Positions 1 to 64,000 of a stretch of DNA of 64,000 nucleotides are shown one piece after another. The notes beneath the pieces were generated by a model, which saw only the letters and a program-made list of their open reading frames with translations, ran no database searches and was not told the origin of the DNA. Every line of letters starts with the position of its first letter. The first letter of the stretch is position 1. The DNA comes from Phlebopus portentosus (Eukaryota > Basidiomycota > Agaricomycetes > Boletales > Boletinellaceae), in contig JAYXKI010000001.1 in the NCBI GenBank assembly GCA_037892935.1, forward strand, positions 2,046,001 through 2,110,000, written 5' to 3'. Made by a program: the position numbers and the translations under genes.

Positions 1-380
1 ACACGCCAGTGCCCCCAGAAGCTCGCCATCCAGCTGAGTTTCTGGGTGAGCCTATGGACATCGACATGTCTAGGTGCTTTACTAGGGGGTCCCAAGGAGA
101 TGCCAGGATATGCTGGGCATGTGGCAAAACAGGTCACTTTGCACGGGACTGCAACAACGTAGGGCGAGACACACAGGGAAGCCGTGGACACTGAACCAAC
201 TACAAGAGACGGGTGCAGAAGAGACAATCTGGCAAGACTGGCCGCTTCCTAAAATGCCGGGAAGTTGGGATTAGCAGCGATTCTGAGATGGAAGAACTAC
301 TGGACAAGAAAATGAAGTTACCAAGGTGTAAGGAACGGGCTTCGTATGCCCTCGAGGAGGATTCCGAGGAGGATTTTTGA
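1..380 (+). pseudogene. gag: gag C-terminal part with zinc knuckle (copy A)
   Basis: This is the C-terminal end of Gag, the nucleocapsid part that packages element RNA. A CCHC knuckle (C-W-A-C-G-K-T-G-H-F-A-R-D-C) lies at about 111-152. Compared with copy C, an arginine codon just after the knuckle has become TGA (about 192-194), so the frame is closed there and the basic and acidic tail (195-380) is no longer translated in frame. The tail sequence is otherwise present and ends at the same TGA that precedes the pol frame in copy C. Confidence 0.85.
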
Positions 381-3300
381 AGGGCCGCCAGTCGACATCG
401 GACACTGGCAAAGGCTCAAAGGATACACAAGAGATAAAGCGCCGATGGACTATTGCTAGACCAAACTCCAACCATCCTACTATACCCATTGACGTCATTC
501 AGGGACAGAAAAAGGTTAATCTCTCGGCTATGATTGACTCCAGATCTGCGATCACTACTATTAGCCCCATGGTTGTACAGAGCCTAGGACTGAGAACAGT
601 GCCTGCAGAAGGTAATTACACCATCCGGAATGCCGATGGATCGATTAATCATGGTGGATGGACTTGGAACGTCAGAGCAATAGTGGACACAGGGATTACA
701 AGAGGTTTAATGGACATCGCCGTGGTGGATACACACGAAGACAAGTTTCTCATAGGGAATGATTGGCTTGAACAGCATAAGCCAACCATCGACTGGACAA
801 AGGGGATTCTTCGCAAAGGCGGGAAGAAAATTGCATTTAATGGGACGGCACGATTGCATTCTATACAGCTAATCCTAGCCCCCAGGAAGCTCCAAAAATG
901 CAGAAGATGGCGAAGAATTCTAGATTACACCCCACCCGAGTGGGATACCGATGACGAAAAGGAGGAAGCTTGGGAAACTAGGGTCTATTACCACAGCGAT
1001 ATCGAAACAGGACAAGAAACTGAGAAGGAAGAAGAAGAACTTATGATCGTACCACCGGACAAAGGAAAAGAAAAGGAATCAGCAGCGCCACTTGTTACAT
1101 TCGAGGAAGTCATGCACAAGCCACCAGAACTCTCCTTCGCTAAGCAAGAAGGAAGATGGAAATTCTTTTGGTTCAGGGACAAGTGCCGAATAACGAAGGA
1201 TGAGCAAAACTGGCACAACTTTAACAGTCTCGAGGATGCGGATGGTGCAGTATACCGCACCATGGTCAGAGAAATGGACAAGGGCGCCAAACATGAAGAA
1301 CTCTTCAAGGAATATGGTAGCATGTATATGGCGCGTCTTCAGCTGATGGCGATTCAGGGAGGCCTGGGAACAACGACCTCACCAACAACATCTGAAGACC
1401 AAGCAAGAGTGCGTGAGGAAATACAGGCACAAATGACAATCGATGCAGAAGGATCGGATACGAGTAGAAGGAAGAAGCCTAGTGTACCACCTAAAGGAGG
1501 AAAGCCTGGACACTATGCACCTGATCCTCTCAAGATGCGTCGACAGAAGAGCGGAGGAAGTGGTACTGATTCTAACCCTGTCATAAGGAGTATAAGGGTG
1601 GAGTGGACTCCTCCATCCGTGCACGAGGGCCAAAATGACTCAACCCTGGCAGTGCAAAAGCAGTCGGTAAGCTTCACCACACGAAGCAGAGGTACAAGCA
1701 GGAGTACTTCGGGTCGGGAGCGCCGTGGAACTAAGGCCACGAAGCGTACTAGGTTTGGCCACCTAGCGAGATCTCCTCCTATGAGAGACCGAGGAGTGAC
1801 TAGACATGAAATGCCGTTCAAGGGTAGGCTAGTGTCTAGGAAAGTGGTCCACCCCAAAGGGAGGGTAGTCCCACTCAATTGGCACAGGGCCGAAGTTAGT
1901 ACGCTGCAATCATCAAGTAGGCTAGTTTCGGGAGCTCAAGTGCGCCCGCGAAGACCACGGTTTAAGGACCAAATGCAGGGCCCTGCTCCGACAGGGAAAA
2001 TAAACGGTAAAGGTAACAGGTTCATTTCGAATTATGCTGCGATAGAGCAGGGGCTCTCGCAGGGGCAGAAGAAGCGCCGATGGCGCACGCCTGTTGACTC
2101 GGTCATGCAGCTGCCTAAAGTGGAAGGAAAAGTGCTAGAGAAAAGAGCTGGATCTGAGATGGAGTTCAAGGGTATCCTAGGATCGCACAAGCCCGCTGCC
2201 TCGACGGAAGTGGAGGACGCCTCTCGAAGAGGAAGGCCACCCAAGCCTCCTCACTGGATCCGCCGCCTAGAGCATCAACAAGTCGCATCACGGAGAGAAC
2301 ACCTTCTCAAGTATAACAGCATAGCTCAAAAATATGCGCAGGAGAAAGCACTCGATGAAAGGATGGCAGACTCTGCTGGCGACAAATCTCTCGAAGAAAT
2401 TCTTCCAAAACAAATATGGGAGTTCAGGGATAGGTTCGACAAGGACGCCGCCAAATGGCTGCCGAAGTCGGGACAATGGGACATGAAGATCAAGCTCCTA
2501 CCAGGAGCAGAGCTCCCGAAACCTGGACTGGTATATCCACTCGCTCCTGCTGAAAAGCGAGCAGTAGAAGAATGGATTCGCGAGGATCTGAAGAAGGGAT
2601 GGATTCATGTTGTAGGAAACCGAGTACCAGCTGAAGAAAAGGCGAACACTTGCGCACCAGTATTTGTCATAGCCAAGAAGACAATAGGGAAGGATGGCAA
2701 GCCGGAGTATAGAATTGTTATCGACTATAGAGGACTAAATGCGGTGGTCATTCCAGACCACCAACCAATGCCTCTGTTACATATGCTCCCGGACGATCTT
2801 GCGCATGCCAAATGGTTCTCTACACTGGATTTGCGAAGTGGGTACAACAACATTCGAATACACCCTGGGCATGAGAAGTATGCCGCCTTCAGGACTCACA
2901 TGGGAGTATACCAGCCGATGGTAATGCAGTTCGGATTAATGAATGCACCTGCGGTATTCCAACGTGCAATGAACGAGCTCTTTCAGAACATGATTGGGCA
3001 GGGCATACTTATTTATTTGGACGACATTATAGTCTATGCGGAAACGGAACAGGAACATTGGGACCTGCTAGCAGAGGTATTGCGCAGGTTAAGAGAAGCA
3101 GACTTCTTCTGCAAACCAGAGAAGTGCTACTTCAGAAAGAAGGAACTCGACTATTTAGGATTTGTGGTTAACCAGTCGGGCATGCAGATGGATCCCTACA
3201 AGGTAAAAGCAGTTCAAGAATGGCCGGATTTGTCAAGCAAGCGAGACATCTGAAAGTTTATCGGTTTCGTGAACTTCTACCGAAAATTTATCGAGGGCTT

Positions 3301-5662
3301 CGCCAAGATCGCTAGGCCACTAACGGAACTAATGTCTGGCAAGAAGACATTTACCTGGGGAGAATGACAACAAGAGAGCTTTAGGAAACTCAAAGAAGCT
3401 TTTACCACTGCACCAATGCTAGTATGACCGGATCACGAGAAGCAATTTGTGCTGGAAACCGATGCGTCAAACTTTGCGATGGGAGCTGTGCTCTTGCAGC
3501 TCGGGGACGATGAAATTTTGCACCCCATTGGATATTGGTCGAACACCTATCGAGATGCCAAGAATAACTACCCAGTAATGGACAAGGAATTACTAGCAAT
3601 TGTCAAGGCCTTGAGCAACTGGAGGCACCACTTGGAAGGAGCTAAACATGAGATTCGAGTGGTCAGCGATCAAGCTAACCTTTGATATTTTATGGGAGCT
3701 AGGAAGCTAAGTGGTCGCCAAGCAAGATGGGCAACATTTCTCAGCAGATTTCGATTTTGAATCGAGTATCGACCTGGAACCAAGAATTCACGAGTGGACA
3801 CATTATCAAGAAGGCCAGACTACGAACAGGGCCAAGAGGACCAGCCAGAACAAGTCCTACTTCCTCCGCAATTGTTCAGAACATCGGACCTGCCCATGCG
3901 CACAGTACGGGTATTTGAGCTTACAGGGGGTCCTGAACTGGGAGAGAAGATTCGAGACGCCTATGAATGATCCAAAGAGCCAGCAATCGGAACGTTCGAA
4001 GAAGGATATTGGTGGAAGGATGATAAATTGGTTATCCCACCAGACGAAGAAGTTAAGAAGGAAATTGTACAACAGTGCCATGACGCACCAGCGTCAGGAC
4101 ACCCGGGGTTACAGAAGACTATAGACAAACTGGAAAGAAGAGTTTGGTGGCCGAAGATGAGGGAATGGGTCGAAGAATATGTGCGCACATGCAACGTGTG
4201 CCAGAGGACGAAAGCGTGACGAGGAAAGACGCAACCACCGCTGCAACCATTGCAGATAGCGACAAGGCCCTACGACAAGATTACTATGGACTATGTCACT
4301 GGACTTCCAACGACGAGCAAAGGAAACAATGCGATACTAGTGGTGGTAGACAGGTTCTCTAAAATGGGAACTTTTATACCTACTACAGTAAATGCAAACT
4401 CGAAGACCACTGCGGACTTGATGATCAATTATGTCTACAGCAAGGTCGGAACTCCGAAGACAGTAATCAGCGACAGGGGACCTCAATTCGCTAGCCGGTT
4501 TACAGAACAGGTGAACCAGGCCCTCGGGATCGAAACGAAGCTTAGTACGGCGTATCATCCACAAACAGATGGTCAAATGGAGCGAGTAAATCAAGAAATG
4601 GAACAGCTGTTACGTTGCTATTCCAGCTTGCAGCAGGATGATTGGGATGAACATCTGCCCATGGCAGAATTCGCCTACAATAGTCGCTCTCACTCTAGTA
4701 TAGGAAAGATGCCATTTGAATTGGTGTATGGATTTCAGCCAGAATTAGGATTCAAGCTTCCGATCCGAGGAACACAGGACTATGTGGCTATGCAAAAGAA
4801 GAATCAAGAAGAAGCAACGAAGGCGCTGGAAAAGGCACGAGACATGATGAAGAGATTTGCAGATAGACACCGAGGCCCGATGCCGTCATTCGAAGTTGGC
4901 GATAAAGTTATGTTGGATGGTCGGAATCTAACCTTGCTAGTTCCCATGAGGAAGTTAGGGGATAGAAACCTGGGACCTTATCAAATTATCGCAAAGCATG
5001 GTCTGGTCAACTACGAGTTGGATCTCCCAAAGGAGTTGAGGATCCACCCGGTGTTCTATGCAGGACTATTAATTCCCTATCGAGAAAGGAAAGATCCGGC
5101 ACAGAGAACAAGACCACCACCAGAAGTTATCGCTGGAGAAACCGAATACGAGGTTGAAGCGATCCGGGACATGAGGAAAAGGCACAGAAAATGGGAATAT
5201 CAGGTTAAATGGCTCAGCTACCTGGAGGAAGAGAATACCTGGGAACCTGTAGAAGGGCTGCGCAATGCCCCAGAGAAATTGCGGGAGTATCACGAGAGGA
5301 ATCGTTGGCCGGATACGATAGATCTTCTCTCTAGAAAGAAGATCGCGGATATTATAGACTCTATGCAGAGAGTAATCGACATCAAGAAGGAAGATGACGA
5401 GTTCCTGAGGACGGCACTGGGAGAGTCCATAGCTCAGAGGGTAATCAAGAGAAGGAGATACCAGAGCAAGACAGGTATCAAGCAGCGAGATTTCAGTTAT
5501 CCGGAATGGCACAAGTGTCATTGGAGAGCCACAAAAAGGCCATTCACTCGAAACAAAGTGCTGCCGGTTCGCAGATGGGATCTGCCAGAAGAGAAAGGGA
5601 ATCCTTCATACAAGGATTGGTTTTGGGCTGACTCCTCGGATAGTGAGTGCAGCAAGGCTTAG
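377..5662 (+). pseudogene. pol: pol polyprotein remnant (PR-RT-RNaseH-IN-chromodomain), copy A
   Basis: One reading frame runs the whole length without an indel but is closed seven times, at 3251, 3365, 3425, 3683, 3758, 3968 and 4217; every stop is TGA where copy C has CGA. In order it holds an aspartic protease (the catalytic D-S-G is mutated to D-S-R near 540), RT with YLDD (about 3015), RNase H (about 3450-3800), an HHCC integrase zinc finger (about 4075-4210), a D,D,E core (about 4270-4620) and a chromodomain (about 5145-5310). The protease substitution and the stops mean no functional product. The last 470 codons (4250-5662) remain open and carry the GKMPFELVYG-type motif missing from copy C. 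Confidence 0.92.
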
Positions 5663-6179
5663 GAAGGCCTGGATTTGACCTGAACAAGTCGTTAAACTAT
5701 TCCAAGCGTACTGGGACGTACCTTGTAAGTTGGGACTGACACTAATCGAGGTCATACCAACCTGAATAAGTCGTTAAACTATTCCTAGCATGTTGGGAAG
5801 CATCTAGTATGTTGGAAGCCAACACTCAGCAAGGCTTTGAATTATTGAGCAAGTGTTATGTGACCGCCGCCTTTCTCTGAGAACAGGTTGAGCGTCAATC
5901 ACGTGCTTGCCACCCTCTCATCCAAAACAGGAAGTGTTTAAGTCACATGACTGCCGCACTTTTGTCCGGATGGGTTGTGCATCAGGTCACATGATCAATA
6001 ACGAGATAAGGACTCTGGATGTACAGTGCTATAGTTATTCCAGACAAGAGGAATGAGACACTAGTACACAAGAAGGGTCTGGTCTAGGAAGCAACAATAC
6101 GAAACAGCAAGATTATGGCTACCACAATTAAGGGATCCACACTCTCCTTGCAGTCCGAAGTGGATCTTAAGGGGAGGAA
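5663..6179 (+). other. 3' noncoding region of copy A with polypurine tract
   Basis: No ORF was found. It includes two imperfect copies of a short motif around CAAGTCGTTAAACTATTCC (near 5683 and 5766). It ends in the purine run AAGGGGAGGAA at 6169-6179, directly before the LTR start TGTTA, as expected for the plus-strand primer. Confidence 0.8.
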
Positions 6180-7775
6180 TGTTATGAAAATTGTGAATAT
6201 ACAATGCGGCGTGGTATCAGACACTTTACACACCGAATTATGCAGCCTAATCAAGAGCATTTCGAAAGGCTTCAAGGGCAGAATAGTGGTGGCGATTCTT
6301 GCCCACTAATGCAGCAAGGACCTGTGGAGGTAGTTGCACAAGAGGAACCCGATCGACGATATTATGAAGACGAATGCGATGAGAGGGAGGACCCATATGA
6401 TTTACAAGCAGGACTAGCTGGCATGCATATTGGGCACACTCCTCCACCCGAATGAAGCTACGTGCAGATGGAGGAATGAAACATCGCAAGATACGTAGAA
6501 CTCCTGCAGAAGAGACAATATCGACATAGTGCAACCAGACGCTTTGTTCACGAAAGCCTGGTTTGTACAAGCTGCTATTTGGCATACCAAAGGAGTTGGG
6601 TTCTTTCTGAGTGGCTCCTCAAGAACTTCGTGGAGCGCTTAGTAACAAGGGAGGGAGCCGATGTCAAGATTCGGCATAAGCCCGGACCCTCGGAACGAAT
6701 GTTGGACCAACCATTGCTGAACCGTGGAATGAGCGCATATGACCATGAGGTATCCATATGGCTTGGCGACAGGGATATCTATGCATTGAAGGTCGGCGTG
6801 AGAGCTTGGATCAATCAGCATCGTCACCAGACCTTGTGTCGAAACACTGCAGTGGAAGTCGATTGGCCAATCTATTACAGTGCGCCATCGGACGTCGAAA
6901 GTCTTATCGAAGAAGCAACAGATCGAATGCTGGAAGCATGGGAACGATCGGAAGAAGGGGTTATTACAGTCGACGAATGGCGCGAGATGAATCACCTGGG
7001 AAGAAGATACAGGTTAACGTCAGGTACCGGACTACAATTCTCCGACATCGATATAGCGGCAAGGCACAGAAGAGTATCTGCCAAATATACACAGCCGCCA
7101 AGGTTAATCTCCGATGATCGGCAGGGGTTGCCGATTTCGAATCCTGAGATAACGGTCAGCCCCATGATGGAAGACTAACGGCAGAAGCTCGGCCGGAGTA
7201 ACGGAGCACCGGCGAAGCGAGATCACGGCACATGAAAGAAGTCTCTCGTGGGAGGATTAGCATTAAGGATTAACATGTGATAGGAACAGAGGTCAATAGA
7301 AGCCTGGGGAAAGCTTCTTCGGAACGGAAGTAAATTAGGGTCTGCCTAATTGGGAAGGAAGTAGTCGGTGGTGCTACCAGGAGTTTCAGTAGTGCTACCA
7401 GAGTTGTCAGTGGTACCACCGACGCAAGAAAGTGGTGGTGACACCAGCTGAAACATATTGTCCCAACCAATGGCGAGGCATGGTCGGTAGTATTTAGTAG
7501 TTGGTAGTATTCAGTAGAAACTTTATTTAAGGCGCCAGCTAAGCGGGGTGTTGTCCCTCAGCAAAATTATTTTGTACTCTCAATTATAACTATACCCCTT
7601 TGATTGAACCTCTGCTCTACTGCTGAGTCAAGCTTGAGCCTATAGCTCGCTTCTTAGTAGTACATCTAACCTTTGCTACTCTACTCTCCAATTATACATT
7701 GTCAGAAGGAGGAAGCAGGGACTTGTTCCGGTACGCTTGGACTGACCACCTCGTCCGAAAACGCTGGTCCTAACA
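6180..7775 (+). repeat. Family 1 LTR (3' LTR of copy A)
   Basis: A 1596-bp LTR starting TGTTA and ending TAACA, matching the two LTRs of element C at 39,408 and 50,468. A TATA-like TTTATTTAA lies at 7522-7530 near the 3' side, so nearly all of the LTR upstream of it is U3. U3 contains the remnant of the LTR ORF. A 9-nt in-frame length difference relative to C lies near 6335. Confidence 0.92.
6204..7178 (+). pseudogene. LTR-embedded ORF, decayed copy (copy A)
   Basis: Homologue of the 327-codon ORF in the LTRs of element C. The frame is kept along its length but is closed by TGA at about 6453 and 6478, both at positions where C has CGA or CGG. From 6579 to the stop at 7178, 199 codons remain open and align without gaps to the C protein. 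In the stretch compared by eye (about 6655-6899), most nucleotide differences from C are synonymous. No known domain was recognised. The product, if made, would come from the 3' end of the genomic RNA. Confidence 0.7.
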
Positions 7776-7781
7776 GGGTGG

Positions 7782-10700
7782 ATGCAGAATGTCAGAGCAA
7801 TAGTGGATACAGGGATTACAAGAGGGTTGATGGACATCGCAGTGGTGGATACACATGAAGACAAGTTTCTCATAGGAAATGATTGGCTTGAACAGCATAG
7901 GCCAACTATCGACTGGACAAAGGGGATCCTTCGCAAAGGCGGGAAGGAAATTGCTTTTAATGGAATGGCACATTTGTGCTCCATACAGCTAATCCTAGCC
8001 CCAAGGAAGCCCCGAAAGCACAGAAGATGGCGAAGAATTCCAGATTACATCCCACCCGAGTGGGATGCTGATGACAAAAAGGAAGAAGCTTAGGAAACTA
8101 GGGTCTATTACCATAGCGACATCGAAACAGGACAAGAAACCGAGAAGGAAGAAGAAGAACCTACGATCGTACCACCAGAAAAAGGAAAAGAAAAGGAATC
8201 GGCAGCGCCGCTTGTCATGTTTGATGAAGTTATGCACAAGCCACCAGAACTCTCCTTCACCAAGCAAGAAGGGAGATGGAAATTCTTCTGGTTTGGGGAC
8301 AAGTGCCGGATAACAAAAGATGAACAGAAATGGCACGACTTTGACAGTCTCGAGGAAGCAGATGACACGGTATACCGCACTATGGTCAGAGACATGAATA
8401 GGGGCACAGGACACAATGAACTCTTCAACGAATATGGCGGCATGTATATGGCACAGCTTCAAATATTGGCAATACAAGAGAATATCGGAATGACAGTGTT
8501 GCCAATGACTTCAGAAGCACAGGCAAGAGTGCAAGAGGAGATACAGGCGCAAATGACGATCGACGCAGAAGGATCTGACTCAACAAGAAGGAAGAAGCCA
8601 AGTGTGCTGCCGAAAGGAGGAAAACCAGGGCACTATATAGCAGATCCGCTCAAGGTACGACAACAGAAGAGTGGAGGAAGTGGTACAGATTCAAACCCTG
8701 TCATAAGGAGTATTAGGGTGGAGTGGACTCCTCCATCCATGCACAAGGGCCAAAATGACTCAACCCTGGCAGTGCAAAAGCAGTCGGTAAGCTTCACCAC
8801 ACGAAGCAGAGGTACAAGCAGGAGTACTTCGGGTCGGGAGCGCCGTGGAACTAAGGCCATGAAGCGTACTAGATTCAGCCACCTAGCGAGATCTCCTCCT
8901 ACGAGAGACTGAGGAGTGACTAGACATGAGACGCCATTCAAGGGTAGGCTAGTGTCTAGGAAAGTGGTCCACCCCAAAGGGAGGGTAGTCTCACTCAACC
9001 GGCACAGGGCCAAAGTTAGTACGCTGCAATCATCAAGTAGGCTAGCTTCGGGAGCTCAAGTGCACCCGCGAAGACCACAGTTTGAGGACCAAATGCAGGG
9101 CCCTGCTCTAACAGGGAAAACAAATGGTAAAGATAACAGGTTCATTTAGAATTATGCCGCGATGGAGCAGGGACTCTCGCAGGGGCAGAAGGGGCACCGA
9201 TGGTGCATGCCTGTTGACTCGGTCATGCAGCCACCCAAAGTGGAAGGAAAAATGCTAGAGAAAGGAGCTGGATCTGAGACGGAGTTCAAGGGTACCCTAG
9301 GATTGCACAAGCCCGCTATATCAACAGACGCGGAGGACGCCTCTCGAAGAGGAAGGCCACCCAAGTCTCCTCACTGGATCCGCCGCTTAGAGCATTGACA
9401 AGTCGCATCTCAGAGAGAATGCCTTCTCAAGTATAACAGCATAGCTCAAAAATATGCGCAAGAGAAAGCACTCGATGAAAGGATGGCAGACTCTGCTGGT
9501 AACAAATCTCTCGAAGAAATTCTTCCAAAGCAAATATGGGAGTTCAGGGATAGGTTCAACAAGGACGCCGCTAAACGGCTGCCTAAGTCGGGACAATGGG
9601 ACATGAAGATCGAGCTCCTACCAGGAGCAGAGCTCCCAAAACCTGGACCAGTATATCCACTCGCTCCTGCTGAAAAGCGAGCGGTAGAAGAATGGATTCG
9701 CGAGGATCTGAAGAAGGGATGGATTCGTGTTGTAGAAAATCGAGCACCAGCCAAAGAAAAGGTGAACACTTGCACACCAGTATTCGTCATAGCCAAGAAG
9801 ATGATAGGAAAGGATGGCAAGCCAGAGTATAGAATTGTTATCGACTATAGAGGACTGAATGCAGTGGTCATTCCAGACCACCAACCAATGCCTCTGTTAC
9901 ATATGCTCCCGGACGATCTTGCGCATGCCAAATGGTTCTCTACACTGGATTTGTGAAGTGGGTACAACAACATTCGAATACACCCTGGGCATGAGAAGTA
10001 TGCCGCCTTCAGGACTCACATGGGAGTATACCAGCCGATGGTAATGCAGTTCAGATTAATGAATGCACCTGTGGTATTCCAACGTGCAATGAACGAGCTC
10101 TTTCAGGACATGATTGGGCAGGGCATACTTATTTATTTGGATGACATTATAGTCTATATGGAAACGGAACAGGAACATTGGGACCTGCTAGCAGAGGTAT
10201 TGCGCAGGTTAAGAGAAGCAGACTTCTTCTGTAAACCAGAGAAGTGCTACTTCAGAAAGAAGGAACTCGACTATTTAGGATTTGTGGTTAACCAGTCGGG
10301 CATGCAGATGGATCCCTACAAGGTAAAAGCGGTCCAGGAGTGGCCAGATTTATCGAGCAAGCGAGACATTTGAAAGTTTATCAGTTTCGCAAATTTCTAC
10401 CAAAAATTCATCGAAAGCTTCGCCAAGATCACTAGGCCACTAACGGAACTTATGTCTGGCAAGAAGACATTTACTTGGGGAGAATGACAACAGGAGAGCT
10501 TTAGGAAACTAAAAGAAGCTTTCACCACTGCACCTATGCTAGTATAACCGGATCACGAGAAGCAATTTGTGCTGGAAACTGACACGTCAAACTTTGCGAT
10601 GGGAGCTGTGCTCTTGCAACTAGGGGACAATGAAATTTTGCACCCCATAGGATATTGGTCGAACACCTATCGAGATGCCGAGAATAACTATCCAGTGATG

Positions 10701-10921
10701 GACAAGGAATTACTAGCGATTGTCAAGGCCTTGAGCAACTGGAGGCACCACTTGGAAGGAGCTAAACATGAGATTCGAGTAGTCAGCGATCAATCTAACC
10801 TTCGATATTTCATGGGAGCTAGGAAGCTAAGTGGCCGCCAAGCAAGATGGACGACATTTCTCAGCAGATTTCGATTTTGAATCGAGTATTAACCTAGAAC
10901 CAAGAATTCAAGAGCGGACGC
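7782..10921 (+). pseudogene. pol: pol remnant (PR-RT-RNaseH), copy B
   Basis: Collinear with the pol of copies A and C. It has at least nine stops relative to copy C, including TAG at 8091 (TGG to TAG), TGA at about 8910, 9396, 9953, 10,371, 10,486 and 10,878, and TAA near 10,545. Most correspond to CGA in copy C. The RT box YLDD survives near 10,135, but a glycine of the FGLMNAP-type motif is changed to arginine (FRLMNAP). It is non-functional and more decayed than copy A. Confidence 0.9.
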
Positions 10922-12552
10922 TGAATCTCCTGTGGATGTTCTGATGCCGGACAGGGAGTGTATAGTTTGAGGGGCTGCCCTAGAATACCTTCAAGCAGTC
11001 AGCAGAGAATTACACCCGAGCTAAGGGCATGAAGGAATGGAGGGAAATAGGGATATTCAATGGAAGGGCTTGGTGAGAACTGGGAAATATGAGGGAAGCG
11101 CTCGAGAAAGAATTCCGAGGGTAGGCTTCTCCCAAGATCGACGGTGGTGGTGCAAAGGCTAAATCGACTCTCCGGCTCAGCTGCGAGCTCTGGACTAAAG
11201 CTGACTAACCCAAGGCACAAGAACTAAACTAACTAAGCTACGCTAGTCGAACCACCAACCCGAATGTGACTAATTGACTGTGCTAACACACTGGTAGCGA
11301 CTGCAGTTGATCTCACTCGTAGTCTTAAGTGTCGGAATGTGGCGTAACGGTTTGAAATGCAATACGATGGACGAAGGACAATTGCTGAGTGTGTCAAAAT
11401 GTGATGCGAGGGATGGAGGTGCAAAACAATGACGGAAGGGGATCGAGAGAATCGAAGGATATGTGTGGGATGATGGAACCAACCGTTTCTAATCGAAATG
11501 ATGTGGAACAACGCTGGGCAATGACTTGAGGAAGTGGGGAGATGAATGTCAGGAGGAAAGGGGTGATATGGTGTCCTTTCCCGACGACAATGGAGAGGAG
11601 AAGGTGTTGCGAGACCAAATGCGAGTGGCACGCAAAGTAACTGGGTTACAAGCGAAACTGGGCGAAACGGTTCGAAACACGTAAGGGGGTTTTGATTTGG
11701 GTGAGAGAAGATAGAGAAGCCTTTATACGATGACGGCGAACTATATAAATGCACAAATGGCTCTACTGCAAAGAGAGATCACCGATTGACTGTACAGAAT
11801 ATGAAATGTCATATATTAGACTATAGAGACAAGAGAGTCCACTACGAACAAGTAGACTAGAGGTCGAGGGACTTTGAGATGATGTGAGAACTGCAAGCTA
11901 AGCTCCCACTCAGCTCCCACTAAGCTCCCTACTCTACTACGAGAGTCGTGCTATATTTATACTAAACGTCCAAGACTGAGCCTCCTAGCAGTCAGAGAAC
12001 CTACATCATAAAGAAAAGGGGAACGCATATCACTATCTACAAAGGAGAGGAGCACATATGAATGGTTTAAGGGACACATAAGTCAAAAGAAACAATACTG
12101 AGCATGTCTGGAATGAGAGCATAATGGATTAAAGGGGACGCATATAGAAAGGTCAGAATATGTGCGAAACCTTCAGAACCGGATCTCTTTGAGCAGAACA
12201 AAGCGGAACTCGGGGAAACAACTCAGAAGGGCTCTGGCTAGCCTGACAAAGTAAGTCCGCGATGTTTGACAAAAGAGAGGGACTGAGGACAAGGTTGCAG
12301 GGTCAAATCTCTTTGTCTGGAATGCGGATCCGGGATCCGGAGACTTGTGATCGACGCGTGCAAACTCAATGCCGTGATTCTCCCGCCTTGATGGCCAATC
12401 AAAGAATGGTGCACGTGCCATCTGGACTATGGCGTTCTTGCTAAGTCCACTCGTTCGAGCAAAACCAGTCGAAACCGAGCAAAACCAGTCGGAACACCAC
12501 GGAACTGGTTGTAACAACTCCGTATGTTCCCAAGCTTCAGACTTACTCTTCA
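10922..12552 (-). repeat. Solo LTR of family 3 inserted in copy B
   Basis: A 1631-bp repeat, TGAATCTCC at the left end and ACTCTTCA at the right, closely matching 29,756-31,374. It splits copy B pol, and the pol sequence resumes on the far side. A 4-bp direct repeat ACGC flanks it (10,918-10,921 and 12,553-12,556). No internal element sequence is attached, so it is a solo LTR left by LTR-LTR recombination. Orientation is inferred from the copy at 29,756, whose internal region lies to the right and whose gag-pol would read leftwards. Confidence 0.88.
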
Positions 12553-12684
12553 ACGCATTATCAAGAAGGCCAGACTATGAACAGGGCCAAGAAGACCAGC
12601 CAGAACAAGTCCTACTTCCTCCACAATTGTTCAGAACATCAGACCTGCCCATGCGCACAGTACAGATATTTGAGCTTACAGGGG
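12553..12684 (+). pseudogene. pol: Continuation of copy B pol (RNase H/integrase linker)
   Basis: This continues the coding sequence of copy B after the solo LTR. It matches copy C at about 48.14-48.27 kb (the stretch after the RNase H domain rich in E and Q). It ends where TGTTAGG of the family 4 LTR begins at 12,685. Confidence 0.85.
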
Positions 12685-13144
12685 TGTTAGGTGGCGAGAC
12701 TAACGGGCGTCGATCTCGAGGCAGCCAACACAACAACAAACAACTGGCTAACACGAGTTGCCGGGCTATACGCACGCTATGTCGCAGTGAAGGTAAGTAG
12801 AATTCAGCAACCTAATAATACAAGAGTAGATACCTATGTCGCAGTGAAGGTAAGTAGAATAGAAAGACAAGGAATGAAAGAGTCAAACTATCTACTTATA
12901 TAGACTTCGAGCACGTGAAGGACTTACTCTAATAAGAAGGTCACATGTCAAAGAGTGGAGTGATTAATGAGCGTGTTAGTCGGAAGGAACGGATTTAGTC
13001 ATGGCCGATGACTGAAGATGAATAAGCCACAACGGATTGAACGGAATTAGTAAAAGAGGATTAGTAACATAAAGAAAAGGAAAAGGAATATTTAAAATGA
13101 ATGATGACATAAGAAAAGAAAAGGAAAATGTTCGAGTCCTTACA
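12685..13144 (-). repeat. Family 4 LTR (3' LTR of F)
   Basis: A 460-bp repeat. On the + strand it starts TGTTAGGTGG and ends GTCCTTACA, and it pairs with the LTR at 35,055-35,529. A TATA box (TATATAAG on the - strand) lies near 12,895-12,902. It contains a direct repeat built on the motif GTCGCAGTGAAGGTAAGTAG, with two copies here and three in the other LTR. Confidence 0.88.
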
Positions 13145-13264
13145 TCACCCCTCTCTCAAGGTTGGGCGTCCCGACCAACCACATAATCCTTCTGACGATG
13201 TAAACCTATACAGTGCTCGCATGCTTTGTCGAGGTATTGTTAACTTTCGTGGAGCTCCAGGATG
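13145..13264 (-). other. 3' end of the F-type internal region, with the left copy of an 88-bp duplication
   Basis: On the - strand this is the extreme end of the pol reading region and the 3' untranslated stretch up to the polypurine tract. Bases 13,177-13,264 repeat, with about three differences, the 88 bp at 24,746-24,834 on the other side of element E. Confidence 0.75.
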
Positions 13265-14607
13265 TGAAACTCCTGTGCACTGTCTGATAGCTGAGGAGTG
13301 TCACAGTTCTTGGGGGCTGTTCGGTAAGATTAAAACGAGTGGGAAAGAGAAGGGTGATCTTTGGGGGGAAAACTAGAGAAGGGCTGATGCGTCGATCTGG
13401 GTTCCGGAGCAGTTCCGGAAGGGATGGAGGAGAAATGGGATTGAAGGCGGCTGGATGTATGCGAGGGGGGGGATTGGATTAAAGGAGATAGGCGAAGAAG
13501 CAAGGCGGGAGAAGTCGAAGCAAAGGGGGATCGGCGGTGGCGGTGCGAAGGTAATCGATGTCCTCACAGGTAATCCCTCGATGGATTCGAACCCTGAAGG
13601 CGGAAGACGATGAGACGAAGCTTAGAGAAGGACTTCCCCTAAGCGCTGACGATTCGAAGGTGATCCTTTCGAGGATCCGACACGATATAACGGGTTACGA
13701 CGAGTTACGACGGGTTTCGGTGGGTTACGAAGCGAAACGGAGCGATACGACGCGGAACGAAGCGATACGCAAGGGACTCAAGTGAGACCTCGCGTAGGGG
13801 CGTAGGGAGGAGAGATGAGGGTCTCCGACTTCAACACGGGTTGAACTGATCACACTGGGCTCGGGTACGACTGCAGAGCAGGAGACTCGAGGCGTATGAG
13901 ACAGAACTATCGTGTATTTGTGGGAGATAGAGTCGAGGAGAGTACAGGAAGAGTCGAATTGGTCTCGACTGTAGCTAAAGTGGGTTCAAGCCCGAGCTAA
14001 ACTGTTTTCTGCTAAAACTCTCCGGGCTAAAACTGGGCTCCTACTACAAGTTGCTCGCCTATTTATAACTTTGTCCGAACCTGAGCCATCGGAGCGTCAG
14101 GGAGCATAACGAAAGGAAATCGGAAGTGAAAATCATAAGGGAACACACGGGAACAAAGTACGAGGTGAGCATATCTGGAAGGTGGCGAGATAATGACCAT
14201 AGAGCATAATACGAAATGTGAGCGCACACGGAATAATGAGCATAAGAATCATAAGGAACAAAACAAAATATGAACGCATATGGGACTCAAAAGGGGAAAA
14301 GCCGGAGTGCGTCGCGTCGGGTCGAAACTTGGGAGGTGTCGGGGGCCGATTGCGGATCCTTCAATTTACCTCTCGTGCCTGGGTTTAGTAAGACGAGCTA
14401 GCTAAGTCAGCCTTTGTAAGTTTTCGACTGGGTGGCTCGAGCGTCCGAAGGTTCTTCCTACGCAGCGGTCGAGTGCGAGAGGCTACAGTAGTCCGTTCCA
14501 CTTCGAATCGAATCGATCCGCACCGAGTTCCGCTGTTACGATGCGGATCACCGCGGAACACGTGTCACGTGCGCGATCTCGGACCTAGCGTGTCGATGCT
14601 TCTTACA
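13265..14607 (-). repeat. 3' LTR of element E
   Basis: A 1343-bp LTR. On the + strand it starts TGAAACTCC and ends CTTCTTACA. It lies directly upstream, on the + strand, of the antisense gene, so any promoter for that gene should sit here. TATTTATA at 14,060-14,067 reads as TATAAATA on the - strand. Confidence 0.92.
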
Positions 14608-14741
14608 TCTCCCGGTTTCTTGAAATCGTGACTGTCCGCAGTCACACTCCCAATAGGGTTAGACTCGGCGTCTCTAGATTCTTGACGCGTAAAACGCGGT
14701 TCGCGACGCGTTCCGTTCATCTATCCTCTCTTCTCTCCGTC

Positions 14742-16662
14742 ATGTCCCAACAACAGCAACAACAACAGCGACAACAGCAACAACCGCAACAGCAGCAACA
14801 ACAGCCGCTGTTCGACGAGATCCCTGTCTCAGCGGAGGGCTTCGTGTTCAGCGATACGTGGCTTTACGGTGTCGGAAACCAGGTCCAGGTCATCGAGCGT
14901 TTGCACGAGGACGTGGATCAGAGACGGTTCGTGAGGATGACCGTTGCGCAGTCCGTTGAGAGGGCGGAGGAAATGCGTGAGATCCAGGTGCGCTTTCTTT
15001 TCTGTCTTCATCTATTCTCTTCGTTCCGTTCCGACTTCCTGAACTTCATAGACTGCGAGAAAGAGACTCGAGGACCTTCGGCCCGAGTGGGTGCCCATCG
15101 ATTTGATGTGGCCGCCGTATGCCGCGCGTTTCTGGGCGGAAAGCGTGGTTGCGCTTGCGGATCGTTGCGCAACCCTCAACATCAACTGCGACCAGCTCGA
15201 TGCGCTCAAGGCTTCGTACCTCGAGGACGAAAAGCGTTCGAAGCCGGACACCGAAGTCTACGTTCAGCAATGGCGCGCGGGTTTGACCGGTCTAGAAGGG
15301 GCGATCGGTCGTCACCGCGATCTGCTACGGCCACTGGTTGGCCATTTCGACGAAAGGAAGGACGAGCTGGAGAACACGGTCATGAAGATCGATCTGGACC
15401 AGGTGAGTGCTCATTCTCGCTTCTTCTTCAAATCTTGCTAACTGTTGAACTTCTAGCTATGGCGGATGTTTTGGGTCGGTCGTCGTCCTCCCGGCACGGA
15501 GATTGACGACGTCTGGACCGAATTCGGGTGGCTCGCTTGGGCGGAGATCCGGGGAATCCTCCTCTCAGCGCCGCTGAAGAGTCACGTCCACGAGGCCCTG
15601 CGGTGCTGGACTGCGTATGAGGAGAAGTGCTGCCCGTGCTCGGTCAAAGCCGCAGACGCCCTCGTTGCGCTGCGTTCCGACGCGCATCTCGGCGGATCGG
15701 GCCCCTTTTCGTCGGGTATATCCGAATTGACCGAGTCTGCCCTCAGGACGCTGCTGGGTCGTCAAGACTTGAGTCAGGTGGAGCGGGAGTCCGTCATCAG
15801 CGAGCTGGAAGATCGTGCGGACCGAGTTTCGTACTTGAGCGAGCTGGAGAAGATGGCAAGCGCGGTCAGGGTTCCGTCGCCGTCTTCGGATCGCGAGAGA
15901 GATGAGAGGCCCACGAAGCGGCCTCGGATTGTCGATTATTCGAGCGACGAGGAGTCGGTAGAGGGGAACTGCAACAACAGCAGCAGCAACATTCCTTCTG
16001 CTGCCAACGGTTTCTCTTCTGGGGGTCCGGCTGGAGATGACGACTTTGGGGCTTTTGACGAAGCGCCCCTCTTTCTTCCGGACGGTGCTGTCAGCGAGAG
16101 CAACAGCAGCAACAGCAATCCTCCGGCTGCGAGCGAGTCTCCGAGTGCAGAACGAATGGAAGAGGATGAGGGAAGCCAAGGCGATGGCGGGGACGGCAGC
16201 AGCAGTAGCAGCAGCAGCAGCAATTCGTCTGCTGGTGGCTGGGTCGTGCATGATGAGGGGTGTGAGAGGTGCGCGAGGACAGGCCGGGTCTGTGAGGGTT
16301 TCCCTGGGCAGGCCTGTGATTACTGCCGCACGAAGGCCAGGCGGCGATGCGAGCTGGCTACGCACGGGAGGGCTGCGCGTCGCCTGCGGAACGAGCAGGT
16401 GGAACGCGAGACGCGCGAAGCTCGTCAGCGCGCAACGGCGCAGGTGCTGAGGATGCCGGTTGCGCCTGTCCTCGAGGTGAGTGACATCGAGGAGTTGGTC
16501 GCCGGGACGGACGAGAGCGCCGTCCATTTCCGGATGGCGGCCTTGGAGAGGCGCGCGCGCGTGTTGTTCCGCGCTGCGGATCAACTGCGCAACCTAGCGG
16601 AGGAGATGCTGGCCGAGACCAGTGCGCTAGGAAGGGTGGTAAGGGGTGAGGAGGAAGAGTAA
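14742..16662 (+). CDS. Antisense accessory gene of element E: three-exon protein with a Zn2Cys6 motif
   Basis: This gene lies between the integrase end and the 3' LTR, on the strand opposite gag-pol. Exons are 14,742-14,987, 15,052-15,402 and 15,457-16,662. The introns are 64 and 54 nt (GTGCGC and GTGAGT donors, CATAG and TCTAG acceptors, CTAAC branch in the second), all in phase 0. The ATG at 14,742 starts a polyglutamine N-terminus. The product is about 600 residues: a predicted helical middle, a Ser/Asp/Glu-rich linker, then cysteines 468, 471, 478, 486, 489 and 497 spaced CX2CX6CX7CX2CX7C, which fits the fungal Zn2Cys6 binuclear cluster, followed by a basic segment and a helical tail. The family usually binds DNA; a role here in transcriptional control is inference. 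It is fully open in this copy. Confidence 0.82.
14988..15051 (+). other. Intron 1 of the antisense gene
   Basis: The donor follows CAG with GTGCGC and the acceptor is CTTCATAG, pyrimidine-rich throughout. Removal joins two phase-0 exons, whereas the unspliced frame closes soon after. Confidence 0.78.
15403..15456 (+). other. Intron 2 of the antisense gene
   Basis: Donor CAG/GTGAGT, branch-like GCTAAC, acceptor ACTTCTAG. It contains an in-frame stop (TAA) if unspliced. Confidence 0.8.
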
Positions 16663-17236
16663 GGAGTAAGAGGAGTGAGGAGAGGGGGTAGAGTGCGTCA
16701 AAAACGACGCTTTTCGTCTAGTGTCCCCTCATGGGACGAATAAAAACAAAGAAAAAGAAGAAAAAGAAAAAAATAATTTGAACTTTTGTATATATAGTTT
16801 TTGTGCGTTTTTGAATGTTATGAATTTTTGTTTGCGGTTTTGACGTTTGGGGTGAAGGTAAATGAGGCGAGGTCGAAGAATAATGGAAGAATGAGGATTG
16901 AGATATGAGAAAATGAGAGATTAGAGAAAATAAGCGGTGATTATTGAGTCGAAAGGACTGAGAGAAAAATAAGCTAGTTGCGCTGTTTTGCGCAGCGCTA
17001 CGCCGGGTTGCGATTCGCAACTGAGCGCATGAAGGTGAACACGCGGTTGAACGCGTATCTCGGTTTGCGCGAACACTTTTCCGAGGGTCTAAATGCGGTT
17101 GAGCGCGAATAATTCGAAGGAAGGAAAAATTGAGAGGAAAATCGGGAGAGGAATGAAATGAAACGAATAATCGAAAGGATCTAATAGAAGAAGAATGTCA
17201 GTGGTTTGCATGGAAGGTATCAGAACTGAATGGTGT
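16663..17236. other. Intergenic spacer between the antisense gene and the pol 3' end (element E)
   Basis: An A/G-rich + strand with no convincing ORF. It separates two convergent genes, the antisense gene reading right and gag-pol reading left, and so must hold both 3' untranslated regions. I see no clear hairpin terminator, as expected for polymerase II genes. Confidence 0.6.
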
Positions 17237-18304
17237 TTATAAGTTGAGGTTTTGAGATTCCGACTGGGCGTCGGAAACGTCGTCTTCTTCTGGTTCGATT
17301 GGGGGGTTGGCGTCGTCCTCGAGTTCGTCATCTGCTGCGTTTACGAGTTTAGTAACGGGTACAGAGAGATTCGAACGAGGAAAGTAAGGAATCAGGCGAA
17401 ACGCAGCTACTCGGATCTTCGAGACTGATCCGTCGAGTTCCGCAATGACATATGAACCGGCCTTTGTTTTGCGTACTACCACGTAGGGTCCTAGGTATCG
17501 GGGCTTCGTCTTGCGATTAAGTTCCATTTTGATGCGCGTATTTCGCAACAATACGAGTCGTCCTGGCTGGAAATCGTAGTCTTTGATTTTGGCCTTGTTG
17601 ATCTCTTCGAATTGTCGCGCGTATGCATGCCGGGCATCGGAAACTAATCTGGCGATTCGATCCAGTTCCTCAGGACGCTTCTGGAGCTGCTTCGCGCGAG
17701 TTGCGATGAGTTCCGCAGTCGGAACAGGCGTATCGACCGGGGGGGCTAAGTACGTGGCTTCGGCGAGGTCGAAAGGTAGAATAGGCTCTACTCCGTGTAC
17801 CATGTAATACGGGGACATTCCGGTCGCCTTCTGGATGGTGATTCTTTCTGCCCAAAATACTGAGTAAGCTTGGTCGCTCCATCGTTTGTCATTACCGTCT
17901 ACAGCCTTTATCAGGGCTTCCTGCACATCGTAGTGGCGTCTTTCTACAATTCCATTAGCGCGAGAGTTGTATGCTGAGATGCGTATGTGATTGATGTGAT
18001 ATCGATTCTTGAGGTAATCGAGTGCTGCGATGAACGGTTTCCCATTATCTGTTACGAGCTCGGGACAAGCGCCGTATCTGCAAAGGAGGTCTTGGAAAAT
18101 GAACTGGGCTATCGCTTGCCGGTTTCTTCGCGCAAGAGTCGAAATTCGGGGTAACCGGATAAAGCGCATCGGGCTTGTACGATGTACCGGTATCCTCCAG
18201 ACTTCGGCATTACCTTGGTGTCGATGTGTATGCGCTGGAAAATCGATGGTATTGTTGGTACGACCGGGGGAATTAGAATGTTCTTCGTCTGGCGAACTTG
18301 GCAC
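17237..18304 (-). CDS. pol: Integrase core and C-terminal part of element E pol
   Basis: This is the downstream segment of the E polyprotein, in a frame shifted by one base from the preceding RT segment near 18,120. It contains the second catalytic aspartate (V-T-D-N-G, about residue 110) and the glutamate (G-I-V-E-R-R) of the D,D,E integrase. A basic C-terminal domain follows, with a G-P-Y-V-V motif and an acidic tail. No chromodomain was recognised, unlike families 1 and 4. Residues before about 60 are out-of-frame sequence and not part of the protein. Confidence 0.85.
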   Translation of the reverse strand: MPSSPDEEHSNSPGRTNNTIDFPAHTHRHQGNAEVWRIPVHRTSPMRFIRLPRISTLARRNRQAIAQFIFQDLLCRYGACPELVTDNGKPFIAALDYLKNRYHINHIRISAYNSRANGIVERRHYDVQEALIKAVDGNDKRWSDQAYSVFWAERITIQKATGMSPYYMVHGVEPILPFDLAEATYLAPPVDTPVPTAELIATRAKQLQKRPEELDRIARLVSDARHAYARQFEEINKAKIKDYDFQPGRLVLLRNTRIKMELNRKTKPRYLGPYVVVRKTKAGSYVIAELDGSVSKIRVAAFRLIPYFPRSNLSVPVTKLVNAADDELEDDANPPIEPEEDDVSDAQSESQNLNL

Positions 18305-20676
18305 TCATGACAGGTGCGCACGTAGTATTTGACGTCTGGACCGAGGGTAGGCCACCAAAATCGTTCCAGGAGTCGAATTCGAACAGAGTATACTCCCTTG
18401 TGGCCTAGATCGTCATGCGCTTGCTTTACGAGGTTCCATCTGCGTTCCGGTTCGATTACGACTTGGTGTCGTCCGTTCCGCACCTTCTTCCACAAACGTC
18501 CGTCTCTAGCGAAGAAATTTGCCGCGTACCTGATCAGCGCTGCATAGCCACGATCGTCTAACTGATCCGGTCGCTTCTGGCCGATCAAGAAGCTCTTGAC
18601 GTGATCCAAGCGAGCATCTTTCGGGTTAGCTCTCTCGGAGCTGGGAAACAAGGTCAACGCGATGTCAGTCATCTTCGGGAAGTCAGAGCTGCCGTTTCCC
18701 TTCCGGCGTTTACTGTTCGAGCCCTCGAGGTATCCTACTGATCCGAGAGTTGCTTGCGCATTTCCAGGGCTCGATGGGAGTCGTTTCGTTTGGTTGCGCG
18801 CACGTAAGTCTGCGCAATACGTCGTAACTGGGTTTTCGATGTAGAATCCATACGTGTCGTCTATCCACTCTTCGTATCCTTTGTCCGGAGGTGGATCTTC
18901 GGGTGCCGGGGGTCGTCGAGAAAGTCCGTCGGTGCATTTGAAGTTTGCCGCCGGGATGTGGCGAATCTCGAAGTCGAATAGAAGTATCCCGGCGATCCAG
19001 CGGTTGATCGTAGCGTTTGGTTGTAAGTCCGGGTTGTTAATCATGCCTTTGATGTATGCTGCGTCCATTTCTACGACAAGCTTGCGCACTCCGATGAGAT
19101 ATAGTCGCATGGCGTGTAACGTACGAAATAGTCCGTAAAGTTCGATTTTCGGTTGGGAGTATGTTGCTTGCGTGGCATTCCAGTTTATGGAACCGAAGCG
19201 ATTAATCCTTCTTCGTCCATCTACGTGTTCTTGACCCAAATACCATCCTACTCCGATAATCGACGAATCCACCGCAAGTACAACTTCGAGTTCCGATTGA
19301 TAGTCTATTGCGCATAGAGCTGGACACCTAATGACCGCTTCTTTCAACTCGTTCATTGATTCCTGTTCTTCGTCTGTCCAATCGAAAATGTTGTTCTTCC
19401 GAGTGAGTCGATTGAGGGGGCGTGCTATCTTGGCGAAATCCTTAATGAAAATTCGCAGGACTCCCACTGTTCCGAGGAATCCTTTGACTTCGGTTACGGA
19501 TCGGCATGGCGGCCAGTCACTGACCTTCTGGACTTTCGATTCGTCTGGCTCTCGTCCATAATATGTCAGTTTGTGTCCGAGAAATACGATTGACTCAACG
19601 CCGATCTCCATTTTCTTTCCTGAGTACGTCCCTCCCACTGCCTTGACTCGCTGCAAAATTCGATTTACGTCGCATATATGCTCGTAAATAAATCGCCTAA
19701 TCCCTGGATTCTCTGGCAGGGTTTCGTAAGAGCCATCCGGGAGTTCGTAGCGCGTTTTGGGACCTAATCCGGGCGAATCGTCTGCATACGGATCGGTACA
19801 GTGCGGAATCTCGTCTTGTAGGATGAAAGCGACGTCATTGTGCATAATCTGAAGGGAATTCGTGTATCCCATCGGGAGAACCGTCATTCTGAACGTTCCC
19901 AAGGGAGTCTGAAATGTCGTGAGATCTCGAGAGCGTTCGTCTAGAACTCGCTGGTCAAAAGCCACATAGAAATCGAGGCTCGAATAACAACTTCGTCCGC
20001 CGCAACGCTCCGCAATGGTCTCTATATTCGGCGGAACGGCTGAGTCTCGGACGGAAACGCCATTCATGTCTTGCAGGTCGAGTATAAATCGAAGGGAGAC
20101 TCCATCTTTCTTGACTAGGCAAAACCATCGTGATCGGTACGAGGAGTTAGACGGTTCAATGGCTCCATTCTTGATTTTCTCGCGAATCAGGTTGATGGTA
20201 CGCTCGAGAATACCCGGAGGAATAGGTATGTTCTTGTGTACCCACGGTACATGCGGTACCGTCGGGATGCGAATCGGATCGAAGTATTGCGCATCGAAAC
20301 TACCCCGTTCCGCTTCCGTCCACGCTAGTGCTCCTTCCTGCAGCATAAGTAGGTTAGCCACTAGCAGCCTTTCTTCGGGCCATAAGAACTGATTCTCGTC
20401 AATCCTGAGGGCTTCAAACCGCTCCTTCGTAAGTCTGCCTATGGGCGTAAACGGTTTCGGTTTCTTTGGTATTTCGGACAGTCCTTCGAGCGGGTTCGGA
20501 TGCCTCCTTCGAACGATCCGAAATTCTTCTGGTAGTACCCCGGGGACGGGCCGTACTTTCTGAGCGACGCGTTTGTACATGAGTACCGCCGGGTCGTCGT
20601 CGTCCGGGGTCTCTAGAATACATGATCTATAAGGTCGATTTGAATAGTCAGTAGCGAAACGCATTGGGTCTTTCAT
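18109..20676 (-). CDS. pol: Reverse transcriptase, RNase H and integrase N-terminal part of element E pol
   Basis: 855 codons. The RT catalytic box reads Y-A-D-D and is followed by an unusually long insert (P-D-G-S-Y-E-T-L-P-E-N-P-G-I-R-R) before the next conserved RT block. RNase H follows (A-V-D-S-S, I-E-L-Y-G, E-M-D-A-A), then the integrase zinc finger (H-D-D-L-G-H-K-G, C-H-E-C) and the first integrase aspartate in H-I-D-T-K. The frame closes in R-E-E-T-G-K-R at 18,109, where a one-base shift leads into the integrase core. The RT insert is typical of a clade common in Agaricomycetes, by recollection of the family. Confidence 0.9.
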   Translation of the reverse strand: MKDPMRFATDYSNRPYRSCILETPDDDDPAVLMYKRVAQKVRPVPGVLPEEFRIVRRRHPNPLEGLSEIPKKPKPFTPIGRLTKERFEALRIDENQFLWPEERLLVANLLMLQEGALAWTEAERGSFDAQYFDPIRIPTVPHVPWVHKNIPIPPGILERTINLIREKIKNGAIEPSNSSYRSRWFCLVKKDGVSLRFILDLQDMNGVSVRDSAVPPNIETIAERCGGRSCYSSLDFYVAFDQRVLDERSRDLTTFQTPLGTFRMTVLPMGYTNSLQIMHNDVAFILQDEIPHCTDPYADDSPGLGPKTRYELPDGSYETLPENPGIRRFIYEHICDVNRILQRVKAVGGTYSGKKMEIGVESIVFLGHKLTYYGREPDESKVQKVSDWPPCRSVTEVKGFLGTVGVLRIFIKDFAKIARPLNRLTRKNNIFDWTDEEQESMNELKEAVIRCPALCAIDYQSELEVVLAVDSSIIGVGWYLGQEHVDGRRRINRFGSINWNATQATYSQPKIELYGLFRTLHAMRLYLIGVRKLVVEMDAAYIKGMINNPDLQPNATINRWIAGILLFDFEIRHIPAANFKCTDGLSRRPPAPEDPPPDKGYEEWIDDTYGFYIENPVTTYCADLRARNQTKRLPSSPGNAQATLGSVGYLEGSNSKRRKGNGSSDFPKMTDIALTLFPSSERANPKDARLDHVKSFLIGQKRPDQLDDRGYAALIRYAANFFARDGRLWKKVRNGRHQVVIEPERRWNLVKQAHDDLGHKGVYSVRIRLLERFWWPTLGPDVKYYVRTCHECQVRQTKNILIPPVVPTIPSIFQRIHIDTKVMPKSGGYRYIVQARCALSGYPEFRLLREETGKR

Positions 20677-20801
20677 CAGCTTCCGAAGCTGGTTACTAAA
20701 TAGAGAGGTGAAAGCGTCGGAAACATCAATAGAATAGATAGAAAACGTATTGTTGAGGCTTGAACATGAATAATCGCCTACGTCTCGCTGACGTCTTAGT
20801 A

Positions 20802-21528
20802 TCAGTTCCTCGACGTCTGCTGAAAACCCTGTTGCGCAACGTTGCGCAACACGTTCCGAATTCCAGTCGCGACCTTGCTATGTCGATTCCTGTCGTTGGG
20901 GTCTGATAGCGTTATATGCTGGTCTCCCGAGGTATAATCCTTGGTTTCGCATTCGGTTACTGCGAAGAAGGGTCGTCCGAGTAGCGCCTGAAACGGCGCC
21001 TGACGAACGACATGCACTTGCAGGGAAAGATCAATCCCGGCTATCGTAAACTTGGCGTTCGGGATTAGTCCTACGGTGGCCGACTTCGCTGTGTCCGCCA
21101 TCTCGATGGTCGTGCTCTGGTCCGGTGATAGGGGCACTTGAAGTTTTTCCCAAACGTCTTCCCTAATCAGACACACTGCTGCGCCTTGATCGAGTACGCA
21201 CTCCACTTCCATCGCGTCCTCCACTACGGCTGTAATCGTACGAAGGGGGAGAGTTGCTTCCGCGGTCACTCCCGACGTTCCGATGGACAGAATCGAGTCC
21301 TCAGGTTGTTGCGATGCGGTTCCGCACAGTTGCATGGCGTAACTCGGCGATTCGACGAGATTCACATCGGCAGCGTTATATCTCTTTGCGGTAGTGAGTT
21401 CCTTTAGTTGCTTTCGTAGTTCGGGGGCGATCGATAACAGTTCCCTTTGGCTAAGCGTAATGCTCGTGTCGAGCGTCCGAGTGAGCACGTTAGAGACAGC
21501 GTTAGAATCTTCAACGGGGACTACGTAG
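20802..21528 (-). CDS. Retropepsin region of element E
   Basis: It holds an aspartic protease-like domain: V-L-D-Q-G-A-A-V-C-L-I as the active-site strand (D-Q-G instead of D-S/T-G) and a later L-L-G-R-P-F-F motif. The frame is open upstream of 21,488 for a few codons (Y-R-Y-V-V-P) and is offset from the upstream gag frame, so a one-base break or a programmed shift lies near 21,530. The segment ends about 125 nt before the RT frame begins. Confidence 0.75.
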
Positions 21529-22678
21529 CGGTATTGGGGTTGGGGGTTCGAGGGTTTTCTAATATCATCCCGCTGCGGTGACGAACGTGAAACCGCCGGG
21601 GACTTAGGAATAGGGGTGGCGACTGCTGCGCCTTCGAAGCCCCTCTTCCCGGCGGTCCCACTTTTGTCGGAATGACTACTCCGTCGAACTTCTGCCTTTT
21701 ACCAGTCGCCGCTTTCTTCTTTGCCTCGTTGAGCAAGATTTCTAAACGTTCTACTTCGTAATCGGTCTCTTCTGTCTGATCCTCGCCGATTTCCTGGAGC
21801 ATAGCTGATGCTATCGGCTCGGCCGGGGTTTCCGGGTGCTCGGCGACTTCGATGATGTTGACTGGATGTGACGGGTTCGGCTTTAGCAAGTTGTCAATTC
21901 GCTCCATCAGGTTCCGGCCCGAAACCCTACTTGATACGAAGGCTCCGTTTGGCATGACTACTCGTCCGTTCGAGTCACGTAGACACTTTCCGGCCTGGAT
22001 ATACTCGAGTACCTTCGGGCACGACCTTATAAAGTGGCCGGGATCGCTGCAGAACGCACATCCGGGCGTGCGAGCCAATGGGGCCGGTTGCGGACCTGTT
22101 GCGATTCGAGGGCCCTGGCCTCTAGTGAGCGATTCCAGTGTTACCTGAAAACCCTTCAGCGTTTCCCAAACTTTACTCAAGTCCGTTTCTTCCTTCTTGA
22201 CGGTCATTCCATGTCCTCCCGACGACGCGCTCATCGTTGCGCTCGTTCCGCCGCTCATCGGGTCGGATCCGATCTGATCGACTGCGGATCCCGAAAGAAT
22301 GTACATAGCTGCGTTTGCTACTTTCTCGATGTCGTAGGGGTCGCCCCTCTCGTGGTCCGGGTCCTTGATTTCGAGCCTTTGCAGGATATCCTTCCTAGTC
22401 TGGCCCGAAATGCCTCGAAGAAACGCGAATTTCGAGTCGTTCTCGGTAAGTTTGTTGCTGGTAACTAGATACCTGGCTCTGCGTAGGAACTCGCGATGAT
22501 AAGTGCCGAATTCATCTCTGGTGTGAATACCTTTTTCGGCCCATTCGGCGATGAACTGCTCCAATTCGCCCCTAGAGTATCTCTTGCCGTCTGCCAAACT
22601 TGGATAAAGCTCTTGACGGCCGTTTTGAAATCTCCGACGCTCGCAGGGGCGGCAGAAACTTCGGGGAGGGTCTCCCAT
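21521..22678 (-). CDS. gag: gag C-terminal half with zinc knuckle, element E
   Basis: It contains capsid-like sequence followed by a CCHC knuckle (C-A-F-C-S-D-P-G-H-F-I-R-S-C). Its first residues overlap, in another frame, the gag N-terminal ORF; the true protein crosses frames near 22,610, which implies a one-base indel in this copy. The C-terminal quarter is Pro/Ser-rich. Confidence 0.8.
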   Translation of the reverse strand: MGDPPRSFCRPCERRRFQNGRQELYPSLADGKRYSRGELEQFIAEWAEKGIHTRDEFGTYHREFLRRARYLVTSNKLTENDSKFAFLRGISGQTRKDILQRLEIKDPDHERGDPYDIEKVANAAMYILSGSAVDQIGSDPMSGGTSATMSASSGGHGMTVKKEETDLSKVWETLKGFQVTLESLTRGQGPRIATGPQPAPLARTPGCAFCSDPGHFIRSCPKVLEYIQAGKCLRDSNGRVVMPNGAFVSSRVSGRNLMERIDNLLKPNPSHPVNIIEVAEHPETPAEPIASAMLQEIGEDQTEETDYEVERLEILLNEAKKKAATGKRQKFDGVVIPTKVGPPGRGASKAQQSPPLFLSPRRFHVRHRSGMILENPRTPNPNTAT

Positions 22679-23403
22679 ACTTCTGCAACGTCAGTCTTCG
22701 CATAGTACAGGTACCCACGTCTGATGGTAGTCGACGCATCCCAGTTGGAATCTATTGCGATCGCATCCACGTCGTCGAAGAAGCGGAACAGTTCCTTCGG
22801 ATCGGAACCGTCGAATACTGGTGCTCTCTTGTCACCTCGAAGAGGTGGTCTAACTGCAGCCATCTGGTTCGATATACGCTGCAACTGCTGATAATTGGTC
22901 TGAAGTTGGTTAAGGATCTGCAGGTTACTTCCCAGTCCTTGGAGGTGGTGAGCGAGAGTTAATCCGCTTGGTTGCGACTGTTGCGCAAGCGGATCGACTT
23001 GGATCGCTTGATTGGAGGTTTGAGGCTGTCTGAGCCTAGCGGGGTCTGGGTAATCGAGTCGAACAGTGATATCCTCAGGCGACGAGGATTCTTGCTCGGA
23101 GAATTCGGTAGGTAGATCGGTTTCTTGGAAACTAAAAGGAGACGATTCGGCCGACGGCTCGAACGATGGTAGGGTACTGGACTCGGTCAGAGGTGAAGGT
23201 TGAATTACTGAAGAACTTAGCGACGATGCTGTGGTGCTTCTAGCGCTTGCCCTCTGCCTAGGTGTCCGAGGTGTGACTTGGGGTAAGGCTTGGTGAACTA
23301 CGGGGATACGGGCTGATTGGCTTCGGGTAGTCCGAGTACTACCTGGAGTTTGGTTACTCGTTTTGGACGAACAGTGAATTTCCCCCCTCGCCGTGGGCTC
23401 CAC
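22465..23403 (-). CDS. gag: gag N-terminal half, element E
   Basis: Ser/Thr/Pro-rich N-terminus, a glutamine-rich helical stretch (Q-L-Q-T-N-Y-Q-Q-L-Q), then a capsid-like domain beginning with A-P-V-F-D-G-S-D-P. The ATG lies just inside the 5' LTR and overlaps the primer-binding region. The frame is lost near 22,600 and continues in the neighbouring gag ORF. Confidence 0.78.
   Translation of the reverse strand: MEPTARGEIHCSSKTSNQTPGSTRTTRSQSARIPVVHQALPQVTPRTPRQRASARSTTASSLSSSVIQPSPLTESSTLPSFEPSAESSPFSFQETDLPTEFSEQESSSPEDITVRLDYPDPARLRQPQTSNQAIQVDPLAQQSQPSGLTLAHHLQGLGSNLQILNQLQTNYQQLQRISNQMAAVRPPLRGDKRAPVFDGSDPKELFRFFDDVDAIAIDSNWDASTTIRRGYLYYAKTDVAEVWETLPEVSAAPASVGDFKTAVKSFIQVWQTARDTLGANWSSSSPNGPKKVFTPEMNSALIIASSYAEPGI
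23385..23402 (-). other. Putative primer-binding site, element E
   Basis: Reading the - strand inward from the 5' LTR edge, two bases are followed by TGGAGCCCACGGCGAGG. This begins with the TGG expected opposite a tRNA CCA end. The tRNA was not identified. Confidence 0.55.
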
Positions 23404-23404
23404 T

Positions 23405-24745
23405 TGAAACTCCTGTGCACTGTCTGATAGCTGAGGAGTGTCACAGTTCTTGGGGGCTGTTCGGTAAGATTAAAACGAGTGGGAAAGAGAAGGGTGATCT
23501 TTGGGGGGAAAACTAGAGAAGGGCTGATGCGTCGATCTGGGTTCCGGAGCAGTTCCGGAAGGGATGGAGGAGAAATGGGATTGAAGGCGGCTGGATGTAT
23601 GCGAGGGGGGGATTGGATTAAAGGAGATAGGCGAAGAAGCAAGGCGGGAGAAGTCGAAGCAAGGGGGATCGGCGGTGGCGGTGCGAAGGTAATCGATGTC
23701 CTCACAGGTAATCCCTCGATGGATTCGAACCCTGAAGGCGGAAGACGATGAGACGAAGCTTAGAGAAGGACTTCCCCTAAGCGCTGACGATTCGAAGGTG
23801 ATCCTTTCGAGGATCCGACACGATATAACGGGTTACGACGAGTTACGACGGGTTTCGGTGGGTTACGAAGCGAAACGGAGCGATACGACGCGGAACGAAG
23901 CGATACGCAAGGGACTCAAGTGAGACCTCGCGTAGGGGCGTAGGGAGGAGAGATGAGGGTCTCCGACTTCAACACGGGTTGAACTGATCACACTGGGCTC
24001 GGGTACGACTGCAGAGCAGGAGACTCGAGGCGTATGAGACAGAACTATCGTGTATTTGTGGGAGATAGAGTCGAGGAGAGTACAGGAAGAGTCGAATTGG
24101 TCTCGACTGTAGCTAAAGTGGGTTCAAGCCCGAGCTAAACTGTTTTCTGCTAAAACTCTCCGGGCTAAAACTGGGCTCCTACTACAAGTTGCTCGCCTAT
24201 TTATAACTTTGTCCGAACCTGAGCCATCGGAGCGTCAGGGAGCATAACGAAAGGAAATCGGAAGTGAAAATCATAAGGGAACACACGGGAACAAAGTACG
24301 AGGTGAGCATATCTGGAAGGTGGCGAGATAATGACCATAGAGCATAATACGAAATGTGAGCGCACACGGAATAATGAGCATAAGAATCATAAGGAACAAA
24401 ACAAAATATGAACGCATATGGGACTCAAAAGGGGAAAAGCCGGAGTGCGTCGCGTCGGGTCGAAACTTGGGAGGTGTCGGGGGCCGATTGCGGATCCTTC
24501 AATTTACCTCTCGTGCCTGGGTTTAGTAAGACGAGCTAGCTAAGTCAGCCTTTGTAAGTTTTCGACTGGGTGGCTCGAGCGTCCGAAGGTTCTTCCTACG
24601 CAGCGGTCGAGTGCGAGAGGCTACAGTAGTCCGTTCCACTTCGAATCGAATCGATCCGCACCGAGTTCCGCTGTTACGATGCGGATCACCGCGGAACACG
24701 TGTCACGTGCGCGATCTCGGACCTAGCGTGTCGATGCTTCTTACA
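23405..24745 (-). repeat. 5' LTR of element E
   Basis: 1341 bp, apparently identical to the 3' LTR except for single-base differences in a G run and an A run. TATAAATA on the - strand at 24,205-24,198 is the likely promoter element for the genomic RNA. Confidence 0.92.
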
Positions 24746-26969
24746 AACCACATAATCCTTCTGACGACGTGAACCTATACAGTGCTCGCATGCTTTGTCG
24801 AGGTATTGTTAACTTTCGCGGAGCTCCAGGATGTTTGCGATAGAATTCTTGAATTGATTCCTGTGCATTATCCTTGACGTCGGATTCCGGCTGCCATGTC
24901 GCTTCCTCATATCCGACCCACTTGACCAAGAACTGGAGCCTTCCTCGATGTAGACGTGAGTCGAGTATTTCTTCAACCTCGTACTCTTCTTGTTTGTCAA
25001 TGATCACTGGCGGGGGTGGAGGTGGCTTCTTTTGTGATTCGAAAGATGGTTGAACGGCCGGTTTGAGCAGGATCTCATTAAAGACGGGATGAATGTGTTT
25101 CCATGTCTTCGGGATCTTTAGCTTATATGCGCTCGCGCCCACCTTTTCCATAACCTCGAATGGGCCAAACCATTTGTCGTCCATCTTCTTCGTCGGTCGG
25201 ATCGTCTTAATGTTTTGACCATCCAAGAAGACCTTTTGTCCCATCTCATAGACTACCAACTTTCCAGTGTGACGATCATAAAAGCGTTTCATGTCTTCAT
25301 TGGCCTGAGTCAGATTGGCCTGAGCGAGTTTGTGTATTCCCTTGACATGTTTGGCAAACTCTTCTGCCGATAGATTGGACGAAGTCGTTCCAACGCCCGT
25401 GAAGCCTGAAGGGTGTTGTCCCGTGTTGACGAAGAAGGGTGATAGTTTGGTCGCTGAATGTTCACGATTGTTGTGCGCAAACTCTGCGAGAGCTAGCCAG
25501 TCCGCCCAGTCTGATTGTCGATGATTGACGTATAGTCGAAGGTACTGTTCGAGTTCTTGATTAACTCGTTCTGTCTGTCCATCCGTTTGAGGGTGATACA
25601 CCGTTGACGGATTGCCTTCGATGTGAAGGAGTTTGTACAACTCCCTCATCATCTTCACATCAAACTGTACTCCTCGGTCGTGGATGATCTTTCGAGGTAA
25701 GCCGTGCAACCGGAAGACATGGTCCCTGTAAATCCTGGCCATTTCTTCTGCCGTCAATTTTGTCGTTGTTGGTATCGCATGGATTTGTTTGCTAAAGCAA
25801 TCGACTACCACACAAATCGCGTTAAATCCATTTGACTCCGGCAACTCTCCGATCAGGTCGACCGTGACAACTTGCCATGGCGCCTCCGGTACCTCGTTAG
25901 GGTGCAAAACCTTTGCCCTTGTTGTTCTGAGGGCCTTTGTTTGCTGACAACGATCGCATCCTCGCACGTAATTCCTGACATTGACGTACATGTTAGGCCA
26001 CCAGAAACTTCTGTTTGCTAGTGCAACGGTCTTGTTTGCTCCTGGGTGGCCTGCTAACGTTGAGTCGTGACACTCCCTCATCACTTCCTCCCTCACACTC
26101 GTCGGTATGAAAACGTTTTGAAACTTCTTCGTCTTCGTCATCGAGAGCTTAACCGTCACCTCCTTTTTCCACAACCCATCTACGAACACTAAGTTCGTCG
26201 GTCTCTCTTCCTCATTCACCTCTGCTTGTGCCTTTCGAATCTTTTCAATCAGCACATCCCTTGACGTCTCCACCGTTCCTCTGACCAGCCATTCATCTCT
26301 AATGAATGTGACGTCTTCATTATCCCGTTCGCCCTTGTTGTAGTCTGCTCGTCGCGACAATATGTCTGCCTTGCCTAGCGTCTTCCCTGGCTTGTGCACC
26401 AGCGTGAAGTCAAACTCAGCTAAATCGAGCCGCCAACGAGCTTGTCGACGATTCAGCTTCTGAGGAGATCGGAAGTATGTCAGGTTCACGTGATCAGTCC
26501 ACACTTCAAAGGGTTTCTTGGCTCCTTGAAGGTACTGTCGCCATTCCTTGAGGGCTTGTATGATTGCGAGCATCTCTTTGTCATAGATCTCGTAATTCTG
26601 TTCAGCCTCCAAGAAGGTCGACGATCGATAGGCTATCACTTTCCACTTGTCGTCTTGTTTCTGAAGGAGCACTCCTCCAGATGCAAAGTCCGATGCATCT
26701 GCTTCGACTCGGAAAGGACCCTCCTCGTTCGGGATGGCTAGAACTGGGGGGCTACTCAACCGACCCTTCAACTCTTTGAAAGCTCGTTGTTCCTCCTCTC
26801 CCCACTTCCATTCCACCTTACCCATCAGCATCGTCAGGGGTTTAACGACAGAGCTATAGTCCTTTACGAATCGTCGCAACCAATTCCCTAGTCCCAGGAA
26901 TTGTTGCAGTTCGTGAACGTTTCGCGGGATTAGCCACTCCTGAACCGCTGTTGTCTTTTTCGGGTCCAT
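24746..26969 (-). CDS. pol: Family 4 pol, downstream part (RT end, RNase H, integrase, chromodomain), element F
   Basis: It holds the end of RT, RNase H (V-E-A-D-A-S-D-F-A-S, Y-D-K-E-M-L-A, W-T-D-H-V-N-L-T-Y), the integrase zinc finger (C-H-D-S-T-L-A-G-H-P-G, C-D-R-C-Q-Q-T-K), a core with V-T-V-D-L-I, I-H-D-R-G-V-Q-F and Q-T-D-G-Q-T-E-R, and a chromodomain (Y-E-V-E-E-I-L-D-S-R ... L-V-K-W-V-G-Y). The frame joins the upstream pol ORF in phase across a single TGA at 27,083-27,081. The last few codons run into the E LTR, so the natural terminus is disturbed. Confidence 0.92.
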
Positions 26970-27080
26970 TCGAACCTCGCCATTGCCGATGATGTGTCCG
27001 AGATATTTAACTGTATCAACCTCGAACTCACATTTCTGTGGCTTCAGGAAAAGTCCATTTTGACGCAGGATCTCAAAGAC

Positions 27081-28660
27081 TCATTTAGTGCGTTGGCGAT
27101 GTTCCTCCAAATCATTCGAGAAAATGAGGATGTCGTCGAGGTAAATGATGACGATACCCTCATGGATCATTTCTCGAAAGATATCGTTCATGAAACCTTG
27201 AAATGTCGCCGGCGCATTGCATAGTCCGAAAAACATGACCGTTGGTTCGAATAAGCCTAAATTCGTCCTAAATGCCGCCTTCCATTCATCGCCCTCGCGA
27301 ATCCGAATGTTGTAATATCCCCAGCGAACGTCGAGCTTCGTGATGTATTTCGCATCCTTGACCTTATCGATGAGCTCATTTATCAATGGCAACGGGTATT
27401 TGTTTTTAACCGTTCCTTCGTTAAGCTTTCGATAGTCTTGGATCGCTCGTAGGCTCCCATCTTCCTTCTTAATAAAGAAGAACGGAGATGCCATTGGGGA
27501 TTTCGACTGTCGGATGCGTCCAGATGCTAGGTTCTCTTTGATGAACTCCTTCATTGCCTCTTGTTCCTTTGGCGACAATGGGTAAACCTTGCAATCGCTA
27601 GGCTTAAAATCTGGCTTCAAGTCGATAGCATGGTCCCACGTTTGATGGTTTGGTAGGTGTTCAAACGATTCTTCACTAAAAACGTCTGCATATTCTTCCA
27701 GATAAGGTGGCCACTTCGCTGCCTCCTTCATCTGCACATTCCTCACAAATTCTTCGTCTATCTCCTCGCTCGGTAGTGACAACCCACATTTGTCAGGGCA
27801 ACGCGTGAACTTGACTGTTCCCATCCTCCAGTCAATCTCAGGATTGTGCTTCGTCAACCAGTCATGTCCGAGGAAGATGTTGCTTGATGCTAAGGATGTC
27901 ACCGCCAGTCGTATCTCCTCTTCATGTTTCCCAAAGAACATTTGTACGACTACATATTCCTTGATCAATCCCACCTCATTGCTTGTTCCATCAGCATTGA
28001 AGACTGGTCTAGGCCGAATGTACCTTTGGGTGGGGAAACCGTATTGTTTGACAAAACCCTCATCGATACATGAACCCGTGCATCCCGAGTCGATTAGCAC
28101 ATGAGCATCGATGAAGTTTTCCTCTTCAAGTAGAGGGTTTGACAAATCTACTTCATCATCGCCCGCTATCTTTGGGTGTACGATGCTAATGAAGGCGTCC
28201 AACTCTTTTCCTCCCGCCCTCCTGACGAATTGATCTGCGTCCACTATGCCCTCGTGCCATACCTCAGCCGCGCATCTGCCAACCACATCCCATACTGCTT
28301 CAGTATCGTTCGCCTGAGCAACAACGTCCTTGCGGTAAGGTGCTTCCACCTCAACCTTATTTTTTATAGCGGTTTGATTCCGCTCTTCCACACTAAGCTC
28401 ATTTGAATTGCCTGCTTGCGCATTCACTTTTCTAACCAACAAATCTGTGTAGACGTCGAAGTCATCGTCGTCCACTTCAGGTTCATCAGGTATTACGTCG
28501 GTAAGGAGTTTTCGAAGGGTGAAACAGTCACTGATATTCGCATCTTGGTATTGTACAACAGGACAATTATATTTTAACGAGTCCGACGAAAAGAATCCTT
28601 TAGGTGATCGACCAGTCATTCCGATGTCTACATCTGGTCTTCCAGAAAACCCTCGCCGTC
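27081..28660 (-). CDS. pol: Family 4 pol, upstream part (protease and RT), element F
   Basis: The aspartic protease active site reads [10 protein letters not shown], with the flap-side motif [10 protein letters not shown] follows, with I-Y-L-D-D-I-L-I near the end. The frame is reached from gag by a -1 shift at about 28,646, and no ATG is needed. It closes at TGA (27,083-27,081) in the RT thumb region (H-R-Q-R-T-K-stop); the next codon onwards stays in the same frame. Confidence 0.9.
28646..28652 (-). other. Canonical -1 frameshift heptamer GGGTTTT in the gag/pol overlap of element F
   Basis: On the - strand the gag-frame codons are GAG GGT TTT CTG, giving the X XXY YYZ pattern G GGT TTT. 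A -1 slip enters the frame that leads without a stop into protease. A downstream structure was not assessed. Confidence 0.65.
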
Positions 28661-28690
28661 CACGAGTTCTTCCAGCTCAGTCGGTATTGC

Positions 28691-29755
28691 TCACACATTG
28701 ATGTTGTTGACCTCTTCGAAGGAGGATTCCTTCACTTGGCCGAGTTCCTCAAAGAGCGCCTTTCTGTCTGCTGAAACAAAGGCTGCAATGATTGCGCGTA
28801 TCGCTTTACGGCCTCGGGGGCATTCCCGGATGTAGTGGCCCACTTGGCCACATTTATAGCAAGCGCGCGTGCGACGCGCCTGATTCATCATCACCTCCAT
28901 TGGCTGACCTAGGCCTCCGTATGTTACTCCAGTCGTATCATGACGATCTTGGGCGGGAGGGATGAAAGGGCGAGTCGCTTGTTGAGGTGGCACCAGATGT
29001 CTTAGTGGCGGTGGCGCTGGTTTCATCACTGTTGAGCCGACCGTCTTCCTCCTACGCTCGGCCATTAGATCCCTGATCTGACGCTCAACCCTGTCGACCT
29101 TGACCGCAGCCTTCTTGAATTCCTCATACGTTGTCGGCTCATTGGGTAGGCGCATGATACCTTCAACCACCTTTGGGTTTAGTGCTCGTTTCAAGCGACT
29201 CATCAGCCATTCATCATGAGCCTTGGTGGCCAGTCCAGCGTCAACTCGACAGATGTCAAACTTATTGAAGAACTCATCGGTGTTGAGGTCCCCTTGGTAC
29301 ATCGCGTTGAGCCTTTCGAAGGCCTTCTGGGAACGAGCCGGATCATCAAATGAGGTGTCAAGTTTCTTTAAGAAAGCATCCCAAGTGTCCTTGAATGCTA
29401 TCCTACCCTGTTCGTCAATTGCGCCACTCATGTAGCTTTCCGCCCAGCTCGCAGCAGTACCGCTCTTCATATACGACAGAGCGAACATGATCTTTGCTTT
29501 GCTCGTCCTAAACTCTGACTCCGACGCATAAACATACAGGTGCAGCTCTCGTTTGAAGTCGACATATCCGTGTTCACCATCGAAGTCTCGGGGCTTGGCG
29601 ACATGGACCTTGTTCGTCTTCGATCCTTGGCTCGTTCCTTCTCCTGCCGCTTGGAGTGCTAGCGCGATTGCCGTAGCAAGGTCCATTATTGACTCTTTCG
29701 ACAATGACATCTCTTGTTCTTCTTCTTCGTCTTCTTCCTCTTCGTCTGTTGGTAC
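28691..29755 (-). pseudogene. gag: Family 4 gag, 5'-truncated (element F)
   Basis: Capsid-like Gag (F-D-G-E-H-G-Y-V-D-F-K-R-E-L) with the zinc knuckle C-Y-K-C-G-Q-V-G-H-Y-I-R-E-C. The N-terminal portion is missing because a family 3 LTR begins at 29,756; the homologous gag at 33,224-34,729 shows how much is lost. TGA at 28,693-28,691 stands where that homologue has CGA, so Gag ends before the frameshift site. Confidence 0.88.
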
Positions 29756-31374
29756 GATGATACTCCTGTGGACGTTCTGATGCCGGACAGGGAGTGTATA
29801 GTTCGAGGGGCTGCCCTAGAATACCTTCAAACAGTCAGCAGAGAATTACACCCGTGCTAAGGGCACGAAGGAGTGGAGGGAAAAAGGGATAGACAATGGA
29901 AGGGTTTGGTGAGAACCGGGGATATGAGGGAAGCGCTCGAGGAGGAATTCCGAGAGTGAACTTCTTCCGAGATCGACGGTGGCGGTGCGAAGGCTAAATC
30001 GACTCTCCGGCTCAGCTGCGAGCTCTGGACTAAAGCCGACTAACCCAAGGCACAAGAACTAAATTAACTAAGCTACGCTAGTCGAACCACCAACCCGAAC
30101 GTGACTAATCGACTGTGCTAACACACTGGTAAGCGACTGTAGCCGATCTCACTCGTAGTCTAAAGTGTCGGAACGCAGCGTAACGATTCGAAACGCGATT
30201 CGATGGACGAAGGACAATTGCTGAGTGTGTCGAAATGTGATGCGAGGGATGGAGGTGCGAAATGATGACGGAAGGGGACTGAGAGAATTGAAGGATATGT
30301 GTGGGACGATGGAACCGACCGTTTCCGATCGAAACGATGCGGAATAGCACCGGGCTGGTCTTGAGGAAGCGGAGAGTGGAAAGTCAAGAGGAAAGGGGTG
30401 ATATGGTGTCCTTTCCCAACGACAATGGAAAGGAGAAGGTGTTGCGAGACCAAATGCGAGCGGCACGCGGAGTAACTGAGTTACGAGCAAAACCGGGCGA
30501 AACGGTTCGGAACACGTAAGGAGGTTTCGGTTCGGGTGAGAGAAATAAGAGGAGCCTTTGTACGATCACAGCGAACTATACGAACGTACGAACGGCTCTG
30601 CTGCGAAGAGAGATCACCGATCGACTGTACAGAACACGAAATATCATATATTAGACTATAGAGACGAGAGAGTCCACTATGAACAAGTAGACTAGAGGTC
30701 GAGAGGCTTTGAGACGATGTCAGAACTGTAAGCTAAGCTCCCACTCAGCTCCGACTAAGCTGTCCTTCTACTACGAGAGTCGTGCTATATTTATACTAAT
30801 CGTCCAAGACTGAGCCTCCCAGCGGTCAGAGAACCTATGTCATAAAGAAAAGGGAACGCATATCGCTATCTACAAAGGAGAGGAGCGCATAGGAATGGTT
30901 TAAGGGACACATAGGTCAAAAGAAACAATACTAAGCATGTCTGGAACGAGAGCATAATGGATTAAAGGGGATGCATATAGAAAGGTCAGAATATGTGCGG
31001 AACCTTCGGAACCGGGTCTCTTTGAGCGGAACGAAGCGGAACTCGGGGAAACGACTCGGAAGGGCTCTGGCTAGCCTGACAAAGTAAGTCTGCGATGTTT
31101 AACAAAGGAGAGGGACTGAGGACGAGGTTGCAGGGTCAAATCTCTTTGTCTGGAATGCGGATCCGAGGTCCGGAGACTTGTGATCGACGCGTGCAAACTC
31201 GATGCCGTGATTCTCCCGTCTTGATGGCCGATCAAAGAACGGTGCACGTGCCATCTGGACTATGGCGTTCTTGCTAAGTCTACTCGTTCGAGCGAAACCA
31301 GTCGGAACACTGCGGAACTGGTCGTAACGACTCCGTACGTTCCCAAGCTTCAGACTTACTCTTCATCTCCCGGG
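29756..31374 (-). repeat. Family 3 LTR (3' LTR of H)
   Basis: About 1619 bp; the + strand starts TGATACTCC and ends ACTCTTCA, matching the solo LTR at 10,922-12,552. TATATTTATA at 30,786-30,795 reads as a TATA box on either strand. It shares terminal motifs (TGAWWCTCCTGTG at the left end) with the LTR of family 2. Confidence 0.9.
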
Positions 31375-31493
31375 TTCATGAAATAGTGACCGTCCGCGGT
31401 CACTCCCATCTCAATCCGACGCGTGGGAGTTTTGAAGCATAACGCGTCGCGTCCAAATTTTCTTCCGCTGTCATCTCTTCTTCATTCTCCAAT

Positions 31494-33216
31494 ATGTTCA
31501 CTTCCGAAGAAATCGTCGCGCTCTTGGGACCCATCAACTCCGATGACGACTGGAAGGCAGCGGTCGCGAAATTCGAGGCAGACGTCGCCTTGGCCAGGTC
31601 GGCAATGGATGAACTAGACCATGGCGTCACGACGGTAATTCTGCCGGATAAGACAAAACCGGTCGAATGGATCGCGCCTACAGGTTCGATGACGGTTCGG
31701 TGGTTGACGAATCTGGTGATGGAATCTTTGATGGATGGGTGGAAGGCAACCACGGTGCATGAACCACGCACTCTAATCAAGAATTTTTGTTAACGAAATT
31801 CGACAGGCACGGAAGGAAGCGTTGGAGCAAGTCCGTCCCAAAGGAACGAAAGAAGTCTGGTCGGAGACGGCGTACTCCAACTACTGCGACACGGATGCTC
31901 TCCTACGGACGCTGTACTACGATCGACGGGAATTTTACGCCAGGATGGAGACCAAACGACGAGCTTTCTTCCGCAGACGCAGGGTTCCATTCCATCCTGC
32001 CTCGTTCGATTCAATTCGTGGGTTCTTCTTGGGCGAATCGTTCCCTCCAATGTTCCCGAAACCGCGCCCTGACATCGAAAAGGCTCTCGAGAACGTGAGA
32101 ATGGAGAGCTCCAAGTTCCAACAAACGGCGAGGTTCACCGGCAACACGGACTACACGCGAGACGAAGCTGTCCGGAGTCACGTAGGTACTTCTTCTTGTC
32201 TATCATTTCCATCTAATCCTTCCTACAGCAAGCGTTCGAATATTGGGAGGATATCGAGCAACGACACCTTTGTGCAGGGCACATCCTTCGCATCGACAGG
32301 GTGAAATTGAGAACGGTCCGGCTCCTCTGGGAATACTACGGCTATTCCATCCTTCGTCGTCGGCTCTATCAACTCGTTCGTGCTCAGGAATCCGAAACGC
32401 AACAACAACAACAGCAACAACAACAATCCCAACAAGTGCTGTCTGAACCTTTCTCTCAACCGCAACAACAACAGCAGCAACAACCAATGCTGCCTGAACC
32501 ATTTCCTCCGCAACAACAACAACAATAGCGGTACTGCTGCTGTTCCGCGTGAAACTGTCGAAACGCAAGCGAGACGCGTTTCTCCGGCACGACGAGCGTC
32601 GTCTCAACCTGAGGCTGGTCCTTCTAGGATTCCGGCTAATGGTGGTGGTTCTGGAGGTGACGACAACGATAATGACGACGACGACGACGACGACGACGAT
32701 GATGGTGACGAACGATTGGGCGATGGGCGCGTTCGTCATCGGGTTCCGTGCGACCAGTGCCAGAAGCGTGGCCGTGATTGCGTGGGTCTTCCGCAGAGGA
32801 CCTGCGCTCCGTGCTTGAAGCAGGCGAAGGGCTGTAGTCTAGCCACGAAGGGCAGGGCTGTAGCCGCAAAGCGTAAGGCAGCTCGGGAGGCACGCGATCG
32901 GGAAGCAAAACGCCGGAAAGTCACGGCTCTGGCGGCCAGATCTGTGGGTGGTCGCATCGAGCATGAGGCTCTGCAGCGGGAGGTCGGGGAATCCGAGCTG
33001 CAGTTCGTGCTGGTGCGGATGGATCACTGGGACAAGGTCCTGTCCCGGATGCTGAACGAATTCAGCGTCCTCGTGGCGCAGGCGCACGCGGATCGTCGTC
33101 TGCTGCTCGAGTTGGCTGGGGTGAAGACGGGGGAAGGTGAAGACGAGGAAGAGGAAGATAGAGGGGAAGTGGAGAGGGTTCGTCAGTCGAAGGGGAAAGG
33201 TAGGGCTCGGGAATAG
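31494..33216 (+). pseudogene. Antisense accessory gene of family 3: three exons, Zn2Cys6 motif, one frame break
   Basis: Exon 1 is 31,494-31,754, exon 2 is 31,807-32,181 and exon 3 starts at 32,229; the introns are 52 and 47 nt and both junctions are phase 0. The second exon begins A-R-K-E-A-L-E-Q-V-R-P, aligning with A-R-K-R-L-E-D-L-R-P at the same place in the element E gene. Exon 3 carries CAA repeats and is broken by a one-base shift in or after them (TAG at about 32,526; the correct frame continues to 33,216). The C-terminal half has an acidic run and the motif CX2CX6CX7CX2CX6C (C-D-Q-C ... C-A-P-C), an exact fit to a fungal Zn2Cys6 cluster, then a basic stretch. The polyglutamine lies mid-protein here but N-terminal in E. 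Confidence 0.75.
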
Positions 33217-33223
33217 AGTATAA

Positions 33224-34729
33224 TCATCGCGTATGCTCTATGTCCTGGTCGGACTCAGCAGGTACCGCTCGTACATCGACGTCGTCGACCTCTTCGAAGG
33301 AGGATTCCTTTGCTTGGCCGAGTTCCTCGAAGAGCGCCTTTCTGTCTGCTGGGACGAAGGCCGCAATGATGGCACGTATTGCTTCACGGCCTCGGGGGCA
33401 TTCCTGGATGTAGTGGCCTACCTGACCACACTTATAGCAAGCGCGTGTACGGTGCGCCTGGTTCATCATCATGTCCATCGGCTGACCTAAGCCTCCATAT
33501 GTTATTCCAGTGGCGTCACGACAATCTTGGATGGGTGGAGCAAAGGGGCGAGCTGCTTGTTGAGGTGGTGCCGGACGTTTCAATGGTTGCGGTGCTGGTT
33601 TCATAATCGTCGAGCTGATCGTCTTCCTCCGGCGTTCGGCCATCAGATCTCTGATCTGGTGCTCAACCCTGTCAACCTTGACCGCTGCCTTCTTGAATTC
33701 TTCATACGTCGTTGGCTCATTGGGTAAACGCATGATACCTTCGACCACCTTCGGGTTCAGAGCCCTCTTGAGGCGACTCATCAGCCATTCATCATGAGCC
33801 TCCGTGGCCAGTCCAGCATCCACTCGGCAAATGTTAAACTTGTTGAAGAATTCATCTGCATTGAGATCGCCCTGATACATCGCGTCGAGTCGTTCAAATG
33901 CTTTTTGAGACCGGGCCGGGTCATCGAACGAGGTATCAAGCTTCTTTAGGAAAGCGTCCCAAGTATCCTTGAATGCTATCCTACCATGTTCGTCGATTGC
34001 ACCACTCGTGTAGCTTTCCGCCCAGCTTGCAGCAGTACCGCTCTTCATATACGACAGAGCGAACATGATCTTCGCTTTGCTTGTCCTAAACTCCGACTCT
34101 GATGCATAAACATACGGGCGCAGCTCTCGTTTGAAGTCGACATATCCGTGCTCGCCATCGAAGTCTCGGGGCTTGGTGACATGAACCTTGTTTGACTTTG
34201 ATCCTTGTCCCATGCCTTCTCCTGCTGCCTGGAGCGCTAGCGCAATTGCCGTAGCAAGGTCCATTATCGACTCTTTCGACAATGACATCTCTTGCTCTTC
34301 TTCTTCGTCCTCCTCTTCTTCATCTGTTGGTACGAGCGGGGCAGGCTCTCGTGGTTCAGTGAAAGACAACGAAGGTGCTATAGGTGGAGCTGTCGTCTGG
34401 CCTGTCGATGTTGATGGCCCTGGTAAAGGAGCCGTTGACCGCATGGGAGTAGGGGGTGCAGGATCGTCTATGTCTCCCTCTCGCTTTGCTCGCCAATAAA
34501 GCGACTTTCCTTCTCTGTCAGAGTACCACTTCTTCGCGTTCTCGTCCCACCAAGCAGTAAAGATTTGATCGCCTGACTTGACAATGTGATGTCCTCGTGA
34601 CGCGCTCCACCTACAGTTTGTCGGGAGAGCCGCCCGCTGGTCATCAGTTAGATCCACCTTGATAGGCCGGGGGTGGAACGGGGATTGGTACGGTGTTCGG
34701 ACGGGGCCGACTTTGGATGACCGGCTCAT
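33224..34729 (-). CDS. gag: Complete family 4 gag (partial element F2)
   Basis: 501 codons from an ATG at 34,729. It has a basic N-terminus, a Trp-rich block (W-W-D-E-N-A-K-K-W-Y), a Pro/Ser-rich linker, an acidic run of E and D, a capsid-like domain and a CCHC knuckle (C-Y-K-C-G-Q-V-G-H-Y-I-Q-E-C). Near the C-terminus the sequence departs from F (after A-V-P-A-E, about 33,255) and ends by chance at 33,224, next to the family 3 antisense gene. The pol region is therefore absent. Confidence 0.88.
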   Translation of the reverse strand: MSRSSKVGPVRTPYQSPFHPRPIKVDLTDDQRAALPTNCRWSASRGHHIVKSGDQIFTAWWDENAKKWYSDREGKSLYWRAKREGDIDDPAPPTPMRSTAPLPGPSTSTGQTTAPPIAPSLSFTEPREPAPLVPTDEEEEDEEEEQEMSLSKESIMDLATAIALALQAAGEGMGQGSKSNKVHVTKPRDFDGEHGYVDFKRELRPYVYASESEFRTSKAKIMFALSYMKSGTAASWAESYTSGAIDEHGRIAFKDTWDAFLKKLDTSFDDPARSQKAFERLDAMYQGDLNADEFFNKFNICRVDAGLATEAHDEWLMSRLKRALNPKVVEGIMRLPNEPTTYEEFKKAAVKVDRVEHQIRDLMAERRRKTISSTIMKPAPQPLKRPAPPQQAARPFAPPIQDCRDATGITYGGLGQPMDMMMNQAHRTRACYKCGQVGHYIQECPRGREAIRAIIAAFVPADRKALFEELGQAKESSFEEVDDVDVRAVPAESDQDIEHTR

Positions 34730-35054
34730 CTTTGAAATTGACGACTAGTCGGAAGGCACCAAGGTAGATGATGAACGAGATGCTTGATGATGATTGGACT
34801 CTATGAGTCACCCAAGAGAACGTCTGATGCGAGTTCCACAGAAGAGTGATTCGGAGCGCCACGATTGGAGGGTTGATTGATTGTTTCGGGAACTATCGGG
34901 ACACGTCAAAGTCAGTCGGACCTTGACGGGCAAGATAGGGGTTGCTCGGATAAATCCGGGATGGGCGCGGTCATTGACCGTCGATGTGTCTCCTGCGTGG
35001 AGTAGCGACAGACGAGTGGTTAAACCACGGGTCCGAGAGTAGGTCTTTCTATTA
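34730..35054 (-). other. Leader between 5' LTR and gag, element F2
   Basis: It lies between the LTR edge at 35,055 and the gag start. No ORF was found, and no clear tRNA-complementary site starting with TGG was found directly at the LTR edge. Confidence 0.6.
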
Positions 35055-35529
35055 TGTTAGGCGGCGAGACTAACGGGCGTCGATCTCGAGGCGGCCAACA
35101 CAACAATAAACAACTGGCTAACGCGAGTTGCCGGGCTATACGCACGCTATGTCGCAGTGAAGGTAAGTAGAATTCAACAAACTAATAATACAAGAGTAGA
35201 TACCTATGTCGCAGTGAAGGTAAGTAGAATTCAACAAACTAATAATACAAGAGTAGATACCTATGTCGCAGTGAAGGTAAGTAGAATAGAAAGACAAGGA
35301 ACGAAAGAGTCAAACTATCTACTTATATAGACTTTGAGCGCGGGAAAGGTCTACTCTAATAGGAAGTCACATGATAAGAAATGAGATGATTAGTGAGCGT
35401 GATAGAATGTTGTGGAATGTTCCGGCAAATGGATGAATAAGCGCATAAGAAAAATAAAAGAAAAGGAAAAAGAATATTAAAATGAATGATGACATAAGAA
35501 AAGAAAAGGAAAATGTTCGAGTCCTTACA
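35055..35529 (-). repeat. Family 4 LTR (5' LTR of F2)
   Basis: 475 bp, + strand TGTTAGGCGG to GTCCTTACA, homologous to 12,685-13,144. It contains three tandem copies (the last partial) of a roughly 57-bp unit, GTAAGTAGAATTC...GTCGCAGTGAAG. A TATA box (TATATAAG, - strand) lies at 35,329-35,322. It is inserted in the chromodomain of copy G. Confidence 0.9.
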
Positions 35530-36999
35530 ATATCCAACCCACTTGACCAAGAACTGGAGCCTTCCTCGATGTAGACGTGAGTCGAGTATTTCTTCAACCT
35601 CATACTCTTCCTGTTCGTCAACGATCACTGGCGGGGGTGGAGGCGGCTTCTTCTGTGATTCGAAAGATGGTTGAACGGCCGGTTTGAGCAGGATCTCGTT
35701 AAAGACGGGATGAACGTGTTTCCATGTCTTTGGGATCTTTAGCTTATACACGCTCGCACCCACCTTTTCCATTACCTCGAATGGGCCAAACCATTTGTCG
35801 TCCATTTTCTTCATCGGTCGGATCGTCTTAATGTTTCGACCATCTAAGAAGACCTTTTGTCCCATCTCGTATACTACCGACTTTCCGGCATGACGATCGT
35901 AGAAGCGCTTCATGTCTTCATTGGCCTGGGTCAGATTGGCCTGAGTGAGTTCATGTATTCCTTTGACATGTTTAGCAAACTCTTCTGCCGATAGATTGGA
36001 CGAAGTCGTCCCCACGCCCGTAAAGCCTGAAGGGTGTTGTCCCATGTTGACGAAGAAGGGTGATAGTTTGGTCGCCGAATGTTCACGATTGTTGTGCACA
36101 AACTCTGCAAGAGCTAACCAGTCTGCCCAGTCTGATTGTCGATGATTGACGTATAGTCGAAGGTACTGTTCGAGTTCTTGATTAACTCGTTCCGTCTGTC
36201 CGTCTGTTTGAGGGTGGTATGCCGTTGACGGATTGCCTTCGATGTGAAGGAGTTTGTATAACTCCCTCATCATCTTTGCATCAAACTGTACTCCTCGGTC
36301 ATGGATGATCTTTCGAGGTAAGCCGTGCAACCAGAAGACATGGTCCCTGTAAATCTTGGCCATTCCTTCTGCTGTCAATTTCGTCGTCGTTGGTATCGCA
36401 TGGATTTGTTTGCTGAAGCGATCAACTACCACACAAATTGCGTTAAATCCATTTGACTCCGGCAACTCTCCGATCAGGTTGACCGTGACAACTTGCCATG
36501 GTGCCTCCGGCACCTCGTTAGGGTGCAAAACCTTTGTTCTTGTTGTTCTGAGGGCCTTCGTTCGCTGACAACGATCGCATCCTCGCACGTAATTCCGGAC
36601 ATCGACGTACATGTTAGGCCACCAGAAACCTCTGTTCGCTAGTGCAACGGTCTTGTTTGCTCCTGGGTGGCCTGCTAACGTCGAGTCATGACACTCCCTC
36701 ATCACTTCCTCCCTCATGCTCATTGATACGAAAACGTTTTGAAACTTCTTCGTCTTCATCCTTGAGAGCTTAGTCGTCACCTCCTTTTTCCACAACCCAT
36801 CCACGAACACTAAGTTCGTCGGTCTCTCTTCCTCCTCCAGCTCCATCTGTGCCTTTCGAATCTTTTCGATCAACACGTCTCTCGACGTCTCTACCGTTCC
36901 CCTGACCAGCCATTTGTCTCTGATGAACGTGACGTCCTCATTATCCCGTTCGCCCTTGTTGTAGTCCGCCCATCTCGACAATATGTCGGCTTTGCCCAA
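35356..36999 (-). pseudogene. pol: Family 4 pol fragment: RNase H end, integrase, truncated chromodomain (copy G)
   Basis: Collinear with F pol. The genuine part ends at 35,530, within L-V-K-W-V-G-Y of the chromodomain, where the F2 LTR has inserted; the remaining codons are LTR sequence. The integrase motifs (I-H-D-R-G-V-Q-F, Q-T-D-G-Q-T-E-R) are intact. The upstream limit is TGA at about 37,050, where F has CGG. Confidence 0.88.
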
Positions 37000-37050
37000 C
37001 GTCTTCCCTGGCTTGTGTACTAACGTGAAGTCGAATTCAGCTAAATCGAG

Positions 37051-37790
37051 TCACCAACGAGCTTGTCGACGATTCAACTTTTGAGGCGACCGGAAATATG
37101 TCAGGTTTGCGTGATCGGTCCATACTTCGAAGGGTCTCTTGGCTCCTTGGAGGTATTGTCGCCATTCCTTGAGAGCTTGAACGATTGCGAGCATCTCTTT
37201 GTCATAGATCTCGTAATTTTGTTCGGCCTCCAAGAAGGTCGACGATCGATAAGCTATCACCTTCCACTTGTCATCTTGTTTCTGAAGGAGCACTCCTCCA
37301 GACGCAAAGTCCGACGCATCTGCTTCGACCTGGAAAGGACCCTCTTCATTCGGGATGGCTAGAATCGGGGGACTACTCAACCGACCTTTCAGTTCCTCGA
37401 ATGCCGTCTGTTCATCCTCGCCCCACTTCCATTCCACCTTACCCGTCAGCATCGTCAGGGGTTTAACAACAGAGCTGTAGTCCCTTACAAATCGTCGCAA
37501 CCAATTCCCTAGTCCTAGGAATTGTTGCAGTTCGTGAACGTTTCGCGGGATTGGCCACTCCTGAACTGCTGTTGTCTTCTTTGGGTCCATTCGAACCTCG
37601 CCATTACCGATGATGTGTCCGAGATACTTAACTGTATCAACCTCGAACTCATATTTCTGCGGCTTCAGGAACAGTCCGTTTTGACGCAGGATTTCAAAGA
37701 CTCATTTGGTGCGTTGGCGATGCTCTTCCAAATCGTTCGAGAAAATGAGAATGTCGTCAAGGTAAATGATGACGATACCCTCATGGATCA
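37051..37790 (-). pseudogene. pol: Family 4 pol fragment: RT thumb and RNase H (copy G)
   Basis: It holds the RT end and RNase H (V-E-A-D-A-S-D-F-A-S, Y-D-K-E-M-L-A, W-T-D-H-A-N-L). The frame upstream is closed by TGA at 37,704-37,702, at exactly the position of the TGA in F (27,083). Homology to F stops abruptly at about 37,790, so everything upstream (gag, protease, most of RT) is lost. Confidence 0.87.
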
Positions 37791-39346
37791 TTCATCAGGA
37801 AAACAGTCCAAAGTATCCACTGCTACTCCCTGCTACTCCCTGTTACTCCCTACTACCTACTGCTATAGGCTGCTATATAGAGGCCTATAATAAGTTAGTA
37901 GTCTATAGTGATTTATCGTGACCCCCCTACTATATAGAGGCTTGTAAAGCTTTATAGAGGCCATAGTTACATAGTTGATATTTATTTATAGGGCTACAAA
38001 GTAGTAGATAGTACATATTGTCTAACTACCAATATTGTTGAATAGTTGTCAATAAGTGGGGTTAGAGTAAGTTAGTATGTAGATGGTAGCAGGTAATAGT
38101 AGCAGATATGAGGCTATAGTTTGCAGTAGTATTGTGTAATTAGTAGTATCTATAGCGGATACTAGACTAAAGTCTTATGTAGTAGTAGGTAGTCATAGAT
38201 AGTAGCCAGTACCTATTAGAGGATATTATGTTATACCAAGATAGTTATTAATAGTAGTTTATTATAAAGTATAATAAACTATATTTGTTAGCCAGTATAA
38301 ACTGATAGAAGGCTAATAAAGTGGTGAGTAGCTTATAATTACTAGTAGCGGATATTACTGAATAGCATACTAATGCCTGATAGAGATTCTTAGTAAAAGA
38401 TAGTTGCTGATAACTGCTCTGTTCATAGTCAGACAGTAGATAGTAGCGCACTTAGATTATCATAGCTGCAGTTTAAATCTATTCACACGCCTATTAAGCA
38501 CTTCTGAGAGTGATCTAGATATATATAAACCTCGTAGGGATGATTAGAGTTACAATTAAGTAAGGAATGGCGATGAATTAAAAGAGCAAGAGAGGAAAAT
38601 AAGATGAAAGAAATATATAGGCGCTATCAAATGGTGAGCTAGCTGCTTCTAGAAGCTAATAGAAGCTGCTTACATTACTGGAACAGCTAGATGAGCCTAG
38701 TCGAAGACGCCCTTCCTATAGCCAGAGTACGTCATATTTAGTCACTACTATTAGTAATGAGTGGCGAAATCACAGTAGAAGGTTCACTTTGACTTACCTG
38801 TCAGTACGCCTTCTCTTATTAGGGTTATAGCCTACTGCCACCTTCTTCTGCTCTAAGATGCGCTTTCCCCTTGAAGATAGATGAGCTCTACTTAGATGTT
38901 AATAGAAGACTATATAGTATATAATACTAATGCTTACTTCCCCATATTAAGTATCGCTGTTCATACTTTCTCGAATGACTCGGGTTCATTTATCTTGAAG
39001 AGCTTTATGTTCTCCTTCAACACATTGACAGACGACCTGTACCTGGCACTTGAAAAGCTAGTTGAAGCTCTCTGTGCATTTCCAGAAGAATGCTCTTCTA
39101 GCGCGCAACAGATCTAACTTATATTAGCTCTCAAATAGGCTTCTTTACAGTAAAGCAACTTACAGCTTGTGTAGCTACTGCGATGAGATGGATTGGTATT
39201 GGCCGGACCCAGCCTGGTTGGCGCTCAGAGAGAGCTACCAAATCCTTGGTATGTGTAAAGACTGTTCTCGCAATGAGCTCATGAATGGCTTCATGGGAGT
39301 AAGGATCCCCTTTATCACTCTGAGACGTTGAGATATGAGTTCACTG
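37791..39346. other. AT-rich spacer with TAGTAG/TACTCC-type simple repetition
   Basis: No convincing gene. The first 120 bases repeat the motif CTGCTACTCC, and the following kilobase is rich in TAGTAG and CTATAG. One 73-codon open frame (38,896-39,117, +) has no recognisable domain and is probably chance. Composition differs sharply from the GC-richer elements on both sides. Confidence 0.6.
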
Positions 39347-39407
39347 CTAAGAAAAAGTTGGCAGACATACATCTAAGGTGGCAAACATGTAGTTGCTGCT
39401 CGGCTCC
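39347..39407 (-). pseudogene. Displaced 3' end of the gene interrupted by element C
   Basis: On the - strand, removing element C and one copy of the GCTCC duplication joins exon sequence at 52,317-52,074 to 39,402-39,347, giving a continuous frame of exactly 100 codons including the TAG at 39,349-39,347. This piece supplies the last 18 amino acids of that protein (P-S-S-N-Y-M-F-A-T-L ...). Confidence 0.72.
39403..39407. other. Target site duplication of element C, left copy (GCTCC)
   Basis: Identical to 52,074-52,078, directly outside the two LTRs. A 5-bp length is normal for Ty3/gypsy integrases. Confidence 0.92.
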
Positions 39408-39431
39408 TGTTACGAAAATTGTGGATATACA

Positions 39432-40415
39432 ATGCGGCGTGGTATCAGACACTTTACACACCGAATTATGCAGCCTAATCAAGAGCATTTCGAAAGGCTT
39501 CAAGAACAGAACAGTGGAGGCGATTCTCGCCCACTAAGACAGCAAGGACCTGGGGAGGTCGCTGTGGATGATATTCAAGAGGAACCCGATCAACGATATT
39601 ACGAAGACGAACGCGATGAAAGGGAGGATCCATACGATTTACAGCAAGGACTAGCTGGAATGCATATTGGACATACTCCTCCACCCGAGCGAAGCTACGT
39701 GGACATGGAAGAACGGAACATCGCAAGATACGTGGAACTCCTGCAGAAGAGACGATATCGACATAGTGCAACCAGACGCTTTGTTCATGAAAGCCTGGTT
39801 TGTGCAAACTGCTATTTGGCATACCAAAGGAGTTGGGTTCTTTCGGAGTGGCTCCTCAAGAACTTCGTGGAGCGCTTAGTAACTAGGGAAGGGGCCGATG
39901 TCAAGATTCGGCATAAACCCGGACCCTCAGAACGAACGTTTGACCAACCATTGCCGAACCGCGGAATGAGCGCATACGATCACGAGGTATCTGTATGGCT
40001 CGGCGACAGGGATATCTATGCACTGAAGGTTGGCGTGAGAGCTTGGATCAATCAGCATCGTCACCAGACCTTGTGTCGAAACACGGCGGTGGAAGTCGAT
40101 TGGCCAATCTATTACAGGGCACCATCGGACGTCGAAAGTCTTATCGAAGAAGCAACAGATCGAATGCTAGAAGCATGGGAACGATCGGAAGAAGGGGTTA
40201 TTACAGTCGACGAATGGCGCGGGACGAATCACCTGGGAAGAAGATACAGGTTAACGTCGGGTACCGGACTACAATTCACCGACATCGATATCGCGGCAAG
40301 GCACAGAAGGGTGTCGGCTAAATTTACACAGCCGCCAAGGTTAATCTCCGATGATCGGCAGGGGTTGCCGATCCCAAATCCCGAGATAACGGTCAGCCCC
40401 ATGATGGAAGATTAA
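39432..40415 (+). CDS. LTR-embedded ORF, 5' LTR copy
   Basis: 327 codons, the same protein as the copy at 50,492-51,475. Here it sits upstream of the LTR TATA-like box, so it would not be in the genomic RNA started in this LTR; an upstream promoter would be needed. The reading frame extends beyond the LTR into the left flank (to 39,393), which is fortuitous. Confidence 0.6.
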   Translation: MRRGIRHFTHRIMQPNQEHFERLQEQNSGGDSRPLRQQGPGEVAVDDIQEEPDQRYYEDERDEREDPYDLQQGLAGMHIGHTPPPERSYVDMEERNIARYVELLQKRRYRHSATRRFVHESLVCANCYLAYQRSWVLSEWLLKNFVERLVTREGADVKIRHKPGPSERTFDQPLPNRGMSAYDHEVSVWLGDRDIYALKVGVRAWINQHRHQTLCRNTAVEVDWPIYYRAPSDVESLIEEATDRMLEAWERSEEGVITVDEWRGTNHLGRRYRLTSGTGLQFTDIDIAARHRRVSAKFTQPPRLISDDRQGLPIPNPEITVSPMMED

Positions 40416-40759
40416 ACGGCAGAAGCTCGGCCGGAGTAACGGAGCGCCGGCGAAGCGAGATCGCGGCACATGAAAGAAGTCTCTCATGGGAAGATTGGCG
40501 TTAAGGATTAACATGTGATAGGAACGGAGATCGATAGAAGCCTGGGGAAGGCTTCTTCGGAACGGAAGGAAGTTAGGGCCTGCCTAATAGGGAAGGAAGT
40601 AGTCGGTGGTGCAACCAGGAGTTTCGGTAGCACCACCAGAGTTGTCAGTGGTACTACAGACTCAAGAGAGTAGTAGTGACACCAGCTGAAACACATTGTC
40701 CTAACCAATAGCGAGGCATGGTCGGTAGTATTTGGTAGTCGGTAGTATTCAGTAGAAAC

Positions 40760-40770
40760 TTTATTTAAAG
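40760..40770 (+). promoter_or_regulatory. TATA-like box of the element C 5' LTR
   Basis: TTTATTTAAAG followed within 60 bp by a C/T-rich initiator region. It is conserved in the other two family 1 LTRs (7522 and 51,820). Confidence 0.55.
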
Positions 40771-41150
40771 CGCCAGCTGAGCGGGGTGTTGTCCCTCAGC
40801 AAAATTATTTTGTACTTTCAATCATAACTGTACCCCTTTGATTGAACCTCTGCTCTACTGCTGGGTTAAGCTTGAGCCTATAGCTCGCTTCTTAGTAGTA
40901 CATCTAACCTTCGCTACTCTACTCTCCAATCATACATTGTCAGAAGGAGGAAGCAGGGACTTGTTCCGGTACGCTCGGACTGACCACCTCGTCCGAAAAC
41001 ACTGGTCCTAACATTATAATTTTGCTCCAATCCTGGGATAATCAATCTTGCTGTTTCATAGTGCAATACTCACTATCGATCAGTAAGTATTGCTCTGCCC
41101 CGGGAGGGTTTCTCCTGTGCCTGTTAATTCAGTTAGCTGATCACCGATAA

Positions 41151-43495
41151 GCGTATCGTCGACGGCTAAAGCAGGCTTACACACTCCATCGGAGTTTTGT
41201 TAGAGCGCTCCATACATTCGAAGAAGAAGTCAATTCGGCGTTTCGCACGATAAACTTCTATCGAGGTAAGAAGCACTCAAACACCCCTATCCTAGAACCC
41301 TACCGGTCGGTTATACTATCCGCCCTGGAGCTTCGAATCACCGCCGAAAGACACGAAAGAGTTGGGAGGAAGTTCTTGCTTGTACACGCGGACAACCTAT
41401 TGAACGGACACAGTTTCAATTGGGAGGCACTCAGAGGCCCGACGCCAGTGGAAGAAGAACTACTCGCTCTGTGTCAGGAATATAAAGCGTTCGAATACAC
41501 CCTACTCGAACATTCTCATTTCCTCCATCAAGTCCTTTTACAAGTTTATCAAGGCAACTATACTACTGCGAAACAACTATGTCACCGATGGAACTGTGGC
41601 AAGTTGGTTGGTCTAGTCTCTGGTTTACACTCTGCATCGTCTGGTTTTCTTCCATGGTATACGTCATTGCTCAACAACTCCGAGGTCGAATCAGCCTTCT
41701 TCGAGGCTTTGGAACGCTATGGACGTGGGTGGAACGGCAAGACAACGAAAGAAGTTCCCCATTCCGTCGTGCCGGTCGGAGATTTCTACTCCAAACTCAA
41801 CGACTGGCAGTTCCTCAACCCGGACCTGGAGAACGTATGGAATCCGCTCTGGCACGCATCTGCGAACGACTCGACAGTCTACACGGACGCTTGGACCGAA
41901 TGGTCAGTGCTGACGGGCAACCCAACCAAGTTGTCTCCGCCCTGCGACACGCCGTCATCGACCTCGACAATCGACTTACTAGCGTTGATCGGTCCCTCAG
42001 AACTCTCACAGCTACTGTCGCTCGACTCTATGACATGGGCTCTCAATACTCCGAGAACCTTACCATAGAAGGACAGACACTGGGGGAGTTTCTGGCGCAT
42101 ATTCAGGGACATGTCGGGGATGCGATCGCCGAGGCAGTCATCACCAACCTCAGGCGAGAAGGCGAACAGCGAGACGTACGGATCAACTACGCGTTCGGTA
42201 TTCTTCAGGCTCGCATTCTGGGAACGGTAACAATGGCCATTCAGGGCAGTCAGTCAGCCCTTGCTCAACAAGTGGTCAACTCCCAGCAAGAGATCATTCG
42301 GCTCACTGGTACGGACTTCCTGCAGTTACACACGCAGGCTAGCTACCTGGTCGAACAGGTTGAGGCTATTCGAGCCCGGATCAGCAATGCCGAGGAAGAA
42401 CTCGCGGCCCAGTACTCGGTCACGGAAGGCATTCGTCGAATCCAACAAACGATTAGGCTTCGTCAATCCTATCTGACACAGCGAGCTAGGCGAGGAGGGG
42501 CAAGGTTGAGCCCTGACTCCCCGCTGCAAGGTAGAGGCCTAGGTCTAGCTAGCCGCTTCGAAAGCGTGAGCTCAGACTCCGACGACGAACAGATGCCCGG
42601 CCTGATCCCAGCAAGCGAACGCTTTGTGGATCAGATGGTCGAGATCATTCGCCAGAGCAGGGAACCAGGAGGAACGGACACTCGAACAGGACAACCGTCG
42701 TCGCAGTTGCGACAACAAGCAGTGGAAGTTGGAAGGAGCTACGTCGCTGAGGTAGTTGCAGAAAGAGGGCTGGTAGCGCCGGCTGCGCTCGCCCACGAAG
42801 AGGAACAAGAAGTCGAAGGAAGCATCGAAGTGGAAGAAGAAGAAGACCTCCCGGACTACATCTCCACAGACGCCCAACCCGGAAGCCTGGACCAGCAAGC
42901 GGAAGAACTGCTGAGAGAGGTAATCCCGGAGTCGCCAAGGCCCTGGCCATCCAACGATGGATGGGGACCGCCTCCCGATGCTGGGGAAGCATGGGAGGCG
43001 GACAACACTCGTGAGACGGGGTATGGCACGGGAATCCGGGAGCTCATGTGGAACGAGCAGGGAGAACTCGTTGAGGGAACGATTCAACGGCTGGGATGGA
43101 ACGGCCACTACGTCGAAAGGAACCACCTTCAGTACCCGCACCAAGACTCGCCGCCAGGATCGCCTACTCCAAGCGCTCTTGAGCTTGAGGAGAGAGAAGC
43201 AAGGCTCCAGGCAGTCAGTGAGTATTCCCCAGACTCTGACTATCTCTATGGTCCTATCCTTCGTCCTAACAGCTGCCCTATACCTTCGGACTCTCTCGAC
43301 ATACGAGAGGGACCACTGAGGCAGGGGGTAGCGAACATGACGAGGGTAGTTTGGGTGCGAGGTAACGACGTAGAAGAGCCAACCAGCGAGGATCAAGAGT
43401 ACTTCGATGCGAACGACGAATGGGAGACAGAAGAGGAAAGCGAGGAACACGAAAGCGGCGAGGAACGATACGAAGCTCGGGAAGAAAGGAGATAG
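41151..43495 (+). CDS. Pre-gag ORF of element C (two overlapping frames)
   Basis: This is extra coding sequence between the 5' LTR and gag. One frame is open from 41,151 to 42,070 and reads like protein up to about 41,840 (E-R-Y-G-R-G-W-N-G, F-L-N-P-D-L-E-N). It has no ATG. The second, -1 relative to it, is open from 41,486 to 43,495. In the second frame the ATG at 41,579 gives 638 codons, and an internal ATG at about 41,838 (M-E-S-A-L-A-R-I-C-E-R-L) starts a long predicted coiled-coil followed by an acidic Pro/Glu-rich tail. Either a -1 shift joins the two frames near 41,840 or only the second is used. The hydrophobic stretch after 41,579 is probably a shadow of the first frame. No family recognised. 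Confidence 0.6.
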
Positions 43496-43692
43496 GCCCT
43501 GGTTTAGAGATGGGAGCTTGCCAGGAGGAAGGAAGACGCCCAAGAACCGACCGGGGAGGAAGGGTAAGGTGGCTAGTTGGAAAGCAGAGGTGGTACTCGC
43601 TGGATAACTTAGCTACTAAACCATGTATTATTGTAATGCGCTGAATGAGAGTGATACTCATAAAAATGTTGGTTGAATTCGTCTAGGTCAAT
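43496..43692 (+). other. Spacer between the pre-gag ORF and gag
   Basis: 197 bp, no ORF. Several short ATG-initiated frames occur before the gag ATG, so gag translation probably depends on reinitiation, leaky scanning or a separate RNA. Confidence 0.55.
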
Positions 43693-44715
43693 ATGTCAAA
43701 CAAAGACATCATGAAGTATCCCTTGTTTAAGGGAAACCCTTATGAGTCGCTTGAGAACTTCCAGAATCAAATGATCAGCCGGTTGAATGAAAAACATCCG
43801 AGCGACCCAGTCAAGAGGGTTAAAATCATTCTGGAATGTCTGCGAGGTCAAGCTCAGACTTGGGTTAATGGCAAATGGGCCGTGAACAGAAATCAATTAG
43901 TCTCCACCTACAAGCGGAATGCGAACAATGAGCTTGTTATGGACAAGAAGGGTGGATGGGACGACGAGGATGATCTATGGAACGAATTAGCGCTCAACCA
44001 TAACGGCATTTTTGGACTTCAAGAAGAAGCCGAGCGAAATATTAGGACGATTTATCAGGAACGGGCGCGGGTGAAGCAGTATAACAGGGCCTTCGACGAT
44101 ATTAGGATGAGGCTGCCAAAGCATTACGACCACCAGGCGCTGATTTATGAGTACAAGAGAGGACTCAATCAGACGATCCTAAAGGCCCTGCTTACAAATA
44201 CAGACCACCCAGGTTGGGACCTGAACCAATGGAAGGAGAACGCTAGCAATCTGGAGGCCAGTCTGATGGCTGCCAAGGTGATAGGCAGTAATAGGAAATA
44301 CACCCCTATGTTTAAAGATGGGCAGGCGGTATCGTACACGCCAGTGCCCCCAGAAGCTCGCCGTCCAGCTGAGTTTCTGGGTGAGCCAATGGACATCGAT
44401 ATGTCTAGGCGCTTTACTAGGGGGTCCCGAGGAGATGCCGGGATATGCTGGGCATGCGGCAAGACAGGTCACTTCGCACGGGACTGCAACAACGTAGGGC
44501 GAGATACACAGGGAAGCCGTGGACACCGAACCAACTACAAGAGACGGGTGCAGAAGAGACGATCTGGCAAGACTGGCCGCTTCCTAAAACGCCGGGAAGT
44601 TGGGATTAGCAGCGATTCTGAGATGGAAGAACTACTGGACAAGAGAACGAAGTTACCAAGGCGTAAGGAACGGGCTTCGTATTCCCTCGAGGAGGATTCC
44701 GAGGAGGATTTTTGA
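43693..44715 (+). CDS. gag: Gag of element C
   Basis: 340 codons from ATG 43,693. The capsid-like region (P-L-F-K-G-N-P-Y, L-R-G-Q-A-Q-T-W-V) spans the first 200 residues. A CCHC knuckle (C-W-A-C-G-K-T-G-H-F-A-R-D-C) lies at about residue 250, with basic flanks and a terminal acidic run (S-E-E-D-F). TGA at 44,713 overlaps the pol frame, which lies at -1. Gag packages the RNA and assembles the intracellular particle. It is intact here. Confidence 0.93.
   Translation: MSNKDIMKYPLFKGNPYESLENFQNQMISRLNEKHPSDPVKRVKIILECLRGQAQTWVNGKWAVNRNQLVSTYKRNANNELVMDKKGGWDDEDDLWNELALNHNGIFGLQEEAERNIRTIYQERARVKQYNRAFDDIRMRLPKHYDHQALIYEYKRGLNQTILKALLTNTDHPGWDLNQWKENASNLEASLMAAKVIGSNRKYTPMFKDGQAVSYTPVPPEARRPAEFLGEPMDIDMSRRFTRGSRGDAGICWACGKTGHFARDCNNVGRDTQGSRGHRTNYKRRVQKRRSGKTGRFLKRREVGISSDSEMEELLDKRTKLPRRKERASYSLEEDSEEDF
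44700..44715 (+). other. Gag-pol -1 frameshift region of element C
   Basis: The Gag frame reads GAG GAT TTT TGA. A single-tRNA slip of the TTT codon one base back, over a run of five T, gives TTT then TTG AAG in the pol frame. The heptamer is not the canonical X XXY YYZ type; the stop codon itself may promote slippage. The same sequence is present in copy A near 378. Confidence 0.55.
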
Positions 44716-47700
44716 AGGGCCGCCAGTCGACATCGGACACTGGCAAGGGCTCGAAGGACACACAAGAGATAAAGCGCCGATGGACTATTGCTAGACCAAA
44801 TTCCAACCATCCTACTATACCCATTGACGTCATTCAGGGACAGAAAAAGGTTAATCTCTCGGCTATGATTGACTCCGGATCTGCGATCACTACTATTAGT
44901 CCCACGGTTGTACAGAGCCTAGGATTGAGAACAGTGCCTGCAGAAGGTAATTATACCATCCGGAATGCCGATGGATCGATTAATCATGGTGGATGGACTC
45001 GGAACGTCAGAGCAATAGTGGACACAGGGATTACAAGAGGTTTAATGGACATCGCAGTGGTGGATACACATGAAGACAAGTTCCTCATAGGAAATGATTG
45101 GCTTGAACAGCATAAGCCAACCATCGACTGGACAAAGGGGATTCTTCGCAAAGGCGGGAAGGAAATTGCTTTTAATGGGACGGCACGATTGCGTTCCATA
45201 CAGCTAATCCTAGCCCCAAGGAAGCTCCGAAAACGCAGAAGATGGCGAAGAATTCCAGACTACATTCCACCCGAGTGGGATGCCGATGATGAAAAGGAAG
45301 AAGCTTGGGAAACTAGGGTCTACTACCACAGCGACATCGAAACAGGACAAGAAACCGAGAAGGAAGACATAGAAGAAGAACCTACGATCGTACCACCAGA
45401 TAAAGGAAAAGAAAGGGAACCGACAAAACCGCTTGTCATGTTCGACGAAGTCATGCACAAACCACCGGAGCTTTCCTTCATCAAACAGGAAGGAAGCTGG
45501 AAATTCTTCTGGTTTGGGGACAAGTGCCAAATCACTAAGGACGAACAGACTTGGCATGACTTCGACAGTCTTGAAGATGCGGATAACACGGTTTATCGCA
45601 CCATGGTCAGAGACATGGACAGGGGTGCAAGTAAAGATGAACTCTTCAACGAGTATGGCAGCATGTATGCGGCACGGCTCCAATTATTGGCGATACAGGA
45701 GAACGTCGGAATGGCAACGTCGCCAACGACTTCGGAAGCACAGACAAGAGTGCGAGAAGAAATACATGCGCAAATGACGGTCGATGCCGAGGGATCTGAT
45801 ACAACTAGAAGGAAGAAGCCTAGTGTGCCGCCGAAGGGAGGAAAGCCGGGGCACTATACAGCAGATCCGCTCAGGATACGACGACAGAAGAGTGGAGGAA
45901 GTGGTACAGACTCGAACCCTGTCATAAGGAGTATTAGGGTGGAGTGGACTCCTCCATCCGTGCACGAGGGCCATAATGACTCAACCCTGGCAGTGCAGAA
46001 GCAGTCGGTAAGCTTCACCACACGAAGCAGAGGTACAAGCAGGAGTACTTCGGGTCGGGAGCGCCGTAGAACTAAGGCTACGAAGCGTACTAGGTTCGGC
46101 CACCTAGCGAGATCTCCTCCTACGAGAGACCGAGGAGTGACTAGACATGAGACGCCGTTCAAGGGTAGGCTAGTGTCTAGGAAAGTGGTCCACCCCAAAG
46201 GGAGGGTAGTCCCACTCAATTGGCACAGGGCCGAAGTCAGTACGCCGCAATCATCAAGTAGGCTAGCTTCGGGAGCTCAAGTGCGCCCGCGAAGACCACG
46301 GTTTAAGAACCAAATGCAGGGCCCTGCTCCGACAGGGAAAACAAACGGTAAAGGTAACAGGTTCATTTTGAATTATGCCGCGATGGAGCAGGGGCTCTCG
46401 CAGGGGCAGAAGAAGCGCCGATGGCGCACGCCTGTTGACTCGGTTATGCAGCCGCCCAAAGTGGAAGGAAAAGTGCTAGAGAGAAGAGCTGGATCTGAGA
46501 CGGAGTTCAAGGGTATCCTAGGATCGCACAAGCCCGCTACCTCAATGGAAGCGGAGGACGCCTCTCGAAGAGGAAGGCCACCCAAGCCTCCTCACTGGAT
46601 CCGCCACCTAGAGCATCGACAAGTCGCATCTCGGAGAGAACGCCTTCTCAAGTATAACAGCATAGCTCAAAAATATGCGCAGGAGAAAGCTCTCGATGAA
46701 AGGATGGCCGACTCTGCTGGTGACAAATCGCTCGAAGAAATTCTTCCAAAACAAATATGGGAGTTCAGGGATAGGTTCGACAAGGACGCCGCCAAACGGC
46801 TGCCGAAGTCGGGACAATGGGACATGAAGATCGAGCTCCTACCAGGAGCAGAACTCCCGAAACCTGGACCGGTATATCCACTCGCTCCTGCTGAAAAGCG
46901 AGCGGTAGAAGAATGGATTCGCGAGGACCTGAAGAAGGGATGGATTCGTGTTGTAGGAAACCGAGTACCAGCTGAAGAAAAGGCGAACACTTGCGCACCA
47001 GTATTTGTCATAGCCAAAAAGACAATAGGGAAGGATGGCAAACCGGAGTATAGGATTGTTATCGACTATAGAGGACTGAATGCGGTGGTCATTCCAGACC
47101 ACCAACCGATGCCTCTATTACATATGCTCCCGGACGACCTTGCACATGCCAAATGGTTCTCTACACTGGATTTGCGAAGCGGGTATAACAACATCAGAAT
47201 ACACCCTGGGCATGAGAAGTATGCCGCCTTCAGGACTCACATGGGAGTATACCAGCCGATGGTAATGCAGTTCGGATTAATGAATGCACCTGCGGTATTC
47301 CAACGTGCAATGAACGAGCTCTTTCAGGACATGATTGGGCAGGGCATACTCATTTATCTGGATGATATTATAGTTTATGCGGAAACGGAACAGGAACATT
47401 GGGACCTGCTAGCAGAGGTATTGCGCAGGTTAAGAGAAGCAGACTTCTTCTGCAAGCCAGAGAAGTGCTACTTCGGAAAGAAGGAACTCGACTATCTAGG
47501 ATTTGTGGTTAACCAGTCAGGCATGCAGATGGATCCCTACAAGGTAAAGGCGGTTCAAGAATGGCCAGATTTGTCAAGCAAGCGAGACATTCGAAAATTT
47601 ATCGGTTTTGCAAACTTCTACCGAAAATTTATTGAGGGCTTCGCCAAGATCGCTAGGCCACTAACAGAACTTATGTCAGGCAAAAAGACATTTACCTGGG

Positions 47701-49193
47701 GAGAACGACAACAAGAGAGCTTTAGGAAACTTAAAGAAGCTTTTACCACTGCACCAATGCTAGTACGACCGGATCACGAAAAGCAATTTGTGCTGGAAAC
47801 CGACGCGTCAAACTTTGCGATGGGAGCCGTGCTCTCGCAGCTCGGGGACGATGAAATTTTGCACCCCATTGGATATTGGTCGAACACCTATAGAGATGCC
47901 GAGAATAACTATCCAGTAATGGACAAGGAATTACTAGCGATTGTCAAGGCCTTAAGCAACTGGAGGCACCACTTGGAAGGAGCTAAACATGAGATTCGAG
48001 TGGTCAGCGATCAAGCTAACCTTCGATATTTTATGGGAGCTAGGAAGCTAAGTGGCCGCCAAGCAAGATGGGCGACATTTCTCAGCAGATTTCGATTTCG
48101 AATCGAGTATCGACCTGGAACCAAGAATTCACGAGCAGACGCATTATCAAGAAGGCCAGACTACGAACAAGGCCAAGAAGACCAGCCAGAACAAGTCCTA
48201 CTTCCTTCGCAATTGTTCAGAACATCGGACCTGCCCATGCGCACAGTACGGGTATTTGAGCTTACAGGGGGTCCAGAACTGGGAGAGAAGATTCGAGACG
48301 CCTATGAACGATCCAAAGAGCCAGCAATCGGAACGTTCGAAGAAGGATATTGGTGGAAGGATGATAAATTGGTTATCCCACCAGATGAAGAAGTTAAGAA
48401 AGAAATTGTACGACAGTGCCATGACGCACCGGCGTCAGGACACCCGGGGTTACAGAAGACTATAGACAAACTGGAAAGAAGAGTTTGGTGGCCGAAGATG
48501 AGGGAATGGGTCGAAGAATATGTGCGCACATGCGACGTGTGCCAGAGGACGAAAGCGCGACGAGGAAAGACGCAACCACCGCTGCAACCATTGCAGATAG
48601 CGACAAAGCCCTACGACGAGATTACTATGGACTATGTCACCGGACTTCCAACGACGAGCAAAGGAAACAATGCGATACTAGTGGTGGTAGACAGGTTCTC
48701 TAAAATGGGAACTTTTATACCTACTACAGTAAATGCAAACTCGAAGACCACTGCGGACTTGATGATCAATCATGTCTACAGCAAGGTCGGAACTCCGAAG
48801 ACAGTAATCAGCGACAGGGGACCTCAATTCGCTAGCCGGTTTACAGAACAGGTGAACCAGGCCCTCGGGATTGAAACGAAGCTTAGCACGGCGTATCATC
48901 CACAAACAGACGGTCAAACAGAGCGAGTAAATCAAGAAATGGAACAGCTGCTACGTTGCTATTCCAGCTTGCAGCAAGACGATTGGGACGAACATCTACC
49001 TATGGCAGAATTCGCCTATAATAGTCGCTCTCACTCTAGTACAGCTTCCGATCCGAGGAACACAGGACTATGTGGCTATGCGAAAGAAGAATCAAGAAGA
49101 AGCAACAAAGGCACTGGAGAAGGCACGAGACGCGATGAAGAGATTCGCAGACAGACACCGAGGCCCGATGCCGTCATTCGAAGTTGGCGATAA
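44712..49193 (+). CDS. pol: Pol of element C (protease, RT, RNase H, integrase core), frameshifted near its end
   Basis: Protease active site I-D-S-G-S-A (about residue 52) and F-L-I-G-N-D-W-L. A long basic, low-complexity linker spans residues 200-650. RT carries Y-L-D-D (about residue 884). RNase H has L-E-T-D-A-S, D-K-E-L-L-A and V-S-D-Q-A-N. The integrase has an HHCC finger (C-H-D-A-P-A-S-G-H-P-G, C-D-V-C) and a D,D,E core (T-M-D-Y, I-S-D-R-G, Q-T-D-G-Q-T-E-R). All catalytic residues seem intact. After S-H-S-S-T (about 49,041) a 53-bp deletion relative to copy A shifts the frame, so the last 50 residues are out-of-frame and the chromodomain is lost. Confidence 0.93.
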   Translation: MKGRQSTSDTGKGSKDTQEIKRRWTIARPNSNHPTIPIDVIQGQKKVNLSAMIDSGSAITTISPTVVQSLGLRTVPAEGNYTIRNADGSINHGGWTRNVRAIVDTGITRGLMDIAVVDTHEDKFLIGNDWLEQHKPTIDWTKGILRKGGKEIAFNGTARLRSIQLILAPRKLRKRRRWRRIPDYIPPEWDADDEKEEAWETRVYYHSDIETGQETEKEDIEEEPTIVPPDKGKEREPTKPLVMFDEVMHKPPELSFIKQEGSWKFFWFGDKCQITKDEQTWHDFDSLEDADNTVYRTMVRDMDRGASKDELFNEYGSMYAARLQLLAIQENVGMATSPTTSEAQTRVREEIHAQMTVDAEGSDTTRRKKPSVPPKGGKPGHYTADPLRIRRQKSGGSGTDSNPVIRSIRVEWTPPSVHEGHNDSTLAVQKQSVSFTTRSRGTSRSTSGRERRRTKATKRTRFGHLARSPPTRDRGVTRHETPFKGRLVSRKVVHPKGRVVPLNWHRAEVSTPQSSSRLASGAQVRPRRPRFKNQMQGPAPTGKTNGKGNRFILNYAAMEQGLSQGQKKRRWRTPVDSVMQPPKVEGKVLERRAGSETEFKGILGSHKPATSMEAEDASRRGRPPKPPHWIRHLEHRQVASRRERLLKYNSIAQKYAQEKALDERMADSAGDKSLEEILPKQIWEFRDRFDKDAAKRLPKSGQWDMKIELLPGAELPKPGPVYPLAPAEKRAVEEWIREDLKKGWIRVVGNRVPAEEKANTCAPVFVIAKKTIGKDGKPEYRIVIDYRGLNAVVIPDHQPMPLLHMLPDDLAHAKWFSTLDLRSGYNNIRIHPGHEKYAAFRTHMGVYQPMVMQFGLMNAPAVFQRAMNELFQDMIGQGILIYLDDIIVYAETEQEHWDLLAEVLRRLREADFFCKPEKCYFGKKELDYLGFVVNQSGMQMDPYKVKAVQEWPDLSSKRDIRKFIGFANFYRKFIEGFAKIARPLTELMSGKKTFTWGERQQESFRKLKEAFTTAPMLVRPDHEKQFVLETDASNFAMGAVLSQLGDDEILHPIGYWSNTYRDAENNYPVMDKELLAIVKALSNWRHHLEGAKHEIRVVSDQANLRYFMGARKLSGRQARWATFLSRFRFRIEYRPGTKNSRADALSRRPDYEQGQEDQPEQVLLPSQLFRTSDLPMRTVRVFELTGGPELGEKIRDAYERSKEPAIGTFEEGYWWKDDKLVIPPDEEVKKEIVRQCHDAPASGHPGLQKTIDKLERRVWWPKMREWVEEYVRTCDVCQRTKARRGKTQPPLQPLQIATKPYDEITMDYVTGLPTTSKGNNAILVVVDRFSKMGTFIPTTVNANSKTTADLMINHVYSKVGTPKTVISDRGPQFASRFTEQVNQALGIETKLSTAYHPQTDGQTERVNQEMEQLLRCYSSLQQDDWDEHLPMAEFAYNSRSHSSTASDPRNTGLCGYAKEESRRSNKGTGEGTRRDEEIRRQTPRPDAVIRSWR

Positions 49194-49950
49194 AGTTATG
49201 TTAGATGGTCGGAATCTAACCTTGCTAGTTCCCACTAGGAAGCTAGGGGATAGAAATCTAGGACCTTATCAAGTCATCGCGAAGCATGGGCTAGTCAACT
49301 ACGAGTTGGATCTTCCGAAGGAATTAAGGATCCACCCGGTGTTCTATGCAGGACTGTTGATTCCCTATCGAGAAAGAAAAGATCCGGCACAGAGAACAAG
49401 ACCACCGCCAGAAGTTATCGCTGGAGAAACCGAGTATGAGGTTGAAGCGATCCGGGACATGAGGAAAAGGCACGGAAAATGGGAATATCAGGTTAAATGG
49501 CTCGGCTACCCGGAGGAAGAAAATACCTGGGAACCTGTAGAAGGGCTGCGCAATGCCCCAGAGAAATTGCGGGAGTATCACGAGAGGAATCGTTGGCCGG
49601 ACACGATAGATCTTCCCTCTAGAAAGAAGATCGCAGATATTATAGACTCTACGCAGAGAGTAATTGACATCAAAAAGGAGGATGACGAGTTCCCGAGGAC
49701 GGCACTAGGAGAGTCCGTAGCTCAGAGGGTAATTAGGAGAAGAAGATACCAGAGCAAGACAGGTATCAAGCAGCGAGATTTCGGTTATCCGGAATGGCAC
49801 AAGCGTCATTGGAGAGCCGCGAAAAGGCCATTCACTCGAAACAAAGCGCTGCCGGTTCGCAGATGGGATCTGCCAGAAGAAAAAGGGAATCCTTCATACA
49901 AGGATTGGTTTTGGGCTGACTCCTCGGATAGTGAGTGCAGCGAGGCTTAG
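49072..49950 (+). CDS. Detached integrase C-terminus and chromodomain of element C
   Basis: This is the downstream part of Pol after the 53-bp deletion, in the original pol frame class but no longer joined to it. It contains the integrase C-terminal barrel (V-G-D-K-V-M-L-D-G-R, L-G-P-Y) and a chromodomain at about residues 125-178 (Y-E-V-E-A-I-R-D-M-R ... V-K-W-L-G-Y ... E-N-T-W-E-P). Chromodomains of this group steer integration to methylated-histone chromatin. A basic tail follows. There is no gag-pol route to translate it in this copy. Confidence 0.88.
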   Translation: MAMRKKNQEEATKALEKARDAMKRFADRHRGPMPSFEVGDKVMLDGRNLTLLVPTRKLGDRNLGPYQVIAKHGLVNYELDLPKELRIHPVFYAGLLIPYRERKDPAQRTRPPPEVIAGETEYEVEAIRDMRKRHGKWEYQVKWLGYPEEENTWEPVEGLRNAPEKLREYHERNRWPDTIDLPSRKKIADIIDSTQRVIDIKKEDDEFPRTALGESVAQRVIRRRRYQSKTGIKQRDFGYPEWHKRHWRAAKRPFTRNKALPVRRWDLPEEKGNPSYKDWFWADSSDSECSEA

Positions 49951-50467
49951 GAAGGCCTATAATTGACCTGAACAAGTCGTTAAACTATTCCAAGCGTACT
50001 GGGACGTACCTTGTAAGTTGGGACCGACACTAATCGAGGTCATATTTGACCTGAACAAGTCATTAAACTATTCCTAGCATGTTCGGAAGCATCTAGTATG
50101 TTGGAAGCCGACACTCAGCGAGGCTTTGCATTATTGAGCAAGTGTCACGTGACCGCCGCCTTTCTCTGAGAACAGGTTGAGCGTCAGTCACGTGATTGCC
50201 AGCCTCTCGTCTAAACAGGAAGTGTTTAAGTCACATGACTGCCGCACTTTTGTCCGAACGAGTTGTGCGTCGGGTCACATGATCAATAATGAGTGGAGGA
50301 CTCTGGATGTACAGTGCTACAGTTATTCCAGGCAAAAGGAATGAGACACTAGTACACAAGAAGGGTCTGGTCTAGGAAGCAACAATACGAAACAGCAAGA
50401 TTATGGCTACCACAATTAAGGGATCCACACTCTCCTTGCAGTCCGAAGTGGATCTTAAGGGGAGGAA
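49951..50467 (+). other. 3' noncoding region and polypurine tract of element C
   Basis: No ORF. It carries the motif AACAAGTCGTTAAACTATTCC-like twice, and the purine run AAGGGGAGGAA at 50,457-50,467 abuts the 3' LTR. Confidence 0.85.
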
Positions 50468-52073
50468 TGTTACGAAAATTGTGGATATACAATGCGGCGT
50501 GGTATCAGACACTTTACACACCGAATTATGCAGCCTAATCAAGAGCATTTCGAAAGGCTTCAAGAACAGAACAGTGGAGGCGATTCTCGCCCACTAAGAC
50601 AGCAAGGACCTGGGGAGGTCGCTGTGGATGATATTCAAGAGGAACCCGATCAACGATATTACGAAGACGAACGCGATGAAAGGGAGGATCCATACGATTT
50701 ACAGCAAGGACTAGCTGGAATGCATATTGGACATACTCCTCCACCCGAGCGAAGCTACGTGGACATGGAAGAACGGAACATCGCAAGATACGTGGAACTC
50801 CTGCAGAAGAGACGATATCGACATAGTGCAACCAGACGCTTTGTTCATGAAAGCCTGGTTTGTGCAAACTGCTATTTGGCATACCAAAGGAGTTGGGTTC
50901 TTTCGGAGTGGCTCCTCAAGAACTTCGTGGAGCGCTTAGTAACTAGGGAAGGGGCCGATGTCAAGATTCGGCATAAACCCGGACCCTCAGAACGAACGTT
51001 TGACCAACCATTGCCGAACCGCGGAATGAGCGCATACGATCACGAGGTATCTGTATGGCTCGGCGACAGGGATATCTATGCACTGAAGGTTGGCGTGAGA
51101 GCTTGGATCAATCAGCATCGTCACCAGACCTTGTGTCGAAACACGGCGGTGGAAGTCGATTGGCCAATCTATTACAGGGCACCATCGGACGTCGAAAGTC
51201 TTATCGAAGAAGCAACAGATCGAATGCTAGAAGCATGGGAACGATCGGAAGAAGGGGTTATTACAGTCGACGAATGGCGCGGGACGAATCACCTGGGAAG
51301 AAGATACAGGTTAACGTCGGGTACCGGACTACAATTCACCGACATCGATATCGCGGCAAGGCACAGAAGGGTGTCGGCTAAATTTACACAGCCGCCAAGG
51401 TTAATCTCCGATGATCGGCAGGGGTTGCCGATCCCAAATCCCGAGATAACGGTCAGCCCCATGATGGAAGATTAAACGGCAGAAGCTCGGCCGGAGTAAC
51501 GGAGCGCCGGCGAAGCGAGATCGCGGCACATGAAAGAAGTCTCTCATGGGAAGATTGGCGTTAAGGATTAACATGTGATAGGAACGGAGATCGATAGAAG
51601 CCTGGGGAAGGCTTCTTCGGAACGGAAGGAAGTTAGGGCCTGCCTAATAGGGAAGGAAGTAGTCGGTGGTGCAACCAGGAGTTTCGGTAGCACCACCAGA
51701 GTTGTCAGTGGTACTACAGACTCAAGAGAGTAGTAGTGACACCAGCTGAAACACATTGTCCTAACCAATAGCGAGGCATGGTCGGTAGTATTTGGTAGTC
51801 GGTAGTATTCAGTAGAAACTTTATTTAAAGCGCCAGCTGAGCGGGGTGTTGTCCCTCAGCAAAATTATTTTGTACTTTCAATCATAACTGTACCCCTTTG
51901 ATTGAACCTCTGCTCTACTGCTGGGTTAAGCTTGAGCCTATAGCTCGCTTCTTAGTAGTACATCTAACCTTCGCTACTCTACTCTCCAATCATACATTGT
52001 CAGAAGGAGGAAGCAGGGACTTGTTCCGGTACGCTCGGACTGACCACCTCGTCCGAAAACACTGGTCCTAACA
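50468..52073 (+). repeat. 3' LTR of element C
   Basis: Same length and, wherever compared, same sequence as the 5' LTR. TATA-like box at 51,820-51,830. Confidence 0.95.
50492..51475 (+). CDS. LTR-embedded ORF, 3' LTR copy (downstream of pol)
   Basis: 327 codons from ATG 50,492, which lies 24 bp inside the LTR. The product is hydrophilic, with an acidic N-terminal third (D-E-R-D-E-R-E-D), a central Cys/Trp/Leu-rich segment (C-A-N-C-Y-L-A-Y-Q-R-S-W-V-L) and a mixed charged C-terminus. No known domain was recognised. From this LTR it lies at the 3' end of the element RNA, after pol, as a third gene in U3. Copy A has a homologue whose codon differences are mainly synonymous, which favours a real protein. 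Function unknown. Confidence 0.68.
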   Translation: MRRGIRHFTHRIMQPNQEHFERLQEQNSGGDSRPLRQQGPGEVAVDDIQEEPDQRYYEDERDEREDPYDLQQGLAGMHIGHTPPPERSYVDMEERNIARYVELLQKRRYRHSATRRFVHESLVCANCYLAYQRSWVLSEWLLKNFVERLVTREGADVKIRHKPGPSERTFDQPLPNRGMSAYDHEVSVWLGDRDIYALKVGVRAWINQHRHQTLCRNTAVEVDWPIYYRAPSDVESLIEEATDRMLEAWERSEEGVITVDEWRGTNHLGRRYRLTSGTGLQFTDIDIAARHRRVSAKFTQPPRLISDDRQGLPIPNPEITVSPMMED

Positions 52074-52078
52074 GCTCC
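52074..52078. other. Target site duplication of element C, right copy (GCTCC)
   Basis: Matches 39,403-39,407. Confidence 0.92.
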
Positions 52079-53375
52079 TCAAGCAAGTCACCTATCAGTG
52101 CTGCTACACGGCCTTTCTTTGCTGCTTTAAGAGCCTTTCTCATCGCAGTTTCCTTAACCTCCTCAGTGATCTTGTCAGAAAGCTGTTCAATACGACCTTT
52201 GTAAATGTCTTTGACATCTTTATCATCTCGGCCTGGAGTGATTGAGTAGTACTCGAGCACTATCTCTCTGGCAGTTCTTATAAATGCCCCTTTTATGGTA
52301 GTCGTCTCTCTACTGAGCTAAAGGCCAGCTGTCAATTGTAGCGATGCCATATATTGAAGTACTTACACAGTCTATCATTCGGTTAGTTGTTGGTATCTGC
52401 TCCTCCGAAAACTCTAGAAAGTAAACTCGGCTAAGCACTTTGGATGCAGATCCACTCCTATAAAAGCTACTCACCATTTTGGTTATTACTACCCAATTGC
52501 TGCCTTGCTTTACTCAGTACGCTGCGCTGAGTAGATGACTGTGTATGGTAGTCTGGGAAAAACTGGTAGGCAAGCGTATATAGTCTGAGCATGCCAGATG
52601 CAGTAATCATAAGTAGCTTCTCTGGACCCTCGAATTTGGACAGAAAGTGGTCATCCTTCGCTCGACCTGGCTCTGTCCTTTGTTAGTAACAGCTTGTAAT
52701 AGCTGGTAGACACTTACCTTGCTCAAGCCTTGACTTCCGCTTTCTCTGAGCTTTTCTACGCTGCTTGCCATCCTTTCCAGAGGGATCGTCACTTAGGTTG
52801 CCCTCGCTCTCCATAAAGACCTCTTGATTAGACTTTAGAAGTTTCTTAACACTTGTGTTTCGGCCCTTGTTTTGAACTGCCTCCCAGTCGCTATTGTCAG
52901 TAGAGTAGGCCTCTTCCGCACCCTTGCCCTTGTGGTAGCTTCCACTACCACCATCGCTCCCACCACCATCGTCACTCCCACACCCATCCTCACTGCTGCT
53001 GCTATCTTTGCTGGAGTTTTCACTGCTGTCCTTCTCAGCTTCATCTTGATCTTTAACCTCATCCTCGCTAGTCCTCTCGTCGTCTCTCTGCCCTCCACCA
53101 TCATCGTAAAAAGTAGCACTGTCCTGCCTGAAATCCTCTATCTGGCTATCGCTATGATTGCATAAGGAGGGCTGGGGCTCTAACCACCAATATCAGATAC
53201 ATCTTAGATAGATGGGCTATAGGCTCACCGCTACATCCCTGTAAATTAGTCTGGAAACCCTCTCCCTGCTGCAGCACTACTTCTTCTATAGCAGTAGCCC
53301 TGCTGCCTTCTAAGGCAGTGGCATGCTCCTCCAGATACTCTGGAGAGGGAAGCTGTCCCCTTGAGCGAGTTGTTC
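52074..53375 (-). pseudogene. Multi-exon gene interrupted by element C (unknown nuclear-type protein)
   Basis: Exons deduced on the - strand: about 53,375-53,229, 53,179-52,718, 52,672-52,475, 52,413-52,367, and 52,317-52,074 continuing at 39,402. All have GT-AG junctions, compatible phases and introns of 45-61 nt. The product has a Ser/Asp/Glu-rich acidic region, then a basic run of K and R resembling a nuclear localisation signal, then a mixed helical region. A weak resemblance to fungal DUF6532-type sequences (R-E-T-T-T-I-K-G, A-R-E-I-V) is possible but not secure. The 5' end is uncertain; an upstream exon ending at 53,442 may belong to it. Element C cut off the last 18 residues. Confidence 0.65.
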
Positions 53376-54144
53376 TCTTTAAGTAAAAAGGTGCAGTGCG
53401 TTATCACTGGGTTCCTGCAAGAATGAGGTGCTAAGGCTTACCTGATAGGCTAGAGGTGCAGAGTGCAGCTTCTCTTGATTGCCAATCCTTGATTCTGGCT
53501 GCTGCTACTGCAGGGTTAAAATGCCAGCGACTCTTAATGGTGTAAATCTCCTTACCGCAGCTGCTCCTGCCAATTGCCTGAGTTTTCTGGGCTTTGCTAT
53601 GATAAGGATGAGATAAGCTTGCAAGTGCTGTAAAGATTGAGGAACTTGCCAGCTCTAGGAGGCATCTTAACAGGCTAGGGAGGGGAGGAAGGTGGGTGGG
53701 GGCAGTAGCGGTACGTATGCTACGTGGCAGTTGTAGTGGGCGGGCGAAAAAGAGGCCAAGCAATAGCCGAGATTGGCTAAGCTACTGCGGTTCGGCCGCT
53801 CACTTTGGCTTACTAAGAGCAGGCCCTTGTAATACGCAGATGCAAACCTGAGCTGCAAGTAGACATGGAATATGGCAGCAGTGACAATCAAGTCTATATT
53901 GTAAACGACAAAGCAAAAAAACAAAGCAAACAGGAAACTGTAAATTATTTTTTGCCATAACCTAAGCAACAATCTTATCCTAGGGAATTTGAGTGTTATG
54001 TTATTTTGTTAATCAGAACGGCTGTTTAGACAGGTAGTTCTGAGTAAAGTAGCTTACATTGCTGGTAAAGTGCTAGCCCTTATCAGGCCTGATACCAGAG
54101 CCTTGCCAACTCTATCTGTTTTCATACATTAGGACTGGCGCAGA
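53376..54144. other. Upstream region of the interrupted gene
   Basis: A candidate 5' exon lies at about 53,595-53,442 (- strand) with a CAG/GTAAGC donor; its phase does not match the next exon as I read it. Nothing else was recognised in the 500 bp beyond. Confidence 0.4.
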
Positions 54145-54453
54145 TCAGTCGAGAAAAAGTCTTACAGCAAGAGCATGCACAAGGTAGTCCCTAATTACTG
54201 GAGGTGCCTCCTGGATGGCTGTGGTTCTGAGCGCAGTGTAGATGCTGAATGCTGCTAGACTTGCAGGTTGAAACGTTCCGAGTCTAAATTCCAGCCACAT
54301 GAAAGTCGTCCAAAGGCTAAACTCCTCGTATGTAATATGATGCCTTGACAGGGGTTCGTGCTGTAGAGCTAGCTGGGCATCCTCGACGAATGGCTCTAGG
54401 CTGAGCTGGGAGAGGGCACGCCTGCCTTGTGAGTGGGGGCACCTAGTTGGCAT
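54145..54453 (-). CDS. Hypothetical small protein, 102 codons
   Basis: The ATG-initiated frame has a Trp/Phe-rich, apparently helical middle (F-S-L-W-T-T-F-M-W-L-E-F-R) and no recognised domain. It is on the same strand as, and 130 bp downstream of, the dioxygenase-like gene. It may be an independent small gene or a leftover of a larger mobile unit. Confidence 0.35.
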   Translation of the reverse strand: MPTRCPHSQGRRALSQLSLEPFVEDAQLALQHEPLSRHHITYEEFSLWTTFMWLEFRLGTFQPASLAAFSIYTALRTTAIQEAPPVIRDYLVHALAVRLFLD

Positions 54454-54582
54454 GATGTTTGTTGCTAAGAGCTAAGTTGTTGCCGAGGCATGCCTGCTGA
54501 CGTGGAAAATTCTGCTGACTAAGCTATCCGCAGCAATTTTCCGGTGGCAGTGGCAGCCTTCAATTCTACGCTACTAGATCAG

Positions 54583-56258
54583 CTATGTACAGGTTCTTAC
54601 GCTCTGGAGATCCTCCAGGGTGGAGTAAAGGCACCACCCCTCACATGAACGTCTATATCCAGCCTCTGCCTCCTCCTTTCTCTCTTTATAACTTCTGCAC
54701 CCTGCCATCTTATGCCCCTGAGCAATATGCTGAAAGTTTGCCCCAGCTGTAAAAAGAACTACTGATCTCCTGCTTGAGTCGTTGGCAATTGGAGCATTCC
54801 TATGTGTTAGGGCTGCTGATGGGAACAGTACGACATCTCCAGGCCTAAGTTCAATGATGACCTTCGCCTCCTTGAACATCAGCTGTCCAGAATTTCTCCA
54901 GTCAAAGCACCCAAAGACACCGACACAGCAGAGGCCAAAAAATAAATTCTTTGCATCCCTGTGCCAGCATGTTGCAACCTCCCCACCTAAGTTAAGAGCC
55001 ATAGAGGAGAACTGCGATTTAAGAAGCGCACTTGCTGTTATGCTGTTGTGACTCGCGGTGCATCGCTTTTCTCTCTCATAGAGCTCAGATATGAGTGGAA
55101 ACCAGGTCTTGAAGGTGCCTGGCAGCAATGAGAACTGGCTAGTAGCAATTGCCAGGACAGGTCAACTTACTAGAAACAAATCCCAAATAATGCTCTACGC
55201 TGGCATCATTTTGGAATTTTTGCAGAGCTTCTACCCTGCTATCCTTGACCTTTACAGTCGCAGGTTGCTATAGATATATGCTAAGTGAGTCTCATTCAGA
55301 TAGAGAGAGGCTCTCTGCTTACTGATCATCCCCCTCTATGTGCAGCATCACCAAATACAAAACTTGGGAACTCCCCTCGTCTGTGATTAAAGAGATCCTT
55401 GTTCCCAAGGTTAATTGCTGAGCTAAATTCGTCCATGGCTTTCTCAACCCCAGTCACAGTGCGGTCCCAGTTGTTGGGTGTTCTGGCTTTAACAGCAAAA
55501 ACTCGCCTCCCCCTGTCTAACAAGACCTGCGCCCTCCTTGATGGCCCATGTTAGAATAGAAGTTAGGAATCCAACAGCGACTTACCTGGGGTCATTTGGA
55601 ATATAGCGCCACCCCTCATGCTCTACAAGCCGTTTTATCTCGCTGCCATCCAAGGATGTAACTTCTGGCCCTGTACCTGCATCTACCGCTCAGCAATTTT
55701 TTTAGCAAATGTAGCAATGCACCTACTGTCGCCTAGGCCTATCCAACCTGGCCCTGTCCCTTGAAGATGGTGGACATCTAGGTCTACCACATACTCCTGT
55801 GCACTTAAGACTGGATCACCTAGCGGAGCTCCAATAGAACCTCTGTAATGGCCTTCTGGCTTTGGAGAAGCTGGGGTGTTGAATGTCGGTTGACTACCAG
55901 GTGATGGGCTGTGCTGAGCAAGACTTGTAGGAGAATAGCTGGCCACTCACTCCTTAACCTGCTCCATATGTTGCCTGTGTCGCTTGACATGCTTCTCACG
56001 AGATGCCCTGCCTCTCGGACGATTTTTTCGTTTTGAAGCGATGGATGGTGAGGGCACTTCTGCCAACTCTTCTAGTCCTTGAGGGATTAGCTGCTCACCA
56101 GGTAGGCCTGGAGCCCTTAAGCTCGCCTGCAAACCCAGTCTCAATGCACCCTCAGATTGGCAAGCAGGCTTTATAACTGATGCTTGCGGCGATGTGCTGC
56201 TCTCATTTTGCTGGCCAGCACCAGCTGCCTTAGACTTAATAGAAGTACCTGCTGCCAT
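54583..56258 (-). pseudogene. TET/JBP-like 2OG-Fe(II) dioxygenase gene, apparently degenerate
   Basis: Spliced gene on the - strand. Exon 1 (from ATG 56,258 to 55,951) has a basic K/R stretch. Later exons end near 55,586 (CAG/GTAAGT) and 55,323 (GTAAGC), a short exon covers 55,267 to about 55,172, and the last, catalytic segment runs to 54,583. The catalytic segment holds W-H-R-D (the HxD iron ligands), R-P-G-D-V-V-L-F-P-S, T-H-R-N (distal His) and R-R-S-V-V (2OG-binding Arg). The upstream motif H-R-R-G-E-F-P also fits fungal TET/JBP proteins, which oxidise 5-methylcytosine and are often linked to KDZ transposons. Problems: a one-base break near 55,690, TGA at 55,328-55,326, and an unresolved junction near 55,140. 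Confidence 0.68.
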
Positions 56259-56374
56259 CTCTACCTGTAAAATAGCGCTCAGTGCTGGCCTGACTACAGA
56301 GGACTGGTGAGATTCAGGGCTGTGGATGGCTGGCGGAGTGCTATGGCATGCCCAGCACAACCCCCAACCTCCCA

Positions 56375-56830
56375 AGCTGGCTCACAGAGGGCCAAGGTGC
56401 GGCAACACCGCCCTGGCTAAGTGGCACAGGTTCAGCAGTGCACAGCATGCCTTCCAGCTGGCTTGCATAGGGCCGAGGTGCGCCAGTGCTGCCCCAGCTA
56501 AGCGACATAGGTTCAGCAGTGTGCAGCACACCTCCCAGGTGTCTGGCAGAGGACCGAGGTGTGTCGGCACCACCCCAGCTAAGTGGCATGGGTTCAGCAG
56601 TGCACAGCACACCTCCCGGTTGGATTGCAGAGGGCCGAGGTGTGCCAGCGCCGCCCCAGCTAAGTGACATGGGTTCAGCAGCGCATAGCGCACCTCCCAG
56701 ATGGCTGGCAGAGGGCCGAAGTGTGCCAGCGCCGCCCCAGCTAAGTGGCATGGGTTCAGCAGCGCATAGCACACCTCCCAGATGGCTGGCACTGCCCCGG
56801 CTACGCAGCACGGGCTCAGCAGCACTTGGC
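56375..56830. repeat. 81-bp tandem repeat (minisatellite), about 5.5 copies
   Basis: Unit starts, marked by the motif AGCTAAGTGRCAT, fall at about 56,415, 56,496, 56,577, 56,658 and 56,739, an exact 81-bp spacing. Because 81 is a multiple of 3, frames stay open through the array: the - strand frame (56,841-56,341) encodes 27-residue repeats with P-M-S-L-S-W-G-G-A-G-T. Whether it is translated, for example as an N-terminal extension of the adjacent dioxygenase gene, is unknown. Confidence 0.85.
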
Positions 56831-57090
56831 CTTTTCAGCACCTCTGCTTGAGCAGGCTGCCAGCTATGGTGAGATGAGGCTGTTTGGGGATCACTTACCT
56901 GCCAAAAGCAAGTGTAGCTGAATCCAAACCGGGGCCCAGGGAGCAGCTGTGGCCTAGAAAAGCAGGGGACCGGGGGTGGGGGCTTGGGTGCTGATTGCGG
57001 GGGGGGGGGAGGGATGCGTACGCATCCGCAGTCGACGTGTCCGCAGTTGGATGCTATACAGTAGTATCACGTGCTAATTACTATACACAT

Positions 57091-60000
57091 CTATTGCCAG
57101 CTATGCCTGCCATTATGGCGATGGTCTACACAAGTTACTTTAATGCTTCTACCGTCATTGGCCCAGCTATTTCCGACTTCTTTTGCCAACCTCACTTCAA
57201 AGTCCTTCACTATTCTGAAGAATTCATCCTCTGCGCTCATGAGAGCATCAGAGGCGGCCTCCTCCATGCGATCCACGACACATCTTAGCGCACCCCTGAT
57301 TAGTGGATAGTCCAATGCAAACTCCCGAGTTTTTTGCCATGCATCTGTGTCGTCCGGGCAGCACTCGGGTTGCAGCTGATCGATGTGTGCATTTATGATG
57401 AGTAGATATGCGAGGTCCTCGTTCGTCGCGCCCTTGAGCGCGACTTTCGGCTTACCCAGCCCAACCCTCCCCTCTGCATCCGGCGGCGTACCTGAACCGC
57501 AGCGTTCTGCCAAAGAAGCAAGGCATTTTGCGAGCATAATGGGCGATGTATTGTGCAGGACGTTTGTGCTTGTCCTGCCGAGATAGTGCACTCGTAGCAG
57601 CCCCACGAGCGTTTCCTTCATGGACGAGAGAGAATAGAAGTGAGCTCCAATTACCGTCGAATGGACCAGCATAACAACGAAGTGACTAGTTCCAGGCTTC
57701 ATTAAGCTGCAGCAAAGCGTGAGCCGTGTCGAGGCGGGTTAGAGGGGGTTACTTACAAGGTATCTCCCCTTTCCAGCAGTACGGCGTCGCATGCTAGACG
57801 TCCGTCGCGCTCTTCTTGCCAGCCCGCCGGAAACAGTCAAAAGTCACGAGGGATAAAGATTAGTTTTCTGCCGTCAATCACGTGGAGTGCCGTCGCCATC
57901 CCTGCGGTGTCGATATGCCAATCCGACCAGGCTGATCTTATGCTGGCCAGCAGCCAGGACTTGCCAAATTGCTCAGGAGGGCAGGGGGTGGAGAATACGT
58001 ATAGCTTGCTGTCGCGCACGAACGACTGTCGTGCAAAGAACTTTGACGAATCATCGAGAGGTCTGAAAGGGGCAAGGTCAAAGCAAACATCGTATGGAGG
58101 CGGGTAGTTGTAGGGCCCACCTTTCAAAAACGTCTCCACTTAGAGGCATATCTAAGAAGTTCAAGGGGCGAAGGTGGCTAAGCTCATCTATCTTTGGCTC
58201 TGCCCTAAGCTTAGCAGGCTTCGAAGGTCTCTTCCAAGGCTTAGCACTCGTTCTCCCTTCCTTCATACTTGCGTTATATGCCGCTAGCTTGTCTTCATAC
58301 TCCGCCCTGTCCTTCTCCCATTTCTTCATGTCTTCCCTGTATTTCTTTAATGCCTCATTCCAGCTCTTTTCATCAACTTCAGTAGCGTGGGCAAAGTCTC
58401 GGTAGTTTCCCCTCACTTGCTTGAATAAATTCTCCCCCACCTCTGTCTCTGTGCAGTCTTGATTTGTGTCAGTAGGTGGCCCATAAGTACAGTAAAGGAC
58501 GTAGGCGCACCGTTTGCAGAGATTGGCGCCTCGGTATCGAAGGCCTCCCTCATACCGCACCTCACACGACCGTCAAACGCCTCTAGGTCCCTTCCATGCC
58601 GTTTAATAAGTATATGTCCACTTCTAAACACGCTGCGCTGCTCAAGAATCTTCAAATTTTCCCATTGGTCTATCGAGTAGACTTGTACCGTCGCGTACGG
58701 TGCAGTCTGATAGCTCGTGTCCCTCATAAGAGCCTTGATGCGTCGGGCAAGAACTCGCTAAAAGAGAAAGATCAGCGTCAGAGGTGAGAAGTGGAGAGCA
58801 ACTGTGCATCTGACGTGCCCTCTTGTCCCACGAATAAACAGTGAAGCTTTCTTTCTCCCATTCGAGTCTATAGGTTTTCAACTTTGCTCCCTTCTTGGAT
58901 GTCTTTTCCGTTTGCTTGAATTTGATGACTGGGACATTGTGAATAGATATGAATTCTGGTTTTTTCTTTTGGAAAGTTAGCCCAACGAGGCGATGATGCA
59001 ACTCGAGACTGCACTGACCTTGGGAATGGCCCAGCTTCGCCACTTTAGATCTGTAGCTTGTCCGTATACATCGGGGACTGGCAGGCTTGCCGATGCTTGA
59101 GAGCCAGTTTCATTCGATTCAACGAGTGCCGCCGATGCTAGGGTGTGCCGGCCGTTACCAGTTGACCCACCAACGTTGGCTACGATCTCCTCTTCATGGA
59201 CATCGGCATCACCTTGCGATTCTGCAGGTCTCTCCACATCCGCCCTTCTCTCTTCATCTACGACCTCCTCACCCCCGCCTTCTTCCTCCCCATTGCTACT
59301 GGCGTCATCATCGACGACCATCTTCGCGCTCTTGCGTTTCTTATGCCCCGCCTTCCTTTGTCGGCTGGTGGCTTTTGAACTCTCTTCTCCAGTCCTGATG
59401 CGCTTGGAAGGGCGGGAGTTGTCATCCCCATCGTTGTCCGCCATGCGTTTGCTCGACGGCTCCAAGGGAGCCCCGACTGGGATCCGTGACCATGATGCTA
59501 GCTTTATGGGCTTTAGCCGGTAAGGCTTTCCACTGTTATTTTGCACCTGTGAATATGCGTCGCGTAGGACTCCATCAACCATGGCCGAGCCATCACCTAG
59601 CAAGTTCACGCCTTTCATATCATCGACAAGGGTTTGACGGATCGCAGAAAGCAAGCGTCGATGAAGGTATGTCGTCTCATCAGTGGTTTCTTTCAGCATC
59701 CTTTCCCATTCCTTGGGTGTCACCTTGGTGTCTCTGACTAGCGCTCTTGAGTTCTCGAACTCTGCGTCCTCATTTGAACCGCCATCACTTAAGCCATCAT
59801 CGCTTGCAGGAGGGTGCTCTGGGACCACCGGAGAAATGCCAGGCGCAGGGTGGGAGGAAGCTCTGCTAGGAGGAGGGCTTTGTTCTTGGATGTAGGCTTG
59901 AGCGCCTGGAGCACTCGTGCTTTCCTCGTTCCAGAGAGAGTCACATTCTCCTAAAATGGCGGAAATACCGGCTTCATACACCTTTGCACCGTAAAGAGTC

Positions 60001-61822
60001 ATGCCGATCACTAGCCGCGACAGCATATACTCGATACGCATTCTCGTCCTGTCTCTCTTAAGTCCCCGAGCAGTAGCAGTCTATGCTTCAACGTAAGCGC
60101 AGAACCGACGGAATATGCGCAGGCGTACCTGGGCGAGGGCGAATAAAGGAATCCGCTCATGGGAACTGCTAATGACAGAGCCGCCCAGAAGGGTAATCGG
60201 CGATATCATTGACATGACGTACAGTGGGCGAAGCAGTTGAAAGTCCCCCGCAGTCTTCTTTTTCACGATATCCCCAGTGTCCTTCGAATTTGGGCTGTTG
60301 TATGCGTTACGCTCTATTCGGTCTGTCTTAGAAGGGGAAAACGCACTTGAGTAGATCATATAGCTTTTTCATTGAGCCCTTCTCCGAACGGATCTGTTCA
60401 CCTCTCTGCCAGTAGCATCAGTCTAAGCTCCGTACATACGTGGAATTAACTCACTAGCATCAAACCACGCAAGCCAAGTGCGGCATAGCAGAAGTTAGTA
60501 AAGACCATGCTGGCTCTGGCGCTACCCCAGGTCTTGTTCAGAGCCTGAATCAGAGATCGTGAAACCTCGTCTATCTGTCCAGGGCCGTCACATTCCGGCC
60601 TAGCAGGGCTAGGGGTGCCATCGTTGTTACCAGAAGCCGCATGAGCTTGTGAATCCGCATCAACGTCCATCTCATCATTACCAGAGTCAGGCTGAGGTGG
60701 GGTTTGCACGGGAACATCTTTCAAGAGGGACGGCATCAGCTGGGAGCTGTAGTCGGATTCTACCAGAGGCTTTACAACATCCATGGAATCAGCGCCCTCG
60801 ATGAACCCTGCCCTTACCCAATCAGAGATTGCGTTGCCCTTGCTCCAGGGGAAAATGTATTGGTTATCGTTGTACCTCCAGGTGTGTTCCATCACCTCTT
60901 TGAACTCCTTAAGCGTCGTCCTCCAGTCTTCATATCGGTCAAACACCTTCTTCAGACTCTTGTGAATGCCGAGACTTCCCATACTTGGAGATTGCAGCGG
61001 CCTGTCGTCCTCGGCAGGGCACTTGGAGAGGGCGAATGCGACCTTGTCGAAAACGAGATTCTGGGCAAAGCCATGCATCCACTCTGAAGCCACGTTCTCC
61101 TTGATCTCGAGGAAAGCGGATCTGGCGAATACATTACCATTTTTGGCTCCGTTGATGAATTTGTCATTAAACTTGTGAGTGACGGCGTACAGGCGGCGGA
61201 GGAGGAATTCGGGTGTCCCAGGAACATCCTCTCGACGGTCAACTTGCGCAAGTAGGTCCCGCACACTCTGTGGATGCATGTAGTAATTCGCTGTAGAGCT
61301 AACTGGGGAAAGTAGCATGGCTGCATCGACCGGGCTCGGGCCATGCTGGAATCTCTCGATCAGGCTGTTGAGATGATCGCGAGGTGGTGGAGAGGCCTCG
61401 GGTGTCTCTGATGAAGTTGGCATGCCATCCGGCAGTGGAGAGAACGAGACCTCGTCTGTTGTTGCATCACGCAACGGCTGGGTCGGATCAGGGTTTTCAC
61501 CTGCCATTGCAGGAGGATGGGAGGTGGGTGTGGGCGGATCTGGCGTGAGCAGATCTGGCGTGAGAGGAGAGTCTTGAGGCTGCTCTGGCATGGGCGGAGA
61601 GTCTTGAGGCTGCTCTGGCGTGGGCGGAGAGTCTTGAGGCTGCTCTGGCGTGGGCGGGGAGTCTTGAGGCTGCTCTGGCGTGAGCGGAGAGCCTTCTGGC
61701 GTGAGCGGAGAGTCTTGAGGCTGCTCTGGGCTTGGCAGTTCATCGGGAGGAGGAGAGAGAGAGCTACAATCCGTAGTTGGTGAGTCAGGTGGCCGTAGTG
61801 GCCCATCACTTAGGCCTGCCAT
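57091..61822 (-). pseudogene. JmjC-domain-like dioxygenase gene, multi-exon, with several breaks
   Basis: Exons that fit in phase on the - strand: 61,822-60,455; 60,405-60,347; 60,294-60,129; 60,056-59,019; 58,965 to about 58,810; then about 58,755 onward. The N-terminus is Pro-rich with 12-residue repeats. The middle has a basic segment (K-R-I-R ... K-K-R-K-S-A-K) resembling a nuclear signal. The C-terminal part carries W-H-I-D-T-A-G (HxD) and, after an intron at about 57,760-57,711, P-G-T-S-H-F-V-V and G-A-H-F-Y-S with the third ligand, as in JmjC cupins that hydroxylate or demethylate proteins. Frame breaks near 58,565 and 58,135 and TGA at 57,839-57,837 suggest inactivation or sequencing error. 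Confidence 0.65.
61557..61735 (-). repeat. 36-bp in-frame tandem repeat in exon 1 of the JmjC-like gene
   Basis: About five units encode the 12-residue motif P-E-Q-P-Q-D-S-P-P-T; the unit length of 36 bp preserves the frame. Such arrays change copy number easily. Confidence 0.85.
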
Positions 61823-61952
61823 TGTCACTCCGGAGGTGAGTTGGGCGTGGGTGTAAGGGAGGCGAGCGTCTAGAAGGGAGACGTAGTTGACACGCCATGC
61901 AGTCACGTGACTCTATCCTACCTACGAAACAAACAATAGATAGGTACATTAA

Positions 61953-62156
61953 GTCTTCGGCCCCCCTATTTATGGAAGGTGATTTGTATGCCTTCTCGGG
62001 AAACAAACAGTTGCGAAATGAGGTGATCCCTCACCTTTGCCGATATGGGCAAGTTGGTTGGCAAGGTGCTATCTGACGCCTGTGGTACTATTTATATATA
62101 TAGGTATTTATAAAAAGCATGCAAATCCTCCTTCCTAAACCAGGGGGGTCGAAGAC
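61953..62156. mobile_element. Miniature inverted-repeat element (about 204 bp) flanked by TTAA
   Basis: The left end reads GTCTTCGGCCCCCCT and the right end is its inverted complement with one mismatch (AGGGGGGTCGAAGAC). Both sides are bordered by TTAA (61,949-61,952 and 62,157-62,160). It has no coding capacity. TTAA duplications are typical of piggyBac-type transposases; assignment to that superfamily is tentative. It lies 130 bp upstream of the JmjC-like start codon. Confidence 0.65.
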
Positions 62157-62160
62157 TTAA

Positions 62161-62516
62161 CGCACCCACCTGTAGTATATAAATCCAGAATAAATTAGCA
62201 ACTGCATAGAAGTAATGGCTCTGTAATGCTAAAATTATTGATAAATGTCTTGTAGGAGGACCTCAGACGCACATTCACCCCATATAATCTGGGAGAGACA
62301 TCATAACTCAGATATATGACGGTTAATGAGGGTACATTACCTTATATAAGTTGCAAGTCTTAGTAAGTGATGGGGCTTTTCCTGATGTAAGCATCATCAG
62401 ACAAAACTACACACCCCTTACTTACTTTACTCAAACCTCTCTGTTCCTGAATTCATTTCTCGACTATTTTCTCCTGAATGGCATCTACATTATCAAACAC
62501 CCTACTTCGACTCTTC
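62161..62516. other. Spacer between the miniature element and the Plavaka-type transposase
   Basis: No gene seen. It may contain the 3' terminal region of the transposon; no terminal repeat could be paired because the other end is outside the window. Confidence 0.45.
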
Positions 62517-62897
62517 TCAGTACACATGTTGATAAGTAATTTTGTCACAGAAGGGGTTAATGTGAAACTCCTCAGCCTCTTCTACTGTGGTGTCACATGT
62601 CCACTCTGGAGGGCACCTCTTCCCAAATCTAGGGACCAACTCAACAGGCCTCCAAATATCTTTCAGAGCAACCACCGTTCCTACCCTCTCTCCACCTCTC
62701 AAACACCTTCTCCTAACACGAAACATCTCTGTACCAGCATCCGGGCAAAACTGCCTTTCACCTTCTATGGACTTAACCGACTTGTCTCCAGGAATAAGCA
62801 CATGCACATATGCAAGGGGCTCAGACCTCTCCTTTGAGTGCTTGTTGCAGGCTACAAACACCATGCGGAGCTGTGCCGCAAAGTGATCTCCTGACAT
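62517..62897 (-). pseudogene. Extreme C-terminus of a Plavaka-type transposase (frame-shifted segment)
   Basis: It contains V-V-A-L-K-D-I-W-R-P-V-E-L-V-P-R-F-G and a terminal F-H-I-N-P-F-C-D-K, matching the end of Plavaka (CACTA-like) transposases as I recall them. It overlaps the upstream segment at 62,897 in a frame one base away, so a single-base indel separates it from the main ORF. Confidence 0.68.
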
Positions 62898-64000
62898 TAT
62901 CTAGTTAGCACTATGACAGCCTGGTCTCTGAATGGCTTACCAACAATCCCATAGATGCCCAATTTACTTGCACCATTAACAAGAACAAAATTAAAGCATG
63001 CCGGTTTTAAGGCAGTCTTTGGACGTGCAGAAATTTGTTGCAGCGGTTGTGGAGAGCTTTCATCTTGAGGATCTTTAAGTTGGACCCTGACACTCCACCA
63101 GATGAACAGCTCATTGAATGGCATGCGGAAACCTTCGAAAGGCTGATGATGGTGCTGATCCTTAAGGTATTTGAGGAGTTCTTCCTGAAACTGGGCTGCA
63201 CCATAACGAGGCTCCACAGAATCAAACTTGATATGGATATGGTCGAAGTGGAAGTTTAGCAACCAGGTGGAATTATCGCCCCGCACTGCCATCTCATTCA
63301 TTGATATGTCCTCCACTGGCTGTGGCAAGAACTTCTGGCGCAGCTTCTCTGACATCTGCTTTGTGAGGCAGGTGTTTTCCTTGGGATCTAGGTCTGCCTC
63401 CTGGGATGAGAGGCCAGCTTGCTTCCTACACTCCTCCCAAAGCACAAGCTGGCTGACCACATGGACACGAAGTAGGTTGTCTAGTCTGCGACACATCTGC
63501 TCTTGGTAGCTTCTGTGGTTTGTGAGCTTGTAGGGTTGTTTGCACTCTGTGATGTGTGCTCTCTCCGACTGTTCAGTTGAGAACTGAGGGGCTGACCCCA
63601 ACATTCGTATAGCTTGAACCACATGCATCAGCAGCTCCATCTTAGGAATGCGAAATTCCCCCCTCTTCTGCATTCCATCCCTCACCCCAGCATTCGAAAG
63701 TGCCTTCTTGTGCCTGTGGAAGATCTTGATGTACTTGTCCATATCTTTTAAGGTACCTGTCGACTGGCTCTCGTATTGTGCGGTGTAAATAAAATCCTTC
63801 AGAGCTCGAAATGCCTTCAAGGTTTCCAGTTCAACCCTAGGGTGGCCCTGCAAAATTGCAACCAGAGAGCACTCTAAATCCCTAGTCTCCCTTAAGGAGT
63901 GTTGCTTGAACTTTGTGACACCTCGGGGGAAGCTTCTATACCCAATACGTGGCTGAAGGGCTGATAGCCGCTTGTCATACTCCTCCTTCCCTAGAAGAGA
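62897..64000 (-). pseudogene. Plavaka-type transposase, C-terminal region (continues beyond window)
   Basis: The frame is open on the - strand from at least 63,928 (I read it upstream of the non-ATG position 63,853 without meeting a stop) to the TAA at 62,897. Motifs: E-T-L-K-A-F-R-A-L-K-D-F-I-Y-T-A-Q-Y-E-S, I-P-K-M-E-L-L, and E-R-A-H-I-T-E-C-K ... C-R-R-L-D, characteristic of the conserved C-terminal domain (DUF6830 type) of Plavaka transposons of Agaricomycetes. The catalytic DDE part lies off the right edge. The C-terminal frame break makes this copy probably inactive. Confidence 0.75.

What the first reader, a model, noticed from the sequence alone, without database searches (positions are those of the whole stretch)
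14742..16662. Retrotransposon carrying an antisense, intron-containing Zn2Cys6 gene
In element E the gene lies between integrase and the 3' LTR but on the strand opposite gag-pol. It has two good introns (64 and 54 nt, phase 0), a 600-residue product and a six-cysteine motif that fits the fungal Zn2Cys6 DNA-binding cluster. Introns survive retrotransposition only if they are antisense to the genomic RNA, so their presence supports genuine antisense transcription. An LTR retroelement encoding its own transcription-factor-like protein could regulate its LTR or host genes. Antisense ORFs are known in some plant Ty3 elements and retroviruses; I do not know of this arrangement with a Zn2Cys6 protein in fungi.
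Basis: partly seen in the sequence, partly recalled or inferred. Interest (0 to 1): 0.88.

Follow-up and report, generated by a model that had tools for sequence, protein, structure and literature searches.

The report
Intron-bearing antisense gene in fungal retrotransposons
A lineage of jumping genes in what is probably a wood-decay mushroom carries, on its back strand, an intron-containing gene for a probable DNA-binding protein, kept in two element families and seen in related species, so the element may encode its own regulator.

Summary
On the + strand at 14742-16662, between the integrase end of a minus-strand Ty3-type element (E) and its 3' LTR, lies a three-exon gene (introns of 64 and 54 nt, phase 0) for 600 aa with a CX2CX6CX7CX2CX7C cluster. 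It is not a one-off. A second family (G; in part at 31366-33216) has the same architecture. The pol proteins are 73% identical, the antisense proteins only 26% over the C-terminus. 87 of 94 counted E/G pol matches have the antisense domain downstream; 0 of 32 of a sister lineage do. Substitutions show purifying selection, strongly in G, partly in E. All ten named homologues found are Sanghuangporus. Two shared cis-elements were not in the finding: a palindrome (GTGACYGTCCGCRGTCAC) with a pair of ACGCGT boxes upstream of the ATG, and 10-bp-phased CGDAAC arrays in both LTRs. I read it as a self-encoded DNA-binding regulator of the element, perhaps anti-silencing. Expression, splicing, zinc binding and DNA binding are untested; Pfam Zn_clus is below cut-off. 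Antisense genes in Ty3 elements, one of them fungal (Boty brtn), are known, so this is a new variant.

The parts
14742..14987 (+). exon 1 of the antisense gene (82 codons, Q-rich start)
   Evidence: open spliced frame; ATG kept in 19 of 19 copies
14988..15051 (+). intron 1, 64 nt, phase 0
   Evidence: GT..AG in 19 of 19 copies and 5 of 5 older copies aligned
15052..15402 (+). exon 2 (117 codons)
   Evidence: exons 1+2 carry the constraint seen in family E: shared changes 17 S, 9 N, 0 stops against 9.4, 15.3, 1.3 expected, P=0.005
15403..15456 (+). intron 2, 54 nt, phase 0, with an in-frame stop and a GCTAAC branch-point-like site
   Evidence: GT..AG in 19 of 19 copies and 4 of 4 older copies aligned; stop and GCTAAC read by eye
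15457..16662 (+). exon 3 (401 codons and stop): KRPRI NLS-like stretch (by eye), acidic and Ser/Asn-rich tracts, Zn-cluster-like motif
16222..16662 (+). C-terminal domain: CX2CX6CX7CX2CX7C (residues 468-497), LATHGRA motif, predicted long helices
14608..14645 (+). block next to the LTR (PPT side) with palindrome GTGACTGTCCGCAGTCAC (14628-14645), shared with family G (31366-31403)
   Evidence: pattern made from the two blocks: 2 matches in the window, 0 in 100 shuffles; palindrome 87 sites in genome (up to 1 mismatch) against 0 for the reversed pattern; 78 of 87 have the domain within 5 kb downstream, same strand; exact in 16 of 19 E copies
14685..14711 (+). pair of ACGCGT boxes 21 bp apart, ending 30 bp before the ATG
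   Evidence: both kept in 16 of 19 copies; family G has the pair at 31419 and 31442
13691..13770 (.). 10-bp-phased array of CGDAAC/GTTHCG in the 3' LTR (same array at 23829-23908 in the 5' LTR)
   Evidence: period test reached by 0 of 100 shuffles; motif 12 times in the LTR against mean 2.4, max 6 in 200 shuffles
13265..14607 (-). 3' LTR of element E (TG..CA on the minus strand)
   Evidence: BLAST pair, borders read by eye
23405..24745 (-). 5' LTR of element E; PBS-like TGGAGCCCACGG (minus strand) at 23391-23402
   Evidence: the tRNA was not identified
17237..23403 (-). gag-pol of element E: weak CCHC knuckle, weak DUF4100 piece, protease, RT, RNase H, integrase, in several separate frames in this copy
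31366..33216 (+). second-family (G) antisense gene, rearranged copy: linker 31366-31493 with palindrome and ACGCGT pair, ATG near 31494, Zn-cluster ORF 32380-33216
   Evidence: full gene modelled on L044
29755..31365 (-). G-type LTR with phased CGDAAC arrays

Best explanation
An accessory gene of one lineage of basidiomycete Ty3-type retrotransposons (families E and G). It is transcribed opposite to gag-pol from a promoter in the 130 bp or so between the LTR edge and the ATG, spliced of two introns, and translated into a nuclear DNA-binding protein (Q-rich and acidic tracts, NLS-like stretch, C-terminal Zn2Cys6-like cluster and helical tail). The protein most likely acts in trans on the element's own DNA: the palindrome beside its promoter (autoregulation) and/or the helically phased CGDAAC arrays in the LTRs, raising LTR transcription or keeping the element from being silenced. 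Shown: gene structure, presence through the lineage, purifying selection, the shared cis-elements. Inferred: expression, splicing, zinc and DNA binding, and the effect on the LTR.
For: Same three-exon, two phase-0-intron gene in families whose pol proteins are 73% identical. 87 of 94 counted E/G pol matches carry it downstream in antisense, 0 of 32 of a sister lineage do. Purifying selection: G copies 29 S, 16 N against 15.4, 29.6 expected (0 of 1000 draws) and 12, 6 against 6.2, 11.8 (P=0.007); E copies 0.56 of the neutral ratio for changes shared by two or more copies (P=0.018) and 1.00 for singletons, as pol does (0.42 and 0.81). Six cysteines invariant in six sequences. A S. weigelae protein of 731 aa, 81% identical to the L044 exon-3 product, reads across the same two junctions (compared by eye). 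Palindrome differing by a symmetric pair between families (T..A in E, C..G in G) and tied to the gene. ACGCGT pair in both linkers. Phased CGDAAC triplets: 719 matches (overlapping ones counted separately) against 2 for the reversed pattern; in the window all 16 same-strand 10-bp pairs fall in E or G LTRs. CpG positions of the E LTR mutate far more than others (95 distinct changes in 218 positions against 151 in 1142), as expected for a methylated element.
Against: No RNA or binding data. Pfam Zn_clus below cut-off (E 8.7 bits, G 12.2, cut-off 21), and of five fragments scanned those of P0004 and P0009 gave no Zn_clus match at all. AlphaFold models poor (mean pLDDT 43.4 and 46.6) and no fold match at E<=0.001. 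In family E exon 3 (ratio 0.84, P=0.364) and the C-terminal domain alone (3 S, 9 N against 3.7, 8.2) show no constraint. Introns are no less conserved than exons in E, and splice sites are too few to prove selection by themselves. The CGDAAC motif was picked by eye, and its cores in E are no more conserved than the rest of the LTR (6 of 36 positions against 246 of 1360). Five exact-pattern palindrome sites mix the two forms. The palindrome may serve the sense RNA or plus-strand priming instead.
Confidence: 0.55

Rival explanations
1. The protein is a nucleic-acid-binding accessory factor for a step other than transcription: nuclear entry, integration targeting or genome packaging. The palindrome folds as a hairpin next to the polypurine tract in the sense RNA and works in priming or packaging.
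For: The palindrome is 20 bp from the LTR edge; both strands of both families fold into a 7-8 bp stem (z-scores -1.8 to -3.5); the E/G difference keeps the pair, as RNA covariation would.
Against: Phased arrays in the LTRs and the ACGCGT boxes point to transcription; the palindrome is equally good as a DNA dimer site.
Confidence: 0.22
2. The spliced antisense transcript is what matters (dsRNA, siRNA or transcriptional interference); the protein is secondary.
For: Antisense RNA is proposed to regulate plant elements (PMC7264820, passages).
Against: Purifying selection acts on amino acids; introns would not be needed; the exon-3 frame is open (at least 470 aa, no stop in the match) in 27 of 67 G loci (counted by eye; the 67 include fragments) and the spliced frame in 13 of 19 E copies.
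Confidence: 0.08
3. A host gene captured as passenger, replicated with the element without serving it.
For: A locus found once in the genome (L045, C3:2959512) has the same cysteine pattern and scores 17.6 bits against Zn_clus, so a host source is plausible; introns fit capture in antisense.
Against: Kept in E and G through deep divergence, in 87 of 94 counted pol matches, under purifying selection.
Confidence: 0.07
4. A chance antisense open frame opposite a constrained sense region (shadow ORF).
For: A 339-codon minus-strand frame overlaps exon 3.
Against: The gene does not overlap the pol frames found (574 bp between); the whole spliced + frame shows constraint, the 339-codon minus frame does not reach significance (ratio 0.73, P=0.236); intron positions and phases recur in G. 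Within exon 3 alone no frame is significant, the + frame included.
Confidence: 0.02

Closest known systems
Boty-like elements of Botrytis with antisense gene brtn (Zhao et al. 2011; paper not held, known here only as cited in passages of PMC7264820, PMC8365987, PMC4227169)
   Same: Fungal LTR element with an antisense gene between pol and the 3' LTR
   Different: Boty gag-pol has a chromodomain (PMC4227169 passage); none was listed for E or G pol. Introns or a Zn-cluster in brtn are not mentioned in the passages read; the BRTN sequence was not compared
Plant antisense aORFs: Retand TRP28, Grande gene23, RIRE2, PvRetro13
   Same: Same position and strand; lineage-wide in Retand; suspected nuclear or DNA-binding role (PMC11963269 and PMC7264820, passages)
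   Different: TRP28 (PF04195) was not among the Pfam matches of the E protein or the G exon-3 frame; here two introns, a Zn-cluster-like motif, a fungal host
HTLV-1 HBZ
   Same: Antisense gene, promoter in the 3' LTR, nuclear product (passages in PMC7264820 and PMC11963269); spliced form recalled
   Different: HBZ is a bZIP protein (recalled); no sequence relation tested
VANC anti-silencing proteins of Arabidopsis VANDAL transposons (PMC5735166, abstract and outline only)
   Same: Transposon-encoded protein family whose relatives hit different targets; targets often tandem repeats of short motifs in the element's own noncoding DNA
   Different: VANDALs are DNA transposons (recalled); binding and demethylation are untested here; no sequence relation tested
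Fungal Zn2Cys6 regulators (PF00172, Gal4/Lac9/Leu3 type)
   Same: Spacing of six cysteines; weak in-register Zn_clus match in G (12.2 bits); Lac9 among 4 chance-level PDB hits of the G fragment (E=2.7)
   Different: Below Pfam cut-off; cluster at the C-terminus; in the E fragment the best match is to half of the profile

Membership tests
Ty3-type LTR retrotransposon (host element) | Paired LTRs, PBS-like site, protease-RT-RNase H-integrase order | tested here: met
   RVT_1 slightly below its cut-off in E (27.6 of 29.6 bits), above it in G (34.3); no RT tree was built
Ty3-type LTR retrotransposon (host element) | Short target-site duplication of 4-6 bp | tested here: inconclusive
   E is flanked by an imperfect direct repeat of about 88 bp instead; a test on another copy was not decisive
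[quoted passage not shown]
   87 of 94 counted E/G pol matches (131 of 378 candidates were scored)
Antisense aORF between pol and 3' LTR | Antisense transcription from its own promoter | not testable with these tools
   no RNA data
Retand TRP28 proteins | PF04195 domain | tested here: not met
   not listed for the E protein or the G exon-3 frame at E<=1; G exons 1-2 were not scanned
Zn2Cys6 (PF00172) | C-X2-C-X6-C-X5-12-C-X2-C-X6-8-C (spacing recalled) | tested here: met
Zn2Cys6 (PF00172) | Pfam gathering score | tested here: not met
   8.7 and 12.2 bits, cut-off 21; no match for the P0004 and P0009 fragments; none of the 27 PF00172 places listed for the genome is an E/G locus
Zn2Cys6 (PF00172) | Binuclear zinc cluster fold binding CGG-type sites | tested here: inconclusive
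   models too poor; binding not testable
VANC-like anti-silencing system | Repeated short motifs in the element's own noncoding DNA | tested here: met
   phased CGDAAC arrays
VANC-like anti-silencing system | Self-encoded protein binds the motif and removes methylation | not testable with these tools
   needs ChIP/EMSA and bisulfite data

The most novel reading that the evidence does not exclude
An LTR retrotransposon lineage that counters host silencing with a self-encoded, spliced, antisense Zn-cluster protein that co-evolves with its own helically phased target arrays and promoter palindrome, and whose gene is timed by host ACGCGT (G1/S-type) promoter boxes: an LTR-element counterpart of the VANC system, arisen independently.
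Probability: 0.25. Interest if true: 0.88.

Novelty: new variant of a known kind. Interest (0 to 1): 0.72.

Why it matters
Antisense genes of Ty3 elements have no established function in the reviews read in part here (PMC7264820, PMC11963269). This one has a recognisable kind of protein, introns that mark the coding strand, candidate target sites that recur in two diverged families, and a sister lineage without the gene as a natural control. That makes the question 'what do antisense retrotransposon genes do?' directly testable, and it offers a case of a retroelement that may encode its own DNA-binding regulator.

Tried and rejected
Pfam scans of the full E protein gave only a weak DUF7283 match (E=0.13); the short S. 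vaninii homologue P0002 matches DUF7283 better (E=0.00018, 21.9 bits) but below its cut-off of 27, and I did not build on it. PDB sequence searches gave chance-level hits. AlphaFold on two alignments of 11 rows gave poor models, and Foldseek found nothing at E<=0.001 in PDB or BFVD. A tRNA for the PBS was not found by pattern (2 matches against 1 control, neither convincing). Short forms of the gene (N-terminal Q tract joined to the C-terminal domain; L032-L037, L041) looked like a second gene type; in L033-L035 the C-terminal domain is out of frame with the upstream ATG or that frame holds stops, so I read them as deletion derivatives. The minus-strand 339-codon frame was rejected. Whether sister lineage J has a different antisense gene could not be tested. 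Whether J lacks the phased arrays is undecided: the listing is complete only for C1 and the start of C2; of 5 J pol matches there, 3 have no array within 10 kb and 2 do (read by eye).

Full report
Observation. The window lies in an unnamed 38.4-Mb genome whose nearest named proteins are from Sanghuangporus, so the host is probably that genus or a close relative (inference). Element E spans about 13265-24745, with LTRs at 13265-14607 and 23405-24745 (99.5% alike; borders read) and gag-pol on the minus strand. The + strand gene at 14742-16662 has three exons and two phase-0 introns and encodes 600 aa. It ends 574 bp short of the nearest pol frame, so it does not overlap pol.

Copies. The gene region gives 50 DNA matches in the genome, some of them pieces of one copy (40 of 53 candidates scored). 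In 19 near-complete copies (window plus L009-L026; the more broken L027 and L028 left out) the ATG, both GT..AG introns and the stop are kept in all 19; the spliced frame is intact in 13. Older copies that could be aligned keep the splice dinucleotides too (5 of 5 and 4 of 4). Short, internally deleted forms look like derivatives.

A second family. A protein search of the genome found, below 34 E-type rows, a large group at about 30% identity, resolved as family G with 67 loci, fragments included. The G copy in L044 has an LTR (623-2249, read by eye), an antisense gene and a single 1180-aa pol frame. Of all intron combinations allowed by my filter one gives an open gene: exons 2378-2638, 2691-3065 and 3113-4669, two phase-0 introns of 52 and 47 nt, 730 aa. 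E has codon counts 82/117/401, G 87/125/518 (stop left out). The E frame 18109-20676 (RT to integrase) is 73% identical to G pol over 848 columns, whereas the antisense proteins align with strong significance only over 246 C-terminal columns, at 26%. So the gene evolves much faster than pol while architecture and cysteines stay. A S. weigelae protein (P0009, 731 aa) reads across the same two junctions as G, a prediction by whoever annotated that genome.

Linkage to the element. One search listed 132 pol matches (131 of 378 candidates scored, so counts are lower bounds). 126 were entered in the count; six fragment rows were left out. 87 of 94 E/G matches have the antisense domain on the opposite strand within 3 kb downstream, and 0 of 32 matches of a sister lineage (50-54% identity, J) do. 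Of the seven E/G misses three or four are partial; one, C8:1547028, has an 807-aa open frame and no antisense domain within 3 kb. The gene was gained in the E/G lineage or lost outside it.

Selection. With substitutions redrawn at random in matching trinucleotide context, changes shared by two or more E copies are 32 S, 30 N, 1 stop against 23.1, 38.6, 1.4 expected (ratio 0.56, P=0.018); singletons are neutral (1.00). Pol RT-integrase gives 0.42 (P=0.002) and 0.81. Within the gene the signal is in exons 1-2 (0.30, P=0.005); exon 3 (0.84, P=0.364) and the C-terminal domain (1.36, 12 changes) show none in E (13 regions tested, no correction for their number). In G, L043 against L044 gives 29 S, 16 N (expected 15.4, 29.6; 0 of 1000 draws) and the window copy 12 S, 6 N (6.2, 11.8; P=0.007). 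Introns differ at 5 of 99 sites in the window copy but at 1 of 99 in L043, so they say little.

Protein. The cysteine pattern is C-X2-C-X6-C-X7-C-X2-C-X7-C in E and ends X6-C in G. All six cysteines and LAxxGRA are invariant in six sequences; in the 11-row set one truncated row (P0010) lacks the end. Pfam Zn_clus scores are below cut-off, and two of five fragments have no Zn_clus match. A locus found once elsewhere in the genome has the same pattern (L045) and scores 17.6 bits, so the domain may belong to a wider group that Pfam covers poorly (inference). A helix starts in each CXXC in both models, but confidence is low.

Cis-elements. Just inside the LTR edge E and G share a 38-bp block with a palindrome, GTGACTGTCCGCAGTCAC in E and GTGACCGTCCGCGGTCAC in G; a pattern written from the two finds only these two in the window and none in 100 shuffles. 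The genome has 87 palindrome sites with up to one mismatch and none of the reversed pattern; 78 of 87 have the antisense domain within 5 kb downstream on the same strand. Between palindrome and ATG both families have two ACGCGT boxes, 21 or 23 bp apart; these are 4 of the 12 in the 64-kb window, where the total is not above chance (9.8 expected). Genome-wide the paired pattern occurs at 92 sites against 17 for the reversed control; of the 50 sites listed, 21 lie at E/G linkers (matched by eye), so pairs also occur elsewhere, as host promoter elements would. ACGCGT as a G1/S box is recalled, not tested. Both LTRs, though hardly alignable, hold arrays of CGDAAC with exact 10-bp phasing. The period signal is reached by 0 of 100 shuffles in each LTR. 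The window has 143 motifs with 16, 12 and 5 same-strand pairs at 10, 20 and 30 bp and at most 2 at any other spacing from 6 to 30; all 16 ten-bp pairs lie in E or G LTRs. Triplets number 719 in the genome (overlaps counted) against 2 reversed. Copies of one LTR are not independent; the independent fact is that two diverged LTR families have them. The motif was chosen after reading the sequences, and its cores are not extra conserved within E.

Mechanism. A promoter next to the 3' LTR drives a spliced antisense mRNA for a DNA-binding protein that acts on its own element. Autoregulation through the palindrome and LTR control through the arrays are the simplest reading. Fast divergence of the protein, a symmetric change of the palindrome between families, repeated target-like motifs and strong CpG decay also fit an anti-silencing role like VANC (PMC5735166, abstract: targets often form tandem repeats). 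None of the biochemical steps is shown.

Comparison. Antisense genes between pol and the 3' LTR are known in plants (PMC11963269, PMC7264820, passages) and in Boty of Botrytis (cited there). What I did not find in print in seven searches of an open-access library (listings, with passages of five papers read) is such a gene with introns, a Zn-cluster motif or shared target arrays. Most subscription papers are not in that library, and the brtn paper itself was not read. A search for Sanghuangporus genome papers that mention retrotransposons listed nine, none opened.

Noticed in passing
window 13176-13264 and 24746-24834: Element E is flanked directly at both LTR edges by an imperfect direct repeat of about 88 bp (three differences by eye, all transitions, two of them at CpG) instead of a 4-6 bp target-site duplication. 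A search with the flank of another copy did not settle whether this is general.
   Followed up: partly
window 10919-12552: A solo G-type LTR appears to sit inside another element's pol; the homology breaks on its two sides overlap by about 4 bp.
   Followed up: partly
window 29755-34729: A G antisense gene with its LTR is joined at about 33254 to a gag of a different (Retrotrans_gag-type) family, with another gag of that family on the other side of the LTR: a chimeric or nested arrangement.
   Followed up: partly
L032-L037, L041: Copies with the middle of the antisense gene deleted, several at the same junction between CAG/CAA-rich stretches (L033-L035), suggesting repeat-mediated loss, perhaps during reverse transcription.
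   Followed up: partly
L045 (C3:2958900-2960700): A locus found once, probably a host gene, with the same six-cysteine pattern (YEIPCSRCARAGIACAGKEGRACFTCRAHRQGC), a possible relative of the source gene; a further weak match at C19:108162.
   Followed up: partly
genome G000, J lineage pol matches (e.g. C10:1537025): A sister pol lineage (32 matches, 14 listed with a 1162-aa open frame) without this antisense gene; what lies between its pol and 3' LTR is unknown.
   Followed up: no
window 56367-56791: A tandem repeat of period 81 bp with at least four units, 77-80% alike over 162-bp windows, inside a minus-strand open frame (56341-56841).
   Followed up: no
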